This document shows, in pieces, positions 1-64,000 of a DNA stretch of 64,000 bases. The number at the start of each line of letters is the position of its first letter. Position 1 is the first letter of the stretch. The position numbers and the translations under genes were made by a program. Under the pieces are notes generated by a model. The model was not told the DNA's origin. It saw only the letters and a list, made by a program, of their open reading frames with translations, and did no database searches. This DNA comes from Flagellimonas chongwuensis (GTDB taxonomy: Bacteria; Bacteroidota; Bacteroidia; Flavobacteriales; Flavobacteriaceae): positions 124,001 to 188,000 of the forward strand of contig NZ_WYET01000004.1 in NCBI RefSeq assembly GCF_013376415.1, in the 5' to 3' direction.

Positions 1-2
1 GT

Positions 3-770
3 ATCGCCTTTAACCGCCCCGATATACGCAATGCGTTCCGCCCCAAAACCACCAGCGAACTGTACAAAGCTTTTTACGATGCGCAAGAGGATACCTCCAT
101 TGGGGTAGTGCTGCTTTCTGGCGAAGGACCATCTTCTAAGGATGGCAAATGGGCCTTTTGCAGCGGGGGCGACCAAAAGGCACGTGGACATAAAGGCTAC
201 GTGGGTGACGATGGTTACCATCGCTTGAATATTTTAGAGGTACAGCGTTTGATTCGTTTTATGCCCAAAGTGGTCATTGCCGTAGTGCCCGGATGGGCCG
301 TTGGGGGAGGGCACAGCCTACATGTGGTGTGCGATATGACCCTTGCCAGTAAGGAACATGCCATTTTTAAACAAACCGATGCCGACGTTACCAGTTTTGA
401 CGGCGGCTACGGCTCCGCATATCTCGCCAAAATGGTAGGGCAAAAAAAGGCCCGTGAGATTTTCTTTTTAGGAAGGAACTATTCCGCACAAGAAGCATAT
501 GAAATGGGGATGGTAAACGCTGTTATCCCTCATGATGAATTAGAGGATACTGCCTATCAATGGGCCCAGGAAGTCTTGGCCAAATCGCCCACATCCATAA
601 AAATGCTAAAGTTTGCCATGAACCTTACAGACGATGGCATGGTCGGACAACAGGTGTTTGCTGGTGAAGCTACACGATTGGCCTACATGACGGACGAAGC
701 AAAAGAGGGTAGAAACGCATTTTTGGAAAAGCGTAAACCGGATTTTGGCAAGGACAAGTGGATTCCGTAA
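3..770 (+). CDS. menB: 1,4-dihydroxy-2-naphthoyl-CoA synthase, 3' part
   Basis: This is the C-terminal ~255 residues of a crotonase-fold enzyme; the 5' end lies before the window and the open frame is already running at base 3. The family converts o-succinylbenzoyl-CoA to 1,4-dihydroxy-2-naphthoyl-CoA in menaquinone synthesis in the cytoplasm. MenB-type signatures are visible: FNRPDIRNAFRP near the start, CSGGDQ (oxyanion-hole and active-site region), GWAVGGGHSLH, TSFDGGYGSAYLAK and the C-terminal FGKDKWIP. The strong similarity of these blocks to known MenB makes a general enoyl-CoA hydratase unlikely. Menaquinone is the usual respiratory quinone of Bacteroidota, so this is a core gene. Confidence 0.93.
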   Translation: MAFNRPDIRNAFRPKTTSELYKAFYDAQEDTSIGVVLLSGEGPSSKDGKWAFCSGGDQKARGHKGYVGDDGYHRLNILEVQRLIRFMPKVVIAVVPGWAVGGGHSLHVVCDMTLASKEHAIFKQTDADVTSFDGGYGSAYLAKMVGQKKAREIFFLGRNYSAQEAYEMGMVNAVIPHDELEDTAYQWAQEVLAKSPTSIKMLKFAMNLTDDGMVGQQVFAGEATRLAYMTDEAKEGRNAFLEKRKPDFGKDKWIP

Positions 771-851
771 ATCAATTTACAGCTACCAATAAACAATTTA
801 CAATTACCCATTGTCATTTTTTGAAAGAGTGAAATGGGTTTAAGCATCTAT

Positions 852-1430
852 ATTTCTCGACTGTGCTCGAAATGACAAGTAATGCACAACTGTAGTTGTC
901 ACATCGAGCGCAGTTGAGATGCGTCTTGGATTGATTCAGGATGGCCCTAAATAGAAAAGAGCCCTGCCGTTATGGTCAAGACTCTTTTACGAGAACACTA
1001 TATGAAAATGAAAAAATTACTTTCGTTTTTTATTACATAATAAAAGTAGCTCACCTCTTCATTTCGTTGAAATTATTGTTGTGAAGTATCCGTTACCTGT
1101 TGTCATCTTTATATTTTATGTGATTCTGTACTTAGTTATTGGCTTGCCAGGGGGTATTTCTGACGCAGGATACGACTGAAGAATTTAGATTTCTCGACTG
1201 CGCTCTAAATGATCAGAGTAGTTGCCATATCGAAGAGGAGTCGAGATGCGTCTTGGATTGATTCAGGATAGGCCCAAATAGAAAAGAGCCTTGCCGTTAT
1301 GGTCAAGACTCTTTTACGAGAACACTATATGAAAATGAAAAAATTACTTTCGTTTTTTATTACATAGTAAAACTACTACGAGAATTCCCGTAAACGAAAT
1401 TATTGTTGTGAAGTACCCTTTTCCTGTGGT
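852..1430. repeat. Two-copy direct repeat (~240 bp each) in a noncoding gap
   Basis: The 690-bp gap between menB and the next gene holds two diverged copies of one unit, roughly 852-1105 and 1189-1430. The best conserved core (916-1043 and 1243-1370, offset 327 bp) differs at only a few bases. Each copy starts with a CTCGACTG-CTC type motif of the kind dispersed through flavobacterial genomes. It then has a hairpin (AAAAGAG arm paired with CTCTTTT; 955-988 and 1282-1315) and a 12-codon ORF (1002-1040 and 1329-1367) encoding the same peptide, MKMKKLLSFFIT. The rest of the gap shows no gene. Confidence 0.8.
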
Positions 1431-1460
1431 TTTTCGAACCTTTTTGTATATCTCATCGAT

Positions 1461-2795
1461 TTATGGTACCGCTTTTACGATGTTCGACAGCACTCCGTTC
1501 ACATCAAAATACGGTTCCTCGGCCAAACCTGTCCGTACAACGACCAAGTCTTTGGAAGGAATCATAAATACATGCTGACCTTCAAAACCATTGCAAGAAA
1601 ACATATCCCTCGGCACATCGGGATATTTACCTTCTGCGTTCAGCCAAAAATGAGCACCGTAAGTGCCATTGGATTTAGCGGTTGGAGTTGTGATATAATC
1701 TACCCATGAAGCATCGAACAATTGTTCCCCGTTCCAATTTCCCTTGTCCAGATGCAATTGTCCAAAACGTGCCCAGTCCCGTGTACTCGCCCATGCGTAA
1801 GAAGAGCCCACATAATTTCCTGCAATATCCGCTTCCATAACCATGGAATACATCCCTATTTTATCGATTAAAGCGGAGTACGGGAAGTCCAAATACTCTT
1901 GATGGCTCCTAAATTGCTGCTTTAGTATTCCCGAAAGCAAATTTGTGGTTCCCGAAGAGTAGTTCCATATTTCTGTCGGTTTTGCAATCGCTTTTTTATC
2001 ACGTTGGGCACGAGTCATATCACTGTCCAAGAACAACATCCGTGTAACATCGGATATGCTCGTGTAATCTTCATTCCAAGCCAATCCGCTTTGCATGCGG
2101 AGCAGGTGGTTCAGGGTGATATCTTTCCTTTCATCATCTTTCCATTCAGGAATGGGAGCGGGCCAATCCATTTCTAACTTTCCTTGGTGTTCCAAAATTC
2201 CATAGCAAGATGCTAAAACACTTTTGGTCATGGACCATCCCAAAATAGGGGTGTCCTTATCAAACCCATCAATATATTTTTCGGCAATCAAATGTCCTTT
2301 ATAAAGAATTAGAAAGGTTCGTGTTTTTTGAGTTTCAGGCTCGGCGAAGGCCATGGCGATGGCCTTATTGATTTGATCCATATTCACATCGGCCAATATG
2401 GTGTCCAATGGAGCCGCTTGTCCGTAAGGATAGGGAATGGTATCGGCAGGTTGGTTTCGTTGAGGTCTTATTGTTAACGCTTTGGGGTCGTAATCATCAT
2501 TGATCAAAACAGCTCCAAGACCCTCACGATAAACTGCGGTACGCTTCATCATTCCATAAACAGTGGATGATGCTGATTGCTCACCCTCATCAATCTCAGT
2601 AGATGCTATTTCTATCAAAGGTGCACTATTATCGTATTGATTCATACTGGCAGCAGAACGATGCGCCAGAAAGACGCCGGAGGCCACATTTTTGGCGGCA
2701 TAACCGGAAATAATGTTCAGTTTGGGGTAATTTAGGTAAACGACAACTCCTATGATTACGAGAAGGAGCAGCAAAACACGTTTAAGTAGTTTCAT
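1461..2795 (-). CDS. Membrane-anchored serine hydrolase, beta-lactamase/class C family
   Basis: A 444-residue protein with a hydrophobic N-terminal segment (residues 4-22) that is either a membrane anchor or an uncleaved signal. The SxxK nucleophile motif is Ser188-Met-Thr-Lys191 in GWSMTKSVL, and a Tyr279-Ser-Ser281 motif stands for the YxN element. This matches the serine-hydrolase family that includes class C beta-lactamases, esterases and 6-aminohexanoate-dimer hydrolases. The substrate cannot be deduced. The catalytic domain (about 135-440) would sit in the periplasm. The gene is divergent from the pirin gene with a ~50-bp shared upstream region. Family assignment is firm; true beta-lactamase activity is not implied. 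Confidence 0.85.
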   Translation of the reverse strand: MKLLKRVLLLLLVIIGVVVYLNYPKLNIISGYAAKNVASGVFLAHRSAASMNQYDNSAPLIEIASTEIDEGEQSASSTVYGMMKRTAVYREGLGAVLINDDYDPKALTIRPQRNQPADTIPYPYGQAAPLDTILADVNMDQINKAIAMAFAEPETQKTRTFLILYKGHLIAEKYIDGFDKDTPILGWSMTKSVLASCYGILEHQGKLEMDWPAPIPEWKDDERKDITLNHLLRMQSGLAWNEDYTSISDVTRMLFLDSDMTRAQRDKKAIAKPTEIWNYSSGTTNLLSGILKQQFRSHQEYLDFPYSALIDKIGMYSMVMEADIAGNYVGSSYAWASTRDWARFGQLHLDKGNWNGEQLFDASWVDYITTPTAKSNGTYGAHFWLNAEGKYPDVPRDMFSCNGFEGQHVFMIPSKDLVVVRTGLAEEPYFDVNGVLSNIVKAVP

Positions 2796-2846
2796 GGTAT
2801 AGGATGTATTTGTAACTTTCTGCTTCTAAATATAAACATTTAACAC

Positions 2847-3719
2847 ATGTCCAACATTGGATTGATCATTGAAGAGCGTAGCAGGGATATTGGCGATTTT
2901 TTGGTAGGAAGGCTGATTCCTTTCCGCAAGAAGCGTATGATCGGCCCTTTTATTTTTATCGACCATATGGGACCAACAAAATTGGGGCCTGAAAAGTATA
3001 TGGACGTGGACCAGCATCCGCATATGGGCCTTTCCACTTTGACATTTATGTTGGAAGGTGAGATCAACCACGAAGATAGCCTCGGAACCCATCAACGAAT
3101 CAAACCCGGTTCCGTTAACTGGATGACGGCAGGGAAGGGGGTCACCCATACCGAGAGAACACCACAAGATTTGCGCAACGGTAACTCGTTTACAGCGCAT
3201 GGGTATCAAATTTGGGTGGCGTTGCCAAAAGAATTGGAAGACATGGAACCTCAATTCCATCATATTGATGGTGCGGATATTCCTAAATGGAGCGATGGTC
3301 CCGCAGAATTTAAACTGGTTGCGGGCGAAGGTTACGGAAAAAAATCCCCGGTACCCGTGCATTCCAATCTTTTTATGGTAGAAGTAATGGCAAAGGAAGC
3401 GTATTCCTTGAATGTAAACGGTAGCCTAAAAGGCGAAATCGGCATTTGTATAGTTGAAGGCGGCATTGAAGCCTGCGGAGAAACGGTCGGCGAAGGAAAT
3501 ATTCTAGTATCCAAAGTGGAGGACACCTGCAACATAAAACTAAAACCAAATACACATTTAATGTTGTTCGGTGGCGAACCTTTTCCAGAGGAACGTTATA
3601 TTTATTGGAATTTTGTTTCTTCCAGTAAGGAAAAACTCGAAGAGGCAAAAAAAGCATGGGCCGATAAAACCTTTCCAATGATGGAAAACGACAACACCTA
3701 TGTACCGTTACCCAACTAA
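2847..3719 (+). CDS. Pirin family protein
   Basis: A 290-residue bicupin of normal pirin length. The metal-binding set of the N-terminal cupin is present: His57 and His59 in DQHPHMG, and His101 and Glu103 in GKGVTHTER. The C-terminal cupin ends in the typical GGEPFPEERYIYWNF block. Pirins are Fe(II)-binding cytoplasmic proteins; some are quercetinases and others redox-responsive regulators, and the sequence does not tell which applies here. The ATG at 2847 lies in the short divergent region shared with the serine hydrolase. Long antisense frames over this gene are shadows. Confidence 0.92.
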   Translation: MSNIGLIIEERSRDIGDFLVGRLIPFRKKRMIGPFIFIDHMGPTKLGPEKYMDVDQHPHMGLSTLTFMLEGEINHEDSLGTHQRIKPGSVNWMTAGKGVTHTERTPQDLRNGNSFTAHGYQIWVALPKELEDMEPQFHHIDGADIPKWSDGPAEFKLVAGEGYGKKSPVPVHSNLFMVEVMAKEAYSLNVNGSLKGEIGICIVEGGIEACGETVGEGNILVSKVEDTCNIKLKPNTHLMLFGGEPFPEERYIYWNFVSSSKEKLEEAKKAWADKTFPMMENDNTYVPLPN

Positions 3720-3760
3720 ACGTAAACCAACTCACTTAAAGTTTAAGACAGAACCGACCA

Positions 3761-5242
3761 ATGCCGAACAAACCAAGTATTACCCCACTGCTTTTATTAC
3801 TTCTAATTTTTATTTCTTCCTGTAAAAAAGAAAAACCGAAATCCCCGGAAGCTGAGCTCTATACAAAATACTGTGCCAGTTGTCATTTAGCTCCTAAATT
3901 GGACGAATTGCCCAAAGAAATATGGGAAAATTCGGTGCTTCCAGCCATGCTTGAGCGTATGGAAGTAGAAGGAATCAATGAAGATGCGAATGCAGAAACA
4001 TCAGGCTTTAGACCAAAACTCACCTTTGAAGAATGGGTTCAGATTCAGACCTACGTACTATCCAATGCACCAGAACATTTGGAAACCATAGATGTACCCA
4101 GAGCAGATACTTTGAACCAATTTGTGGCCAAGCCATATGCCGTTGATGAACAAAATGGTGGTATGATCACTTATTTGGAGTTTCTTCAGAATAAAAACCA
4201 AGTCCACTATGGAGATCTCACCGGGACTTTAGGGTCTTTTAATTTTGACCAAGAAGCCTCCGAACAAATCTATCAAGGCAAAACACCTATAACTTGGTAC
4301 AGTAAAAAAGATTCCATGGAAATTATCAGTGAGGTAGGAATCATTCGTCCATCCGAATTGGAAAAAGGAAAAATACTTCGCAAAATTGGAACGGATACCT
4401 TAGCTGTAAACCAAAGTTTTCATAGGCCCGTCCATACTTTATTGGAAGATTTGAACGGTGACGGCAAAAATGAAATCATCGTGAGCGAGTTCGGCAATGA
4501 ATCCGGTCGGTTGTCTCTTTTGATCGAGAACGAATCTGGAGGGTATGACAAAAAAGTATTGCTCAACCTACCCGGTGCCATACGTACTGTGGCAAAGGAC
4601 ATGAACAACGACGGAAAACTAGATATTGTAGCCTTAATGACCCAAAGTAACGAGAGCATTACTGTTTTCCATCAGACTGAAGATTTAGTGTTTGAAGCTA
4701 AAAAACTTTTGGAGTTCAGCCCTATATTCGGAACAAGTTGGTTCGAAATAGTAGATTATAATGGGGATGGTTTAGATGACATTATAACAGTTCAAGGGGA
4801 CAATGCGGATATTTCGTATGTGCACAAACCCTATCACGGTATGCGCATCTATCTCAATCAAGGAAACAATGAGTACGCTGAATCCTATTTTTATCCCATG
4901 TACGGTGCTACAAGGGTACTTTCCAGGGATTTTGACCAAGACGGCGACATAGATTTCGCCCTGATCAGCACATTTCCCAATTATATGGAGTTTCCAGAAC
5001 GCTCCTTCGTGTATTTGGAAAACAAGGACTCGGATACTTATGAGTTTTCTACAAAAATATTGGAAGACCCCGCTTTGGCACGATGGTTTTTGATGGATGC
5101 TTCGGATGTTGATAATGATGGTGACCTGGATATAGTACTTAGCTCCTTGACCTTAGGATTCACGCCGGTTCCCGATGTGTTGTCCGACCGATGGAACAAC
5201 ACCAATGTGGACATTATGCTCTTGGAAAATTTATTGCATTGA
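3761..5242 (+). CDS. Lipoprotein with c-type haem motif and FG-GAP/VCBS repeats
   Basis: A 493-residue exported lipoprotein: a hydrophobic signal ends in the lipobox ISSC (Cys21). Right after it is a single haem-attachment site, CASCH (Cys38, Cys41, His42), in a short cytochrome-c-like region. The rest (about 110-490) contains aspartate-rich calcium-loop repeats of the FG-GAP/VCBS type, e.g. DLNGDGKNE, DMNNDGKLD, DYNGDGLDD, DFDQDGDID and DVDNDGDLD, which normally form a beta-propeller. Inferred role: envelope-bound binding or redox protein of unknown partner. Its stop overlaps the likely TTG start of the next gene, so it heads an operon reaching at least 7770. Confidence 0.85.
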   Translation: MPNKPSITPLLLLLLIFISSCKKEKPKSPEAELYTKYCASCHLAPKLDELPKEIWENSVLPAMLERMEVEGINEDANAETSGFRPKLTFEEWVQIQTYVLSNAPEHLETIDVPRADTLNQFVAKPYAVDEQNGGMITYLEFLQNKNQVHYGDLTGTLGSFNFDQEASEQIYQGKTPITWYSKKDSMEIISEVGIIRPSELEKGKILRKIGTDTLAVNQSFHRPVHTLLEDLNGDGKNEIIVSEFGNESGRLSLLIENESGGYDKKVLLNLPGAIRTVAKDMNNDGKLDIVALMTQSNESITVFHQTEDLVFEAKKLLEFSPIFGTSWFEIVDYNGDGLDDIITVQGDNADISYVHKPYHGMRIYLNQGNNEYAESYFYPMYGATRVLSRDFDQDGDIDFALISTFPNYMEFPERSFVYLENKDSDTYEFSTKILEDPALARWFLMDASDVDNDGDLDIVLSSLTLGFTPVPDVLSDRWNNTNVDIMLLENLLH

Positions 5243-5676
5243 AAAACTGTGTTTTCATACTGATCATTATTCTTGTGGGATGTTCATCAAAAGAAGATGA
5301 AACAAAGCCCAACAAAAAATATGATTGGTACGGACACGAAGTCACGGCTTCTGCCTATAACTCCGTATTTTGGCAAACGGATAGTATCAACCCTTCCGTT
5401 GCGGCTTGGGGAGATACCTTAAAGCCCGGCATGAAAGTCATCGCAGTATCCAGAGACCTTATCAAAAAAGGATTGACGTACAATACCATGGTAAAAATCG
5501 ATACTTTCCCAGATACATTTTACGTGAAGGACAAAATGCATTGGCGTTGGCGAAACCGTATTGATATTTACATGGGTAAAGACGTAAAAAAAGCACGGGA
5601 ATGGGGCAGAAAAAGATTGATTATCTGTTATGCCGTTCCCATCGATTCCATAAATACTACAAATGAAGAAGATTAG
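5239..5676 (+). CDS. 3D (Asp-Asp-Asp) domain lipoprotein
   Basis: The open frame begins at 5191, but the only start giving a proper lipoprotein signal is TTG 5239, which yields MKNCVFILIIILVGC with lipobox LVGC and overlaps the previous stop by 4 nt. The mature part contains TASAYNSVFWQTD and a C-terminal RNRIDIYMGKDVKKAREWG block, characteristic of the 3D domain, a double-psi beta-barrel related to MltA and RlpA that acts on or binds peptidoglycan. The next gene, an amidase, starts 13 nt inside this one. The three genes 5239-7770 look like a cell-wall remodelling unit. Confidence 0.78.
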   Translation: MKNCVFILIIILVGCSSKEDETKPNKKYDWYGHEVTASAYNSVFWQTDSINPSVAAWGDTLKPGMKVIAVSRDLIKKGLTYNTMVKIDTFPDTFYVKDKMHWRWRNRIDIYMGKDVKKAREWGRKRLIICYAVPIDSINTTNEED

Positions 5677-6325
5677 TTTACTTTTATGGGGACTGGCCTT
5701 GGGAGCATGCTCAACTCAAAAGGAAATTGTGGATATTCCCATTATTTTTGATGAACAACGGATTGAATTGACCAAGGAATACCTGTTGAATAGGTACGAG
5801 TTGGAGCAGGATACCCCGGAAATAACGCCTAAAATGGTAGTGCTGCATTGGACGGCCATTCCATCCCTAAAAAAATCGTTCGAGGCCTTTAATAGGTCCA
5901 CATTGCCCAATTGGCGGCCCGATTTGGTGAACGTAAGTGGACTAAACGTAAGCTCTCATTTTCTGGTGGATCAAGATGGCACCATATACCGTTTAATGCC
6001 GGAAACCACCATGGCAAGACACACTATTGGATTAAACCATTGTGCCATTGGTATAGAAAATGTGGGCGGTACCGAAGGGTTGCCCTTGACCAAAAAACAG
6101 TTGCGCTCCAATATCTATCTGGTGAACTATTTAGCATCAAAATATGATATTGATTATGTAATCGGTCACCAAGAATACACACTTTTTGAAGGACATCCGC
6201 TTTGGCTGGAGGTAGATGATGGTTATCGTACCAAAAAAACCGATCCAGGAATGGATTTTGTGGAAAAGGTTCGAAATGCCACCAAAAAATTTAACTTTAA
6301 ACCTGTTCCAACAAAAAAACAATGA
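5663..6325 (+). CDS. N-acetylmuramoyl-L-alanine amidase (Amidase_2), lipoprotein
   Basis: A 220-residue lipoprotein (lipobox GAC, Cys16) with an AmpD/PGRP-type amidase domain. The zinc ligands can be placed as His62 (VVLHWTA), His169 (VIGHQEY) and Asp194 (KKTDPGMDF). The substrate side includes SSHFLVDQDGTIYRL and GIENVGG. The family cleaves the amide bond between N-acetylmuramate and L-alanine of the peptidoglycan stem peptide; a lipobox suggests action from a membrane-anchored position in the envelope. It overlaps the 3D-domain gene before it and shares an ATGA overlap with the M14 peptidase after it, implying translational coupling. Confidence 0.88.
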   Translation: MKKISLLLWGLALGACSTQKEIVDIPIIFDEQRIELTKEYLLNRYELEQDTPEITPKMVVLHWTAIPSLKKSFEAFNRSTLPNWRPDLVNVSGLNVSSHFLVDQDGTIYRLMPETTMARHTIGLNHCAIGIENVGGTEGLPLTKKQLRSNIYLVNYLASKYDIDYVIGHQEYTLFEGHPLWLEVDDGYRTKKTDPGMDFVEKVRNATKKFNFKPVPTKKQ

Positions 6326-7770
6326 TAAAGCAACTTTTACTTTCGGCTGTCTTTCTACTAGTTTGCAATGTACAGGCTCAGGATGAACTTACCTCCAAGC
6401 TGTATGAAACTTATGATGATTACAAAGAATCGAGCATTGGAAAACGGAGGATAAAACACGCCGACATCCAACCCTTAATCGAAAAATTTAAAGCGAACCC
6501 TAAGTTTGAAGTCCAAAAGGTAGGGGAGTCTATTCAGGGGCGGGATATACACTTGATAAGCATTGGTTCCGGGGACAGCAATATATTTTTATGGTCCCAA
6601 ATGCACGGTGATGAGCCCACGGCCACCCAAGCTATTTTTGACATCCTTAATTTTTTGGATGCCCCTGAATTCAAGGAAGAGAAGGAAGCAATCTTATCCA
6701 AGTTAAAACTTCACTTTTTACCAATGCTCAACCCAGATGGCGCCGAAGTATTTACGAGAAGAAATGCCTTGGGAATCGATATCAACCGCGATGCCCTGCG
6801 CTTGCAGTCTCCCGAAGGGCAAACTTTAAAGCGTCTTCGTGATAGCCTTGATGCCGATTTTGGTTTTAACCTTCACGACCAGAGCAAGTACTACAATGCG
6901 GAACGGACCGATAAGCCGGCGACTATTTCATATCTCGCCACAGCATATAATTACGAAAAGGACATCAACGATGTTAGGGCCAATGCCATGAAAGTGATTG
7001 TTTTTATGGATAAAATCATACAAAACTATGCACCAGGACAGGTTGGTCGGTACAGCGATGATTTTGAGCCTCGTGCCTTTGGTGACAACATTGCTAAATG
7101 GGGGACTAGCCTTATTCTGATAGAATCTGGAGGCTATCCAGGCGACCCGGAAAAACAAGAGATTCGCAAGCTGAACTACGTTTCCATTCTTTCGGCGCTG
7201 TATACTATTGCCAACCAATCGTACAAGGATATTCCCATTGAAGATTACGAAAAAATTCCCCACAACAATCGTATGTTGTTCGATTTAAAGATAGAAAACA
7301 TCACTTATGAGCTTTTGGGCAATGACTATATTATTGATTTGGGAATAATCAACTACGAGGTAGATTTAAAAGACCACAACGAGTTCTATTACAAAAGTTC
7401 GGTTGCCGACCAAGGGGACCTATCCACTTATTATGCTTACAAAACCTTTGATGCGAAGGGTTACAGCATCGTTCAGCCAAAGGTGGCCAAGGTGACTCGA
7501 ATTGATAATCCCATGCAGTTGTTGCAGGATGGGGTGGCCTATGTAAAAACGGAGAAGCCAGAGAAAAGCACTTTTGTACACTTTCCGTTGATATTGGTAG
7601 ATGAGAAATTTGAATTAAAAAGTTTTAGTATGCAACCGGGAGCAAACCCGACATTCTTTCTAAAGAAAGATGGGAAATTGACGCACGCCGTCATCAATGG
7701 TTTTTTGATAGACCTTTCCAAGCCTTTGGAACAACAAAATACAGGAAACGGTCTGATTAATGGTAAATAG
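6322..7770 (+). CDS. Secreted M14 family zinc carboxypeptidase
   Basis: A 482-residue protein with a cleavable signal peptide ending near NVQAQ (residue 20). Metal ligands of the M14 fold are His95 and Glu98 (SQMHGDEPTA) and His185 (FNLHDQS). NPDGAEVFTRRNALGIDINRD is the arginine/substrate-binding block, and a glutamate in LILIESGGYPG is the likely catalytic base. Inferred role: release of C-terminal or stem-peptide amino acids from periplasmic peptides. The ATGA overlap with the amidase gene supports a joint role in peptidoglycan or peptide recycling. The C-terminal ~150 residues have no recognised domain. Confidence 0.85.
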   Translation: MIKQLLLSAVFLLVCNVQAQDELTSKLYETYDDYKESSIGKRRIKHADIQPLIEKFKANPKFEVQKVGESIQGRDIHLISIGSGDSNIFLWSQMHGDEPTATQAIFDILNFLDAPEFKEEKEAILSKLKLHFLPMLNPDGAEVFTRRNALGIDINRDALRLQSPEGQTLKRLRDSLDADFGFNLHDQSKYYNAERTDKPATISYLATAYNYEKDINDVRANAMKVIVFMDKIIQNYAPGQVGRYSDDFEPRAFGDNIAKWGTSLILIESGGYPGDPEKQEIRKLNYVSILSALYTIANQSYKDIPIEDYEKIPHNNRMLFDLKIENITYELLGNDYIIDLGIINYEVDLKDHNEFYYKSSVADQGDLSTYYAYKTFDAKGYSIVQPKVAKVTRIDNPMQLLQDGVAYVKTEKPEKSTFVHFPLILVDEKFELKSFSMQPGANPTFFLKKDGKLTHAVINGFLIDLSKPLEQQNTGNGLINGK

Positions 7771-7807
7771 ATTTTAGAAACAGTAAATAACCCTTTAGCA
7801 CATAAAA

Positions 7808-8407
7808 ATGAAGAAACAGATTTTAGTAGGATTATGCCTTTTGGCAGCACAATTGACTTTTGCACAAGAGTCTATTACTCTTTTTAACGGTAAAAACTTG
7901 GATGGTTGGGTAAACCACGGAGAGGAAAAATGGTTTGTAGAAGATGGTGAACTCATCTGCGAAAGTGGTCCAAAAGGTGAATATGGCTATTTGTCCACAG
8001 ATAAATTCTATAAAGATTTTGAATTGACCTTGGAGTTTAAACAAGAGGCCGATGGTAACAGCGGTGTTTTTATCCGTTCTACTTTTGAAGGCACCAAAGT
8101 AACCGGTTGGCAAGTAGAGGTTGCCCCTCCAGGAAAAGATACGGGTGGAATCTACGAATCTTACGGGCGAGGTTGGTTGATAAAACCAGACCCTGAAAAA
8201 GACAAAGCCCTAAAAATGGGGGAGTGGAACACTATGAAAATCCGTGTGGAAGGTCCCAAGGTAACTTCTTGGCTCAATGGGGTTGAAATGGTTCATCTGG
8301 AAGATGAAAAAATTGGAGAGGGCGAAGGCGCCATCGCATTACAGATCCATGATGGAGGAGGTATTCGCGTAAAATGGCGAAACATAGAACTTATCCCTTT
8401 GGATTAA
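7808..8407 (+). CDS. Secreted DUF1080 (3-keto-disaccharide hydrolase type) protein
   Basis: A 199-residue protein with a signal peptide (to about residue 20, LTFAQ) followed by one jelly-roll domain of the DUF1080 family: LFNGKNLDGWV, SGVFIRSTFEG, WNTMKIRVEGPKV and a C-terminal IRVKWRNIELIPL. Members act on glycosides, including 3-keto-glycosides, in Bacteroidota, but the substrate is not readable here. It lies 37 bp after the M14 gene and is followed by a strong bidirectional terminator. A longer DUF1080 protein converges on the same terminator. Confidence 0.88.
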   Translation: MKKQILVGLCLLAAQLTFAQESITLFNGKNLDGWVNHGEEKWFVEDGELICESGPKGEYGYLSTDKFYKDFELTLEFKQEADGNSGVFIRSTFEGTKVTGWQVEVAPPGKDTGGIYESYGRGWLIKPDPEKDKALKMGEWNTMKIRVEGPKVTSWLNGVEMVHLEDEKIGEGEGAIALQIHDGGGIRVKWRNIELIPLD

Positions 8408-8418
8408 GAAAAAAGAAA

Positions 8419-8451
8419 AGCCCGATTGCTATAATCGGGCTTTTTTTATTT
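8419..8451. terminator. Bidirectional rho-independent terminator
   Basis: A perfect 9-bp stem (AGCCCGATT pairing with AATCGGGCT) with a short GCTAT loop is followed by seven Ts and preceded by an A-rich run. It sits between the convergent DUF1080 genes and can serve both. Confidence 0.9.
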
Positions 8452-8464
8452 GAATTATGAATCT

Positions 8465-9403
8465 TTAATTCTTTAAAGGAGTAACTTCAAAAGCTCTGTA
8501 TTCAATAGGTCCGTGGTCTCCCTGAATCATGAATGGTCCAGGCTGGCCTTCTTTACTGTCCAAAGCTCCACCTGTAATACCTGGAATAGTGGCATCAGAA
8601 ATAACGGTTTTGCCGTTAAGTGTTACCGTTACCCGTCGTCCTATCAATGTAATATCATACGTCTGCCATTCGCCAGCAGGTTTGGAGGCATTCTGATTAG
8701 GTTCCAAAAAGCCATAAACACCTCCCAAATAGATATCGGCAGGTTCCAAACCTTCACTATCCACAATTTGAACTTCATAACGACCACGTAAATAAACACC
8801 GCTATTACTGCCCTCGGGATAACGGAACTCTACGTGCACTTTAAAGTCCTGGAATTTTTCATCCGTAATCAAATTAGATCCTGATTCAGGACTGGTCAAA
8901 ATGCCATCTTTTACCATCCATTGGTTTTTTTCGCCATCTACGTGCCAACCAGTAAGATTCTTACCATTGAACACCTCAATGGTTTTTCCCCATTTTGGAT
9001 TTTCGGTGTAAGGCAGTTCAGGTGCTTTCACCCCGGTCCAATGAATAATGGAACCATCAGTATAGATCATTGTACCTTTCAATTCTTCACCATCCAATTC
9101 GCCATGGAAGATCATATCGCTGCCTTTGGGCTCCCATTGATTGGGAATACTAAAGGTAAAATTGTTCTCCCCATAAGTTTCCACTTCGGCAATGGGTCTT
9201 GCGCTACCAAAAGCAAACACAAAGCGTCCCAATAACGTAGCATTTCCAGAATGTTTTATTTCCAACCAAGAAGGGGAGGGCTTGCCCATAAAATCCATTT
9301 CCAAATCCCATCTGCCCTCTAACGGACTGATGTGTTGGGCATAAAGACTGCTGGCAAATCCTAAAAATAGGGTGCAAATAAATGTTTTTCTAGGGTTAAT
9401 CAT
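8465..9403 (-). CDS. Secreted DUF1080 protein with extra N-terminal domain
   Basis: A 312-residue protein with a signal peptide (to about residue 22, SSLYAQ). Residues ~25-135 form a beta-rich lipocalin-like region (EGRWDLEMDF ... GRFVFAFG ... MIFHGELDGEELKGTM). Residues ~140-310 are a DUF1080 domain (EVFNGKNLTGWHVDG, SNSGVYLRGRYEVQIVDS, WQTYDITLIGRRVTVTLNGK). Glycoside-acting enzyme or binding protein by family; substrate unknown. It converges on the shorter DUF1080 protein, and the two share only the DUF1080 part. Confidence 0.88.
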   Translation of the reverse strand: MINPRKTFICTLFLGFASSLYAQHISPLEGRWDLEMDFMGKPSPSWLEIKHSGNATLLGRFVFAFGSARPIAEVETYGENNFTFSIPNQWEPKGSDMIFHGELDGEELKGTMIYTDGSIIHWTGVKAPELPYTENPKWGKTIEVFNGKNLTGWHVDGEKNQWMVKDGILTSPESGSNLITDEKFQDFKVHVEFRYPEGSNSGVYLRGRYEVQIVDSEGLEPADIYLGGVYGFLEPNQNASKPAGEWQTYDITLIGRRVTVTLNGKTVISDATIPGITGGALDSKEGQPGPFMIQGDHGPIEYRAFEVTPLKN

Positions 9404-9477
9404 AGTTATGTTCAGTTTAATTGCTGAACAAGATACGGTATAATCCCAAATTTAACTAGTTTAACGAGTATGCTGAC

Positions 9478-10566
9478 TTATTCGCAACCTCCTATAAACC
9501 CTTTGGCACTGAATTTGGTCTGAACGGCTCCCTGTAATCCATTGTGGGTAAGTTGAATCACTAGGTTGCTTTCACCACTACCATCACGTTTTGGTGTACA
9601 ATATTCGAACAGGTAATAGCTTCCCGCTTGTTCCTCCACACGTTCGGATATATCGTTGAAAGTATTTTCCAACTCTTCGGAATTGCTTGCAAACACACTG
9701 GCTGTTTTCCCAATTTGCTCCAAAACTTCGGTATCGATTTCGGCACCAAGTCCAATAGAGAAGAAAGAGATGTTTCTGTCCGCTTCCTCGACCACGCGTA
9801 GCGCATCGGACTCCCTGTAACGGGATGCTTGGTCGGTACCATCGGTGAACAATACTACGGAAGCAGCATTGATCACATCAGAATTTTCATCCAATAAATC
9901 TTCTGCAATGTTTGTTGATTTGATTACCGCACCGTACAAATCTGTTGATGGGTCACTACTGATGTCCGCTGTGATTCCATCCACAGAAGCGGTTAGTTCT
10001 TCAATAGAAAACGTCAATGGGTTCAAAAGGTGAAGTTCGTCCTCTCCATCAAACCAATAAATGGCCATTTTGAAGGATTCTGAACCAGGCGAGGGCATTA
10101 CATTATTGATAAAACTTGTGGTAGCTACCTTTAATTCATCCAAACTACTTTCCAAAACACTGTTGCTCAAATCCAATACCAAGAGGGTATTGTTGTTGAA
10201 GACCTGTGAATTAGGGGAAATTCGTGCAAAAGATTCTGATGATGATATGGAGTTAAAGCAATCATCGTTCCTACCTTGCTCATAAATCGAGAATTGGTCG
10301 GCGGATAGACCTGAAATAGGATTTCCCATAAGGTCGGACACCCTAAAAAGAATAGAAACTTTACCAGGTTGGGTAGTATATTCATCCTGAATGGACAATA
10401 GAATCTCATTTTCATCAAAACCTAGACAATCATCTGGTTCTTCTCCAAGACCAAGTTCCCTGTCATCAATGTCAAAACTCACATCATCATCAGCATTTCC
10501 ACAAGAGAATAAAATAAGTCCAAGGGATATAAGGAAAGTAAATCGAAGTATATTTTTCATTTTCAT
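9478..10566 (-). CDS. vWA-domain lipoprotein
   Basis: A 362-residue lipoprotein (lipobox LFSC, Cys22) with an acidic linker. The von Willebrand A domain begins at NNTLLVLDLSNS, where Asp-x-Ser-x-Ser forms the metal-ion-dependent adhesion site. A later aspartate appears in VVLFTDGTDQ, and a threonine/serine-rich region lies between. Such proteins bind partner proteins at the cell surface through a divalent metal. No enzymatic motif is seen. It is divergent from the molybdopterin gene, with ~210 bp between them containing no other gene. Confidence 0.8.
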   Translation of the reverse strand: MKMKNILRFTFLISLGLILFSCGNADDDVSFDIDDRELGLGEEPDDCLGFDENEILLSIQDEYTTQPGKVSILFRVSDLMGNPISGLSADQFSIYEQGRNDDCFNSISSSESFARISPNSQVFNNNTLLVLDLSNSVLESSLDELKVATTSFINNVMPSPGSESFKMAIYWFDGEDELHLLNPLTFSIEELTASVDGITADISSDPSTDLYGAVIKSTNIAEDLLDENSDVINAASVVLFTDGTDQASRYRESDALRVVEEADRNISFFSIGLGAEIDTEVLEQIGKTASVFASNSEELENTFNDISERVEEQAGSYYLFEYCTPKRDGSGESNLVIQLTHNGLQGAVQTKFSAKGFIGGCE

Positions 10567-10775
10567 ATAAGTTAAGGTTCTGCATGCAAAACGCCGAATT
10601 TAAAGGAAAAGTATGTATGATGACCAGAATTAAATTAAAGAAAAGTTAAAAGAAATTCCTGCTTGTTAAAATGATAGGCGTTCGGGCAATTTTTAATATT
10701 TTCACCTTTTAATATAACCTACCAGCCTATCTAACCAAGATTCAAAACAAACAATAACGCTAATAGGTTGATATT

Positions 10776-11027
10776 ATGACTATACTATTGTTCGGAGCTA
10801 CCAAAGATATTATTGGGACTCCAACATTGTCGGTACCCACGGCAAGCTTGTCCGGAAAAAAAATACCCAATACGGTAGGTGAACTCAAAAAATTTTTGGA
10901 AAATACGTATCCAGAACTCAAATCCATACCGCAGGTGACCGTTGCCGTGAATCAAAATTACGCATCGGATGGTGACAGGATCAATTCGTATGACGAAATT
11001 GCACTGATACCTCCACCACAGGTATGA
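10776..11027 (+). CDS. moaD: MoaD/ThiS-like sulfur carrier protein lacking C-terminal Gly-Gly
   Basis: An 83-residue beta-grasp protein resembling the small subunit of molybdopterin synthase: MTILLFGATKDIIG, LKKFLENTYPEL, VAVNQNYA and the late INSYDEIALIPP block. Known MoaD proteins end in a conserved Gly-Gly whose carboxylate is thiolated. Here the frame ends in ALIPPPQV and stop, so the functional tail is missing. The neighbouring MobA gene supports the molybdenum-cofactor context. No moaE or other moa gene follows, so this may be a decayed or rearranged locus. Confidence 0.72.
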   Translation: MTILLFGATKDIIGTPTLSVPTASLSGKKIPNTVGELKKFLENTYPELKSIPQVTVAVNQNYASDGDRINSYDEIALIPPPQV

Positions 11028-11043
11028 TTCCTAATACAAGCCT

Positions 11044-11676
11044 TTGAACACAGAACACAAAAAAATAGCAACAAAACATCCCCCCAAATTATTCGGTCTG
11101 GTACTTTCCGGTGGTAAAGGTTCAAGAATGGGAAGGGATAAAGGGCTCGTAGATTACCATGGAACTCCTCAGCGGGAATATTTGTACCACCTGTTAAAAG
11201 AGGTCTGCGATAGCGTTTTTTTAAGTATACGGTCAGAACAACTACAAGAAACTCCACCAAGCTTTAACACTATCGTGGACCAAAATGAATATAAGGGACC
11301 ATTTAATGGTATTTCAAGTGCTTTTAATGCCCACTCAAACGTTGGTTGGTTGATAATTGCCTGTGACTTACCGTTCATGGACCTACCGTCGTTACAGCAA
11401 TTGGTAGGGAAAAGAAACCCTGGGAAATCAGCAACCGCCTTTAAAAATCCAAATACGGGCAATCCTGAACCGTTATGTTGTATTTGGGAGCCTAATGGGT
11501 TGCAAGAAGCTATGAATTTTCTCAAGAATTCCGATTATCCAAGCCCAAAACAATTTCTAATGGATGCTGAGATTTTACTTGTTCAGCCTAAAAATGAGCA
11601 AGCGTTGTTCAATGCCAACTCATTATCGGACTATGATTTTGTGAAAAGTAAGCTGAAAGAGCAGGAGCGGGGCTAG
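11044..11676 (+). CDS. mobA: Molybdenum cofactor guanylyltransferase
   Basis: A 210-residue nucleotidyltransferase. The MobA signature LSGGKGSRMGRDKGL (GTP binding) is near the N-terminus, followed by GPFNGISSAF and the metal-binding IACDLPFMD. MobA attaches GMP to molybdopterin-Mo to make the bis-MGD cofactor in the cytoplasm. No ATG precedes the signature in frame; TTG at 11044 is the only reasonable start, 16 nt after the moaD-like stop. The first ~15 residues are not conserved-looking, so the exact start is uncertain. Confidence 0.85.
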   Translation: MNTEHKKIATKHPPKLFGLVLSGGKGSRMGRDKGLVDYHGTPQREYLYHLLKEVCDSVFLSIRSEQLQETPPSFNTIVDQNEYKGPFNGISSAFNAHSNVGWLIIACDLPFMDLPSLQQLVGKRNPGKSATAFKNPNTGNPEPLCCIWEPNGLQEAMNFLKNSDYPSPKQFLMDAEILLVQPKNEQALFNANSLSDYDFVKSKLKEQERG

Positions 11677-11819
11677 TTTTTTGGAAAAGCCCTTTTATGA
11701 TTGTCCAGATCTAAGGTTTCAAAATCTTGGAAAGTTCCACAAGAAATCTGTCTTTTTACCAGTGATTTGGATTTCTTTCTCTTGGTGCGCGATTCTATTT
11801 CTTTGTTCAAGTAATTCAT
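11673..11819 (-). CDS. Possible 48-residue basic small protein, antisense end of mobA
   Basis: A short frame opens at ATG 11819 and closes at TAG 11673, overlapping the last bases of mobA on the opposite strand. It encodes a lysine/arginine-rich peptide starting MNYLNKEIESRTKRKKSKSL and ending HKRAFPKN. It fills the only otherwise empty stretch between mobA and the GntR gene. No family is recognised. The evidence is position and composition only, so this is a weak call. Confidence 0.3.
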   Translation of the reverse strand: MNYLNKEIESRTKRKKSKSLVKRQISCGTFQDFETLDLDNHKRAFPKN

Positions 11820-11877
11820 GGTGAATTATTTTACCTAAAAACGAAATTAGAATTATTTTAGTGTGACAATCAGAAGA

Positions 11878-12522
11878 TTAACCATTTTTAACACTGATTT
11901 GTGCTTCAATATGTTCCAAAATGGACATCCAGTGCATACGTAGAATCAATGCAGCGGTTGGCACATTGTCTTCTTGTATAGCATCTATCACGGAACGTGT
12001 CTGCGTACTCAGTTTTTTGAAGAATCCATGATCTTTAATAAAATCGTGTTCATAAAAATGAAGTCGAACTTTCAGGTCCTTTAAAATTTGTAAGAGCACT
12101 TTATTTGGGCAATGCTGTACCAAATGATTGTGAAAATTGAATCTGGCCCGTAACCCTTCTGTCATAGTGGTGATTGCTTCAAGTTCGGACTGCATTTTGG
12201 CCAAGGCTTCCATTTCATCAGTTTCAAACTTTGAATTCTCCAAGGCCATCACTTCCAATTGAGCCACAATTTCGATTAAGTTCTTGACTTCTTGTTTGGA
12301 AAGCTTGGCTACCACAAAACCGCGGTTGGGTATTGCCTGAATTACTTGGGCTTGCTCCAATTGGGTCAATGCTTCACGAATGGGCGTTACACTAATGCCC
12401 GTTGCCCGGGAGAGAGCCGCCAAATTAATCGTCTTGCCTACTTGCAATTCCCCATTTTGAATCTGCTGCAATAAATGTTCTTTGATCTTATCTCTTAAAG
12501 CCGACAACTTAGCCATACGCAA
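11878..12522 (-). CDS. GntR family transcriptional regulator, FadR/FCD subfamily
   Basis: A 214-residue regulator. The N-terminal winged helix (residues ~5-70) includes LAALSRATGISVTPIREAL and LEQAQVIQAIPNRGFVV. The C-terminal all-helical ligand domain (75-210) is of the FCD type, with the histidine-containing FNFHNHLVQHCPN and a late RMHW segment compatible with metal/carboxylate binding. FCD regulators usually sense organic acids. Its target is not evident: the adjacent genes are mobA and a lipocalin-like lipoprotein. Confidence 0.88.
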   Translation of the reverse strand: MRMAKLSALRDKIKEHLLQQIQNGELQVGKTINLAALSRATGISVTPIREALTQLEQAQVIQAIPNRGFVVAKLSKQEVKNLIEIVAQLEVMALENSKFETDEMEALAKMQSELEAITTMTEGLRARFNFHNHLVQHCPNKVLLQILKDLKVRLHFYEHDFIKDHGFFKKLSTQTRSVIDAIQEDNVPTAALILRMHWMSILEHIEAQISVKNG

Positions 12523-12554
12523 AGGTTAGTGTTTCTTAGGGCAGCAAGTCAACA

Positions 12555-13031
12555 CTATTGTTTTTCATAGATATAAGATGACACTCCTGGCAATTCTTCA
12601 TCCTTGTTCCAAATGAGCTGGTTTCCCATCAATTCAAAATTGCTGTTCAAAATGCTACTTCCTTGAAAAGCTACGTTAGAACCATCGCTTGCCCAGGCAC
12701 CTGTAGCAAGATTGGTTCCGGTACAATCCACATAGTACCTGTTATTGGTGATGGAATTGATCGTAAAACTAGATTGCTCAAACTGGTAGGTGGTATCTGC
12801 ATTAAAAACTATGCTGCCCGACACACAATCCTCTTCTTCCATCAAATTAGTGGATGTCTGTCCATCACCATCCACATCGACTTCGCTACTTAAATTAACC
12901 TCTACCAAGACCCAAGTGCCTACAAGTTCTGCATTGGAAAATCCAGATTGACCATCGTCACCATCCTCACTGCAGGACATCATCAATACAAGTGTAAACA
13001 TCAATAAGATAGATAGTTTGATTTCTTTCAT
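12555..13031 (-). CDS. Lipocalin-like lipoprotein
   Basis: A 158-residue lipoprotein (lipobox MMSC, Cys20) with an acidic linker (SEDGDDG) and a small beta-barrel-type domain that opens with LVGTWVLVEV and closes with NQLIWNKDEELPG. This pattern is common in Bacteroidota lipocalin-like or copper-resistance-type lipoproteins, with no known ligand. It is divergent from the next lipoprotein gene, which has a very similar signal-end motif (SCSEDG), suggesting related export rather than related function. Confidence 0.7.
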   Translation of the reverse strand: MKEIKLSILLMFTLVLMMSCSEDGDDGQSGFSNAELVGTWVLVEVNLSSEVDVDGDGQTSTNLMEEEDCVSGSIVFNADTTYQFEQSSFTINSITNNRYYVDCTGTNLATGAWASDGSNVAFQGSSILNSNFELMGNQLIWNKDEELPGVSSYIYEKQ

Positions 13032-13175
13032 GAGATTGTTTTAGCTCGATGAAATTAAGACAATTTCAAGGAAAAAGGTTCAATCAACCCTGCATTTCAT
13101 CGAATTGAATAAGCTCCTTTACACTAAAAATGAACGTGTTTCGTTGTTCTACCAACACATCTATAACCAAATAAC

Positions 13176-13967
13176 ATGAAGAAACTTAATCTACGAAATG
13201 TAAGCATCGCGTTTTTCACCATTGCCTTTCTTGGCTTTCAATCGTGTAGCGAAGACGGGATGTCCGGTGATGGAGAAACCCTTTCACAAGCAGAATTACA
13301 GACTATTTTGAATACCGACGATATTGCCGGAGCTGTTGATACGGCCCTAGCGGAAATAATTGGCGGGAATTCGGACGAAAGTGTCACCGTTGGCAAGGAA
13401 GGCGAATGCTATTCCACTGAATATACCGAAACAGGTTTTGTCGCAACTTTCAATAATTGTGTGCTCAATGGTACCGATAATATAAACGGAACCGTTACTG
13501 CCACTTACGAAGTAGGTAGCGAGATGACCACTTTTATCGCCACATACCAAGATTTTTATGTTGGGAACATCAAAGTAAATGGGACCAGAACATTTGAGAT
13601 TTCCTCAAGTACGGAGCAAACCTCGGTATCGTTCTCCATTATCAGCGATATGTCCATAGAAATGGAAGATGGCTCCGTGATTTCCGAAAACGGTACCAAA
13701 ACGTTTACCATTGCTTTTGGTGACAGCTTGGAAGGCACCATGATTTCCATCTCCGGAAGTTGGAACGTAGAAGCCGATGGAAACGTTTATGCCGTTGAAA
13801 CTTTGGAAGACCTTCAAGGGAGCGCTGCCTGCGAACATATGACCACAGGAACCATGGTGGTTTCCAAAAATGGATTGGCCGTTACCGTGGATTTTGGAAA
13901 TGGCGAATGCGACGACGTGGCCACACTTATTTATCCGAATGGGGCTACCGAAGAGATTTCTCTTTAA
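13176..13967 (+). CDS. Hypothetical lipoprotein
   Basis: A 263-residue protein with a lipoprotein signal (FQSC, Cys24). The mature part is threonine/glycine-rich and beta-strand-like with repeated patterns such as GTVTATYEVGSEMT and GTMVVSKNGLAVTVDFGNGECDD. I recognise no family. Four cysteines (besides the lipobox) in CYS, NCV, ACEH and ECDD settings could form two disulfides. It is expressed as a single gene with its own terminator. Confidence 0.65.
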   Translation: MKKLNLRNVSIAFFTIAFLGFQSCSEDGMSGDGETLSQAELQTILNTDDIAGAVDTALAEIIGGNSDESVTVGKEGECYSTEYTETGFVATFNNCVLNGTDNINGTVTATYEVGSEMTTFIATYQDFYVGNIKVNGTRTFEISSSTEQTSVSFSIISDMSIEMEDGSVISENGTKTFTIAFGDSLEGTMISISGSWNVEADGNVYAVETLEDLQGSAACEHMTTGTMVVSKNGLAVTVDFGNGECDDVATLIYPNGATEEISL

Positions 13968-13987
13968 ACACACTACACAACATAATG

Positions 13988-14020
13988 AAAAAGCATCGGT
14001 AAGCCCGGTGCTTTTTATAT
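13988..14020 (+). terminator. Rho-independent terminator
   Basis: A 12-bp stem with one mismatch (AAAAAGCATCGG with CCGGTGCTTTTT, loop TAAGC) followed by a T-rich tail, just after the hypothetical lipoprotein gene and before the aldehyde dehydrogenase. Confidence 0.82.
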
Positions 14021-14071
14021 TTTGGACAGGTTACTGCTTGTTTGTTTATATTTAAGGAAACAATCAGTTTT

Positions 14072-15442
14072 ATGGTAAAGCAATTGGTGGCCGCCCAAAA
14101 CGACTTTTTTGCCACACAGAAAACCAAGGATATAGGCTATAGAAAACAGTATCTAAAAAAACTGCAACAAGAGATTGTGGATCAGGAGGATGCTATTTGT
14201 GATGCGCTCTATGCCGATTTTAAAAAGCCAAAGTTCGAAAGTCTGGCCACAGAGACCCAATTGGCACTTGCGGAGCTAAAACATGCCATAAAAAACATAG
14301 ATACATGGAGCGAACCCGAAAGGGTTTCCGGCTCTTGGTCCAATTTTCCGTCAAAGGAATGGATACAGCCGGAGCCATATGGCAAAGTGCTTATTATTTC
14401 ACCTTGGAACTATCCGTTTATGTTGGCCATTTCACCGCTGATAGGTGCTTTGGCAGCTGGCAATACAGCTATATTGAAGCCATCGGAGTACAGTGTGCAT
14501 ACCTCCAAGATTATTTCGCAAATAATCCGCAAAGTTTTTCCGCCCGAGTACGTAACCGTAATTGAGGGTGGAGTAGAGGTGTCCACTCAATTATTGGCCG
14601 AGAAGTGGGAATACATATTTTTTACCGGTAGTACCCAAGTGGGCAAGATCATATACAAAAGTGCCGCGGAACATCTTACCCCGGTAACACTGGAGCTAAG
14701 CGGTAAAAATCCTTGCATTGTGGATGAAACGGCTTCCATAAAACTGGCTGCCAAGCGAATAGCTTGGGGGAAATTCATCAATGCCGGGCAAACCTGTATA
14801 GCCCCGGACTACATTTTGGTGCATAAAAATGTGAAAGATGCTCTCGTAGATAACCTTAAAAATTCCCTCACCGAGTTTTATGGAAAAGATATGGAAACAT
14901 CAGGTGATTTTGCTCGAATTGCTACTGGTAAACACTTCGAGGAACTTAAAGGAATGCTTGAAGGGCAGAAGATAATTTTTGGAGGCAAGTTTGTGGATGC
15001 CGATCAATATTTAGCCCCAACTTTAGTGGATGAACCCGAACTGGACAGTACCATCATGCAAGGGGAAATATTTGGCCCCATTCTGCCCTTGATTTCCTAT
15101 ACGGATGAAAGCGAACTGGACAGCTATATTTCCAAATACCCAAACCCATTGGCATTCTATATGTTCTCCAGTGACAAAAAGTTCCAAAAACGCTTAATGA
15201 GCCGCTATTCCTTCGGCGGTGGTACTATAAACGATACCGTAATCCATATCAGCAACAAGGATTTACCATTTGGTGGAGTAGGGCAATCCGGGATAGGGGG
15301 ATACCATGGTAAACATACTTTTGACCTGTTCTCGCACCATAAATCCATTGTAAAAAGAGGCACTTGGTTAGATGTGCCTTTACGTTACGCTCCTTATAGT
15401 TTTTCAATTATTTTGATTAAAAAAATAAAGTATTTGTTTTAA
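14072..15442 (+). CDS. NAD(P)-dependent aldehyde dehydrogenase, class 3-like
   Basis: A 456-residue enzyme. The chosen start is ATG 14072 (MVKQLVAAQ), preceded by an AAGGAAA ribosome-binding stretch; an in-frame start 30 nt upstream adds a poor N-terminus. Motifs include PWNYPF (substrate/oxyanion region), ILKPSEYSVHTS and FTGSTQVGK (NAD binding), ELSGKNPCIV (general-base glutamate) and NAGQTCIAPDY with the catalytic Cys near residue 241. The C-terminal hydrophobic tail (YSFSIILIKKIKYLF) resembles the membrane-anchoring tail of fatty-aldehyde dehydrogenases. The substrate is likely a medium/long-chain or aromatic aldehyde. Confidence 0.9.
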   Translation: MVKQLVAAQNDFFATQKTKDIGYRKQYLKKLQQEIVDQEDAICDALYADFKKPKFESLATETQLALAELKHAIKNIDTWSEPERVSGSWSNFPSKEWIQPEPYGKVLIISPWNYPFMLAISPLIGALAAGNTAILKPSEYSVHTSKIISQIIRKVFPPEYVTVIEGGVEVSTQLLAEKWEYIFFTGSTQVGKIIYKSAAEHLTPVTLELSGKNPCIVDETASIKLAAKRIAWGKFINAGQTCIAPDYILVHKNVKDALVDNLKNSLTEFYGKDMETSGDFARIATGKHFEELKGMLEGQKIIFGGKFVDADQYLAPTLVDEPELDSTIMQGEIFGPILPLISYTDESELDSYISKYPNPLAFYMFSSDKKFQKRLMSRYSFGGGTINDTVIHISNKDLPFGGVGQSGIGGYHGKHTFDLFSHHKSIVKRGTWLDVPLRYAPYSFSIILIKKIKYLF

Positions 15443-15575
15443 ATTATTAATGAAATAGCAATTTTTGATGCCTTCATTTAAAGGAATCTCATTTTATTAT
15501 TAAATAAAAGTTAAACACCTGATTCATAGGTTTTTTGACGCTAACTTTAAGAGTATCAGTCATAAACAAACGCCT

Positions 15576-16355
15576 ATGGAAGCAGCAGCAAAGAAGTATC
15601 ATATTTCCGTATTGCTGGACATGTCCAAAAGTTCCGCATTTGTGCTCACCAGCGCTTTGGAGCTGGCCAAGCAAATCGATGGCGCTTTGGAGGTTTTCCA
15701 CGTAAACCCCTACAATACACGGAATGGAAAAAGGAGCTCAATGACCAAAGATTATGATTCTTCACAAGCTCAAATTAAGGAGCTGATCATAAATATGGGG
15801 AAACAAGAGCATTTGCCCGTTACCTATAAAATGGAGCATGGAAGGGTAAAACATAGAATAAGGGACTATTTGGCACTACATAGACCAGATATTTTGGTTT
15901 TGGGCAAGCGTAGGCCCAGGTTTGGGATTTTCTCGGAAAGCATAACCGATTTTGTAATCAACCAAACAAGCCATACGAATGTGCTTATTTTGGGCGAGGA
16001 CGACAAATTTCACACGTTCAAAGATATTAACCTTGTTTTTTTTGGAAATGAACTCAAGGCTTCCAATTTAGAAGTAATCAAGGACTTAACCCGCAATAGT
16101 GAAAAACCTGTCCGACATTTTGATATTTCCCAAGATCAACCGCAAAAAACCGAATTTCCTTGGCACAAGACAGTTTCATACAAATTTTCGAAAGGTGTCA
16201 ACGCTTTGGATGGTTTGGTGAATTATGTTTCTCACACCAATATACAATTGTTGTGTGTTCCTAAAAAAGCAGGCAAACGTATTATGCTTAAAAACAATCC
16301 AATTAAGGCAATTATCCGAAAAACCAAAGTACCGTTATTGATTTTGCCGAAATAA
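15576..16355 (+). CDS. Universal stress protein, tandem Usp domains
   Basis: A 259-residue cytoplasmic protein. The first Usp domain (residues ~8-140) has the typical strand-start ISVLLDMSKSS, and PDILVLGKRRPRFGIFSES with a following VLIL stands for the nucleotide-binding GxxG-S/T region. The second, weaker Usp-like half (about 145-258) ends in a hydrophobic VPLLILPK strand. Tandem Usp proteins are common stress and nucleotide-sensing factors in this phylum. It is the last core-like gene before the repeat-delimited island. Confidence 0.78.
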   Translation: MEAAAKKYHISVLLDMSKSSAFVLTSALELAKQIDGALEVFHVNPYNTRNGKRSSMTKDYDSSQAQIKELIINMGKQEHLPVTYKMEHGRVKHRIRDYLALHRPDILVLGKRRPRFGIFSESITDFVINQTSHTNVLILGEDDKFHTFKDINLVFFGNELKASNLEVIKDLTRNSEKPVRHFDISQDQPQKTEFPWHKTVSYKFSKGVNALDGLVNYVSHTNIQLLCVPKKAGKRIMLKNNPIKAIIRKTKVPLLILPK

Positions 16356-16398
16356 GTTGTCGGGTGGGGTTATGCTGGTTTTGAAACATTCTATTTTA

Positions 16399-16830
16399 CA
16401 TAATGTAAATTATAGTACAAATGTCGTCATGTTGTATTTTAAGGGTTTCGCCATTGGTAAGCTATAATTTTCCATTATGTAAAATATCCCTCATGTAAGC
16501 GTTATTTATTGAAATTTACAACGGGGTTATGAATAATCCCTATTCGGTGTGCTGCGCACGGTTCATTTTCATTTGTACCATAATTTGTCGTTATATTTAA
16601 TTGCCGCGCGCAAACGCTCGATTGTTTTGTACATAAAAATGTTGATCACATTTTTCCCTACACACAATTTGCCCACGCTTGCCCCGGCCAAAAGCAAAAA
16701 TTTTCTGCCCAAATTGAACTATGTTCTTAGTTTTATGCTTAGAGAAGAAAAGTTCAGAATATTCTCGACAACTTGTCGCAAAAGCTTAAAATTTAGCGGA
16801 GCATAAATCTCTAAGCACTTGCTAGCATCC
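16399..16830. repeat. Modular repeat, copy 1 (modules B and C)
   Basis: This gene-free stretch matches 21550-21900 closely over about 350 bp. Module B (16399-16524) holds imperfect inverted arms around a TGTCGTCATGTTG-type loop. Module C (16525-16760) starts with a hairpin CGGTGTGCTGCGCACCG-like sequence at 16554. The final ~70 bp (an AAAAGCTTAAAATTTAGCG motif) recur at 26725-26775. Frames readable through it differ between copies at the protein level, so it is treated as noncoding. Confidence 0.85.
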
Positions 16831-16848
16831 TGCCAAAAAGGAACTTCG

Positions 16849-17208
16849 CTAGCTTTTACTCTTTAAGTGCTCTATTCTTTCTTCCTCTCTTTCCTTTAAG
16901 TACCACCATTCGGTATTATCTTTCTTTCTGGTTATTTTTACAGCACCAACCTCGTGAAGAAGTTGTCTTATTTCGTCCTCAGTGTAACCACCAATATTTT
17001 GTTTAAGAGCTTTCATAGAACGATCTATGAACTTTTTGTGCCAAAGTAAATCAGTTAATATTGATTTGACAGTTTCCTTACTTTGATTTTCTAATCGGAA
17101 CATTTCAAAATTATGTTGGAATTGTCTCTTTTGAAGACCATAATTTATCCAGCCCGTTAGCAGTCCTCCAACAACCACTCCTATTAAAGCCCAAATTGCA
17201 TCACTCAT
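16849..17208 (-). CDS. Small single-pass membrane protein of unknown function
   Basis: A 119-residue protein with one N-terminal transmembrane helix rich in glycine (ALIGVVVGGLLTGW, residues ~6-20), then a basic, helix-rich cytoplasmic part with aromatic residues (DLLWHKK, EWWYLKEREEER). I recognise no named family, although similar small TM-plus-helical proteins are frequent in defence islands. It lies alone between module C copy 1 and module D copy 1, i.e. as the sole gene of its block. The start ATG at 17208 is the only one before the TM helix. Confidence 0.65.
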   Translation of the reverse strand: MSDAIWALIGVVVGGLLTGWINYGLQKRQFQHNFEMFRLENQSKETVKSILTDLLWHKKFIDRSMKALKQNIGGYTEDEIRQLLHEVGAVKITRKKDNTEWWYLKEREEERIEHLKSKS

Positions 17209-17239
17209 GTCTTAAAATTTTATGTTAATTCCTTTTATC

Positions 17240-17410
17240 TTTTTTCTTGATAAAAAAGAAACAAAAAATCAAGAAGAAAATATGCTTCCAAGCGCTCTTT
17301 GTGTCTTATAGCTTCGCTATTTGGGCGTAAACGCCCACACACAAAGCCCAGGGCAATGGCTCTTTGTGCCCAGCCACAAATTCACCCCGACGCCGGCCCG
17401 CATTTTCTTC
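17240..17410. repeat. Modular repeat, module D copy 1 (structured)
   Basis: This ~170-bp element recurs at 21983-22158 and 27412-27590. It begins with an inverted TCTTGAT/ATCAAGA pair around an A-rich loop. Then come hairpin arms CTTTGTG (17297-17303), ATAGC/GCTAT (17308-17320) and GGGCG/CGCCC (17323-17336), then CACAAAG (17340-17346), which can pair with either the first CTTTGTG or a second one at 17362-17368. It lies just beyond the 3' end of the helicase gene. Confidence 0.85.
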
Positions 17411-17448
17411 ATTCCATTCATAATAACTTTTTAAGTATTTCTACAATG

Positions 17449-20400
17449 TTATGTATTAAAATAGCACTTCAATTTGGTTTCTGTCATTTCAGCAATAGTT
17501 GAATAAACAGAGCCTAAAAAATCAATCATATCATTTGATAAGTTTTTCCTTTCTACCCCAGGTTGAGCAATTGCAAACTCAAATACAACATCTGTGTACT
17601 TAAGAGCTTTCCTTATTTTTTCAATTTCTTGCAGACTACCGTGGAAAAACCTTTTTTCTCTAAGAACTCCCATGCCATCTCTCCTTTCCATGTGTTTTAA
17701 TAGTTCTTCAGGCTTCCATTTATACCGAAGAGATACTATTGCTTGTCCACATACTTCATATAAATCAGATATTCTTGCTCCAGATTTTTCTTTAGAATAC
17801 TTACAGTGTATTAATTCAAATCGTATAACATCTTCATTAGAAAAAACTGCTATTACATCTGCTTTCTCACCAGAATTATCATCATTAAAAACAACTTTAG
17901 CTCCTCTATTCACAAGTGTATTCATCATGTATTCTTGTATCGAATTTTCTCTTTTAACTCCTGATTTATATAATGACTCAATTCGATAGTTTACGTTCTC
18001 CCATTTGAGTACCTCAATGCGATCTTCAGGTATTTTGTCATATAATGAATCTCCATAATCCGTATGAATACATCCAGAAATTGTACAGCCATTCAATAAA
18101 AACATTGTTGGTGGATTCTCTTCAAAAAACTTTTTTAAAGGCATCGGTTCCATTTTAAGCCCTTCAATGCTATATGTACTATTGTCCAAGCCGTGAACCG
18201 TAAAGCCATTTTCTCCTCCAAGAATTATGGAAAACGTGATTTCTTCATTATATAAAATCAATTTAAAATCAGCTTTCTGTGCTTCACATTTTTGAGTTGT
18301 TAAGGTACACTCGGAGAGTAAAAATGAATGCGAATGAGTTTTCTGTATGGTTAGCTTATGGATTCTCGAATAAAGTTCTTCCGCCCAATCCGTTGCAAGA
18401 ATTATTATTCCTTCCGGAAAGGTCTCCAATTGTATTTTTTTGGCAGAATCTACTAACAATTGATTTGAATCAATGTTTTCATCCGTAATTAATCTACCCA
18501 TATTTAAACACCAGGATTTCCACTCTTTCAAATCTCCTATACGAGCTGGACTCCATAGCTTACCTTTTACCGAAGCTCCTACGCTTACTGGTTCACCATC
18601 TCTAAATCCAATTCCTACGAAATCTGATTTTTTACTTCTTTTGCCTTCCTGCCATCTGCTTAGCTCTGTTGTAACATCCGCTCCGCTTAATCTTGAATAT
18701 CTATGTAATTGATTAGCTGGTTTAAATATTCCTGCATGCACAATGCTTAATCTTTTTATTGAATCAAAAGAACGGAAAACGCAATCTCCTTTAAGCAAAT
18801 TTGGTTCAGCTTTGGTTATTTTTTCAACTAAATAATCAACATCCATTCTTTTTTCCGAATATCCAACATATAACATCTCAGTTTTTGTATCATGATGCAG
18901 TACCACAAGATTCCAAGTTTGATCCTTTAAAGCATCTGTTCTAGCCCATTTTACCTTTTCACGTTTTTGTGTGGTGAAATAAAATATATTTTCTTCTTGG
19001 TTTATATAAGGCTGTGAAAGAGCATATTTTTTTAGGTTGAAAGCATTTTTGAACAATGCCCAATCTACTTTTTTGCAACGATAGGACATACAACTTAAAG
19101 CAGGGTAAACAAGTCTTGGGTTTAACTCTATATCGGGCGAATCAAAACCTGAAAATGGTTTGCAGCCTTGTAGAAATGCTAGTAAAGATTCTGCTTCGGC
19201 TTTTTTTGCATCAGCAATTTCACTTATTACTTTTTCCCATCCAGAACCTTCTTGAAACAAGTTTTCAAGTTCAACAGACATTTTCTCCTCAGCATAGTTT
19301 ACCACAAAAGAAGCATCACCAAGTCCTTCTTTGGGTCTTGTGAATCTTCCAATAAACTGTAAAAGAACTGACAAAGATTTATGTATTCCATGTACGGCAG
19401 CAATTTTAAATTCAGGAAAGTCAAACCCTTCTTTAAGCATTCCGACGCAAACAATTATATCAAATTCTCTTTTCTTAATTTGCTCAATAATTTGTTTTCT
19501 ACCCTTTGTATTTGAATGAATTAAGACAATCTTTTCATCTGGAAACCACTTTTTGTAACTGTGATATAATTTTTCAGCAGGTAATTTTTTTTCTGCTCTT
19601 ACCATCATACAATGGTCCTTCCATCCTTTTTCTCTATCCTGTTTAAGCCTTGCCATAGCAGCATCTGCAATAGCTTTGTCTTTCTTTTTTGGATGACGTT
19701 CATCAACAGTAACCAGTGAGATCTTGGAAAAGCATTCATCCTCCAAAGCTTTAGATAAAGGGTAGTTGTATACCATTTTACCTTCTATTGGCTTACGGTC
19801 GTTTCTATAAGGGGTAGCGGTAAACTGGACAACTTTAGATTTGTTCAAGAGGATTTTAATTTCTTCCCATTCACTAGCGGTAACGTGATGAGCTTCATCA
19901 AAAAACACATGTGTAATAATATTTTTAAGCTTTTCTTTTACTTCTTTAGGAGCCCTAGCAATTAACGCTGGAGTAGATACTATCACATCCGCAGACTCTA
20001 AAAAACTAATTGAGCCTTCATCAGAGATGGTCTTATTTAAAATTATAGTAGTTGGATTTGGAAAATCCTTAGGTATCACACCAAGCTTGCGCAAAATCCC
20101 CCAGTTTTCAAACTTCTCAGCAATTTGTAGTTTTAACTCAACCGTTGGAACTATTACCAATGTTCTTTGTGCCTTATCTGCTAAGGTGGTCACTAACATT
20201 GTTTCAGTCTTTCCTGTTCCGGTAGGCAGAACTATGGTTGAGATTTCATCTGACACGGACCAGTGAGATAGGAGTGCATAAATTGCTCCTTTCTGTGCCG
20301 GTCTCAATTCAAAACCTGAGTCACCTACTCCATTAATGTTTACTTGATGATAGCGTTCTTTATAGTCCCCTATACTACTTTTAACACATCCTTTTATTTT

Positions 20401-20634
20401 ATATTTCCTTTTGTTTTTACCTCTCCCCTTCTCTAATTCAGCTTTAAAAGAAATTCCCTCATGCGTTATGTTGAATGAATCATCTTTATCATGAATAGCA
20501 TTAAAACTTCGTTTTGCCTTTTCAAATGCTAGCTGAGACATTACTCCTATTTTTCTTTTTTCATGCCTGTAGTAAATGGCATCCGTTGTCTGTAGCTGTA
20601 TTTCGTATGGCAAATCCAAAGTCTTTTGTGTCAT
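17449..20634 (-). CDS. SF2 DEAD/DEAH helicase with nuclease-like C-terminus
   Basis: A ~1,061-residue protein starting at ATG 20634 (a TTG five codons upstream is less likely). An N-terminal ~110-residue region precedes the helicase core: Walker A PTGTGKT (about 137-143), DEAHH (about 246-250), FTATP, and motif VI QFIGRFTRP. The middle ~400 residues are not recognised. Near residue 925 the sequence KADVIAVFSNEDVIRFELIHCK resembles a PD-(D/E)XK restriction-nuclease core, but its E-x-K spacing is unusual. Single-gene helicase-nuclease fusions of this size are common in anti-phage islands. It is probably the effector of its own cassette. Confidence 0.8.
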   Translation of the reverse strand: MTQKTLDLPYEIQLQTTDAIYYRHEKRKIGVMSQLAFEKAKRSFNAIHDKDDSFNITHEGISFKAELEKGRGKNKRKYKIKGCVKSSIGDYKERYHQVNINGVGDSGFELRPAQKGAIYALLSHWSVSDEISTIVLPTGTGKTETMLVTTLADKAQRTLVIVPTVELKLQIAEKFENWGILRKLGVIPKDFPNPTTIILNKTISDEGSISFLESADVIVSTPALIARAPKEVKEKLKNIITHVFFDEAHHVTASEWEEIKILLNKSKVVQFTATPYRNDRKPIEGKMVYNYPLSKALEDECFSKISLVTVDERHPKKKDKAIADAAMARLKQDREKGWKDHCMMVRAEKKLPAEKLYHSYKKWFPDEKIVLIHSNTKGRKQIIEQIKKREFDIIVCVGMLKEGFDFPEFKIAAVHGIHKSLSVLLQFIGRFTRPKEGLGDASFVVNYAEEKMSVELENLFQEGSGWEKVISEIADAKKAEAESLLAFLQGCKPFSGFDSPDIELNPRLVYPALSCMSYRCKKVDWALFKNAFNLKKYALSQPYINQEENIFYFTTQKREKVKWARTDALKDQTWNLVVLHHDTKTEMLYVGYSEKRMDVDYLVEKITKAEPNLLKGDCVFRSFDSIKRLSIVHAGIFKPANQLHRYSRLSGADVTTELSRWQEGKRSKKSDFVGIGFRDGEPVSVGASVKGKLWSPARIGDLKEWKSWCLNMGRLITDENIDSNQLLVDSAKKIQLETFPEGIIILATDWAEELYSRIHKLTIQKTHSHSFLLSECTLTTQKCEAQKADFKLILYNEEITFSIILGGENGFTVHGLDNSTYSIEGLKMEPMPLKKFFEENPPTMFLLNGCTISGCIHTDYGDSLYDKIPEDRIEVLKWENVNYRIESLYKSGVKRENSIQEYMMNTLVNRGAKVVFNDDNSGEKADVIAVFSNEDVIRFELIHCKYSKEKSGARISDLYEVCGQAIVSLRYKWKPEELLKHMERRDGMGVLREKRFFHGSLQEIEKIRKALKYTDVVFEFAIAQPGVERKNLSNDMIDFLGSVYSTIAEMTETKLKCYFNT

Positions 20635-20848
20635 TGTAAAATCTAACAATCTTTATTGAGTACATATACCCGTTTAAGGGTATTTATGGGGGAGAAAACA
20701 AAAGGAAGTAAGTTAATAGTTTTGAGTACTTCAATATAGGAATGTATTGTTAAAACGTGTTATAGAAAAACCTTAGAAATTGTAGGGTTTTCCCGCAATT
20801 TTAAGCAACGGGTTCTAACCAGACATAATAAATTTATTGACTTCACAC

Positions 20849-20880
20849 AAAAAATCCTTCCAATATAAATTAGAAGGACT
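20849..20880 (-). terminator. Rho-independent terminator for the 100-residue gene
   Basis: On the minus strand, TCCTTC and GAAGGA arms around a 12-nt A/T loop are followed by a run of six Ts (the A run at 20849-20854 on the plus strand). It lies just after the stop of the 20903-21205 gene. Confidence 0.75.
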
Positions 20881-20902
20881 TTAAATCATATATTAATAAA
20901 TA

Positions 20903-21205
20903 TCAAGCTTTGAGTATAGATAGTCTAGAGGATAATTTTATTAAAAAATTGACATGAGAACATGTTTGAGATACACAATCGAAAATATATTTTTTTGGTA
21001 AACCCAATACTCTGTTTTCAATACTATCAGATAGCATGTTTTGCAAACCATCTACATGGCCTTCCAGAGAATTTACATCGAAATGATCATCAATGATGGC
21101 AATAATTTCAAGGATCGCCTTCTTTTGTTTTGAATCCGTCAAAGAGAGTTCCTTTTTTAATCGTTGGTACCACTCTTCATGGATTTCGTTTTTTCTTGTA
21201 GACAT
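20903..21205 (-). CDS. Hypothetical protein, 100 residues
   Basis: A small, soluble, helix-rich protein with an acidic middle (IAIIDDHFDVNSLEGHVDGLQ) and a C-terminal CVSQTCSHVNFLIKL. I recognise no family. It has its own terminator and lies ~270 bp upstream of the helicase start in the same orientation. It is preceded by a G+C-rich, inverted-repeat-bearing segment (21210-21355) unlike the surrounding A+T-rich DNA. It could be a regulator or partner of the helicase, but nothing in the sequence proves this. Confidence 0.55.
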   Translation of the reverse strand: MSTRKNEIHEEWYQRLKKELSLTDSKQKKAILEIIAIIDDHFDVNSLEGHVDGLQNMLSDSIENRVLGLPKKYIFDCVSQTCSHVNFLIKLSSRLSILKA

Positions 21206-21214
21206 AAAGAAATT

Positions 21215-21355
21215 TTAAAAGCGGAGCCACCCCGTCAGCCCTGTCTACACAGTCTAGGACTGGAAGCGGTACTTTCGCGGCCGCTGGACTTGTAAGCGAC
21301 TCCTTATCGATAAATAATTGTTTTAGAAATTTCCTAAAACTGTGTAGACGCGATA
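21215..21355 (-). ncRNA. Candidate structured RNA or regulatory element
   Basis: In A+T-rich surroundings this ~140-bp segment is G+C-rich and full of inverted repeats. GTCTACACAG (21242-21251) and CTGTGTAGAC (21341-21350) are perfect inverted arms enclosing it. Inside are GTTTTAG/CTAAAAC around a 7-nt loop (21321-21341) and an AGCGG/CCGCT hairpin near 21258-21286. The type is unknown; it lies upstream of the minus-strand 100-residue gene, so it may be its leader. A tRNA was considered and rejected. Confidence 0.35.
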
Positions 21356-21392
21356 AATATACAAATGTTTATAATATACACATGTACTCCTT

Positions 21393-21900
21393 ACCCATTC
21401 CATACACTTTTACCTCCCCCAATTCACGGGTTCGGCAAAATAGTATTCATTACATTTTTTAATAGGAAGATTTTAGCTCAACTTTTCTGGAAGTTTAGGG
21501 AAGTAAGCTTTGCTTTATTCAAAGCAAAGAAACATAACGCGAGAACATTATAGTACAAATGTCGGCGTATTGTATTTTAGAGGTTTCGCCATTAGATAGC
21601 TATAATTCTCCATTATGTAAAATATCCCTCATGTGAGCGTTATTTATTGAAATTTGCAACGGGGTCATTAATATTTTCCAATTCGGTGTGCTGCGCACCG
21701 TTTGTTCTCATTTGTACCATAATTTGTCGTTATATTTAATTGCCGCGCGCAAACGCTCGATTGTTTTGTACATAAAAATGTTAATCACATTTTTCTCTAC
21801 ACACAATTTGCCCACGCTTGCCCCGGCCAAAAGCAAAAATTTTCTGCCCGAATTGAACTATTTTCTTAGTTTGATACTTAGAGAAGAAAAGTTGTTGATA
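21393..21900. repeat. Modular repeat, copy 2 (modules A, B, C)
   Basis: The most complete copy. Module A (21393-21530) opens with CCATTCCATACACTTTTACC and contains a TTCGGCAAAATAGTATT block. It ends with a perfect 9-bp hairpin, CTTTGCTTT/AAAGCAAAG (21508-21529). Module B (21532-21665) has inverted arms ending ACATTATAG and CTATAATTCTCCATTATGT (21600-21618). Module C (21666-21900) has a CGGTG...CACCG hairpin and matches copy 1 closely. No gene is supported in it. Confidence 0.87.
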
Positions 21901-21982
21901 ATCCTGCCCAGAACCCGCATAAGTATAAAATTTGCCCGCAAATTTCCATACACATGCTACTTGAAGTCTATTTGAGGTTTCC

Positions 21983-22158
21983 CTTTCTTTTTTCTTGATA
22001 AAAAAGAAACAAAAAATCAAGAAGAAAATATGCTTCCGCGCGCCCTTTGTGTCTTATAGCTTCGCTATTTGGGCATAAACGCCCACACACAAAGCCCAGG
22101 GCAATGGCTCTTTGTGCCAAGCCACAAATTCACCCCAACGCCGGCCCGCATTTTCTTC
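21983..22158. repeat. Modular repeat, module D copy 2 (structured)
   Basis: Nearly identical to D copy 1, including ATAGC/GCTAT, GGGC/GCCC (one outer pair lost) and the three CTTTGTG-type arms (first 22045-22051, last 22110-22116). It ends ~28 bp before the stop of the DUF6527 gene, i.e. at the 3' end of the minus-strand ubiquitin-like operon. Confidence 0.87.
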
Positions 22159-22185
22159 TGGCCATCCACCTTTATGAGCTTAACA

Positions 22186-22605
22186 TTATTTAAACCAACT
22201 TCTGAATTTTGACCAAATTGATTTATTTTTTACCGGAGAGACTTCATCTAAAATATCTTTATTTTGTTCTTCAGCCGACTTTTCGTAATACTCCTTTTTT
22301 GCGATAAAGTCAGAGTTCTTAACCTCTTCTATTTCTTCTTTACTCCATTGGGTAGACCATTCAATTTTATTCTTTCTAATCCAATAATGAGACTTACAAG
22401 CCAAACTCCAATTGCCAATCGAAGGATAAAGTGAGATTGTTTCTCCATCAAAAGTTACGCTCCATTCGGCAGGTGATAAGGGGGTTACAACCTCATTACC
22501 ACAACCGCAAGCACATTTGTGCATTACTATCTCAAAAGAAATTGAAACATAAATAGTGTCATCTTCCAATTTCTCTGGCATATGTTCAACGAATTCATGC
22601 TTCAT
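22186..22605 (-). CDS. DUF6527 family protein of a ubiquitin-like system
   Basis: A ~139-residue protein, taking ATG 22605 (MKHEFVEHM) as the start; two upstream in-frame ATGs lie further inside the E1 gene. The diagnostic block is MHKCACGCGNEVVTPL, then WSVTFDGETISLYPSIGNW and CKSHYWI. The Cys-x-Cys-x-x-Cys and later Cys/His suggest a bound zinc. From memory, DUF6527 proteins occur beside multi-ubiquitin and ThiF genes in bacteria, but their biochemical role is not settled. It overlaps the E1-like gene by ~11 nt, supporting joint translation. The C-terminal third (basic, KSIWSKFRSWFK) is variable-looking. Confidence 0.78.
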   Translation of the reverse strand: MKHEFVEHMPEKLEDDTIYVSISFEIVMHKCACGCGNEVVTPLSPAEWSVTFDGETISLYPSIGNWSLACKSHYWIRKNKIEWSTQWSKEEIEEVKNSDFIAKKEYYEKSAEEQNKDILDEVSPVKNKSIWSKFRSWFK

Positions 22606-23782
22606 AATCATCATTAAATATTGAGTTGCCATCAATGGAATATAAACTATGCATTTCCTTATCTATGTCATAGTAAAATCCACACATTTTTTTCCATTTA
22701 ATTACTGCCAAGGAAGCATTCAAAGCATTTAGTTCGGCAATCTGAATATTTTGTCCATACTCATCATTTTCATCCCCATCTGCGAAAGAAATCCTTCCTT
22801 TAGAAATTATTTTGTCTATATTCCCCTCATCTGATGAAGTCACTCTGATTATACCAATTAGGGAATTATTCTCTGTAAGCTCGATGCCCATTCCAACATC
22901 AATAAAACTTATTTCTTTTTTACTTAAATATTCAATGATGATTTTTTTAGATTCCCCATTATCAATACATATGAAAACAAAGTCTAAATCATCTAGTTCA
23001 TTCAAATTTGAGGCAATGACATATTTAGAATTAGCTATGATATTGGAATGCATTCTAGAATAGATTCCATACCAATAATCTACCTTTTTAGGTGTTTCTT
23101 TTAATGTTTCTGCTTCAGGTGTGCCTGGAGCACGAAATGCATTATGTAATTGAAATTCATCATTATCAAAAATTCTAATTTCTTTAACCGGACATTTCGA
23201 TATAAAATCAAGCAAATAAGAACCAGTCCCCCCTACTCCTATTATCCCAATTTTATACTTTTCTAATTTAGAAGATATAGCTGAAATGCCAGCTCTACTG
23301 GAATTAGTATCAGGGTAGTTAAATACAGAATTTGAGTTCCCTGATTCAACTAGTCTGAATGTTTTTGGTGTTAAAGTATTATCAATGGAGATTGCTGGAC
23401 CACTGATTATGTTTATATAAGTTGTCATTTTTTGATAGTAGTCCAAATAACCGCCCAATGGTTTATTTGAGAATGACCGATCTACTTCAATGTCTTTGGC
23501 AAGAACAGATTTGTTTTGTCCATGAATTAAAGCAGATATTATAGAGCCATCTTTATTGCACGGTTGTTCGCCTTGAAAATATGCAACATGATTGTTGGGA
23601 CGCCCAGCTTTAATTCCAGAAATTGTCAATACAGAAACCAATGTTCCGAACTTGACTTTCTTGGAATTATCAACATAAGGTATGTTACTTATAAGAATAT
23701 GACTTCCTTTAATTGAAATTTCATATCCCTCATCCCTTAGTCTTTTTAAATCAGGGCTATGATCGATTAGTTTGTGTGACAT
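22595..23782 (-). CDS. E2-like (DUF6791-type)/ThiF E1 fusion of a ubiquitin-like system
   Basis: A 395-residue protein. Residues ~1-150 look like the DUF6791 N-terminal domain, with ISNIPYVDNSKKVKFGTLVS and HVAYFQGEQPCNKDGS, where Cys75 after a conserved His65 is a plausible E2-like catalytic cysteine. Residues ~176-360 are a ThiF/E1 adenylation domain: GVGGTGS (182-188), FDNDEF (205-210), NAFR (214-217) and FVFICIDNGESK (269-279). Such proteins adenylate a beta-grasp partner and may transfer it. The gene overlaps the Ubl gene by 26 nt upstream and the DUF6527 gene downstream. Confidence 0.8.
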   Translation of the reverse strand: MSHKLIDHSPDLKRLRDEGYEISIKGSHILISNIPYVDNSKKVKFGTLVSVLTISGIKAGRPNNHVAYFQGEQPCNKDGSIISALIHGQNKSVLAKDIEVDRSFSNKPLGGYLDYYQKMTTYINIISGPAISIDNTLTPKTFRLVESGNSNSVFNYPDTNSSRAGISAISSKLEKYKIGIIGVGGTGSYLLDFISKCPVKEIRIFDNDEFQLHNAFRAPGTPEAETLKETPKKVDYWYGIYSRMHSNIIANSKYVIASNLNELDDLDFVFICIDNGESKKIIIEYLSKKEISFIDVGMGIELTENNSLIGIIRVTSSDEGNIDKIISKGRISFADGDENDEYGQNIQIAELNALNASLAVIKWKKMCGFYYDIDKEMHSLYSIDGNSIFNDDYEA

Positions 23783-24035
23783 TAAATCTCATTCCATCCT
23801 TAACTACAATTTCATCTCCTTTAACCATAATACCTTCCGGTTTTCCATTATCTCCTTTTTTATACGTTACTGTATATGACACATTGGGGTCTTGTGAAAC
23901 CGAACCAAAAGCAAGTATTACAACTTGATCAAAATTAATTTTCTTTTCTGCCCAAATCTTCTCTCTAGCATTAACCAAAATTTTAAACTCCTTATTTTGC
24001 CCTGGAGCTTCTCCTTTACCTTTATTCTTTTCCAT
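23757..24035 (-). CDS. Single-domain multiubiquitin-family beta-grasp protein (Ubl)
   Basis: A 92-residue protein with a charged N-terminal tail (1-15) and one beta-grasp domain: KEFKILVNAREKIW, FDQVVILAFG, VSYTVTYKKGDNGKPEG, and VVKDGMRFNVTQTNRS at the end. This end matches the bacterial multi-ubiquitin family (FNVT-T-S tail), which often has several repeats but only one here. There is no terminal Gly-Gly. It would be the modifier activated by the E1-like protein encoded next. Spacing of 12 nt after the Panacea gene puts it in one operon with the toxin-antitoxin pair. Confidence 0.8.
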   Translation of the reverse strand: MEKNKGKGEAPGQNKEFKILVNAREKIWAEKKINFDQVVILAFGSVSQDPNVSYTVTYKKGDNGKPEGIMVKGDEIVVKDGMRFNVTQTNRS

Positions 24036-24047
24036 AACTTAATTTTA

Positions 24048-25064
24048 TTAGATAGTCTTAAGGCTAAATCCATAATCCTTATAACTAATTATACTTTGCT
24101 CTTCTTTATTCTCTTTCCAAGCCAACTCTTCATGGCTTAATTCTTTTATTTCATTTGCACTATACCATTTAAACTTATTAGATACCATTCTCATCACATC
24201 AAGTTCAAATTCATCAAAAAGATGTTCGTTGAAAGTCAATTTTGGAACAAAAAATGAACCTTCATAGTCTCGTTCTTCTATATAAACTCTCCTAAGCTGC
24301 TCTCCTTTGCTAATCTCATCATATAATTTTCCATATCTAGAGGGGACAGGGCCATATTGAATAGCCCGATAATCCAATCCAGAAATACCAAACCCAGAAT
24401 TCTTGAATGCTAAAAAGTCAGAATAGAATAGCATTTTATTCAATTTGGTTTTCCAAGTTTCTGCGTTTTCCGAAAAGAAAAGTATCATATGCGAAATTTT
24501 CTCAAGACTTGGCATTTTATAACCAGTATATTGATCTGATGAAATTTTCCCGAATAATTCCTTCATATTCTGATCATGAAATTTGCTGGCTGTTTCAGAG
24601 CTAACCAACTCATCTATAGTCTTATTGATTTTGTGAAAATCTCTAGGGTCGATTAATTCTTGATTTGATATTAAATAAAGTCTAAATGTCTCTGGATCAG
24701 CAGCGCCTAATATTTGTCTTCCATTCCCAACGCTCGGCACCTCTCCCTGTTCATAAAGACGGTAACTATTGGCCCCGAAGCCTAAAATTTCAGACATTTT
24801 TGTTGCCGAAATTTTATATTTCTCTCTAATTTGTTTTATCTGGTCTGGAAAAGGAAGCCCGTATTTATCTCTGTATTGATTGTAAACTTGATTAATATTA
24901 ATAGCATCCAATTCACTAGTTGTGAATTCCTCGCCGGTGTCTTCACAAACATAAAAATGCTCAGTAATTTCAAAGTCATTTTTACGAAACGTTAGATTAC
25001 TCTTCTTTTTCTTCAATATTGCTTGCCCATTAGAAAATGGACTGTCTATTTGATTGTAAATCAT
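24048..25064 (-). CDS. Antitoxin: MqsA-like HTH plus Panacea (SocA/DUF4065) domain
   Basis: A 338-residue protein. Residues ~25-130 resemble MqsA: a partial zinc-finger remnant (FYVCEDTGEEF, with second cysteines missing) and an XRE-type helix-turn-helix (KISATKMSEILGFGANSYRL followed by YEQGEVPS). Residues ~195-335 form a Panacea/SocA domain (MLFYSDFLAF, GLDYRAIQYGPVPSRYGKLYDE). Panacea domains neutralise many unrelated toxins. The 4-nt overlap with the preceding MqsR-like gene fits toxin-first MqsRA order. It should repress its own operon through the palindromes at 25445-25542. Confidence 0.82.
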   Translation of the reverse strand: MIYNQIDSPFSNGQAILKKKKSNLTFRKNDFEITEHFYVCEDTGEEFTTSELDAININQVYNQYRDKYGLPFPDQIKQIREKYKISATKMSEILGFGANSYRLYEQGEVPSVGNGRQILGAADPETFRLYLISNQELIDPRDFHKINKTIDELVSSETASKFHDQNMKELFGKISSDQYTGYKMPSLEKISHMILFFSENAETWKTKLNKMLFYSDFLAFKNSGFGISGLDYRAIQYGPVPSRYGKLYDEISKGEQLRRVYIEERDYEGSFFVPKLTFNEHLFDEFELDVMRMVSNKFKWYSANEIKELSHEELAWKENKEEQSIISYKDYGFSLKTI

Positions 25065-25414
25065 TTTAACGGATATTTTATTGGCCTAACTGGATAATGA
25101 AAGCTAATACATATTACAGGCTTTCCAAATGAGCCTAAAGTAATTTTAATATATATCTCCTTATTCTTTATTTTTTTTCCAAACTCCCACAAATCTGCCC
25201 CACCATTGGAATCTTTGGCGGGTCCCTTATAATAGTCTTTGTATGATAAATTTTTCAAATGCTCTCTAACGGTGACATTAGTCAACTCTAAATCCAACAT
25301 TGTTTGTAGATTGGCGGTTCTTTCTCTCTTTATAATTATACCTACCCCACCTATATTGGCACTAATTTTGGCTCGAAATTCCTGTAAAAACAATTCCACT
25401 TCTTCTTTTGTCAT
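25061..25414 (-). CDS. MqsR-like toxin (predicted RNA interferase)
   Basis: A 117-residue protein with the MqsR family outline: a basic N-terminal half (IIIKRERTANLQTMLDLELT), then LKNLSYKDYYKGPAKDS, LWEFGKKIKNKEIYIKITL, and a terminal CISFHYP. E. coli MqsR is a RelE-fold, GCU-cleaving mRNA interferase of ~98 residues. Lys/Tyr/Arg residues in the DYYKGP and YIKI regions are candidates for catalysis, not shown. The gene overlaps the antitoxin by 4 nt and is the first gene of the operon that continues into the ubiquitin-like genes. Confidence 0.72.
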   Translation of the reverse strand: MTKEEVELFLQEFRAKISANIGGVGIIIKRERTANLQTMLDLELTNVTVREHLKNLSYKDYYKGPAKDSNGGADLWEFGKKIKNKEIYIKITLGSFGKPVICISFHYPVRPIKYPLK

Positions 25415-25444
25415 TCGCTTCTAGATTACAGGATTTTACATATA

Positions 25445-25542
25445 TTCAACTTTACAGTGGCAAATATACGAAATTATTTTAAATAATACTTTAAAGTTGA
25501 TTTTATAAGAAAATATTTATTTTTTTTCAACTTTAAAGTGAC
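25445..25542 (-). promoter_or_regulatory. Operator cluster upstream of the toxin-antitoxin/Ubl operon
   Basis: Three related palindromic motifs lie before the MqsR-like gene: TTCAACTTTACAGTG (25445-25459), ACTTTAAAGTTGA (25488-25500, inverted) and TTTCAACTTTAAAGTGAC (25525-25542). The core ACTTTAAAGT is self-complementary. Spacing of ~40 bp between sites suggests cooperative repression by the HTH-Panacea antitoxin. The assignment is inference from position and symmetry. Confidence 0.6.
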
Positions 25543-25578
25543 ATAAAGCTGCTTTACTCAGCAGTAACAGAGAAATAG

Positions 25579-25791
25579 CTATAATAAGGTAGGTACCAAA
25601 AGCTCACGAATATCCACACCTAGAGCCTCCGCAATTACTCGCAAAGTTTCAAGTGATGGTTGCATTTCATTTGTACACCATCGGGAAACGGTAGTTCTGC
25701 TCTTCCCTACTTTTTCAGCTAGCCATTTATTGGTTCTATCCTGTTCTGCAAGGACTACTCTAATTCTATTGATTGGCTTTTTAGTGCTCAT
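25579..25791 (-). CDS. Small XRE (Cro/C1-type) regulator
   Basis: A 70-residue single-domain helix-turn-helix protein. NKWLAEKVGKSRTTVSRW is the HTH and LETLRVIAEALGVDIREL is the typical following pair of helices. It lies upstream of the toxin operon in the same orientation, separated by ~165 bp that contain the operators. Its own upstream region carries an inverted AAACGAATC/GATTCGTTT repeat, so it is probably self-regulating. The target operon is not known. Confidence 0.85.
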   Translation of the reverse strand: MSTKKPINRIRVVLAEQDRTNKWLAEKVGKSRTTVSRWCTNEMQPSLETLRVIAEALGVDIRELLVPTLL

Positions 25792-25793
25792 AT

Positions 25794-25940
25794 GAATCGT
25801 TTTACGTTAAATCTGTAGCATTTTAAACAAACTTAGTTTTCTAATTCGCATTTAATAATTAACTTTAAACGAATCTTATGATTCGTTTTAGTAATATTAA
25901 ATGTCGTTTTAGTTAATTTTTTAATATTAAAACGATTAAT
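25794..25940. promoter_or_regulatory. Operator cluster between divergent XRE and 75-residue genes
   Basis: The divergent region contains a perfect 9-bp inverted repeat, AAACGAATC-TTAT-GATTCGTTT (25867-25888), plus half-site-like copies GAATCGTTTTACG (25794-25806), GTCGTTTTAG (25903-25912) and AAAACGATTAATT (25928-25940). This is a good candidate binding array for the adjacent XRE protein, controlling both genes. Confidence 0.6.
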
Positions 25941-25983
25941 TATAGTCTTTTACGGTTTTTTCAACAATTAAATAACCAACTAT

Positions 25984-26211
25984 ATGAGATCCACCGAGAT
26001 TAACCTACTCCCCCTACTCTCCTATTTTGAAGAATGCCATGATGGAGATTTACTTTCCTTTACGCAATGGTTGGACAAGGCCATTTATATGTTCCATTAC
26101 CTACCCACGGATTCTTTTTCAGAAACGGAACGCCAAAATGTTTGTCATGTACTCATGAAGTTAAAAGAAGCTGTTCTGAAAATCCATATTGAGCAAAATA
26201 ATTGTGCCTAA
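25984..26211 (+). CDS. Hypothetical protein, 75 residues
   Basis: A small, acidic, soluble protein (LLSYFEECHDGDLLSF, FTQWLDKAIYMFHYLP), likely all-helical. I recognise no family. It is the only plus-strand gene of its cassette and is divergent from the XRE regulator over the palindrome array, so the pair may be regulated together. The regular coding pattern and clean ATG after an A+T-rich leader support expression. Confidence 0.55.
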   Translation: MRSTEINLLPLLSYFEECHDGDLLSFTQWLDKAIYMFHYLPTDSFSETERQNVCHVLMKLKEAVLKIHIEQNNCA

Positions 26212-26212
26212 A

Positions 26213-26775
26213 ACCCATTCCATACACTTTTACCTCCCCTACTCTTTGCAGGTTCGGCAAAATAGTATTAATTACATTTTTAAAAGGAAGTTTTTAGCTC
26301 AACTTTTCAGACGCTACAATTTTTAAAGAATGAGATTCTTTAAAAATTTAGGCGAGTTGGTGCGGTGGAGATAAGCTTTGCTTATACCAAAGCAAAGAAA
26401 CATAACGCGGGAACATTATAGTACAAATGTCGTCATGTTGTATTTTAAGGGTTTCGCCATCCGTAAGCTATAATTTTCCATTATGTAAAATATCCCTCGT
26501 GTGGGCGTCAAGGATTGAAATTTTCAATTTGTCGCTATGTAAAATAGCCGCTCGGCCAACAGCACATTGCTTTCATAAAAAGTAAATGCCCAAGCATTTA
26601 TTTTTATACGCAATTCTCAGCCACTTGGCCAGCGCCATTAAAAGCTCAGCTTTTCGTATTTGTTGAAACCTTTGGTTTAATTGAAAATCTGGAAAAGAAA
26701 AATTTCAGGAAAATCTAGTAAGCTTGTCGCAAAAGCTTAAAATTTAGCGAAGCATAAATTTCCAAGCACTTGCTC
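26213..26775. repeat. Modular repeat, copy 3 (modules A, B and a diverged C)
   Basis: Module A begins with CCATTCCATACACTTTTACC and again has a CTTTGCTT/AAAGCAAAG hairpin before the ACATAACGC junction. Module B matches the other copies up to about 26510. After that the sequence is different (GGCCAACAGCAC, ACGCAATTCTCAGCC) apart from a tail similar to copy 1 (AAAAGCTTAAAATTTAGCG). No gene is supported in this 600-bp stretch. Confidence 0.8.
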
Positions 26776-26836
26776 AAATACTCCCCCTAATTGAAACTTA
26801 TAATTCTGCCTCCTATAATATTATGTCAAATAGAAT

Positions 26837-27058
26837 TTAATGCTCTTCCTGTAGTTTGATATCCCCACAGACTTCTTGTAAGATTTCACAAGGATCTACA
26901 TCAATAGCCAAAGCAATAAGGTACAATTCATCCGCACGAAGCTTCGTAGATTCATTAGAACTCAATTGGCTCATTCGGGATTTACTTATCCCAGTCTTTC
27001 TGGAGACTTCTGCCTTATTTATTGACTTCTTTGCTAGATATAAACCTAGTTTGGTCAT
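26837..27058 (-). CDS. Small XRE regulator
   Basis: A 73-residue single helix-turn-helix protein (KAEVSRKTGISKSRMSQL, then LRADELYLIALAIDVDPCEI). It is distinct in sequence from the 25579-25791 XRE protein. Its upstream region, shared with the divergent 68-residue gene, contains a perfect CTATACT-TT-AGTATAG palindrome (27148-27163), probably its operator. It lies between module C copy 3 and module D copy 3, so it does not share a block with the helicase-nuclease operon. Confidence 0.83.
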   Translation of the reverse strand: MTKLGLYLAKKSINKAEVSRKTGISKSRMSQLSSNESTKLRADELYLIALAIDVDPCEILQEVCGDIKLQEEH

Positions 27059-27147
27059 AAGTGTTTGATTTTTATCAACATAAATATAGATTATGTATAC
27101 ACTTGTATCAAATTTTGCATCAAATGTTTTGATTTTGGATATACATT

Positions 27148-27163
27148 CTATACTTTAGTATAG
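27148..27163. promoter_or_regulatory. Perfect palindrome, likely XRE operator
   Basis: CTATACT and AGTATAG form a 7-bp inverted repeat with a 2-nt spacer in the divergent region between the XRE gene and the 68-residue gene. Similar TATAC/GTATA fragments flank it. It is most likely bound by the adjacent XRE protein. Confidence 0.6.
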
Positions 27164-27198
27164 ATAATCGAAACTATTGTTTAAAAAATATATATTCT

Positions 27199-27405
27199 AT
27201 GGGTAGAAATGGATATACCAAGGCAGATTTAGAACAAATTGTCGGTGCTCAATTGGAGAATTTAAATGCCATGCATGATTTGTTGGCCATAATGAAACTA
27301 CAAAATGAGCTTATTACGAACGCCAATAAGAAACTGAAAGATGAAATTGAGGATTTTAAGAAAAAGATTAAACCTTACCCAACTGGCCACAGAAAAAAAT
27401 CTTAA
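27199..27405 (+). CDS. Hypothetical coiled-coil protein, 68 residues
   Basis: A short, charged, helical protein with a leucine/asparagine heptad pattern (LEQIVGAQLENLNAMHDLL and so on) and a lysine-rich tail. I recognise no family; such small coiled-coil proteins next to an XRE regulator may act as a partner. It ends 7 bp before module D copy 3 begins. Confidence 0.5.
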   Translation: MGRNGYTKADLEQIVGAQLENLNAMHDLLAIMKLQNELITNANKKLKDEIEDFKKKIKPYPTGHRKKS

Positions 27406-27411
27406 TAGGCT

Positions 27412-27590
27412 TTCTATCTTTTGCCTTGATGCAAAAGAAACAAAAAATCAAGAAGAAAATATGCTTCCGCGCGCCCTTTGTGCCTTGTAGCTTTGCTACT
27501 TGGGCGTTTCACGCCCCAACACAAAGCCCAGGGCAATGGCTCTTTGTGTCAAGCCACAAATTCACTCCCCTACTCGCCCGCATTTTCTTC
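27412..27590. repeat. Modular repeat, module D copy 3 (structured)
   Basis: The most diverged D copy. It keeps the CTTTGTG/CACAAAG arms. In place of the ATAGC/GCTAT stem of copies 1 and 2 it has GTAGC/GCTAC (27487-27499), a compensatory change. GGGCG/CGCCC is preserved with a different loop. It ends ~17 bp before the stop of the 140-residue gene at the 3' end of the Gabija-like operon. Confidence 0.85.
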
Positions 27591-27606
27591 AGACCAACAT
27601 CTTTTT

Positions 27607-28029
27607 TTAGACTTCAACTTTTAAAGCAATCTCTTTAAATCGTTTACCCAATAATTCTATCGGTTCATTTTCGGAACAATAATTTAAATCAGACAGCACA
27701 TACACATCTCTTAGTTTAGTTAAACTCTTTATCCATTTTAGATAACTACTCAGATGATTTGCTATTTGCTCTTCAGTTGTGTTTTTCTTTACCAATATTA
27801 CAAATATTAACACTCCATTATTTTTAGTTAAAAAATGGGCAGCTTTAATCATTCCGCCAATAAAGTGTTTCCGACTTGTCCCATGCTCACTTTCCAGAAT
27901 AATATATCGTTCATAATCATCTACTAAAACCAAATCTGGTTTGTATCCGTAAGACAATTGTTGGCCACGATGAGTTACTTGATAACCTTTTGACTTATGG
28001 TTTAATCTTTTGAAATACTTATCTAGCAT
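27607..28029 (-). CDS. Small nuclease-like protein downstream of the Gabija-like pair
   Basis: A 140-residue protein with a possible PD-(D/E)XK core: YKPDLVLVDDYERYIILESE then GTSRKHFIGGMIKAAHFL, resembling restriction-like folds where Asp and Glu bind metal; the usual ExK is not clear. The C-terminal half is helical. It starts 25 nt after the UvrD-like gene ends, in the same orientation, so it is probably the third gene of that operon. I do not recognise it from known Gabija loci. Confidence 0.6.
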   Translation of the reverse strand: MLDKYFKRLNHKSKGYQVTHRGQQLSYGYKPDLVLVDDYERYIILESEHGTSRKHFIGGMIKAAHFLTKNNGVLIFVILVKKNTTEEQIANHLSSYLKWIKSLTKLRDVYVLSDLNYCSENEPIELLGKRFKEIALKVEV

Positions 28030-28054
28030 GATTTATTATAATCACTTTTAAATT

Positions 28055-29944
28055 TTAATTTATAAATTCAATTTCTTCCTTTTGAAACCATTTCATATCA
28101 ACAATATTTCTAGCAAATAGCTCAGGGTTAGATGTGTATGCTACTATAGCAAGACTTTCCTCTGCTCTACTACAGGTTACATAAAGTAATCTTAAGGTTC
28201 TATCCATACTAGTCTCTTTACCCTCATTCATATTTTGAACGTCTGCAGCGGTATGCCCTTTTACTCCAAGAAGTTTTTCAAAATTGAACCAGTTTCCTCG
28301 TGCATCATCATCATCCAATATTACCATGACTCGCTTGAACTCCCTTCCTTTAACACCTTGATGGGTGCCGAAATTGGCCTCATCAATCAAATACTGTTGA
28401 TAAAGCGGTATTTGGTCGAAACTCGCCAAAAGTGCCTCATCCCATGCATCTATTATTAAGTCTTTATCTTCATCCTCTTCTTCCTCAGTTTCTTGAATTA
28501 TTATTAATTCTTCTTGAGTTCTATTCGCTATCGGCACCAATGTATCTGGTATAGCAAAAAGGCGTGAATCTGCGACATTCCTAAGTATATCTAATAACGT
28601 TGGAACCCCATTATCCCATAAATTAAAAAGATTTAATACAGCGTCATTTGCTTTTTCAATTAATACACTTTGCTCTTTAGCTTCTATTAGGGCTACTTTA
28701 CTTATTAACGGAGATTTCTCTTTTACAATTCTAGCAATTTCAAATTTATCATCATTGATCCAAGCATTATACAATGGAAGTATTGTGTTTGTGAAAAACC
28801 TCATTCCTGTAAGGCTGCCATCTAAAGCACCTGTTTTCAATCTACTAGTACTATATAAAGGCAAAAACAAGTTGTCAAACCCCATTCTTTTAGCAGCCAT
28901 ATGATGCTCTAATGTTAGTGTTTTTATCTCTGAATTCTCACCTAGCCATTTCTCATCTTTAGTGATTTCACCCATTTTTATGGCAATTTGTTTTTCAATT
29001 TCTTTTTTATCTGAACATGGAACCTGTACCACAAAAAGCCTAGCGGTACCTTCAATTTTATCACTTCTAGGCTCTTGTTGTTGACCATCTCCTTCTTCTC
29101 TAATTTTATTTATGAGCTTTATAATTCTTTTTGGACATCGATGATTAAGTTTCTTTTTGGGTGTTAACCAATCAGCAGGAATATCACCTTCCAAGTTTTC
29201 TTTCCCATCCAAATAAATACGTTGCATCATATCTCCAATAATTCCTAGTGCGAAGCAATCTTTATGCTGTTTTTGAACTAAAAAAAAAGATTCGATTAAA
29301 TGTTTATTCGTATCCTGACTTTCATCAATTAGAAGTATTGGATATTTTCTAACCAAGATATTCTGCATAAGTTCCTTAGTATTTAGAAAATAAGCTCCTA
29401 ACTCTATAACTTCACTATGGTTCAATGAGTCTTTACTAACATTATCACCATTTGGATTATAAACAAATGCATTTATGTTTTTGAGTATCGATAACCTTTT
29501 ACTTTTTGATTCTATTTTTTTTGCTCTATCGATAAAGGATTTATTCATCCCACGAGCCCTACTCTGTTTATCTTCTAAGTCGGCAATTTCATCTTTTAAT
29601 TTATTTTTTAACCAATCTTTTATATCTGTAGTAAAATGTTTGATTAGGTTCCAAGTAAAACTATGAATAGTAGAGACACTAAATAATGGGTCATAATCAA
29701 TTCTACTCTTTATCTCATCACATGCCGCATTCGTATAGGTAATTATTGCAATCTTTTGATTGTTTAGTTTTAAATTTTCATCGTGCTCTTTTTTGATGAA
29801 CTTTAGCACGTTAATTAACGTTCTAGTTTTACCAGAACCTGCACCCGCAAAAAGGAAAAAACTCTTTGGGTTATTGAAATCCAAGTTTTTCTGAATTTCT
29901 TGTTCTACAACATCATCAATATTTACATTTGATTCCAACTCCAT
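28055..29944 (-). CDS. gajB: UvrD/Rep-family helicase, GajB-like
   Basis: A 629-residue SF1 helicase with all main motifs: FAGAGSGKT (Walker A, 32-40), ITYTNAACDEI (Ia), LLIDESQD (II), IGDMMQRIY (III), LNHRCP (IV region), TLEHHMAAKR, VKGREFKRVMV (V) and RLLYVTCSRA (VI). In Gabija systems GajB senses or unwinds DNA next to GajA. Typical GajB is ~500 residues, so this is somewhat longer. It starts 7 nt after the GajA-like gene ends, so the pair is one transcription unit. Confidence 0.82.
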   Translation of the reverse strand: MELESNVNIDDVVEQEIQKNLDFNNPKSFFLFAGAGSGKTRTLINVLKFIKKEHDENLKLNNQKIAIITYTNAACDEIKSRIDYDPLFSVSTIHSFTWNLIKHFTTDIKDWLKNKLKDEIADLEDKQSRARGMNKSFIDRAKKIESKSKRLSILKNINAFVYNPNGDNVSKDSLNHSEVIELGAYFLNTKELMQNILVRKYPILLIDESQDTNKHLIESFFLVQKQHKDCFALGIIGDMMQRIYLDGKENLEGDIPADWLTPKKKLNHRCPKRIIKLINKIREEGDGQQQEPRSDKIEGTARLFVVQVPCSDKKEIEKQIAIKMGEITKDEKWLGENSEIKTLTLEHHMAAKRMGFDNLFLPLYSTSRLKTGALDGSLTGMRFFTNTILPLYNAWINDDKFEIARIVKEKSPLISKVALIEAKEQSVLIEKANDAVLNLFNLWDNGVPTLLDILRNVADSRLFAIPDTLVPIANRTQEELIIIQETEEEEDEDKDLIIDAWDEALLASFDQIPLYQQYLIDEANFGTHQGVKGREFKRVMVILDDDDARGNWFNFEKLLGVKGHTAADVQNMNEGKETSMDRTLRLLYVTCSRAEESLAIVAYTSNPELFARNIVDMKWFQKEEIEFIN

Positions 29945-29950
29945 TTGCTT

Positions 29951-32155
29951 TTAAAGATTTTGACTTTTTGACAAACTTTCTTCTAGCCAAATTAATCCTT
30001 CTTCTATGTATTTCGGCACTTTCAATTTATTTAGGTCATCTAGAAAAAGTAAGTCTAATGCAAAAGCTGCTTTATCCCCAGAGGCACTTTTTCTCAATGT
30101 TTCATAAACATCTTTTTCAAAGTTTTCTACTGTAGATTCGACTATAGTGTTTTTGAATTTTCTGATTAGTCTTAACCCCTCCATTGACTTAAATTGGACA
30201 ATATTTTCATACACAAGTGAGTCTTCAAAGCTTGTTGCATTAACAGTCGTCTCCTTTTTATCATTATCCACGGTAATTTTTTGATTAATTTGATATGCAA
30301 CTCTAATTAGACCGCTTGTAGTAACTTTAGCTTTAGAATCTAAATCAATTAAGGAATCTAAAGATTTAACTCCTGGCACCCATTTTGAAATGGTACTATT
30401 GGCGGTTTCGTAGCCTTTGTTTTTTTTAGGTATTACCGAAGTTCTGTTGTTAGTTGGGTCAATAGGGTCGAGATCGGTAACAATTAAAGTTAAAACTCCA
30501 AGATCTTCAATTAGAGATTGAAGCTTATGAGCATGACTCCCAGCAATTTCAACCAATGACAGGTAGGATTTAGACAAGTTTTTATGATGATTATTAATAA
30601 AATGAGGAATTAGCATTCTTTCAGCCGCTCCTTCTATAAGTATAACCGCATCAGCAAAAAACAAATCACAATGAGTTGTTTTTAAATATCGGGTTGCAAA
30701 CCTTGTTGTTGCATTTTCGTCCCCGAAAGTTTTTGACAAGTTAATTACCTTAGAAGTAGCCACGTTTTGTCCAGTTGCCAATAATCGTTTAAAGTATCTC
30801 AAACAAACAAAATCAACTTCGTGTGCAATGTGGTTAGAATGAGTACTTACAATTAACTGTGTAGTAAATTTTTTATTTTTCCCTAGATTTTTATGAGCTC
30901 TTAAAATATCGTATGCTTTGTTAATGAAAACTTGTTGCACCTGTGCATGCAAATGGGCTTCAGGCTCTTCAATTAGAACTAGATGTAGGGGCTCATAAAT
31001 CTCGTTTTCATCATCACTTTTAGATCTTTTCCCAACCTTCATCCACTCATCTCTAAACCTAATAAGTTCAAATACCATGGATATTAAATTTTGATAACCA
31101 AGACCGTTCGTTTGTTCAGGAAGTGAAAGCAAAGTCTTCTTTCCTTCCTTATCTTTCATTATTTCAAACTGAATTGCAGAATCATGACTAATACCATCTA
31201 TTGGAGAAATTGAACTTGAAATTGTAATGTTTGGATTACCAAATCCAGGATAATTCAAATCACCCAATTCATTCAAAGATGGTCCAAAGCGATCTTTCAA
31301 TTTGTCATCAAAAGCCTTTTTTGCATTATCAATAGCAGTCAATGCCCCCAAATCATCATCTGTTGGTTTATCCTCTGGGCTAAGATGCTTACTGTAATAA
31401 TCTCTAAATTGAGTTGATAGAGGCTTTAACTTGTGATTTGAATTATTGACATCAGAAAATCCTCTTTGTGCATTGATTGTACTCACCTTTATTAGTCCTT
31501 TAAAGGAATCATTATCAATAGGAATACTTCCAGGCATTAATTCTTGAGCTAGTTGATTTTGATCTTTGAAATCACCTACTTTTGCTGGATCTAAAATGTA
31601 TGACTTTATAGTAAATAGTTTTGGCAACTTCGATTTATGGTCTAGGAAATCCCACATATCTTTTGGCCACAATTTTAATTTAGATTTTTCTCCAAGCTTT
31701 GTAGCAGCATCATAATCACTCTTAAATTCTATCAGCAGACTTTCTAAATTAATTGGTTCATATCTAAGTCTAATACCTAAAAGACCACTTTTCCAATCGA
31801 GGGTTGGTATTAAGTGATGTACATAATGTAACTCTTTATCACTTACATTTAGCCATAAATCAATTTGAGGAAGAAAACAAGCTAGTTCCTCTAATTGCTT
31901 GTCCCAATATTCATCATTTTTGTTATCATCAGCTAGCCATATTTCAGCCAGTTTATTAATTTCAAGCCAATTATTTAGAGTGAAATCGCGAGTTGAGAAC
32001 TTATTTTTATCAGTCAAAAAAAAAGACAGAGAATCCATTGCGGAAGTCTTGCCACTGTTATTAGGGCCAACAAAAATTGTTTGCTCATTGCCTATATCAA
32101 TTCGACACGCTTTAAGTTTTCTAAAATTCTGAATATCAATGAAATTAAGTTCCAT
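29951..32155 (-). CDS. gajA: OLD-family ATPase/TOPRIM nuclease, GajA-like
   Basis: A 734-residue protein. The ABC-type ATPase part has GPNNSGKTS (Walker A, 30-38), a Q/signature region, LVLIEEPEAHLHAQ (Walker B) and LIVSTHSNHIAHEV (H-loop). The TOPRIM domain follows with VILIEGAAERM (Glu near 505) and LTLIVTDLDPID (Asp pair near 560). This is the GajA/OLD arrangement, in which nucleotide binding restrains a DNA-nicking nuclease. It is longer than classical GajA (~580). Together with the next gene it forms a Gabija-like anti-phage module. Confidence 0.82.
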   Translation of the reverse strand: MELNFIDIQNFRKLKACRIDIGNEQTIFVGPNNSGKTSAMDSLSFFLTDKNKFSTRDFTLNNWLEINKLAEIWLADDNKNDEYWDKQLEELACFLPQIDLWLNVSDKELHYVHHLIPTLDWKSGLLGIRLRYEPINLESLLIEFKSDYDAATKLGEKSKLKLWPKDMWDFLDHKSKLPKLFTIKSYILDPAKVGDFKDQNQLAQELMPGSIPIDNDSFKGLIKVSTINAQRGFSDVNNSNHKLKPLSTQFRDYYSKHLSPEDKPTDDDLGALTAIDNAKKAFDDKLKDRFGPSLNELGDLNYPGFGNPNITISSSISPIDGISHDSAIQFEIMKDKEGKKTLLSLPEQTNGLGYQNLISMVFELIRFRDEWMKVGKRSKSDDENEIYEPLHLVLIEEPEAHLHAQVQQVFINKAYDILRAHKNLGKNKKFTTQLIVSTHSNHIAHEVDFVCLRYFKRLLATGQNVATSKVINLSKTFGDENATTRFATRYLKTTHCDLFFADAVILIEGAAERMLIPHFINNHHKNLSKSYLSLVEIAGSHAHKLQSLIEDLGVLTLIVTDLDPIDPTNNRTSVIPKKNKGYETANSTISKWVPGVKSLDSLIDLDSKAKVTTSGLIRVAYQINQKITVDNDKKETTVNATSFEDSLVYENIVQFKSMEGLRLIRKFKNTIVESTVENFEKDVYETLRKSASGDKAAFALDLLFLDDLNKLKVPKYIEEGLIWLEESLSKSQNL

Positions 32156-32331
32156 TTTGTATTGGTATAATTAAGAGTCTAAAATGTTTTTGGTTGTAAA
32201 ATATTTATTTAAATCCAAAGCAAAATTGTTATTTGGATAGACTTTTATATAGGGGAGTATTTAAATATATTAAAATTTAACAAGTAATCAATTACGTAAA
32301 TCCGTTTTCGATTTTGAATTTGTAGTATTAA

Positions 32332-32510
32332 CCCATTCCATACACTTTCACCTCCCCCACTCTGCGGTTTCGGCAAAACAGTATTCCATTACATTTTTTA
32401 AAAGAAAATTTTAGAAGAAATTTTTTCAGAGAATGCAGTGCAAACTTTCGCTTTTACCAAAGCTCAAGTTACATAACGCTAGAACATTATGGTACAATTT
32501 AATTCCCGTA
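32332..32510. repeat. Modular repeat, copy 4 (module A and a truncated B)
   Basis: The 343-bp gap upstream of the GajA-like gene has an A+T-rich promoter region (32156-32330), then module A (CCATTCCATACACTTTCACC, then TTTCGGCAAAACAGT). It ends with the ACATAACGC junction and only the first ~20 bp of module B, directly abutting the stop codon of the LRR lipoprotein gene at 32499. Confidence 0.8.
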
Positions 32511-34187
32511 AATTTTCCATTGGTAGGTATCGACCATTTCACCCAATTTTGTAATGCTACCACCATCAATACTTTCTGTTCCTGGGTTATCCGAATAATA
32601 CATTCTACCCTCTGTTAATGAATATAACACAACATTATTATACAAGATGGAAATAATTTCATCTAGAATTTCATTATCGAATTGATTGTTTGCGAGCTGC
32701 AATGAAGTCAAAAAGGGATTGTTGGATATATCAATGGTTTGAAAGTTGTTATTGCCAATCACTAAAGATTTTAAGGCCTCATTACTTGAAATATCTAACT
32801 CGGTGAACAAATTGTCATTTGCATCCAACCTTTCAAGATTTAGATTGTTCGAAATATCCAAGCTGCTTATTTGGTTCTCATTAATTTGCAAGAATTTTAG
32901 CAATGGATTGTTCGAAACATCAATAGAAGTTACCTGATTAAATCCAACAGACAAGGAAATCAATTCAGCATTATTCGATGTATCTAAATTTGTCAGTATG
33001 TTACTACCTAAATATACATGGGTTAGTTTAGTATTATTAGATATATCCAAACTACTTAATTGATTTTTATCGGCCGATATTAGTGCCAAATCTTTATTGT
33101 TAGCCAAATCCAATGTTGTCAACTGATTTTCTGACACGTAAATCCGTTCTAAATTTGGATTTTGTGTGATATCTAAACTTGTCAAGGAATTTTCAGTTAT
33201 AAATATCTCCTTTAAATTCGGGTTGCCTGATAAATTAATACTGGTCAGATTATTTCGAAACACTATTAAATTTTCCAACACTGGGTTACCAGAAACATCG
33301 ATGGTGGATAATCTTCCTTCATTAATCCCCACATACTTCAGTAATTTTAATTTAGTTAAGTCAACCCAAACCAAATTATTTTGACGTTGATATATCTCAT
33401 TTGGAATTTCACCTCCCATAAATGTAAAGTATTCTATAACCTCAATGGGGCCATTAATAGTTATAGTATAATTTCCAGCGGTCTCATAAATATGAACAAG
33501 CTCAATCGGTTCTTCTGTATCGGTTGTAGAGGTAGTATAATCATCAACAACCCCATCTCCCCAATCCACCAAAAAATTCGAACCCGTAAGCGATTTAATA
33601 GTCAAAGTCTTGGTTGTTTGTAGTTCGGATTCATCTATATGTAATTCAAAAAAATCAGAAATCTCAGGAAACACCATGCTTAAGCCAGTATACCCAAAAT
33701 CAGTGGATGTAAAACCAGCGGTAAACAAGTTTTCTGTAAGTGTATTATTTACTTCATTTTCTGAAACTTCAAATGCTATGGGCAAAGTATTGGCAACGAA
33801 CTGTGACATTGCAGAACTTTCATATGGCACCATTGAAAGAACCACATCATTCTCATCGACCACAATAAACTCTGTTAACCTATAATTACCTACTTTCAAA
33901 GTTATTTCAGAAGTACTGTAACTTCCGTTCACATGGATCAAATTAACCCTTTCCCTATTGAGAATTGAGCTCCCATTACTACTTTTTACGCTAATCAAGG
34001 CAAAAATAGGTTCAAGGTTTTCTGTACCTTTTTGTGATGTACTCTGTGCCTTTAGTTCGGTAAAATCAATTTGAAATGTATGGACACCATCAATTTCTGA
34101 GGGTATTAAATCTTCGGATGTAGATTCGGATGAACAAGAAATCAGTAAAAATACTGAAGCCAAAAGGAAAAATATTCTAGTTCTCAT
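32499..34187 (-). CDS. LRR lipoprotein with PKD-like domain
   Basis: A 562-residue lipoprotein (lipobox ISC, Cys19). A beta-rich region follows (LTEFIVVDENDVVLSMVP), then a PKD-like stretch (LVDWGDGVVDDY ... HIYETAGNYTITI). Then come about ten 21-residue leucine-rich repeats of the form LTSLDISNNxxLxxLxxxxN. A C-terminal capping segment ends the protein. The extracellular LRR suggests surface binding. A clear paralogue with the same architecture lies at 47982-49673. This copy is sandwiched between repeat modules, so it counts as an island cassette. Confidence 0.82.
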   Translation of the reverse strand: MRTRIFFLLASVFLLISCSSESTSEDLIPSEIDGVHTFQIDFTELKAQSTSQKGTENLEPIFALISVKSSNGSSILNRERVNLIHVNGSYSTSEITLKVGNYRLTEFIVVDENDVVLSMVPYESSAMSQFVANTLPIAFEVSENEVNNTLTENLFTAGFTSTDFGYTGLSMVFPEISDFFELHIDESELQTTKTLTIKSLTGSNFLVDWGDGVVDDYTTSTTDTEEPIELVHIYETAGNYTITINGPIEVIEYFTFMGGEIPNEIYQRQNNLVWVDLTKLKLLKYVGINEGRLSTIDVSGNPVLENLIVFRNNLTSINLSGNPNLKEIFITENSLTSLDITQNPNLERIYVSENQLTTLDLANNKDLALISADKNQLSSLDISNNTKLTHVYLGSNILTNLDTSNNAELISLSVGFNQVTSIDVSNNPLLKFLQINENQISSLDISNNLNLERLDANDNLFTELDISSNEALKSLVIGNNNFQTIDISNNPFLTSLQLANNQFDNEILDEIISILYNNVVLYSLTEGRMYYSDNPGTESIDGGSITKLGEMVDTYQWKIYGN

Positions 34188-34436
34188 TAAGAGATAGTTT
34201 GTTTGGTTAATTCTCGCCTTAAATTAACACTATTTTTCTTATATAAAAATGTAATAATCGGTGTTTATCGAAATTTCTAGTTCAAATGCCTTGGTTTTAA
34301 TTTGCAAATATTGACGCTGCCAATTTAAGTAGGATTGAACAGGGAAGATATTCAGTAGGTCTCGATATACTTTCACGTATTTCTCATGGGCTAGGTGTGA
34401 AAGTTGATTTGGTATAGTAGTTCAGAACTTTTTTGC

Positions 34437-34705
34437 CATTCCATACACTTTTACCTCCCTCACACCGTGGGTTCGGCAAAACAGTGTTCCTTTACATTTT
34501 TAAAAGGAAATTTTTTAAGAAGTGTATAATAAACTTTGCCATCGCTTCAACCCGCTCAAAAAAGAAAAGGTCTACAAGACCTTCACTTTTTATGCCGTAC
34601 CAAAGCTCAAGTTACATAACGCGAGAACATTATAGTACAAATGTCGTCATGTTGTATTTTAAGGGTTTGTCATTGGTAAGCTATAATTCTCCATATGGTT
34701 CAAAC
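34437..34705. repeat. Modular repeat, copy 5 (modules A and B, right edge of island)
   Basis: Module A (CCATTCCATACACTTTTACC, then TTCGGCAAAACAGTG) leads to the ACATAACGCG junction and module B up to CTATAATTCTCC, where similarity stops at ~34695. The remaining gap to the FKBP gene holds only that gene's terminator. The left part of the gap (34188-34436) shows no gene and is the LRR gene's upstream region. Confidence 0.82.
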
Positions 34706-34723
34706 GTCCTACTGGGCACAAAC

Positions 34724-34748
34724 AAAAAAACCACCCAAAGGGTGGCTT
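34724..34748 (-). terminator. Rho-independent terminator of the FKBP gene
   Basis: On the minus strand CCACCC-TTT-GGGTGG is followed by seven Ts. It lies 28 bp after the FKBP stop codon. Confidence 0.85.
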
Positions 34749-34775
34749 TAACAATATAGTGTGAAAATCGTGTAT

Positions 34776-35204
34776 TTATAGTATCTCAACCACTTCAAGG
34801 TCGAACACCAAATCCTGGCCTGCCAACGGATGGTTGGCATCGATGATAATATCTTCTTCTTCTACCTTGGCCACTCTAAACTGTTGCTCTTGCCCTTGGG
34901 CATTGGAGCCTACCAAGCCCATGCCTACCTCTGGTTTTAGGTCTTCGGGCAATTGTGTTTTAGAGATTTTCTGAAAAAGTGCCTCGTTCACCTCTCCATA
35001 GGCTTCTTGCTTGTCTATGGTGATGGTTTTCTTTTCATTGACCTCCATGTCAATAAGCCCTTTTTCAAAACCTGGTATAAGTTGACCCTGCCCCAAGGCT
35101 ACCTCCATAGGTTCGCGCTCCAATGAACTGTCAAAAACCTGTCCGTTGGTCAATTTACCTGTGTAGTGCACCTTTACAGTGTCATTCTCTTTTACTTTAC
35201 TCAT
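34776..35204 (-). CDS. FKBP-type peptidyl-prolyl isomerase, SlyD-like
   Basis: A 142-residue cytoplasmic protein. The FKBP part has TVKVHYTGKLTNGQVFDSS, VALGQGQLIPGFEKGLIDM and a C-terminal LVFDLEVVEIL. The insert-in-flap region (AYGEVNEALFQKISKTQLP and following) matches SlyD-like proteins without the His-rich metal tail. It isomerises Xaa-Pro bonds and chaperones folding. It stands alone with its own terminator, right of the island. Confidence 0.92.
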   Translation of the reverse strand: MSKVKENDTVKVHYTGKLTNGQVFDSSLEREPMEVALGQGQLIPGFEKGLIDMEVNEKKTITIDKQEAYGEVNEALFQKISKTQLPEDLKPEVGMGLVGSNAQGQEQQFRVAKVEEEDIIIDANHPLAGQDLVFDLEVVEIL

Positions 35205-35300
35205 AATTTTTGTTTATAGTTTTAAAATCAAAACGTTGCAAATATACAGGGTATAAAATGGTTCAACGAAAAGTTCTGGATTCGTTTTGCCAAAACCTCC

Positions 35301-36404
35301 TTAAAAATTGGATTTAAGCATCGCTAGCCATGATTTTTTTGCAACCTCTTTGTCCACCTTCCCCTTTAGACCAAACAGAGGCCGCAAAAACCATATCCTA
35401 CGAATAAGGAATTCGAACAACAAATAACATACTATAAAAGTGAACACCGTTATGGCTACAAACTGTAAAAACGGGTGAATCTTTAACGGCAAAATCAACA
35501 GGGCCCCCAAATACATCACAAACATATGGATGATATAAACAGGATAGGCCGCCTGGCTCAAATATTGCAACAGCCCGCTGGGCCTGTTCAAGTACCGATA
35601 GCCAAGACCAAGGATTCCTAAAATCCAACAATTGGATTCCAAGGCCATGAGGTATCCGGGAGCTTCCAACTGGAACTCCAAATACCGTACTGCATACAGG
35701 CTCAAGGCAAGTGCCAAATAGCCCCAGCGCCATTTTTTTACGGTATCCCAAAAATGTTGGCCACTGTAAACGAACAAATACCCAAAAAAGAAGGCCAATG
35801 CCCCTAAAAAGAACCCATGCCATGTTTCCGCATAAATGGAATACACCTGTGGTTCTACTAAAATGGCTTCCAACATAAAGAACAACGAAACCAACAAGGG
35901 GCCAACAGGGTTGGACATCAGTGAGCCCAATATTTGTTGAAACACCCCTCCTTCTCTTTGCTTTAAGAGATAAAAAACAGGTAAAAACAACAGCACGTAG
36001 ACAAAAATATTTCCCAAGAACCATAGATGCCCCATATGCGGATAGTATCCCAAAGGCAGTTTATAGAATTTTTGAAAAATAAACATATGCAACGGTGCAA
36101 TGGCCACTATCCCGAACAACAACGGCAACAAAATACGTCTGGTCCGCTCCCCTATCAATTGTTTCCAGTTACGTCTGCGCATGGCAAAAAAGAGCCCCAT
36201 GCCCGATACAAAGAACAGAATAGGGATACGCCATACATTGAGCAATGTCATCGGGGTCCATAGCCCTTCAAGGGATTGTTCGCTCCTTACAAAACCAACA
36301 AACATGGCCCAAGGTTGAAAAATAATGGCAATATGATAGATCAGTAACAGGGCAATGGTAATTACCCGCAACCAATCAATATCGTGTCTACGTGCTGTTT
36401 TCAT
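35301..36404 (-). CDS. Acyltransferase family 3 membrane protein (OpgC-like)
   Basis: A 367-residue integral membrane protein with ~10 hydrophobic helices. The N-terminal DIDWLRVITIALLLIYH (His in TM1) and RNWKQLIGERTRRILLPLL are typical of acyltransferase-3 proteins, which transfer acyl groups to glycans or lipids at the membrane. WHGFFLG and the YLSQAAYPVYIIH block also fit. The acceptor is unknown. The ankyrin gene upstream ends 23 nt before this start, so the two may be co-transcribed. Confidence 0.85.
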   Translation of the reverse strand: MKTARRHDIDWLRVITIALLLIYHIAIIFQPWAMFVGFVRSEQSLEGLWTPMTLLNVWRIPILFFVSGMGLFFAMRRRNWKQLIGERTRRILLPLLFGIVAIAPLHMFIFQKFYKLPLGYYPHMGHLWFLGNIFVYVLLFLPVFYLLKQREGGVFQQILGSLMSNPVGPLLVSLFFMLEAILVEPQVYSIYAETWHGFFLGALAFFFGYLFVYSGQHFWDTVKKWRWGYLALALSLYAVRYLEFQLEAPGYLMALESNCWILGILGLGYRYLNRPSGLLQYLSQAAYPVYIIHMFVMYLGALLILPLKIHPFLQFVAITVFTFIVCYLLFEFLIRRIWFLRPLFGLKGKVDKEVAKKSWLAMLKSNF

Positions 36405-36427
36405 GATGACTGTTGTTTTTTGATGGA

Positions 36428-36991
36428 TTATTGTAGCATTACGGCAATAGTAGGACGGGTCTCTTCAACCTCCTCCAAATCCAATTGCAAGCCAATAGGC
36501 CCCAATTGTTGCTGCATCATTTCGTAAATGGGCTTTACATCGGCAAACGGGCCCACAACGGTTTCGCGCGGTGTTGCACCGTAGTTGTTTTTTATTTTTT
36601 TGTCCGCGCCCGAATCCAATAGCATTTGAACAGCTTCGATTTTACAGAAGAAAGCGGCCACATGCAGTGCAGTGGAACCATCATTGTTTTTAATGGACAA
36701 ATCTGCTCCCGCATCTATCAAAGTTTGTGCAATGTCCTTCTTATCAAAAGTAATAGCTGTGATCAATGGAGTGGAACCGCTAAGGGCGTCCTTTTCATTG
36801 ATGTCGGTCCCAGCTTTGATATGCTGTTCCACCACTTCCAGATTTCCAGCGACCACGGCAGCAGAAAGGGCCACATCAGGGGCTTTTACCTCTGTTTTGG
36901 CAGTTTCTTCCTTATCGGAGGTTGACTTTTTTTGTCCGCAGGCGGATAGGCTTACCATTACAATAAGCAATGCGTACTTTAGATGTTTCAT
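36428..36991 (-). CDS. Ankyrin-repeat lipoprotein
   Basis: A 187-residue lipoprotein; ATG 36991 gives MKHLKYALLIVMVSLSAC, a clean lipobox signal, whereas the upstream in-frame ATGs do not. Three ankyrin repeats follow (about residues 50-165): ALSGSTPLITAITFDKKDIA, DGSTALHVAAFFCKIEAVQM and NYGATPRETVVG. Ankyrin repeats bind other proteins; the partner is unknown. Convergent with nothing; it is divergent from the AraC-TPR gene. Confidence 0.78.
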   Translation of the reverse strand: MKHLKYALLIVMVSLSACGQKKSTSDKEETAKTEVKAPDVALSAAVVAGNLEVVEQHIKAGTDINEKDALSGSTPLITAITFDKKDIAQTLIDAGADLSIKNNDGSTALHVAAFFCKIEAVQMLLDSGADKKIKNNYGATPRETVVGPFADVKPIYEMMQQQLGPIGLQLDLEEVEETRPTIAVMLQ

Positions 36992-37195
36992 TGAATTGTT
37001 TTTAAAATTTTTCATGACTTTTCGTTTTAAGTATTGAACAATAAATTTTACGTTACAAAGATTCCCCAAAGCCTGATGCAGTACTAATCAGCTATGCCGC
37101 GTTGTATGTAAGTCTTGCGCAGTCCATAAAAATTATGGTGCATGGATATAAATTATGCGGCAAAACCTGCATTTTCTCCATGGAAAGGAATCGCT

Positions 37196-37203
37196 TATAT
37201 TTG
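37196..37203 (+). promoter_or_regulatory. TAnnTTTG promoter box of the AraC-TPR gene
   Basis: TATATTTG matches the Bacteroidota -7 consensus TAnnTTTG and lies 35 bp before the ATG at 37238. The upstream -33 element is not clear. Confidence 0.45.
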
Positions 37204-37237
37204 TTAAACCCATGCAGCTATCAATCTGCAAACCACC

Positions 37238-38878
37238 ATGCTAGACAAACCAAAAGGGCAGAAATTTACCTATGAGGCCAAAGCCATCGTACTGGAACAT
37301 CTGGGCGATGAACATTTTGGCGTATCGGAATTGGCAGATGCCATGCATATGAGCCGCTCCAGCCTGCTCCGTAAATGCAAAAAGCAGACACAATTATCCG
37401 CCAGTCAGTTTATTCGACAAATCCGATTGGAAGAGGCCATGGAATTGCTCAGGGAATCCGACCTTACGGTTTCGGAGGTGTCCTATCGGGTAGGGTTTGG
37501 CAGTACTTCTTATTTTATCAAATGTTTTCGGGAACATTACGGCCACCCTCCCGGAGAAGTTGGTAAACTTGGTTTTGAAGCTGAACGGGAGAACACATCC
37601 ACTCCATTTTGGATAAAATACAAATGGGCCATTATGGCCTTGGCCATTCTTGTTATCAGTGGTGTTGCTTATCTACTTTTGCCTTCCTCCCCTACTACTG
37701 CCGATGCATCACAAAAAACAAACTTGGAAAAATCCATTGCGGTACTTCCGTTCAAAAATGAAAGCAGTGATTCCACCAACCTGTATTTTGTCAATGGTTT
37801 GATGGAAGCGTCGTTAGGGAACCTTCAAAAAATTGAGGATTTACGTGTAATTAGTCGGACATCGGTAGAAAAATACCGCAATTCCAACCAGAATATAGGT
37901 GAAATCGCCTATGAACTGAACGTGAACTATGTCGTGGAAGGAAGTGGCCAAAAAGTGGGCGACCAAGTTATGCTCAATATCCAATTGATCGATGCCGCTA
38001 CGGATACACGAATCTGGGGCGAACAATACACACACAAGGTGATCGACATTTTCGCAGTGCAGAACGAAGTCGCAAAAAAAATTGCCGATGCCATCAAGGC
38101 CAAGGTAACTCCATCCGAATTGGAACTAATCGATAAGAAACCAACCGATAACCTAGCCGCATACGATTATTATCTGCAGGCCCAAGAACCCTTTAACCGG
38201 CAAACGGAAGAAGGTCTTTTGGAAGCCATTCCATTGTTTGAAAAAGCCATTGGGGAAGATTCTGAATTTGCCTTGGTATATGCAGACCTGGCAATTGCAT
38301 ACTACTATCTTGACCTTTATAAGAAAGAAAAACAGCATACCGAGATCATCAACAACTATGCTGACAAAGCCTTGTTGCACGATTCAAAATTAACCGAAAG
38401 TTTGATTGCCAAAGCTTTGTATTATGAACATATTGGGGACTATAGATTGGCTGTCCCCCATTTGGAAAAAGCGTTGGAATACAACCCCAATTCTTCGGGG
38501 GTGGTAAATATGTTGTCCACTCTTTATGCCAACAAACTGCCCAATACCGGAAAATATTTGGAATATGCGCTAAGAGGCATTCAATTGGATGTGGCGGACA
38601 ACGATACGGCCAAGAGCTATATTTATCTTCATTTGAGCAACGCCCTTATACAATCGGGGTTTACCGAAGAAGCCTTGGAATACATTGACAAAGCAATTGA
38701 GCTATTTCCGCAAAACCCTTATGCCCCATATCTTAAGGCCTATATCCGTTATGCCAAGAACCAGGACATTAAGCAGACTTTGAATGCCATAAAACGGGAG
38801 CTTCAGAAGGATACTACCCGCTTGGACATTTTACAGGAAGTGAGTGGCCAAACTGCACTACTTTCAAAAAGAATATGA
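37238..38878 (+). CDS. AraC-type HTH/TM/TPR regulator, 5' part of a frameshifted gene
   Basis: A 546-residue frame. Residues ~15-115 are an AraC/XylS HTH (ADAMHMSRSSLLRKCK and VSEVSYRVGFGSTSYFIKCF). A TM helix lies at ~127-147. A periplasmic-type domain (SIAVLPFKNESSDSTN, ~165-285, TolB-N-like) is next, followed by TPR repeats (~300-530) ending in ILQEVSGQTALLSKRI. The last residues are out of keeping with TPRs, because a 4-bp duplication (AGTG)2 at 38839-38846 shifts the frame. The real protein continues in the next frame. Membrane-linked HTH-TPR proteins of this type are common in flavobacteria. Confidence 0.8.
   Translation: MLDKPKGQKFTYEAKAIVLEHLGDEHFGVSELADAMHMSRSSLLRKCKKQTQLSASQFIRQIRLEEAMELLRESDLTVSEVSYRVGFGSTSYFIKCFREHYGHPPGEVGKLGFEAERENTSTPFWIKYKWAIMALAILVISGVAYLLLPSSPTTADASQKTNLEKSIAVLPFKNESSDSTNLYFVNGLMEASLGNLQKIEDLRVISRTSVEKYRNSNQNIGEIAYELNVNYVVEGSGQKVGDQVMLNIQLIDAATDTRIWGEQYTHKVIDIFAVQNEVAKKIADAIKAKVTPSELELIDKKPTDNLAAYDYYLQAQEPFNRQTEEGLLEAIPLFEKAIGEDSEFALVYADLAIAYYYLDLYKKEKQHTEIINNYADKALLHDSKLTESLIAKALYYEHIGDYRLAVPHLEKALEYNPNSSGVVNMLSTLYANKLPNTGKYLEYALRGIQLDVADNDTAKSYIYLHLSNALIQSGFTEEALEYIDKAIELFPQNPYAPYLKAYIRYAKNQDIKQTLNAIKRELQKDTTRLDILQEVSGQTALLSKRI
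38839..38846 (+). other. 4-bp tandem duplication causing a frameshift
   Basis: AGTGAGTG lies at the break between the two frames of the AraC-TPR gene. Removing one AGTG gives LQEVAKLHYFQKEYDSAYRY, a continuous TPR, so the 688-residue gene is interrupted by this duplication or by a sequencing artefact. Confidence 0.75.
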
Positions 38879-39305
38879 CAGTGCTTACAGATATTACAAG
38901 TCATATAATGAGATGAAAAAGGCCCGTGGATTGAATATTTATCCTCAAGAGGATATCAAAATCGGGGTAACCTATGAAAAAATGGGGCATCAAAAAGAAG
39001 CTGATGAACTATTGGCAGCCTATACCGATTACTGTGTAAATGATAAATCTATATACCAACCTGCAAGTATGGCGGTAAAATATGCCTATGAGAACAAATT
39101 TGATCAGGCCATTGAACAATTGGAAGCATTTGCCGCCAAAAACCATTTTCAGTATTGGATTGTATTGTTTATGGGATTGGACCCTAACCTGGAGAAGCTC
39201 GAAGTACACCCAGAATACCAAAACGTGATAAAAAAAATAGCGAATAGATTTTGGGACAACCATAATCGACTTGAAGAGACTTTGAAAGAAAAAAAACTGC
39301 TCTGA
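38844..39305 (+). CDS. TPR domain, 3' part of the frameshifted AraC-TPR gene
   Basis: A 153-residue frame starting at a GTG that overlaps the end of the previous frame. It reads KLHYFQKEYDSAYRYYKSYNE (a TPR helix pair), continues with KIGVTYEKMGHQKEADELL, and ends with HPEYQNVIKKIANRFWDN. It has no plausible start of its own and continues the upstream gene after the 4-bp duplication. Independent expression is doubtful. Together the two frames make the usual full-length protein. Confidence 0.7.
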   Translation: MAKLHYFQKEYDSAYRYYKSYNEMKKARGLNIYPQEDIKIGVTYEKMGHQKEADELLAAYTDYCVNDKSIYQPASMAVKYAYENKFDQAIEQLEAFAAKNHFQYWIVLFMGLDPNLEKLEVHPEYQNVIKKIANRFWDNHNRLEETLKEKKLL

Positions 39306-39344
39306 ACGATAGAAATTTATGGCCCACTGGGCATTCAAAAGCAA

Positions 39345-39380
39345 AAAAGCTCATACCTCTCCGGTACAAGCTTTTCTTTA
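39345..39380. terminator. Hairpin terminator between convergent genes
   Basis: AAAAGCT-CA-TACC pairs with GGTA-CA-AGCTTTT, a compound stem with a CA/CA internal loop, followed by a T-rich tail. It lies between the TPR gene and the leishmanolysin-like gene and could serve both strands. Confidence 0.65.
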
Positions 39381-39397
39381 TGCATGGGGTAAAAGTT

Positions 39398-40462
39398 TTA
39401 CTTTTTATTACCCGTATTTACGAAACCCACGGGCATCAACAATATTTCTTTGGAAGCTATGTTGAGCCCTTCGGAGGTATCACCTTCCTCTAAGGTGCTT
39501 AAATCAACACCTGGTGTTCCTCGTGGTAGGTCGTACTGCTCCCCTACGCTCGCTGCACCATAGCCCAGGTCTTGCATGGAACCGGCCGTAATCCTGCTCA
39601 ATGGATTTTCACCCAAGTTCAAGAACCCGGTCATCAATTCATTGTTCAATGTGGACTCTTGCCAGTGGCCAAATGCCGTTCCTGGTCCATAAAGGCTTTC
39701 TATGGGCAGTTCCCCTGCTCCTCCTTCTGCATTCCAGAATACGTTCGCTTTGTGTCCTGCAAAATATGGTGTGGTCTCGCCACCTAGCATCAAGGTTCTG
39801 TCAAATCCAAAATCAGCCGTGTTCCAAAGTGTACCAATGCCCAAAACGTGCCCCATTTCGTGTACGATCACATCTTCGAACAAGTCCAGGCTTTCCAAAA
39901 AGTCCAAGTCCTCTACGTCAAAATACATAACGCCCGAAATTGGCAAGAAATCACTTGTGCGGACAAAGTTGGGCCCTGCCTGTCCCAATATACCACCAGG
40001 ACCATCAATTGGCGCTAGGGCTACCTCGATCACAATATCATCAAGAGTTCCATCTACCGCTGGAGGAAAACCGGTAAATGCCGATGGAATGGTTCCTGTT
40101 ATGGACGGAACGTCCTTTATAATGATTCGCTCCCATCGGGCTGCAGCTTGATCAAATACTTCTTGCTGTCTTTCGGTAGGTGGCAATAAAAACTTTAGGC
40201 TGATATTAAAGCGTCCGTTATCGGTACCTGCGGCACCTGTTGCCCTTGCGGTCGAAATATCCGTAGTGATCAAATCATCCAAAATAATGGGCTCTCCTGT
40301 GCGTGCTGCAAGTGTAACCAACTTAGGTTCGGACTTTTGGATGGAGTTTACATCTTCGTCCATACCAACATCGTTGGAGCAAGAGGAAAAAATCAGCATT
40401 CCCGCGGCTGCTGTAAATGATAAAGAATTGCGGAAAGATTTTGTGAGGTTTCTCGTAATCAT
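39398..40462 (-). CDS. Leishmanolysin-like metalloprotease lipoprotein
   Basis: A 354-residue lipoprotein (FSSC, Cys28). The zinc motif HEMGHVLGIG (201-210) has the extended HExxHxxGxx form of metzincins/leishmanolysin-like proteases. GILGQAG (158-163) and the long downstream segment GHWQESTLNNELMTG fit this family, whose third His ligand (FGHWQES) follows. It likely acts at the cell surface on proteins. It is convergent with the TPR gene. Confidence 0.8.
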   Translation of the reverse strand: MITRNLTKSFRNSLSFTAAAGMLIFSSCSNDVGMDEDVNSIQKSEPKLVTLAARTGEPIILDDLITTDISTARATGAAGTDNGRFNISLKFLLPPTERQQEVFDQAAARWERIIIKDVPSITGTIPSAFTGFPPAVDGTLDDIVIEVALAPIDGPGGILGQAGPNFVRTSDFLPISGVMYFDVEDLDFLESLDLFEDVIVHEMGHVLGIGTLWNTADFGFDRTLMLGGETTPYFAGHKANVFWNAEGGAGELPIESLYGPGTAFGHWQESTLNNELMTGFLNLGENPLSRITAGSMQDLGYGAASVGEQYDLPRGTPGVDLSTLEEGDTSEGLNIASKEILLMPVGFVNTGNKK

Positions 40463-40633
40463 GTTCTCAATTTTTAAGTTAATCTAGTAAACCAGAGTTT
40501 TGATTTTAACTAAATTTAACAAAAAAAAGTAGATTACTCTAACCTTGTAACAAAACAGCAATGATTATGTATGGAATGATATTATCTATGTAAGAATGGT
40601 TGTTTTTTAATGATGATTGATTGAATACAGAAA

Positions 40634-41479
40634 TCACTTTTCGTTGACCTCTACCAATTTATCATCATTCCATTCACCACCTGCGACCACATCTCCCTCG
40701 GCATCATAGAACCTACCTGCTCCGTTTCGCTTATCGTTTTTCCACTCACCGGTGTACTTTTCCCCATTGGGCCAGTAGTAGGTGCCGTATCCATTACGCT
40801 TGTCATCTTCATAGCTTCCCACATAATATTCGCCATCGGCCCAGTAAAAGGTACCCTCGCCATGGCGCTGGTTGTTTTTCCAATCACCTTCGTACCTACT
40901 TCCGGTCTCTAAAAGTGCAACGCCAAAACCGTGGGCCTTGCCATCTTTCACCTGACCGATATAGTGTAGTTGATTGCCTTTCTTGCTTTTGAACGTAAGA
41001 TATTCCCCAAATGATTTTTGCTGCAACTGTTTTTTAAGACGGGTCAATTGTACTTTGGCCTTTTCCAAGGAAAAGTTGATGGAATCATATTTTCTAACGG
41101 CTTCCTCTTCGGCCCAGTTTGATTCTTGGATGGTATCTTGTCTTGCAGTTACGCTGTCGGGCATGGGGCTGACAACTATTTTGTTTTGCTTTAACTTTTC
41201 CGCCAAGGCTATGCGTAAAGGAATCACCATATTGTTTTCCTTGCTGGAATTCATGGAAGCATGGTATGATGAAATTGCAGTATCATAATCTTCTTGGAGC
41301 AACAAAGAATCTATTCGGTTCAGTTGCTCATAGGCATTTATTTTTTCTGAAATAACCTTGTTTTCTTCTTTGACCTGCGCAAGGTCTTTTTGAAGTTGAA
41401 CCGAACGGGATGCAAAGAAAAACATTGCCACGGCAAAAAGTGCTAAAAGTATATAGGGAGCGTATTTTTTTATTTTCAT
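40634..41479 (-). CDS. MORN-repeat membrane-anchored protein
   Basis: A 281-residue protein with an N-terminal TM helix (residues ~8-25), a coiled-coil region (~30-160) rich in Lys/Glu/Gln, and six MORN-like repeats (~170-275; YEGDWKNNQRHGEGTFYW, YVGSYEDDKRNGYGTYYW, YTGEWKNDKRNGAGRFYD). MORN repeats bind membranes or proteins. It is the last gene of a three-gene minus-strand operon with the DUF2490 protein and the large MORN-like protein upstream. Confidence 0.8.
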   Translation of the reverse strand: MKIKKYAPYILLALFAVAMFFFASRSVQLQKDLAQVKEENKVISEKINAYEQLNRIDSLLLQEDYDTAISSYHASMNSSKENNMVIPLRIALAEKLKQNKIVVSPMPDSVTARQDTIQESNWAEEEAVRKYDSINFSLEKAKVQLTRLKKQLQQKSFGEYLTFKSKKGNQLHYIGQVKDGKAHGFGVALLETGSRYEGDWKNNQRHGEGTFYWADGEYYVGSYEDDKRNGYGTYYWPNGEKYTGEWKNDKRNGAGRFYDAEGDVVAGGEWNDDKLVEVNEK

Positions 41480-41513
41480 GCGTTAATTGCTTGGTTCACT
41501 ATTACATACGTGG

Positions 41514-42338
41514 TTAATCGGTCAAATGGACGTCCGGTAACTTTTTTTTAACTCTTCTAAAGTCAGGAGAATAATACATATGGAATCGCAATGTCCAACC
41601 TTGTTGATAATAACCTCCATTGTACCTTTCCTGTCCTTGGTTGTACAAAAGGCCTGCGGCGAATGTGAGCCGTGGGGTAACAATATATCCAATAGTAGTT
41701 GTTAACCGAAGGTCTTCCATTGGACTTGCGACCACCTCCTTGCCGCTCTGCATGATCAATTCCGCCTCTGGTGCCACATAAATGGTTTTGGGGCTGAGTT
41801 TATTATTGTTCAAAGGGATTTTTGCCCTGAACATGTATCGCCAACGGTTTCTGAAAATATAGTCGCTGTTCTCCGTAAAGCCTTTGCTCCAACGGTGCTC
41901 TATTCGAATTCGATGATAGAACATGGCCGAATAAAACGGCATGGCAAACTGATATTGGTGCCAGATACGCCATTCGGGAACCACATTTTTACCTTCCGAA
42001 TCTTCATCGGTATTAAAATTGATACGCACTACCCCACCCAATCTAAAATTGGTCTTTTTGTTGAAAATATAACCAATGGCATGTCGGTTATAAATTTGAC
42101 CGATCTGTCCAATAAACGGGGTGCTTTTGGTTTCCTGAAACCTAAAATGGGTCTGGGCATCCCAGAAGAATCGTTTACCTATTCTTATGTTCCCATAGGT
42201 GTTGACCCAGACTTTCGTCTTTGGGTCCTTGTACTGTGAGGTCTCCGGAAGCACTTCGGGTTCTGATTCTTGTGCAAAAACCGTACATCCAAATAATAAG
42301 ACAACAACCGCCAAAAAGCTATTTCTACTATTCCTCAT
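41514..42338 (-). CDS. DUF2490 outer-membrane-type protein
   Basis: A 274-residue protein with a cleavable signal (FAQ) followed by alternating strands of an outer-membrane beta-barrel, with many aromatic residues (RFQETKSTPFIGQIGQIYN, RHAIGYIF, YSAMFYHRIRIEHRW). DUF2490 is an uncharacterised outer-membrane family. It starts 2 nt after the upstream gene ends, which shows operon coupling. The partner MORN proteins suggest a shared envelope role. Confidence 0.75.
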   Translation of the reverse strand: MRNSRNSFLAVVVLLFGCTVFAQESEPEVLPETSQYKDPKTKVWVNTYGNIRIGKRFFWDAQTHFRFQETKSTPFIGQIGQIYNRHAIGYIFNKKTNFRLGGVVRINFNTDEDSEGKNVVPEWRIWHQYQFAMPFYSAMFYHRIRIEHRWSKGFTENSDYIFRNRWRYMFRAKIPLNNNKLSPKTIYVAPEAELIMQSGKEVVASPMEDLRLTTTIGYIVTPRLTFAAGLLYNQGQERYNGGYYQQGWTLRFHMYYSPDFRRVKKKLPDVHLTD

Positions 42339-42340
42339 GC

Positions 42341-44275
42341 TTATTGGTTTTGGGAAGTTGATTGTTCAAGTATAAGTGCCAAAACTTCGGTTGGCCGTTT
42401 TTCACGACGGAGTTTGCGCTCCAATTTGCGGGTGTCCTTATTTCTCAAATCCAATATACTTTGGTGAGTGTTCATCATCTGGTCGTTCAATGTCCCTGTA
42501 TTGTCACATGTTAATTCTTCTGTTGCCGTGTTCAAGAAATAAGGAATCAGGATATCCCTGTAGGCCGATACAATTCGTTTTTTCACCTCCTCCTCCATCA
42601 CATTGGCCATAAATGGATTCCATACGGCATCGGTATATTCCTTTTCCACAGCTTCAACACGGTTCGGAAGTGCTTTAATGCCAGTTGCCAATTCGCTCAG
42701 CTGCATAAGACATGTTTTTGCCCCTTTGCCATATTCCAGTTTTTGCTGGGGATTTTTGATATCCGCATACCGGGTCAAAGAGCTATCGGACAAGTTCTTT
42801 AGCTGTTTTAGTGCATTTGTATATTCTGATGAAAGTCCTGGAACAGAATCTAATTTGTGCTCTAGATCATTGTTCAGCTCAATAAGCTCTTCTTCAAGTC
42901 CGTTCAACATTTGAAGCTGTTCCTCATTGGTCAATCGTGATGCAAGGGAACCCTTTATGTATTCCAAACTCATTTTTGCGTACGTGGCCAAAGCTTCGAC
43001 CGCTAACAGGTCATTGCTTTCATATTCAAATTCCTCAGAACTTGGCAACTTAAACGTCCTGGTGCCACCTTCTTCGTCGGCGACCACCAAAATCTCCGTG
43101 CTAGGTTTGCCATTGGGCCAAAGCCTTTTCAATAGCAAAGGAATTTCTTGGTACTGTACAATTTCCAGTTCCCTATGTGAAACCAATGTGGATAACGGAA
43201 TCAAGAAGTCGTTGTTTATTTTTTGAGCGGCATTGTAGTAAAAAAGTGCTTCGGAATCCGTACGTTTTACAATGTTCAGATGACTGTTATCCAAAATGAT
43301 GGAGCTCATTTCTTCTGCATCTTTATATTCCGAAACAATTTTGTCCAAGGTTTTATTTTGAAGGGAATCCAAAGGAAAATAAGGTACCCTGACTTTCATG
43401 TTGGGCTTAAAATCAGAAGTTCCCAAATGGTTTAGCACATTGTTGACCTTTTGATAATAACCCATGTTCTGTCCCAAGAGACGCAGTATTTGGCTTTCCC
43501 CGCTTTGTAAATGGACAAGCGATTCAAGCAAAGTAATATAGCCCTCGTTCAACTGAACGGTTTTATAGGCTGCAACGCTCTTGGTGAATACGTTTATATC
43601 CTGTGATTTACCCTCGGACTTTATTTTTATGGTTCTCAGTAATCCATCCTCGAAGAACCAATCCTCGATATCCTCCACGGCCTCTGTTCCATAGTACGAC
43701 CATTCATCGTGCGCAAGACCGTCCCTTAAAAATCGACCCACCAGCACGCTGCTATCGTTCTCTATTTGAAAGTTTTGACGCGGTACTCCTTTGTCAAAAG
43801 AAATGGTGCTTTTAAATATGATTTTTTCAACCTCGGAGTCCTTTATCTGGTTAATGGTGTAGTTCCAATCACCATCGGGTTTACCATCTATTAGGTTCCC
43901 CTCACCTATTTCTTGCACACCACTGACCAAAACCCGGTATTCGTAGCCCACCACCTGACTCTGACTATTGGTCTTGTATTCTCCAAATTCAAATTCCCAT
44001 GGTCCGTTGGCAACGCCTTTATCAAACTTGCCCGAAAAACGAAAGGATGTGTCCTCGTTTTCCACCAAGGTCTCCAAATTGGATTGTTGTAATTGAAAAT
44101 CACCGTCAAAAATGGTATCGAGGTCAGAAATAACGAATTGATAAACTGCTTTTCCCGTATAAGGTCCTACTTTTAGTGGTCCTTCATATGTTTTTCGTTC
44201 TTGCCCAAAGGTCTGAAGCGAAAGCATCAAAAATAGAAATACAGAAAAAAGCCGCTTTTTGGAAGGCTGTATCAT
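42341..44275 (-). CDS. Large secreted protein with MORN-like N-terminus
   Basis: A 644-residue protein from ATG 44275 (MIQPSKKRLFSVFLFL; a longer frame from 44347 lacks a signal). After the signal peptide (to ~FGQ) are MORN-like antitoxin-type repeats (GEGNLIDGKPDGDWNYTI, VLVGRFLRDGLAHDEWSYYG) that continue to ~residue 200. The remaining ~440 residues are helix-rich with no recognised domain. First gene of the operon with the DUF2490 and MORN genes. Confidence 0.65.
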   Translation of the reverse strand: MIQPSKKRLFSVFLFLMLSLQTFGQERKTYEGPLKVGPYTGKAVYQFVISDLDTIFDGDFQLQQSNLETLVENEDTSFRFSGKFDKGVANGPWEFEFGEYKTNSQSQVVGYEYRVLVSGVQEIGEGNLIDGKPDGDWNYTINQIKDSEVEKIIFKSTISFDKGVPRQNFQIENDSSVLVGRFLRDGLAHDEWSYYGTEAVEDIEDWFFEDGLLRTIKIKSEGKSQDINVFTKSVAAYKTVQLNEGYITLLESLVHLQSGESQILRLLGQNMGYYQKVNNVLNHLGTSDFKPNMKVRVPYFPLDSLQNKTLDKIVSEYKDAEEMSSIILDNSHLNIVKRTDSEALFYYNAAQKINNDFLIPLSTLVSHRELEIVQYQEIPLLLKRLWPNGKPSTEILVVADEEGGTRTFKLPSSEEFEYESNDLLAVEALATYAKMSLEYIKGSLASRLTNEEQLQMLNGLEEELIELNNDLEHKLDSVPGLSSEYTNALKQLKNLSDSSLTRYADIKNPQQKLEYGKGAKTCLMQLSELATGIKALPNRVEAVEKEYTDAVWNPFMANVMEEEVKKRIVSAYRDILIPYFLNTATEELTCDNTGTLNDQMMNTHQSILDLRNKDTRKLERKLRREKRPTEVLALILEQSTSQNQ

Positions 44276-44436
44276 GGAGTAATCTAGTGTTAGTCGAATC
44301 GTCCATTTACATACGTTCCGAAAGGGGTATATGGACGAGATGGTCAATGGTTTTACGATATTGATGGATATACCCGTTATTTATTGAACGGTTATTAAGG
44401 CTCTAAGGAAATTTCTATCAAACTGCTTATCCAGTC

Positions 44437-44444
44437 TACTTTTG
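44437..44444 (+). promoter_or_regulatory. TAnnTTTG promoter box of the amidohydrolase gene
   Basis: TACTTTTG fits the Bacteroidota -7 consensus TAnnTTTG, 86 bp before the ATG at 44530. The -33 element is not evident. Confidence 0.4.
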
Positions 44445-44529
44445 CAAATACTGCAACTGCTTTAAAAATAAATAAATCCTTTCTTTTTTTTCATACCTTG
44501 TTCTCTTGATTCATCAATAAACTAACTCA

Positions 44530-47500
44530 ATGAAAAAAAATTACTACCTGTTGGCATGTGCCATAGTATTTATGAGTACTTCTTCTTTTGCTCAGGATAA
44601 AGAGCAGGTTGCGGACAGCACAAAAAAGGCAACCGAAGAACTGCCCTTAGAACCGGAGAGAACCATTTCTTTCACCACCAAAGAGGGAACTTGGATTTCC
44701 TTGGACGTAAGCCCTGATGGCAAAACCATCATTTTTGATTTGATGGGCGACCTATACACCATTCCCATTCAAGGGGGCAAAGCAACTCAGATTACCAAAG
44801 GAATGGCCTATGATGTCCACCCGAGGTTCAGCCCCGATGGAAAATCCATCGTTTTTATTTCCGATAAAAGCGGGTCCGATAATATCTGGACCATGGAATT
44901 GGAGTCAGAAGAAACCAAACAAATTACCAAGGACAGTGATCAGAATTTCTTTTCGGCCGATTGGAGTCCGGACGGAGACTATATTGTTGGTGCCAAGGGC
45001 CGTAGGAACATCAAGCTGCACATGTACCACAAAGATGGCGGAGGCGGTGCCCAACTTATCTCCGAACCGGAAAAACTGAAAGCCATTGACCCAGAATTCT
45101 CGCCAGATGGAAAACTCATCTATTTTTCGATACGTACGGGAGCATGGAACTATAACGCCCAATTGCCTCAATATCAACTAGGAACTTACAACACCGAGGA
45201 TGGTGGGGTTTCTACGGTAACTTCCAGATATGGTTCGGCATTTACCCCTACGCTTTCGCCCAATGGCAAATGGCTGGTATATGGAAGCCGCTTTGAAACC
45301 GAGACGGGACTGGTATTGCTCAATTTGGAAAATGGTGACGAACGTTGGTTGGCCTATCCAGTACAGCGGGATGAGCAAGAATCCATTGCACCACTTGGCG
45401 TACTGCCCGGAATGGCCTTTACTCCTGATAGTAAAAACTTGGTGGCAAGCTATGGAGGAAAAATATACCGTATAAATATCGACTCGAATTCATCGGTTGA
45501 GATACCTTTTGAAGTAGATGTCAATCTCGAATTAGGCCCACAATTATCTTTTAAATATCCCATTGAGGATACCAAAGAGGCTTTTGTGACACAAATCCGG
45601 GATGGTGTCCCGTCACCCGATGGAAGCAAACTTGCCTTTACCGCGTTAAACAGGCTGTATGTTATGGATTTGCCCAACGGCACACCAAAACGTTTGACAA
45701 AAAACGATTTCACCGAAGCACAACCCGCTTGGTCCCCTGATGGCGAAAGCATTGTTTTCACATCTTGGGAAACCGATGGCGGTTATTTGTATAAAGTAAA
45801 TGCTAACGGACGCGGAGGCTCCAAAAAACTAACGGAGGAGTCGGCCATCTATAGCAATCCGGCCTGGTCTTACCAAAGCAATAGAATTGCCTTTACCAAA
45901 GGTTCCGCGCAAGTGTATCGCGATGCAATTGGCCCTCGTGCGAGTGGTGCCGAGGAAGATTTGGCATGGATTCCATCCGAAGGTGGAAAAATTACGGTGA
46001 TAGATAAATCCGAAGGTCGTTCCAATCCACATTTTACCAAAGTGGACGACCGAATTTATTTGAGCAAAGGCAAAGATTTGCTTTCAATTCGATGGGACGG
46101 TACTGATCAAAAGGAACACCTTACGCTAAGCGGTATTACTACATTCGGCTCCTCTTCTTTTGGATTCCATGATGAAAACGGAGGACATAGTATTTTGCCA
46201 GGGTCAGAACAAAATAAAGCTCCAGAGGATAAGTCATCTGCTCCATCAGAAATCAAGATTTCACCGGACGGCACCACGGCCTTGGCCAAAATCAACAATG
46301 ATATTTATACGGTTACCATACCTAAATATGGGAAAACGCCAAAAGTATCCGTAGCAGATGCGGATAAAGCAGCCTTCCCTGCCATGAAGTTGACATTGCT
46401 GGGCGGAGAGTTTGCTGCTTGGTCGGGCAATAGTAAAGATGTACATTGGTCTTTGGGCGCCAGTCACTTTATTTACAATCTTCCGGCTGCCAAAGCATAT
46501 GCCGACAGTGTGGCAATTGCTAAAAAGGAAGCCGAAAAACTAAAAAAGGAGAGCGAAGATGACGAGGAAGAAGATGAGAAGGATGATGACAAAAAGGAGG
46601 ACAAAGGATATCAAGCCAAAGAAATCAAAGTAAAGGTTAGTTATACCAAAGATATTCCAGAAGGAATGGTGCTAATAAAAGGTGCACGCATCATCACAAT
46701 GAAAGATGATGAAATCATTGAAAACGGTGACATCCTTATCGAAAACAATCGAATTAAAGCAGTTGGTGCGTCAGGTTCTTTAACTGTTCCAAAAGGAACC
46801 GTGGAAATTGATGCTGCTGGCAAAACAATTACCCCCGGTTTTGTGGATACCCACGCGCACATGTGGCCTAACTGGGGCATTCATAAAAATCAGATTTGGA
46901 TTTATTCCGCCAATTTGGCGTACGGTGTTACAACCACCAGGGACCCTCAGACGGCCACAACCGACGTTCTTACATATTCCGATATGGTTGATGCCGGAAT
47001 GATGCACGGACCACGGGTCTATAGTACCGGGCCCGGCGTTGGTTATTGGTCGTACAAAATAAAATCATTGGAACATGCCAAGGAAGTGCTGAAGCAATAC
47101 AGCGAGTACTACGATACCAAGAGCATAAAAATGTATTTGGTGGGGAACCGACAGATGCGCCAATGGATCATTATGGCAGCCAAAGAACTAAAATTGATGC
47201 CGACTACCGAAGGTGGATTGGATTTTAAATTGAACATGACCCAATTGTTGGACGGTTATCCCGGTCACGAACATTCATTCCCAATTTACCCCATTTATGA
47301 TGACGTTGTACAATCCGTTGCAGAATCCAAAATGGCGGTCACCCCTACCCTTTTGGTGTCCTACGGCGGACCATGGGCAGAGAACTATTATTATGCCACC
47401 GAAGATGTGTACCACGATAAAAAGCTACAATACTTTACTCCTTATGAAGAATTGGCTCAAAAATCAAGACGAAGAGGAGCTTGGTTTATGCCCGAAGAAC

Positions 47501-47919
47501 ATGTGTTTAAAAAGCATGCCGAGTTTATGAAAGATTTGGTCGAAGCTGATGGACTCGGTGGCATTGGAAGCCATGGTCAGTTACAGGGATTAGGCTATCA
47601 TTGGGAACTGTGGTCGGTAGCAAGTGGCGGAATGCAGACAATGGACGCCCTTAAAGTTGCGACCATCCTTGGTGCGGAATCGCTTGGTTTGGATGGTGAT
47701 CTGGGAAGTATCGAGGAAGGCAAGTTGGCGGATATTTTGATCTTGGATAAAAATCCGTTGGAAGATATTCGAAATACCAACACAATTACCCATGTCATCA
47801 AAAACGGAAGGGTCTACGATGCCGATACGTTAGATGAGGTGGCTCCTGTTAAAAAAGAAGCGGAGACATTCCATTGGCAAACGAAAAAGCCAGAGGGTAT
47901 TCCTGGAATGAAGAAATAA
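44530..47919 (+). CDS. Secreted TolB-like propeller/amidohydrolase fusion
   Basis: A 1,129-residue secreted protein with signal MKKNYYLLACAIVFM (cleaved near FAQ). Residues ~50-620 form a WD40-like beta-propeller (PD40 repeats: SPDGKTIIFD, SPDGKSIVFISD, SPDGKLIYFS). An acidic Lys/Glu/Asp linker (~665-695) is followed by an amidohydrolase domain (~710-1110): DTHAHMW metal-binding HxH near 774, GHEHSFP and GSHGQLQGLGYHWEL. The enzyme probably hydrolyses a peptide-like or cyclic amide nutrient. The gene is monocistronic with a strong terminator. Confidence 0.85.
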   Translation: MKKNYYLLACAIVFMSTSSFAQDKEQVADSTKKATEELPLEPERTISFTTKEGTWISLDVSPDGKTIIFDLMGDLYTIPIQGGKATQITKGMAYDVHPRFSPDGKSIVFISDKSGSDNIWTMELESEETKQITKDSDQNFFSADWSPDGDYIVGAKGRRNIKLHMYHKDGGGGAQLISEPEKLKAIDPEFSPDGKLIYFSIRTGAWNYNAQLPQYQLGTYNTEDGGVSTVTSRYGSAFTPTLSPNGKWLVYGSRFETETGLVLLNLENGDERWLAYPVQRDEQESIAPLGVLPGMAFTPDSKNLVASYGGKIYRINIDSNSSVEIPFEVDVNLELGPQLSFKYPIEDTKEAFVTQIRDGVPSPDGSKLAFTALNRLYVMDLPNGTPKRLTKNDFTEAQPAWSPDGESIVFTSWETDGGYLYKVNANGRGGSKKLTEESAIYSNPAWSYQSNRIAFTKGSAQVYRDAIGPRASGAEEDLAWIPSEGGKITVIDKSEGRSNPHFTKVDDRIYLSKGKDLLSIRWDGTDQKEHLTLSGITTFGSSSFGFHDENGGHSILPGSEQNKAPEDKSSAPSEIKISPDGTTALAKINNDIYTVTIPKYGKTPKVSVADADKAAFPAMKLTLLGGEFAAWSGNSKDVHWSLGASHFIYNLPAAKAYADSVAIAKKEAEKLKKESEDDEEEDEKDDDKKEDKGYQAKEIKVKVSYTKDIPEGMVLIKGARIITMKDDEIIENGDILIENNRIKAVGASGSLTVPKGTVEIDAAGKTITPGFVDTHAHMWPNWGIHKNQIWIYSANLAYGVTTTRDPQTATTDVLTYSDMVDAGMMHGPRVYSTGPGVGYWSYKIKSLEHAKEVLKQYSEYYDTKSIKMYLVGNRQMRQWIIMAAKELKLMPTTEGGLDFKLNMTQLLDGYPGHEHSFPIYPIYDDVVQSVAESKMAVTPTLLVSYGGPWAENYYYATEDVYHDKKLQYFTPYEELAQKSRRRGAWFMPEEHVFKKHAEFMKDLVEADGLGGIGSHGQLQGLGYHWELWSVASGGMQTMDALKVATILGAESLGLDGDLGSIEEGKLADILILDKNPLEDIRNTNTITHVIKNGRVYDADTLDEVAPVKKEAETFHWQTKKPEGIPGMKK

Positions 47920-47933
47920 ATTTTCAGTAACAA

Positions 47934-47967
47934 AAAAGGCGCACTGATCAGTGCGCCTTTTATTTTT
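47934..47967. terminator. Strong bidirectional terminator
   Basis: A perfect palindrome (AAAAGGCGCACTGATCAGTG... pairing fully) with A and T runs on either side lies between the convergent amidohydrolase and LRR lipoprotein genes. Confidence 0.9.
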
Positions 47968-47981
47968 ATTTCGGCCTTTCC

Positions 47982-49673
47982 TTAATTATTGTTGAATGTC
48001 CAATCGTAATCTAGTCCTAATTCATTGATTTTAGCAATGGTGGTTTGATCTATCAAATCCGTACCTGGATTGTTTTGGAAATCGATATAACCATAGGTGG
48101 TTGAATTCAGAATCGCCTGGTCGTAAACAAAAGAAATCATTTGGTCCAGCTCCGCTGCCATAAATTGATTGCCGCCAATTTGCAAATCAAACATTTTGTG
48201 GTTCTGGGTAATATCGATTTGGCTAAAGTTATTGTTCTCGATTATTAATCTTTCAAGTGCTACGTTTTGCGATAAGTCCAAGCTGCTCAATAAATTATCT
48301 TCGATATATAAATCCTGTAGTTTTAAATTTGCGGAAAGGTCTATCGCACTTATTTGATTTTCATATAAATCTATACGTTCCAATTCTATGTTTTGCGATA
48401 AATCTATTTGGGTTAGGTTGTTTGCACCAATATTGATCAAAAACAAGTTTGTGTTCTGGGTGACATCAATATTTGACATTAAGTTACCGCTTAAGTCAAG
48501 TTGGTTTAACTGGCTGTTCTGAGTCACATCCAAACTGGTTAAATTATTTTCCCTAGCAAATAATAACTGTAAATAAGAGTTGTTGGAAACATCTAAATTG
48601 GAAATTTGATTGCCATTTATCCACAAAAGTTCCAACATTGGATTTTGTGAAACATCTATTTCGGTTAACTGATTAAATCTAGCATACAACCTCCTAAGTT
48701 TCTCGTTATTAGTTAAATTCAAATGTGTTATTTGGTTGTATCCCAGACTAAGGTTTTCTAATAAAAGATTATTTGAAGTATCCAATGATGTTAATTTTCC
48801 GATATGGAAATCCACCTCTTTTAATAGGGTTAAATTACTTAAATCCGCAGCAATAATATTGCTTTGATTATTGAATTCCACCTCATAATTACTGAAATTC
48901 AAATATTCAATAACCTCTACTGCTCCGATAATTTTTATTTTATAGACACCATTTATTTCATAAGTATGATTGGCTTCATTTTCTATTTCAATAGTATTTA
49001 GGGTAGATACATATTCTTCAATAACACCATCTCCCCAATCAATTTGATAGGTTGAACCTGTTAACGATTTTAAAGCAATCACTTTTGTTGTTAAGTTTTC
49101 TGAATCATCAACAGTTAATGTGAAGAAATCTTCTGCCTCGGAAAAAACCAAGTCATCTTCTTCATAACCAAATTCCACCCAAGAATAACCGGCTGCTTCT
49201 ATATTATCAATAGGTGTATTCTTTGAATCTCCTTCTTGAACTGTAAAATCATACGGAAGTGAAGTTCCAGTAAACTGAGAGAGTGCAGAGGTGGCTTTTG
49301 GCACTAAGGAAATCACTTTATCGTCAGCATCTACCACAATAAATTCTGTTAATGTGTAGGTTCCTGAGTCCAATAGTACTTCTTCTGTAACATAATCACC
49401 TCCATTGTCCACAACATCAAGTTGATGTCTATTCAATATAGTACTGCCTTCATCCGTTTCCACGCTAACAAAAACATAGGCTGGTATAAATTCCTTTGCA
49501 ACTAGATTTGTTGAATTTTTGGAAGTAATCTCCATGTTGTTAATCCCAAAAGATTGGGATCCCTGTTCTACTGCACTTGGTACTTCTGGTGTTTTAGGAG
49601 GAGTAGGACTTTCACTCTCTGAACAAGAAACCATAAAAGTGAGCAATACCAATACGTATAAGGCTTGTTTCAT
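47982..49673 (-). CDS. LRR lipoprotein with PKD-like domain (paralogue of 32499-34187)
   Basis: A 563-residue lipoprotein from ATG 49673 (MKQALYVLVLLTFMVSC). Same plan as the island copy: TLTEFIVVDADDKVISLVP region, PKD-like YQIDWGDGVIEEYV and HTYEINGVYKIKI, then ten 21-residue LRRs (LTSLDTSNNLLLENLSLGY to FSQIDITQNHKMFDLQIGG). It is likely surface-exposed and binds a partner. It lies outside the repeat-delimited island, between an amidohydrolase and an M13 peptidase. Confidence 0.82.
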   Translation of the reverse strand: MKQALYVLVLLTFMVSCSESESPTPPKTPEVPSAVEQGSQSFGINNMEITSKNSTNLVAKEFIPAYVFVSVETDEGSTILNRHQLDVVDNGGDYVTEEVLLDSGTYTLTEFIVVDADDKVISLVPKATSALSQFTGTSLPYDFTVQEGDSKNTPIDNIEAAGYSWVEFGYEEDDLVFSEAEDFFTLTVDDSENLTTKVIALKSLTGSTYQIDWGDGVIEEYVSTLNTIEIENEANHTYEINGVYKIKIIGAVEVIEYLNFSNYEVEFNNQSNIIAADLSNLTLLKEVDFHIGKLTSLDTSNNLLLENLSLGYNQITHLNLTNNEKLRRLYARFNQLTEIDVSQNPMLELLWINGNQISNLDVSNNSYLQLLFARENNLTSLDVTQNSQLNQLDLSGNLMSNIDVTQNTNLFLINIGANNLTQIDLSQNIELERIDLYENQISAIDLSANLKLQDLYIEDNLLSSLDLSQNVALERLIIENNNFSQIDITQNHKMFDLQIGGNQFMAAELDQMISFVYDQAILNSTTYGYIDFQNNPGTDLIDQTTIAKINELGLDYDWTFNNN

Positions 49674-49906
49674 GACATGGATGGGGTTGTTTAGTCTAAA
49701 ATACACCATCGTTTCCACGGCAAAGGTGTGCCGTATAGAAAGATTCTTCTGAAGGGGTACATGGTTAGGGTTAAGGTTGATTATAATTTTAATGCGCTTT
49801 CTAAAAGTAGGATTTTTCTTTTAAATATGGATTGGTTAGTCACCAGACATCGTACTTTTTTAGATAAAATACCTATGCATCCATCTTGATTAGTACTATA
49901 CCTAAA

Positions 49907-49932
49907 TTAAAAAAACGCACCATTGGGTGCGC
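49907..49932 (-). terminator. Rho-independent terminator of the M13 gene
   Basis: On the minus strand a GCGCACC-type stem (CGCACC with GGTGCG, loop CAAT) is followed by a run of Ts; it lies ~30 bp after the M13 stop codon. Confidence 0.75.
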
Positions 49933-49960
49933 TTTAATGTTTTAACCAAGATACGAGTTC

Positions 49961-51976
49961 TTACCAAATCTTTATTCTTTCCTCTTCTGGTTTATAGTTT
50001 TCTTCGCCCTCCTTCACTTCAAAGGCCTCATAGAACGGGGTAAAATTCATTAAAGGACCGTTTACCCTCCAAATAGCAGGAGAGTGAGAATTGGTATTCA
50101 CATAGTTCCTCATAAACTCATCACGTACTTTTACGCGCCAAATACGGGCAATGGACATAAAGAACCGCTGGTCCGGGGTATATCCGCCAATTTTAACAGT
50201 ATCCTGCCCTTGTTCCGTCATTTTAAAGGCATCATACGCAATTGAAATTCCACCGTTGTCTGCCGTGTTCTCACCAATGGTCATGGCACCTTTCAAGTGC
50301 ACGGTATCCAACACGGTAAACGAGCTATATCTATCTATTAATTGTTGGGTCTTGCCCTTGAATTTTTCCAAATCTGATTTGGTCCACCAGTTTTTCAGGT
50401 TTCCTTCGCCATCGTATTGCGAACCATTATCATCGAACGCATGGGTAAGCTCGTGACCGATGACCATTCCGATTCCGCCATAATTAACCGCATCATCAGC
50501 GGCCATATCAAAATAAGGGAACTGCAGAATCCCCGCTGGGAAAACAATCTCATTTAAGGAAGCATTGTAATACGCAGTTACAGTTGATGGGGTTGTGCCC
50601 CAAGCATCTTTATTCGGGGGCTTGTTCAAATATTGTACGTTATACTCGTAATTATTTTCCTGTAGGGCTACCACATTTTCAAAGTATTGGTCTCTTGCAA
50701 TTTCCACATCATACTCGCGCCAAACATCTGGATATGCAATTTTCTTGGTGATGGCATACAATTTTTCCTTGGCCTTGGTCTTAGTGCTATCACTCATCCA
50801 ATCCAACTCGGACATTCTGTTCTCAAAGGCTTTCTGAAGATTGTTCACCAAATCAAATACCCGTTGCTTCGCAGCTTCATCAAAATAGCGTTTCACGTAC
50901 AATTGCCCCAAGGCAAAGCCTAGGTTCCTATCTACCTGTTGGGCCATGATCTGTGCTCTTGGTTGTTGTTCGGACTGCCCCAACAAAATTTTGTTGTATT
51001 CAAATAGGGCATCCTCAAAAGGTATGCTTAAAAATCTGGAGTAATTGTCCAGGGTATGTGCCTTTAGATAGGTTTTCCAATCATTCACAGAAACACTGCC
51101 CAACATACTGTTCAATTTATCGTAATACTCGGGCTGTCTCACATTGATGGAATCTGCTTCCAGCTCCAATTTTGATAACATAGATGCCCAATCAATGTTA
51201 GGATTTGATGCAGTAATAGCAGAAACCGCCAATTTGTGATAGTTGGTCTGTGGGTCTCTTCTTTCAATACGGGTCTTATGCGATTCCGCCAGTTGTTTTT
51301 CTATATCGTACACCGTTTCTGCCTTTTCGGCACCATCTTCAATATCCGTTAAATCGAACAAGGTTGCCAAATAAGTTTTGTAGGCCTCCTGAATGCCAAC
51401 TGTTGATTCATCCGTCTTAAAATAATAATCCCTGTCCGGCAGTCCCAGTCCTGATTGGCCGGCATGTAAAATATTGATCTGACTGTTTTTGTTATCTGGT
51501 GCCACGCGCAGCCCCATAATGGAGTTATTTCCTTTGGAAATTTGTTCAGTGACAAAATTGATCAATTCCTTTTTGTTGGAAATGGCATCGATTTCTTCCA
51601 AAATAGGCTTTATGGGTTCATATCCACGTTGGTTAAGGGTGGCCGTGTCCATTCCCGATGCAAAGAAATCTCCCACTTTTTGTTCTACGGTGCCTTTTTC
51701 ATACTCGGAGGATGAAACTTCTTCCAAAATATCCTGAAGCAATTGGCGCTGTGGAATATTGAGAAAGCTGTAAGACCCCACACCTACTTGGTCGTCTGCA
51801 ATCTGGACGGTATCGTACCAAGATTTGTTTACATGGTTAAAAAAGTTGTCCCCAGGTTTAATGGATTCGGTAATTCCCGTAAAGGCAATTTTGGCAGGTT
51901 CTTCTTCTTGCTTTCTTTCCTGTTGACAAGATAGCAACAGCATGCCCGCGAGGGCCATTGTTATTAAGTATTTCAT
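49961..51976 (-). CDS. M13 (neprilysin-like) metallopeptidase, lipoprotein
   Basis: A 671-residue lipoprotein (LLSC, Cys17). The M13 zinc motif VIGHELTHAF lies near residue 507, followed by GENTADNGGISIAYDAF with the third ligand Glu. The PepO/neprilysin terminal block RIWRVKVRDEFMRNYVNTN and the C-terminal EERIKIW are present. It acts on short peptides at the cell surface. It is complete (M13 members are usually 630-750 residues). Confidence 0.92.
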   Translation of the reverse strand: MKYLITMALAGMLLLSCQQERKQEEEPAKIAFTGITESIKPGDNFFNHVNKSWYDTVQIADDQVGVGSYSFLNIPQRQLLQDILEEVSSSEYEKGTVEQKVGDFFASGMDTATLNQRGYEPIKPILEEIDAISNKKELINFVTEQISKGNNSIMGLRVAPDNKNSQINILHAGQSGLGLPDRDYYFKTDESTVGIQEAYKTYLATLFDLTDIEDGAEKAETVYDIEKQLAESHKTRIERRDPQTNYHKLAVSAITASNPNIDWASMLSKLELEADSINVRQPEYYDKLNSMLGSVSVNDWKTYLKAHTLDNYSRFLSIPFEDALFEYNKILLGQSEQQPRAQIMAQQVDRNLGFALGQLYVKRYFDEAAKQRVFDLVNNLQKAFENRMSELDWMSDSTKTKAKEKLYAITKKIAYPDVWREYDVEIARDQYFENVVALQENNYEYNVQYLNKPPNKDAWGTTPSTVTAYYNASLNEIVFPAGILQFPYFDMAADDAVNYGGIGMVIGHELTHAFDDNGSQYDGEGNLKNWWTKSDLEKFKGKTQQLIDRYSSFTVLDTVHLKGAMTIGENTADNGGISIAYDAFKMTEQGQDTVKIGGYTPDQRFFMSIARIWRVKVRDEFMRNYVNTNSHSPAIWRVNGPLMNFTPFYEAFEVKEGEENYKPEEERIKIW

Positions 51977-52095
51977 ACAGTTGGTTTATTTGCTACAAGA
52001 TACCTAATATTAGAGCGTGCTTGTAAGTTGATTCTTTAAAAAAATCATAAATTAAAGGAGGGCAAACATCCATAGCAAAAGCAGTATTAGCTCTC

Positions 52096-53373
52096 TTACC
52101 CCAATCCCTCAACCAACTGAAAAGCCCTATCGATTTCTTCTTTGGAATTATAAATATGTACGGAATGCCGTATCATTTCGTTGCCCACCGAACGGGGCTG
52201 CAAACGTTCCTTATCCCACATATATTTTTGCAGGTCAGGGCCACTCATGCCTGTAACCCCGTAGGTGGTGATTCCTGCCGCCATATCCTCATTGGTGGAC
52301 GAATAGAATGTTACATGGTCCATTTCCTTGAGCCCGTCACGCAAGTATTTGCCCAATTCCTTTACCCGGCCCAACCATATATCATGGCCGATCGTATTGA
52401 AAAAATCCACCGCAGCTTCATACCCGGCCATTAGTCCTGCATTTCCCGTTCCGTTCTGCATCAAACGGAAACCGTGATCGTCTTGGTTGTCCCAATTATA
52501 GCTTGCAATGGTGGTCCAGATGTCGCTTACCACATCTTTGTTGATGTACAACAACCCACTTCCCGAGGGAGCCAACAACCATTTGTGCAAACTGGAATAA
52601 TACGCATCGCAACCAATGTCCTTAACATCCACTGGAACCTGCCCAACACATTGCGCTCCGTCCAAAACCGTGAAAATACCACGTTTTTTGGCTTCGGCAC
52701 AGATTTCCTTAACGGGCATTACCGTTCCAAAACCTGAAATTATATGCGGTACTGCAATCACCTTCGTCTTTGGGGTGACCTCCTTAAAAATGGCATCCAT
52801 GATTTCCTGCGGGTCGTTGGCAGGTTCTGGCATGGTGGCCTGTTTGTACACGCATCCCTTACGTTTTGCCAACAATTGCCAAGCGCCAAAACCACCGCCG
52901 TGTTCTTGATTGGTATTGATCAGTTCGTCCCCTTTTTTTAGGTTGAGTCCCATGCCAACGTAGTTCATGCCAAACGTGGCATTTTGTGTCAGGGAGATTT
53001 CCTTAAAATCGCAATTGATGATCTTGCCCAATTTGGTGCGAAGCTCTTCATACGGAAAATAACCGGTCAACAACTCCGGTCCCGAACCATTTTTATAATC
53101 CACGGTAGCGGCTTCCACGTTCCAATGCATCATATGGTCGAACATTTTATCGAGCACATAACCAGGCGTAGGCCCCATGGTTCCATTGTTAAAATAGGTT
53201 TGGCCTTCTTTGAGCGGAAACTGTTTCCTCACCATTTGCCAATACGCCTCATCTTTTGGAGCATTGGTTTTCAATTCTGCGATGGACCAATCTTTTTTAG
53301 GGTCGAAAGAAATAAAAGGTAACGACATCATGGCTGCCGTGCCTTGTTTTAAAAATTTTCTACGTTGTGACAT
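52096..53373 (-). CDS. Tat-exported class V aminotransferase
   Basis: A 425-residue protein from ATG 53373 (MSQRRKFLKQGTAAMM), which gives a Tat-type RRKFLK signal. The PLP fold has AHK-like SSLHKWLLAPSGSGLLY (Lys ~262), LDGAQCVGQVPVDV and NQEHGGGFGAWQLL. Related proteins include isopenicillin-N epimerase-like and cysteine desulfurase-like enzymes. The product is not deducible. The Tat motif and the family are clear. Confidence 0.85.
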   Translation of the reverse strand: MSQRRKFLKQGTAAMMSLPFISFDPKKDWSIAELKTNAPKDEAYWQMVRKQFPLKEGQTYFNNGTMGPTPGYVLDKMFDHMMHWNVEAATVDYKNGSGPELLTGYFPYEELRTKLGKIINCDFKEISLTQNATFGMNYVGMGLNLKKGDELINTNQEHGGGFGAWQLLAKRKGCVYKQATMPEPANDPQEIMDAIFKEVTPKTKVIAVPHIISGFGTVMPVKEICAEAKKRGIFTVLDGAQCVGQVPVDVKDIGCDAYYSSLHKWLLAPSGSGLLYINKDVVSDIWTTIASYNWDNQDDHGFRLMQNGTGNAGLMAGYEAAVDFFNTIGHDIWLGRVKELGKYLRDGLKEMDHVTFYSSTNEDMAAGITTYGVTGMSGPDLQKYMWDKERLQPRSVGNEMIRHSVHIYNSKEEIDRAFQLVEGLG

Positions 53374-53427
53374 ATGGGTTGGTTTTTGGTTATTGGTTGA
53401 TTGAACATTGACATGGTTCATTGTTTG

Positions 53428-54048
53428 TTAGTCGTGAAAACCGAGTCCTTTCAATATCTTGGGTATATACTTCTCCACACGCGATACACGGGTCTTCGAT
53501 TGTTTGGCCCCGGCAAAATAGAGCAAATACCCTTTTTGCCTGCCGGGAGTCAATGCTTCGAATGCTTCTTTCAAATCTGCATCGGCATCCAAACGTTCTT
53601 GGAATTCTTCGGGCACCTCATAATCCCTAATATTTTTATAAGTCACTTTTTTGCCCTGTTCATCAACTTCCAGTGCTTCAAAAATGTATGTTTTCAACAC
53701 ATCCTCCAATGCAATTATCTCCTCAATATTAGTAAACCGGATTACCCTGCCTGCTTGAGAATTTTTTCCCGGTTTTTTCAAAATTCTATTTTCATCCTTT
53801 AAGAGTGCTCCTTTGAAAAAACTAAGGGTTGCATTTTCTTTAAAGGCTGCCACCATTACTATCACATGGCCATTATGGGTGTAACAGGGCACGCTCCATT
53901 TCAATTCCTCCGTTAATCCACAGCTCAAAACAAGCTGTCTGAGATATTTGAGTTCTTGCTGCCAGTTATGTACTTTGCACTGTGGCGTGCCACCCAAGGA
54001 GCATCTTCCACAACCTTCTTGTAAATACGAGTCAACTTCGGGATTCAT
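53428..54048 (-). CDS. YdeI/YdhG-like (DUF1801-type) protein
   Basis: A 206-residue protein with LTEELKWSVPCYTHNGHV and NATLSFFKGALLKD, typical of the DUF1801/YdeI fold, and a C-terminal helical YdeI tail (DADLKEAFEALTPGRQKGYLL and following SRVEKYIPKILKG). The N-terminal Cys-rich EGCGRCSLGGTPQC segment may bind a metal. The function is unknown; YdeI relates to peptide or acid resistance in E. coli. It overlaps the VOC gene by 4 nt. Confidence 0.78.
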   Translation of the reverse strand: MNPEVDSYLQEGCGRCSLGGTPQCKVHNWQQELKYLRQLVLSCGLTEELKWSVPCYTHNGHVIVMVAAFKENATLSFFKGALLKDENRILKKPGKNSQAGRVIRFTNIEEIIALEDVLKTYIFEALEVDEQGKKVTYKNIRDYEVPEEFQERLDADADLKEAFEALTPGRQKGYLLYFAGAKQSKTRVSRVEKYIPKILKGLGFHD

Positions 54049-54389
54049 AGGTGTGTCAAAAGATTAATTGTGGCCCCGTTGGGGTCTTTTACAAAGAATC
54101 GGCGCACACCCCAACTTTCTTCCCTTAATTCGTAAACTATACCGAATTCATTTTCTTGGGCCTGCTCGTACAATTGGTCTACGTTGGACACCTCGATGGA
54201 TATAAAGGATTCATCAACTATAGGCTTATCATTCTTAAAGATATTGATTTGCGCCGTTGGGTTTTCTTTGGAGGCAAATGTTATGACCCATCCAATATCC
54301 ATCACCAATTCCATCCCTAGGAAATCCATATAAAACAATTTGCTTGCTTCGAGGTCATTGGAATGGATGTTGGGAACAATTCTACGCAT
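54045..54389 (-). CDS. VOC (glyoxalase/bleomycin resistance-type) protein
   Basis: A 114-residue single VOC domain (RRIVPNIHSNDLEASKLFYM, FVKDPNGATINLLTHL). It belongs to the glyoxalase/bleomycin-resistance superfamily with unknown substrate. It lies between two YdeI-like paralogues and overlaps the downstream one by 4 nt. Confidence 0.85.
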   Translation of the reverse strand: MRRIVPNIHSNDLEASKLFYMDFLGMELVMDIGWVITFASKENPTAQINIFKNDKPIVDESFISIEVSNVDQLYEQAQENEFGIVYELREESWGVRRFFVKDPNGATINLLTHL

Positions 54390-54412
54390 TGCTACAAGGA
54401 TTTATTTTAAAA

Positions 54413-54994
54413 CTACTGTTCGTTATACCCTTTACCCTCAAAAATTTTGGGAATTGATTTTTCAATTCTGGCTATTCTGGTCTTGGATTGTTTGGCTTGG
54501 GAAATATGGAGCATATACCCGCGTTGTCGACCAGGTGTCAATGCCTTAAATGCTGATTTGAACTCTGTATCCGAATCCATTTTCTTCTGAAGCTCATCGG
54601 GCATATCAAACTCGGAGGTCTTTTTTAGTTTTACTTCCAAACCTGCTTTTTCCACTTCAATAGCTTCATAGATATAAGTTTTCAGAATTTTTTCTTGATC
54701 TATAATTTCTTCAAGATCAGTAAATCTAATCTGGCGTGCTGACTGTACATTCTCGGTCTGCTGCACCAAAATATGTTCTGTGTCTTTCAACAAAACACCT
54801 TTATGAAAAAGCAAAGCACAATATTCCTTAAAACCATGCATCAAAAAAATATTGTTGCCATTTAAGGTATAGCAGGGCTTGCCCCATTTAAGCTCTTCGG
54901 TCAAACCCGTGTCGAACGCAATTCTTCGTAATTCCCTGAATGCATTTTGCCATTGGGATGGCTTTTCAAAAAAGAAATCAACTTTTGGGTTCAT
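54413..54994 (-). CDS. YdeI-like (DUF1801-type) protein, paralogue
   Basis: A 193-residue protein, paralogous to 53428-54048 along its whole length (LTEELKWGKPCYTLNGNN; FKSAFKALTPGRQRGYMLH; RIARIEKSIPKIFEG) but without the N-terminal cysteine segment. It starts the three-gene set YdeI-VOC-YdeI. The function is unknown. Confidence 0.8.
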   Translation of the reverse strand: MNPKVDFFFEKPSQWQNAFRELRRIAFDTGLTEELKWGKPCYTLNGNNIFLMHGFKEYCALLFHKGVLLKDTEHILVQQTENVQSARQIRFTDLEEIIDQEKILKTYIYEAIEVEKAGLEVKLKKTSEFDMPDELQKKMDSDTEFKSAFKALTPGRQRGYMLHISQAKQSKTRIARIEKSIPKIFEGKGYNEQ

Positions 54995-55120
54995 GATATT
55001 TATTTTTGAGGGTTCCTTTCAAAGAAAATGTAAATTCTTTGAAAATGTGGTATCACTTCTACCCTTTTTACTTCATTACCTTTAAACAATCCCTTAAATT
55101 TAGGGAGCTAATTCAAAACA

Positions 55121-57316
55121 ATGAAAAATAAATTACTTCCCCTACTCCTACTTTTAGGAGTAGTCAGTGTCTCGGCCCAGGACAAGATCATTGGGTTCGG
55201 AGAAAAAGCTTCGGAAGCACAGACCCAGCTCGAAGCTGAATTTGAAAAACAACTTTCTTCCGACAATTTGGACGAATGGATGAAACTCATGGCGGCAGAA
55301 CCGCACTGGGTAGGTACCGAATACGGTGAAAAGAACGTAAAATGGATGGAAAAACAGTTCAAATCTTGGGGCTACAAAACCAAGATCGACACCTACCATG
55401 TGCTTTTCCCTTATCCGAAAGTCCGCGTGCTGGAATTGACCGCACCGACCAAGTACACCGCTTCCCTTGAAGCCATTGCCGTTGAGGGCGACCCCTACAC
55501 GGCACAGGGCGATAAATTGTTGCCCAGCTACAATGCCTTCTCCACCGACGGTGATGTTGAGGCCGATTTGGTCTTCGTGAACTACGGAATCCCCAGCGAT
55601 TACGAAGAGCTAGAAAAATTGGGCATCGACGTTAAAGGAAAGATCGTGATTGCCAAATACCAAGGTTCTTGGCGGGGTATTAAACCAAAATTGGCCGCTG
55701 AAAAAGGAGCCATTGGTTGTATTATATACTCCGACCCGATGGATGATGGCTATTACCAAGGCGATGTGTACCCCAAAGGTCCGTACAAGAACAAAACCGG
55801 CGTACAGCGTGGTTCCGTAATGGACATGCCGTTATATCCCGGTGATGTGCTAACCCCTGGCTATGCCGCTACCAAAGATGCAAAGCGTTTGAACCGTGAA
55901 GATGCACCAACAATCACTAAAATTCCGGTATTGCCCATTTCCTACGAGGATGCACAGCCGTTGTTGGCTGCTTTGGAAGGCCCTGTTGCACCATCCAACT
56001 GGAGAGGTGGATTGCCGATTACCTATCATATTGGCCCTGGACCTGCCAAAGTGCACTTAAAATTGGAGTTTGACTGGCAATTGAAACCTGCCCACAACCT
56101 GATCGCTACGTTGGAAGGTGTTGAGTTCCCGGACGAGTGGGTGATTCGTGGAAACCACCACGATGCTTGGGTACACGGTGCCAGTGACCCTGTGAGCGGT
56201 ATGGTAGCCTTGATGGAAGAAGCCCGCGTAGTGGCTAAATTGGCCAAGGAAGGCAACAAACCCAAACGTACCTTGGTGTACTGTGCTTGGGATGCCGAAG
56301 AACCCGGATTGATAGGTTCCACCGAATGGGTGGAGGACCACATTCCCGAATTGAAAGAAAAGGCCGTGGCCTACATCAATACCGATGGAAACAGCCGTGG
56401 GTATTTGGGTGCCGGAGGTTCCCACTCTTTGGAGGCCATGGTGAGCCAAGTGGCCAATGCAGTGACCGATCCACAAAAAGGAGTTTCCGTGGCGGAGCGT
56501 CGCAAAGCGGCCAATGTAATGCGGGGTGGGGACAACTCGTTTAAACTGTCCGCATTAGGTTCAGGTTCGGATTATACGCCGTTTATCCAGCATACCGGTA
56601 TCGCCTCGTTGAACTTGGGCTACGGTGGTGAAGGTTCTGGCGGTGAATATCACACCATTTACGATACCTACACCCACTACACCCGTTTTAAAGATCCCGG
56701 ATTCCAATATGGTGTTGCCTTGGCAAATACGGCTGGACGTATCTCTTTACGTTTGGCAAATGCCGAAGTTTTGCCGTTTGAACTCACGCAATGGCACAGC
56801 ACTATCGAAACGTATTTGGGCGAGGTAATGAAAACTTTGGAAACCATGCGTTCCGATGTGGAAAAACACAACAAATTGGTAAAAGCGGATACCTACGGAT
56901 TGGTGATGGACCCGAAAAAACCAATAGCTCCCGCAAAAATGGAGGGCGAAGTACCTTATTTGGACTTCTCTCCTATCCAAAATGTGGTAGCGGAATTAAA
57001 GAAAAGTATCGAATCCTTTTCCAAGGCAGATGCGTTGGCGCTGTCCCCGGCCAAAAAGGCACAACTGAACCAAGAGTTGATGGGAATGGAGCAAATATTG
57101 TTGCAGGATAAAGGTCTTCCCCGCAGGGACTGGTTCAAGCACCAGATCTATGCCCCTGGATTTTACACAGGCTATGGGGTAAAAACACTTCCAGGCGTGC
57201 GCGAGGCCATTGAACAGAAGGAATGGAAAGAAGCACAGGAACAAATTGGGGTATTGGCCACCACCCTAAAAGCTTTTGATGCGCAGGTACAAAAACTGAA
57301 CAGCATTGTGCAGTAG
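55121..57316 (+). CDS. Secreted M28 metallopeptidase, glutamate carboxypeptidase II-like
   Basis: A 731-residue secreted protein (signal to ~VSAQ). It has a protease-associated insert, then the M28 metal site: NHHDAW (~343), the Asp in SDPVSG, the catalytic AWDAEEPGLIGS Glu pair (~393), NTDGNSRGY (~420), and YHTIYDTY with the last His (~510). A transferrin-receptor-like dimerisation domain follows (~590-725). This is the N-acetylated-dipeptidase family. It is an exopeptidase of the cell envelope or surroundings. Confidence 0.9.
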   Translation: MKNKLLPLLLLLGVVSVSAQDKIIGFGEKASEAQTQLEAEFEKQLSSDNLDEWMKLMAAEPHWVGTEYGEKNVKWMEKQFKSWGYKTKIDTYHVLFPYPKVRVLELTAPTKYTASLEAIAVEGDPYTAQGDKLLPSYNAFSTDGDVEADLVFVNYGIPSDYEELEKLGIDVKGKIVIAKYQGSWRGIKPKLAAEKGAIGCIIYSDPMDDGYYQGDVYPKGPYKNKTGVQRGSVMDMPLYPGDVLTPGYAATKDAKRLNREDAPTITKIPVLPISYEDAQPLLAALEGPVAPSNWRGGLPITYHIGPGPAKVHLKLEFDWQLKPAHNLIATLEGVEFPDEWVIRGNHHDAWVHGASDPVSGMVALMEEARVVAKLAKEGNKPKRTLVYCAWDAEEPGLIGSTEWVEDHIPELKEKAVAYINTDGNSRGYLGAGGSHSLEAMVSQVANAVTDPQKGVSVAERRKAANVMRGGDNSFKLSALGSGSDYTPFIQHTGIASLNLGYGGEGSGGEYHTIYDTYTHYTRFKDPGFQYGVALANTAGRISLRLANAEVLPFELTQWHSTIETYLGEVMKTLETMRSDVEKHNKLVKADTYGLVMDPKKPIAPAKMEGEVPYLDFSPIQNVVAELKKSIESFSKADALALSPAKKAQLNQELMGMEQILLQDKGLPRRDWFKHQIYAPGFYTGYGVKTLPGVREAIEQKEWKEAQEQIGVLATTLKAFDAQVQKLNSIVQ

Positions 57317-57341
57317 ATAGATTTCTCCTGAAAAAGCCAAG

Positions 57342-57377
57342 ACCGCCCCTGCGAACAACGTTTGGGGCGGTTTTTTT
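57342..57377 (+). terminator. Rho-independent terminator of the M28 gene
   Basis: ACCGCCCC and GGGGCGGT form a perfect 8-bp stem with a 14-nt loop, followed by seven Ts, right after the M28 gene. Confidence 0.88.
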
Positions 57378-57452
57378 ATGCCCAAATCGCATTTTTGTTT
57401 TTCTCAAAAGCATGGACTACCTTTCCCAGACCCAAAATTATAAACACCTACC

Positions 57453-58073
57453 ATGAACGTACGGCTTACCAAAGAACAAAAGATAAAAGTGCTCAACTCT
57501 GCGGACATATATGCGATCATGCAACAGGTATTGCTGCGCGAAAACAAGATACGCCGCAACCAAGAGCATTTTTGGGTGGTGGGGCTCAACCACAACAACA
57601 AAATACTGTTTGTGGAGCTTATACGTCTGGGTGCAAGTAATCGCGTAAATGCCGACCCGCCCGATGTGTTCCGCATGGCGATCTACAAACTGGCCAGTAA
57701 ACTGATCTTGGTGCACAACCACCCCAGCGGCACCCATGAGGTTACCGATGCCGATATTACCTTTACCGACCACATGCTAAAAGTGGGGAAACTCATAAAA
57801 GTGGAAGTGCTGGACCATTTGGTGATCACCGAGACCCACTACACCAGTTTTGCCGACCAAGGCGTAATGGACGAACTGCAAAAAAGTGGCCTTTTTGAAA
57901 TTATGGGACCCGAAAAGCAGGAATTGGAACAATTTAAGATTGAAACCGAGAAAAAGCGGGCCGAAAAAGAAAAGGCTTTGGATATTGCCAAGAAGTTAAA
58001 GGCTCAAGGTGTTGACGATGAAATTATTAAAAAAGCTACGGGTTTGAGTTTAAAGGTGATTGGGGAGATATAG
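57453..58073 (+). CDS. RadC-like JAB-domain protein without the N-terminal HhH
   Basis: A 206-residue protein. A JAB/MPN-like fold is visible (FWVVGLNHNNKILFVEL, ILVHNHPSGTHEVTDADI, with HxHxxxS...D near residue 87). Classic RadC proteins (~225 residues) have an N-terminal helix-hairpin-helix domain, absent here, and a C-terminal coil of lysine/glutamate with a helical IIKKATGLSLKVIGEI tail is added. It may be a metal-dependent hydrolase of nucleic-acid context. It stands alone beside the right defence operon. Confidence 0.8.
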   Translation: MNVRLTKEQKIKVLNSADIYAIMQQVLLRENKIRRNQEHFWVVGLNHNNKILFVELIRLGASNRVNADPPDVFRMAIYKLASKLILVHNHPSGTHEVTDADITFTDHMLKVGKLIKVEVLDHLVITETHYTSFADQGVMDELQKSGLFEIMGPEKQELEQFKIETEKKRAEKEKALDIAKKLKAQGVDDEIIKKATGLSLKVIGEI

Positions 58074-58093
58074 ATGACTTTAAGATACAAACC

Positions 58094-58726
58094 TCAAGTT
58101 TTTTTTGCCTTCAATTGAGAATTGTGATAATCCACAAATTCTTTTTTTATTTTATGTTTAGAGAGAATGGAATGTTGACTTAGAAAAATTGCATTATAAT
58201 CTAATAGTACATGACAATTGGGACAAACACAAATCATATTTTCTAAAACATCTGGGCCATTGTGAGGTTTTCCAAGTGGTTTTATATGATGAACCTCTGC
58301 ATAATAATTATTTGTGCCTATTGGGATTTGATTTCCACAAATCTGACACCTGTAATTATATGTCTCCTTAAGTTTTTGAGCTAAACCTATATTTCTTAAT
58401 ACCAAATTAGTAGTTCTTAATTTCCTCAAAGCTACTTCCTCATCAGTTGAACAAATCTCCTCTTCTATTTTAAGTAACTGTTCTGCCGAAAATTTTATAT
58501 ATCCTTTTTTTGATGAAATACCCCCGTAGATATTAACTCTTTCTTTAATCTTTATATCCTTAGAATTTGCAAATTTTTCTTTAGTCTCAAACCAGAGATA
58601 CCCTCCAGAATCTATCAAAACCCCAGGAAACCGTTTTAAATGATGATACCAGTTTCCTTGATGAAAATAGAGAGCATGAGCCGCACCTAATTGTAAAATC
58701 TCATTAATCATTCTACCTTTCATCAT
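58094..58726 (-). CDS. HNH endonuclease
   Basis: A 210-residue protein. The HNH core is in the C-terminal half: CQICG (~127), YYAEVHHIKPLG, LENMICVCPNCHVLLD, with two Cys-x2-Cys pairs binding zinc and HH/N/H catalytic residues. The N-terminal domain (GVLIDSGGYLWFETKEK) is unassigned but may recognise DNA or modified bases. It starts 16 nt after the methylase stop, in the same orientation, so it is probably the restriction partner of the methylase. Confidence 0.83.
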   Translation of the reverse strand: MMKGRMINEILQLGAAHALYFHQGNWYHHLKRFPGVLIDSGGYLWFETKEKFANSKDIKIKERVNIYGGISSKKGYIKFSAEQLLKIEEEICSTDEEVALRKLRTTNLVLRNIGLAQKLKETYNYRCQICGNQIPIGTNNYYAEVHHIKPLGKPHNGPDVLENMICVCPNCHVLLDYNAIFLSQHSILSKHKIKKEFVDYHNSQLKAKKT

Positions 58727-58742
58727 TTATAAAGTTGCTCAA

Positions 58743-59660
58743 TTATCTTTTGGGATTCAATTTTTTGTTTTTTATTTCTTTTTCGTCCAATTCTATCGGG
58801 AGTCTTCCTGAGTTCAGGGTCTCGGTAAAATTTGCATTCATCCATAAGACCTCAGTTCTTTGCTTTTTAGAACCATTGGAGCCCTGTGTTGTGGTTTCAA
58901 TCTCCTTTCTAGACCATCCTCTTTGCTCCGTAAGTAAATCATCATACAATTCATTATGGTAACCACTTAAGAAAATCATTGCATTTGAGTTCGAAATTGA
59001 GTTTAAAAGGTCTAAATGGAAGTCATGATCATTAGCTTCATTTTCATATCCATTTGTTCTTTTTCCCAAATAAGGTGGATCTAAATAAATTAGTGTAGCG
59101 GGTCTATCGGCAAATCGTTCAATTAGTTTCTTGGCATCTTTATTTTCAATCCTTACATTTTTAAGTCTACTAACAACCTTTTCTAATCTGTCAGGTAAAT
59201 TATTCCATCTATTAACTCGCGCTTCTATTCCATTCCTAGAATATGAATCAGAATAAGAGAACCCCCCTTTTGCCTCTCCAAAAGATCCATTTATGGCCAA
59301 CATAGATTTTACCAAAAATCTTCTTGCTTTTTCCAAATCGGTCAAGCCATCAACCTGACTCCTGGCTTCAACCAATTCTTCTTCGGCATAAGGTGTCATT
59401 TCAATTTGTTTTCGCAACACCTCCGAATTATTTCGCAGTTGTCGAAACACATTAACAATCTCTCCATCTATATCATTTATTACTTCTATTGGAACTGGAG
59501 GTTTCGCCAAAGTAACAGCGGATGAACCACAAAAAGCATCAACCCAACAATTGTGAGGTGGTAGATTTTGGCAAAGTTCTATAGCCAATTTGGTTTTCGA
59601 CCCAAAGTATCCAAATGGTGGATGAACCTTTTTATATTCTGGTTTATTTTTCTTAATCAA
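58743..59660 (-). CDS. D12-class DNA adenine N6-methyltransferase
   Basis: A 305-residue MTase with motif I FGYFGSKTKLA near residues 17-27 and motif IV DPPYLG near residue 194; VDAFCGSSAVTLAKP and EVINDIDGEIVN are the AdoMet-site blocks. It resembles Dam-type methylases that protect DNA from a cognate restriction enzyme. The gene lies 3 nt after the SNF2-like helicase gene and 16 nt before the HNH nuclease gene. The target sequence is unknown. Confidence 0.88.
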   Translation of the reverse strand: MIKKNKPEYKKVHPPFGYFGSKTKLAIELCQNLPPHNCWVDAFCGSSAVTLAKPPVPIEVINDIDGEIVNVFRQLRNNSEVLRKQIEMTPYAEEELVEARSQVDGLTDLEKARRFLVKSMLAINGSFGEAKGGFSYSDSYSRNGIEARVNRWNNLPDRLEKVVSRLKNVRIENKDAKKLIERFADRPATLIYLDPPYLGKRTNGYENEANDHDFHLDLLNSISNSNAMIFLSGYHNELYDDLLTEQRGWSRKEIETTTQGSNGSKKQRTEVLWMNANFTETLNSGRLPIELDEKEIKNKKLNPKR

Positions 59661-59663
59661 TTT

Positions 59664-61562
59664 TTAATTTTTAAAAATTCTTTTGTAAGCTGCTAAATCA
59701 TCTTCATTATTTTCCTCAAACATATCAAGATTATATATTGCATAATCCTGTTCTACAATATTATACATTTTTTGAGCCTTGTATTCCAAATTCTCCTTTA
59801 TATCTTGATCTATCGAATTCTCATATTGAAGAAAATAATAATTAGCAGTATTGAATTCAGAACCACCTACGCGATGAATTCTGTCTAGCGATTGCAGATA
59901 TTGGGCACAATTATATGACAAATCGTAATAAAAAGCATGAAAACAAGTTTTATGTAATGAAATAGATTCTGCACAAGCCGCTGGATTAGCAATTAATATA
60001 TCTAGTCCACTTTCTGGGTCAACAAACTCATCTCGTATCTCCTCTCTAGTTTTCTCTTCCAAAACTTCAAAAATGCCATTTTTCTTCACAGGAGTTTTTC
60101 CATAAATTAATTCAGAATGAAGGTTTTCTTTTATGAAATGTGATTTCAAGAGTTCAAGAGTCCCAATGAAATTTGACCAAATAAGGACTTTTTTATTTTG
60201 ATTATTTAGATTTTTTACTTTTTCAGTTAAATACTCCAATTTACCAGGAGTTTCCAAATCATCATAAGCTCTAATTATGTTAGCTATATTAACATTTTCG
60301 TCTAATAAATCCTCACTGTAATCCTCCAGAGATTTTAAAAGAAGTTTGGGGTATGACGTTGCCTGTCTCATCCTTATCATACGACCTTTCCATAGTTTTG
60401 ATAGAATTTGTTCATTGTTTATAAAATCATCCTTTGAAAGTTCATGAATTTTTGACTTAATAAGATTATAGATCCTTTTCTCCAAAGGGTTCATAGGTAT
60501 CAATAAAGGCTTATGGAAGATAGGTGGTTTTAAACCTAAATCCTTTTTTCTTACTCTATAAAAAAGTGGACCTATTTTTTTATCCAAAATCTCTTTAACT
60601 TCTTCATTCTTTCCATTTTTTTCAGCCAGTAAAACTGCAATTTTATCACTTTCAGTCAATGGCGAGTTATTGACCCATAAAAAATCGAATAAGTTAAAGA
60701 CATCAGAATAACTTTTAGGTATAGGGGTTCCTGTTAGGACACATCTGAATTTCGCATATTTTGATATTTGAAGTAACGAACTTGCCCATGACCCATTGAT
60801 TTGCTTCATATAATGAGCTTCATCTACAACAAAATAGCAATTGACTTCTTTTTGCCCAATTAATTTTATTACCTCCTCATGATCATTCATTAAAGTTTGA
60901 AAAGTACTTAAATAAAGCTCATCAATTGAGTCGCTAGATTTATAGTATTCCTCCTTTCTTAGATTCTTATTCCCTCCAGAGAGAATTGTCGTTTTTACGA
61001 GCCTACCCAAGGTTTCTTTAAATTCATTTTGCCAAGGTTGAAAACACGGTGGCGGCCCTACCACAAACATTACGTTACATTGACCTTCTAATCTCAGTTT
61101 TTCATAAACCGATATAACAACTGATGTTTTTCCACTACCAGGTACAGAAAAATTTGCGCCATTCTTTAAAGAATACAAATGAAAAGCTGATTTCACTTGA
61201 TGTGGTTTCAGCTTTCTAGGTAATTCATCTAAAAAGTCTTTGAAGCTTGTAAAGGAGTCTTCATTTAATATTCCACTTTTAATATTTAAAGCAATTGCTG
61301 AATTTCTCTTTTTTTCCGCTTCATTTAGGCTGATTTGCTCTAATATTAGTTTTACAGATTCATCAATTTCATAACTAATATTCTCGTTATCTAGATATCC
61401 TAAAATTTTCAATATATCAGATTTAACGTTAAGAGAGTTTGAAAAAAAACATTCTTCGATACTTTTATAACCGAAAAAACCTAGTTGAGAAATTTGATAC
61501 TTCTTAAAATTATAGTTAGAAGAATCTATTATAATTTTATTTTCTTGGACTGATATTTTCAA
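59664..61562 (-). CDS. SNF2-type helicase/translocase
   Basis: A 632-residue SF2 protein. The N-terminal ~130 residues are unknown; then KPHQVKSAFHLYSLKNG, Walker A VPGSGKTSV (~141), FVVGPPPCFQPW, VDEAHYMK (~248), LTGTPIPKS, and a second RecA domain with VLIWSNFIGTLELLKSHF and LQSLDRIHRVGG (motif VI). It probably translocates on DNA in an ATP-dependent restriction or checkpoint complex. It overlaps the HNH-ParB gene by 4 nt (ATGA). Confidence 0.85.
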   Translation of the reverse strand: MKISVQENKIIIDSSNYNFKKYQISQLGFFGYKSIEECFFSNSLNVKSDILKILGYLDNENISYEIDESVKLILEQISLNEAEKKRNSAIALNIKSGILNEDSFTSFKDFLDELPRKLKPHQVKSAFHLYSLKNGANFSVPGSGKTSVVISVYEKLRLEGQCNVMFVVGPPPCFQPWQNEFKETLGRLVKTTILSGGNKNLRKEEYYKSSDSIDELYLSTFQTLMNDHEEVIKLIGQKEVNCYFVVDEAHYMKQINGSWASSLLQISKYAKFRCVLTGTPIPKSYSDVFNLFDFLWVNNSPLTESDKIAVLLAEKNGKNEEVKEILDKKIGPLFYRVRKKDLGLKPPIFHKPLLIPMNPLEKRIYNLIKSKIHELSKDDFINNEQILSKLWKGRMIRMRQATSYPKLLLKSLEDYSEDLLDENVNIANIIRAYDDLETPGKLEYLTEKVKNLNNQNKKVLIWSNFIGTLELLKSHFIKENLHSELIYGKTPVKKNGIFEVLEEKTREEIRDEFVDPESGLDILIANPAACAESISLHKTCFHAFYYDLSYNCAQYLQSLDRIHRVGGSEFNTANYYFLQYENSIDQDIKENLEYKAQKMYNIVEQDYAIYNLDMFEENNEDDLAAYKRIFKN

Positions 61563-63448
61563 ATGCTTTTACCCTTTCTTGAAAGTCTTTTTAATTCACC
61601 TCTGGCATGGTCCACTTCATTGTATATGCTCTCTGCCTTAGCCATTATTTTTTTTGTGAGGCTCAAAGCTTTATTATAATGTTCAGTACCCATGTTCTCT
61701 ATTTTTAGATTGTCGTGATTAAGTTTTTTTAAGGCGTCATTCAATAGGTCTACGGGTTTATCTCTTTCAATTTTATTATTTACAGCTTTATATGCCTGCA
61801 TTAGATTTCCCAGTATCTCGTTTTTATACTTATTGCCCCATTTTTCATCTATTTCTCTCTCTTTGTATCGATTGCCTTCTTTGTCCTTCTTTTCTTTCTC
61901 TGGAATGTCCTCATCTACTTCTTTTGCTATTGCTATCAAATGTTTTTTTGCAGTTGGATTTTCAATGTATTTTTTCAAATTCCCACCACGAACAAATGAG
62001 TGCACTTTACCCAATGCCCTTTCTAATTCTTTTGAATTAAGGTTTCTTTTACGAATGATTTTAAAAATAGCATTTTCTATTAACCCTTCTTCCCCATTTT
62101 GAACCCCAAGTTCTCGAAGTTTTGATGGGTTCTTTAAAGTACCTTGATAGAATGAACTATAATCTATAAATGCTTGCCACCTTCCTTCTTTATCCCCAGT
62201 TCCTTCTGAAATAGTATTGTACAGTCCTTCCCTATTAAATGTTTTTAAATATTGGTCAACTCTTTCTAAAGGAAGTAAAAATTTCTTCTTAAATTCTCGT
62301 TTTGCGGCTTGTAATTCTTTCCCTTTTTTATCCGCATATTGCGGATCATCTAAAATTTGTGCTTCCAAAGTGTATCCTTCATTAATATTATCTCTAATTG
62401 TTAAAGCTCTATTAAGGCCATGGTATTCAGATTTTCCCTCATCTTGAAGTTGGTAACTGTTTTCCAGTCGTTTAATATCATATTCAGTTACGTTTTCTGG
62501 AAGAATAACCACCCTCATATTGAGAAATTGTGGGCTCTGATGAGATTTTTCATAAAGTTCTTCAAAGACCATTTTCCTACGATTACCGTTTATTAAAAAA
62601 CCATCACATGTGATTATCGCAGGTTCTCTTTGTCCCTTCTTTCTAATTTGCTGTTTCAGAACTTCTTTTTTTTCAGGATCACTTTCTTTAAGAAAGCCTC
62701 TTAAAACTTCCTGTCCTTCTTCACTAATCTCATTGATTTCACCAAATTGTTTTTCATAACTTTCTACTTCCGCTTTAATACGTCCATTTTTCTTTCTGAA
62801 CTTCAACTCTTTAAATGGAAGTTCGTATATATCACTTTCTTCTTTCTTAGTAAGATTATTTCGAAAATCTATTACATCTTTTTTGGGAGGTGAAGCATCT
62901 TCTCTAAGTACGTCAATCTTCTTTTTCAAGTCTTTGTTCACCGGTCTGTAATTGCCTTCAATTCCCATTTCCCCTTCTGATGACCCAAAATAATTATTTT
63001 GAGTAGCTATTTGCTTCTTGATATTCTGGGTAAGAGCTTGATTATTTATTTGAGTGCCCGATTCGTTGTTATTATTACTTTGATTCATAAACTTTTTAAT
63101 AATTCCCTCCGTAAGAATATTTGAGACTTCAAAAGAAGATTGTCCTTTATTATGCTTTTCTTTCCAATCTGTAATTAAGGCTGTGGAGTATTTAACTACA
63201 TCAGAATCGATTTTTTTATGACAAGACTCGCATAAAAGAATTAAATTTTCGAAACTCCTTCGGTAGTTATCATCTGACCTTTTATCATATCTTGGACCTC
63301 CTTTCTCAGCTGCCTCTATATGACATACTTCTCCAAGAATTACGTCATCTTCAATTAATCTGTTTCGGCAGTTAGGAGATGAGCATTCATTCCCTGATAA
63401 CGCAAAGAGTTTTTTTATTGTTGAAGGAGTAGGCTGAATTCGCGCCAT
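61559..63448 (-). CDS. HNH endonuclease/ParB-like fusion protein
   Basis: A 629-residue protein from ATG 63448 (MARIQPTPSTIKKLFALSG; the 63484 start adds 12 residues). The N-terminal HNH domain has NECSSPNCRNRL, GEVCHIEAAEKGGPRY and LILLCESCHKKID. A low-complexity Asn-rich stretch (~120-140) follows. A ParB/Srx-like region contains REPAIITCDGFLINGNRRKM (about 270-290), resembling a DNA-modification-type domain. The C-terminal ~300 residues are unassigned. It is the first gene of the HNH-ParB/SNF2/methylase/HNH operon. Confidence 0.78.
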   Translation of the reverse strand: MARIQPTPSTIKKLFALSGNECSSPNCRNRLIEDDVILGEVCHIEAAEKGGPRYDKRSDDNYRRSFENLILLCESCHKKIDSDVVKYSTALITDWKEKHNKGQSSFEVSNILTEGIIKKFMNQSNNNNESGTQINNQALTQNIKKQIATQNNYFGSSEGEMGIEGNYRPVNKDLKKKIDVLREDASPPKKDVIDFRNNLTKKEESDIYELPFKELKFRKKNGRIKAEVESYEKQFGEINEISEEGQEVLRGFLKESDPEKKEVLKQQIRKKGQREPAIITCDGFLINGNRRKMVFEELYEKSHQSPQFLNMRVVILPENVTEYDIKRLENSYQLQDEGKSEYHGLNRALTIRDNINEGYTLEAQILDDPQYADKKGKELQAAKREFKKKFLLPLERVDQYLKTFNREGLYNTISEGTGDKEGRWQAFIDYSSFYQGTLKNPSKLRELGVQNGEEGLIENAIFKIIRKRNLNSKELERALGKVHSFVRGGNLKKYIENPTAKKHLIAIAKEVDEDIPEKEKKDKEGNRYKEREIDEKWGNKYKNEILGNLMQAYKAVNNKIERDKPVDLLNDALKKLNHDNLKIENMGTEHYNKALSLTKKIMAKAESIYNEVDHARGELKRLSRKGKSI

Positions 63449-63634
63449 AATTAATAAAATTCGTAATTCATTATAAGTCATCAAATTATTTAATTATTTT
63501 TTCTTTAACAAGAAATTAATTACGTTTATTTTTTGTTGCCAAAAAAGCCCTAATGCGCTTCCTCCAACACTCCAAAAACTCCAGCCACTCACCCCCCTTT
63601 TTCACCCATCCATAAAAATCCGTTGGCTCAAAAC

Positions 63635-63675
63635 GGCCATTCGTTAATTCAAAAGGGGCATTCGTCAATTGGGAT
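63635..63675 (+). promoter_or_regulatory. Direct repeat with 21-bp spacing (LytTR-like)
   Basis: Two imperfect repeats, GGCCATTCGTTAATTC (63636-63651) and GGGCATTCGTCAATTG (63657-63672), lie with 21-bp spacing (CATTCGT starts at 63638 and 63659). Two helical turns is typical for a regulator that binds on one face of DNA, such as LytTR proteins. The repeat precedes the small membrane protein gene by ~50 bp. The assignment is inferred. Confidence 0.4.
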
Positions 63676-63721
63676 GCGTAAAATAATTGCGCATTGTGTA
63701 GTTTGGAAAAAAATTAAGAGT

Positions 63722-63841
63722 ATGACTACACTTGAAACGATAAACGCCTTACAGATTTTTTGCTTAGTGGTATTGGGATTCATCATATTTATGGTGGGTT
63801 GGCTTTTGGGAGCAGAATTTTCCAGAAAATACAGATGTTAA
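63722..63841 (+). CDS. Single-pass small membrane protein, 39 residues
   Basis: From ATG 63722 (MTTLETINALQIF) the frame encodes a transmembrane helix (LVVLGFIIFMVGWLLGAEF) and a short basic tail (SRKYRC). The in-frame region upstream of this start (63623-63721) overlaps the repeats and does not look like coding DNA. I do not recognise a family. The 159 bp after the stop to the window end show no supportable gene. Confidence 0.5.
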   Translation: MTTLETINALQIFCLVVLGFIIFMVGWLLGAEFSRKYRC

Positions 63842-64000
63842 AGCAATACACCAGGTTTTAAACCGTTCGTACACACCCAAACCTTCTTAAACCTACTTAG
63901 CCATTTTTTGGAGAGACCCAAACATTCAAAGCATTCTAGCCTATATAGGAGATGGGCAGTACATTATACGAATAGATCGGTTGCGCAGTGGCGAAATCCG

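Follow-up and report, generated by a model that had tools for sequence, protein, structure and literature searches.

The locus described here raises the question of why a toxin-antitoxin (TA) pair should stand directly ahead of a set of ubiquitin-like conjugation genes, whether as the switch of the operon, a target of conjugation, a stabiliser or a passenger. It lies in a stretch of 64,000 nucleotides of Flagellimonas chongwuensis (contig NZ_WYET01000004.1, positions 124,001 to 188,000), referred to below as the window. A TA pair standing in the place of a regulator is the reading that the data favour first, ahead of control of the antitoxin or toxin by the ubiquitin-like protein (Ubl).

Gene content and conservation of the operon

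An ORF search of the window found five minus-strand ORFs in the order toxin, antitoxin, Ubl, DUF6791-ThiF and DUF6527:

25061..25414, minus strand: MqsR-like toxin gene, 117 aa (ORF and Pfam)
24048..25064, minus strand: antitoxin gene, 338 aa, with a diverged MqsA-like N-terminus, HTH and C-terminal Panacea domain (ORF and Pfam)
23757..24035, minus strand: gene for a single Multi_ubiq Ubl, 92 aa (ORF and Pfam)
22595..23782, minus strand: DUF6791-ThiF (E1-like) gene, 395 aa (Pfam)
22186..22635, minus strand: DUF6527 gene, predicted metal site (Pfam)

An earlier note on this DNA had described five tightly packed minus-strand genes in this order, and the ORFs and Pfam domains agree with it. From the toxin gene to the DUF6527 gene the junctions are -4, +12, -26 and -41 nt, the last of which assumes a TTG start for DUF6527 (in-frame ATGs from the translation give -38 to -11). 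The defence-island neighbour of the operon is a Gabija system at 28055-32155, and the island is a variable hotspot.

Two other genomes (L120 and L002), whose corresponding proteins share 53-80% identity with those of the window, have the same gene order. The co-localisation is therefore conserved, and the lack of the arrangement elsewhere that the note had named as counter-evidence was not what the search found. Because this order and the exact -4 and -26 overlaps recur in both, the arrangement is not due to chance. Three complete operons were read, that of the window and these two, which come from a different genus and from a Bacteroidota MAG. Equal contig sizes suggest that 16 contigs bear both the TA genes and the E1 gene, and one of the 16 was then read and holds all five genes; three size-matched contigs of 1652, 2210 and 4039 nt were set aside as doubtful. 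Pattern scans of viral contigs for close relatives found no relative of the E1 or the antitoxin.

The core of Multi_ubiq protein, DUF6791-ThiF E1 and DUF6527 is widespread, and it is the MqsR-like and MqsA/Panacea pair that is unusual. The E1 tally comprised 76 loci, 70 of them distinct and 62 with 2.5 kb of upstream sequence; it excluded 120/122 plasmid records, weak ThiF matches, G390 and G410 (split E1 frames) and G1206. The TA pair was present in all three distinct loci whose E1 is at least 60% identical (window included) and in none of the 59 others. In contrast, an M78 peptidase gene lay within 3.5 kb upstream on either strand in 40 of those 59 loci and in 0/3 TA-type loci, and all four M78 proteins tested passed Pfam. 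Neither M78, WYL nor TA genes were seen in 18 of the 59 unlinked loci.

The linked E1s fall together within a clade of 75 leaves (support 0.989), from which all read loci of other type are absent, and the linked antitoxins fall within a clade of 37 leaves (support 0.999). Mantel comparison with E1 distances gave r = 0.80 for the toxin and r = 0.74 for the antitoxin (n = 13 and p = 2e-4 in each case), a match that may also reflect common host descent. As judged from these sequence distances, the TA pair has diverged in step with the Ubl set. The antitoxin had matches in 48 genomes, where 30 loci were read, three of them short fragments.

The encoded proteins

The toxin matched Pfam MqsR_toxin at 1.9e-4 (22.2 bits, under the cut-off of 26.2), and PF15723 is annotated in the database on some close relatives. 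MqsR was absent among its PDB sequence matches. Residues Y88, K90 and H106 were invariant in 36 aligned sequences. The gene directly adjoining it encodes a Panacea-domain antitoxin (SocA_Panacea 8.9e-19), which matched MqsA at 9.6e-5 (22.9 bits, under the cut-off of 30). The MqsA N-terminus binds zinc via four cysteines; here only one conserved cysteine, C40, is kept and the other three are gone. This single conserved cysteine was found in 50/50 near and 80/81 further relatives. In Bacillus fungorum an MqsA-HTH-Panacea antitoxin neutralises MqsR through its zinc-binding part, and Panacea was proposed as a sensor (PMC10440598). For one MqsR-PanA pair, another study reports no rescue (PMC8832971).

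The Ubl matched Multi_ubiq (4.2e-14) and ends in TNRS, without a diglycine. The E1 protein matched DUF6791 (7.7e-55) and ThiF (3e-12), and its H65 and C75 were invariant in 26 aligned sequences. It had been called an E2-E1 fusion; the E2 label is unproven, as neither profile search nor Pfam gave an E2 match for DUF6791. A fold comparison returned a match list filled by the E1 part, so that the DUF6791 part was barely probed. Pfam shows DUF6791 instead of a JAB domain on this E1, and a separate E2-like (BubB) gene is absent from the operon. PADLOC E1-E2 models matched weakly and by the ThiF part only, and no CD-NTase is among the five operon proteins.

The conjugation chemistry of Bub systems is of the oxyester type, and a PDB title names a BubCD Y370F mutant. 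In the E1 studied here, Y342 is present in 39/39 aligned E1s and aligns with a tyrosine in four of five longer same-genus E1s. A candidate oxyester-type active site at Y342 is only a lead, because the spacing of the site differs (47 versus 62 and 64).

DUF6527 (Pfam 1.7e-26) has a predicted metal site, with C41, C43, C45, C80 and H83 invariant in 25 aligned sequences. Its C41-x3-C45 fits the C-x3-C of Iyer, whereas the second pair is C80-x2-H83 as opposed to H-x2-C. An E3 role is not claimed for this protein, since a fold search with its model gave nothing significant (best E 0.45).

Upstream sites and the role of the toxin-antitoxin pair

Palindromes of the form AACTnTAAAGTT precede the toxin gene, together with a candidate promoter element:

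25448..25459, minus strand: operator-like site 1, AACTnTAAAGTT with 1 mismatch
25487..25498, minus strand: operator-like site 2, AACTnTAAAGTT with 1 mismatch
25529..25540, minus strand: operator-like site 3, AACTnTAAAGTT with 1 mismatch
25461..25468, minus strand: TATATTTG, a candidate Bacteroidota-type -7 promoter element, read from sequence

The TATATTTG element is what we take to be a Bacteroidota-type -7 element; the full -33/-7 pattern was matched in L120 and L002 but not in the window. Sites with at most one mismatch occur upstream of the toxin gene in 3/3 linked copies (shuffle mean 0.07), spaced 39-42 nt apart, and in 15/23 stand-alone copies (shuffle mean 0.27), where the motif was picked after viewing the sequences, the control was a mononucleotide shuffle and several stand-alone copies are near-duplicates. 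Over the entire window the motif is no more frequent than chance would give (6 strand matches where 3.3 are expected, a number reached in 15/100 shuffles). Ahead of the Ubl gene, no such site was found within 300 nt in the three operons or within 200 nt in 7 other loci, and a simple promoter pattern likewise had no match in that 300-nt stretch. The tight packing, the conserved co-localisation, this lack of matches and the defence-island setting support part of the note's interpretation.

What is seen directly is the gene content and order, the co-inheritance, the different upstream neighbour (TA pair rather than M78 gene) and the recurrent sites before the toxin gene. On balance it seems probable that the TA pair is in a controller position and that the antitoxin represses one promoter driving all five genes. 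This position is likely that of CapH/CapP-type pairs elsewhere, and the M78 peptidase gene of most related Ubl sets that were read is likely a regulator. In a quiet cell, the antitoxin would be bound to the toxin and to paired AACTnTAAAGTT sites and would keep the operon low. A trigger such as phage attack or another stress, possibly sensed by the Panacea domain, would remove or alter the antitoxin, which would leave the toxin free to cut mRNA. Levels of Ubl, E1 and DUF6527 would rise simultaneously and Ubl would be attached to target proteins. Repression, trigger, toxicity, conjugation and defence are what we infer. Among 544 Bub operons in one survey (PMC13373217), CapW or CapH+CapP accompanies 219 and CapK+CapS 59, and in VapKSC relatives of a regulator pair work as a phage-protective TA. 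Bub operons are not known to protect against phage. The toxin's score under the MqsR cut-off, the missing zinc cysteines, the MqsR-PanA pair without rescue and the 18 unlinked loci with neither M78, WYL nor TA also speak against this reading.

The earlier note had favoured an anti-phage abortive-infection system in which Ubl conjugation, or its loss, controls antitoxin stability or toxin activity. If Ubl is attached to the antitoxin or toxin in this way, the operon would be one machine instead of a regulator with an effector. This appears rather doubtful, and it is unlikely that such an operon is an immune system in which a Ubl tag on the Panacea antitoxin or MqsR toxin commits the cell either to growth or to abortive decay of RNA. 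The co-divergence of TA and E1 is consistent with it, as are two candidate acceptor lysines, K98 of the toxin (14/14 linked versus 4/19 stand-alone) and K299 of the antitoxin (13/13 versus 5/19). A cyclase beside E1-E2 in type II CBASS also undergoes ubiquitin-like conjugation, according to PMC10449767. However, such clade-specific residues are explainable by descent alone, most linked-specific positions are not lysine, and the core stands without the MqsR/Panacea pair in 59/62 loci.

It is quite improbable that the TA pair is an addiction module that merely prevents loss of the Ubl cassette, a role suggested for the cassette on the Synechocystis plasmid. PMC4963859 proposes stabilisation for DUF955-type TA loci beside multiubiquitin genes, and the variable hotspot would suit such a role. 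However, a stabiliser requires no common transcript, single partner type or long co-divergence, and the junctions among the operons read (-4, then -13 to +17 nt) and the clade structure better match a functional unit. Where CapH+CapP pairs adjoin other immune operons, they act as regulators of the DNA-damage response type (PMC13373217). Neutral co-transcription, with the pair having arrived once ahead of the Ubl set without a functional tie, is very unlikely: the TA family is mostly stand-alone, with a Ubl gene beside the antitoxin in 0/26 loci from the phylum search (two nearly without downstream sequence and one a broken copy), but a different genus and a Bacteroidota MAG both retain the five genes at 53-80% identity, and contigs of equal size suggest that TA and E1 stay together elsewhere too.

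With the antitoxin as the common switch, the controller slot before Ubl operons could hold a genuine TA pair, and regulators and effectors of bacterial immunity would be less sharply distinct. One small natural gene set poses both the question of multiubiquitin role and switching and that of Panacea sensing, and should the antitoxin repress the operon, monitoring the Ubl genes would offer a way to look for Panacea triggers.

Comparison with known systems

In the broad sense this is a multiubiquitin operon (type 6e of Iyer et al. 2006, PMC1779556), with a Multi_ubiq gene beside an E1-like gene and a small Cys/His metal-site protein, here DUF6527. It differs from Iyer type 6e and Bub (BubA, BubB, BubCD) in that DUF6791 is N-terminal in place of JAB, there is no separate E2-like gene and a TA pair precedes. 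Unlike type II CBASS, it has no CD-NTase gene. With the MqsR:PanA pairs (PMC10440598, PMC8832971) it has in common an MqsR-like toxin and an MqsA-HTH-Panacea antitoxin, but here three of four zinc cysteines are gone, also in aligned relatives, and three Ubl genes follow. CapH+CapP, CapW and CapK+CapS hold an equal position ahead of Ubl/Bub and other immune operons (PMC13373217); here there is no peptidase, WYL or kinase, and the controller would carry a toxin.

A precedent for the combination dates from 2016, when a multiubiquitin cassette with an HTH and COG2856/DUF955 TA-like pair was described on Synechocystis pSYSX; that report (PMC4963859) states that 70% of PF14452 genes adjoin such TA-type loci. 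A TA-type pair thus adjoins the Ubl set there as well, but the partner is COG2856/DUF955, whereas here the Ubl gene closely follows, in the same orientation, the genes of an MqsR-like toxin and a Panacea antitoxin. The novelty suggested earlier holds for this MqsR-MqsA/Panacea version, which was not found in the literature searched, and not for TA loci beside multiubiquitin genes as such. Multiubiquitin genes with TA loci of another type having already been reported, the present operon is therefore a variant of that arrangement.

The five-gene set and its surroundings

The five minus-strand ORFs reported in the earlier note were recovered by ORF calling, with gene junctions of -4, +12, -26 and -41 nt from the toxin gene to the DUF6527 gene. 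Pfam analysis of the five proteins gave MqsR (a weak match), MqsA-like/Panacea, Multi_ubiq, DUF6791-ThiF and DUF6527, and the antitoxin scored 58.5 bits against the NCBIfam MqsA-family model, slightly under its cut-off of 61.8.

The operon is adjoined by a Gabija pair (GajB, 28055-29944; GajA, 29951-32155) and by a 1066 aa DEAD/ResIII helicase (17449-20649) with weak likeness to RadD and PbeA. Throughout the surrounding island (16361-34668, together with the compared loci L209-L212), non-coding repeat families of 60-256 nt that are 62-95% alike lie between cassettes, and the segment 21383-22180 has 8 matches in its own genome, every one within the island. Repeat copies also occur in same-genus genomes with different cargo between them, and in one genome (G015) directly beside the same left-flank genes. 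PADLOC matches were obtained for 5 of the 10 repeat-flanked cargo proteins tested. The island looks like a hotspot of repeat-bounded exchangeable cassettes. A second defence-like cluster (58094-63484) encodes HNH-nuclease-like, type II methyltransferase, ZorD-like helicase and HNH effector-like proteins.

Distribution and co-inheritance of the TA pair and the Ubl core

A scan of genome contigs found 41 E1 relatives; Ubl, E1 and DUF6527 genes stood together at 39, and the contig stopped short of the Ubl gene at the other 2. Both toxin and antitoxin were present at only one of those 41 loci (L002, a Bacteroidota MAG, E1 65% identical). Further E1 searches covered 99, 397, 395 and 395 whole genomes in overlapping sets, and the resulting sample, including the window and two plasmids, comprised 76 loci with 70 distinct E1s, 62 loci having at least 2.5 kb upstream. 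The TA pair was found at 3/3 loci with E1 identity of at least 60% (the window, L002 and L120, from another genus) and at 0/59 under 60%. An M78 peptidase, labelled by our own profiles and confirmed by Pfam in 4/4 such proteins checked, lay within 3.5 kb upstream at 0/3 TA-type loci versus 40/59 others. WYL was found at 1 of these 59, and 18 had neither TA pair, M78 nor WYL. The Ubl/E1/DUF6527 core is common and a TA pair in front of it is uncommon.

Several other arrangements were seen. At L018, L019, L020, L022, L035 and L122 a divergent protein of 174-227 aa, sigma-factor-like by eye (Pfam match 0/3 tested), lies between the M78 and Ubl genes. DUF6791 and ThiF gave two separate matches at G390:C9:93741-94932 and G410:C1:2758164-2759328, which are split genes or broken copies. 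Ubl sets in same-genus genomes (L053, L059, L061) have longer, distant E1s and DUF6527, with the DUF6791 match absent and a JAB match in L053 only. L012 and L013 are apparently one 92,608-base contig filed under both Pontibacter mangrovi and Amaricoccus solimangrovi; because size, place and ORFs coincide, one of the two assemblies is probably contaminated.

For further linked copies, the length of the longest contig per cluster was compared for exact equality among toxin, E1 and antitoxin protein lists (the best 119 of each besides the query). This gave 12 toxin-E1, 13 antitoxin-E1 and 14 toxin-antitoxin equalities (shift-control means 0.65, 0.87 and 0.94; maxima 6, 5 and 4). After removal of 3 doubtful matches, 16 distinct contigs join E1 to toxin or antitoxin, 6 of them to both, the shorter ones (3-5 kb) being less certain. 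The one inferred copy that could be checked, a 1,309,483-base contig (G505 contig 2), carries L120, which has all five genes in the same order with proteins 62-80% identical to those of the window. Equal-size matching can overlook linked copies, since L002's own contig (65,543, on the E1 list) went unmatched.

Among linked copies, E1 distances correlated with those of the toxin (r 0.80, n=13, P=2e-4) and the antitoxin (r 0.74, n=13, P=2e-4); toxin-antitoxin distances gave r 0.57 (n=8, P=0.004). Common host descent could contribute to these correlations. A FastTree phylogeny of 183 E1s, rooted at its midpoint, groups the linked E1s in a 75-member clade (support 0.989) containing 0 of the TA-less loci whose neighbours were read, neighbours having been read for a minority of the 75. 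The 13 linked antitoxins fall in a clade of 37 (support 0.999, tree of 131 antitoxins) that contains none of 81 more distant antitoxins. The five-gene set is real, recurrent and co-inherited.

A candidate control region before the toxin gene

Inspection of toxin upstream sequences revealed a near-palindrome, AACTnTAAAGTT, a motif thus picked after viewing. With at most 1 mismatch it occurs in 3/3 linked and 15/23 stand-alone toxin upstream regions, several of the latter being near-duplicates (mononucleotide-shuffle means 0.07 and 0.27), and adjacent sites are 39-42 nt apart in linked copies. Candidate operator sites in the window, by motif match, are:

25448, candidate AACTnTAAAGTT operator site
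25487, candidate AACTnTAAAGTT operator site
25529, candidate AACTnTAAAGTT operator site

Over the whole window the motif count showed no excess above chance. In the 300 nt before the Ubl gene of the three operons there was neither a site with at most 1 mismatch (in two of them a site with 2 mismatches is present) nor a promoter-pattern match, and 0/7 loci without a TA pair had a site with at most 1 mismatch before the Ubl gene. Sites before the toxin gene, and none this close before the Ubl gene, fit an antitoxin controlling one promoter for five genes, and we infer from the sequence that the antitoxin may bind at these sites.

Role of the TA pair and comparison with known systems

Antitoxin matches occurred in 48/395 genomes of the phylum. 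At the loci read that have a near-whole antitoxin, the window's left out, the toxin gene lay beside it at 21/26 (one pair broken), and a Ubl, E1 or DUF6527 gene was found at 0/26, two of which have almost no downstream sequence. Three plasmid copies gave the same picture; one adjoins a CBASS pair. We lean slightly towards a two-armed response to stress or phage in which the antitoxin is the common switch. The proposal of the earlier note, in which the toxin or antitoxin is itself controlled by Ubl conjugation, is unlikely.

No description of an MqsR-Panacea-Ubl operon was recognised among the literature matches listed, where subscription journals are thinly covered, and the available text of PMC11980606 and PMC11354881 contains none. 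In the portions available, PMC11980606 places MqsR among RelE/ParE toxins, PMC10440598 validates MqsR:PanA pairs and PMC8832971 reports one such pair without rescue. The operon class was described by Iyer et al. (PMC1779556), with some E1s having an uncharacterised N-terminal domain replacing JAB. A 2016 paper (PMC4963859) found COG2856/DUF955-type TA loci adjoining 70% of PF14452 genes. According to the available part of a 2026 paper (PMC13373217), which also describes VapKSC, protection against phage by Bub has not been demonstrated so far, 219/544 Bub operons have CapW or CapH+CapP, and CapK+CapS occurs at 59. The TA pair occupies the place where other loci keep a controller.
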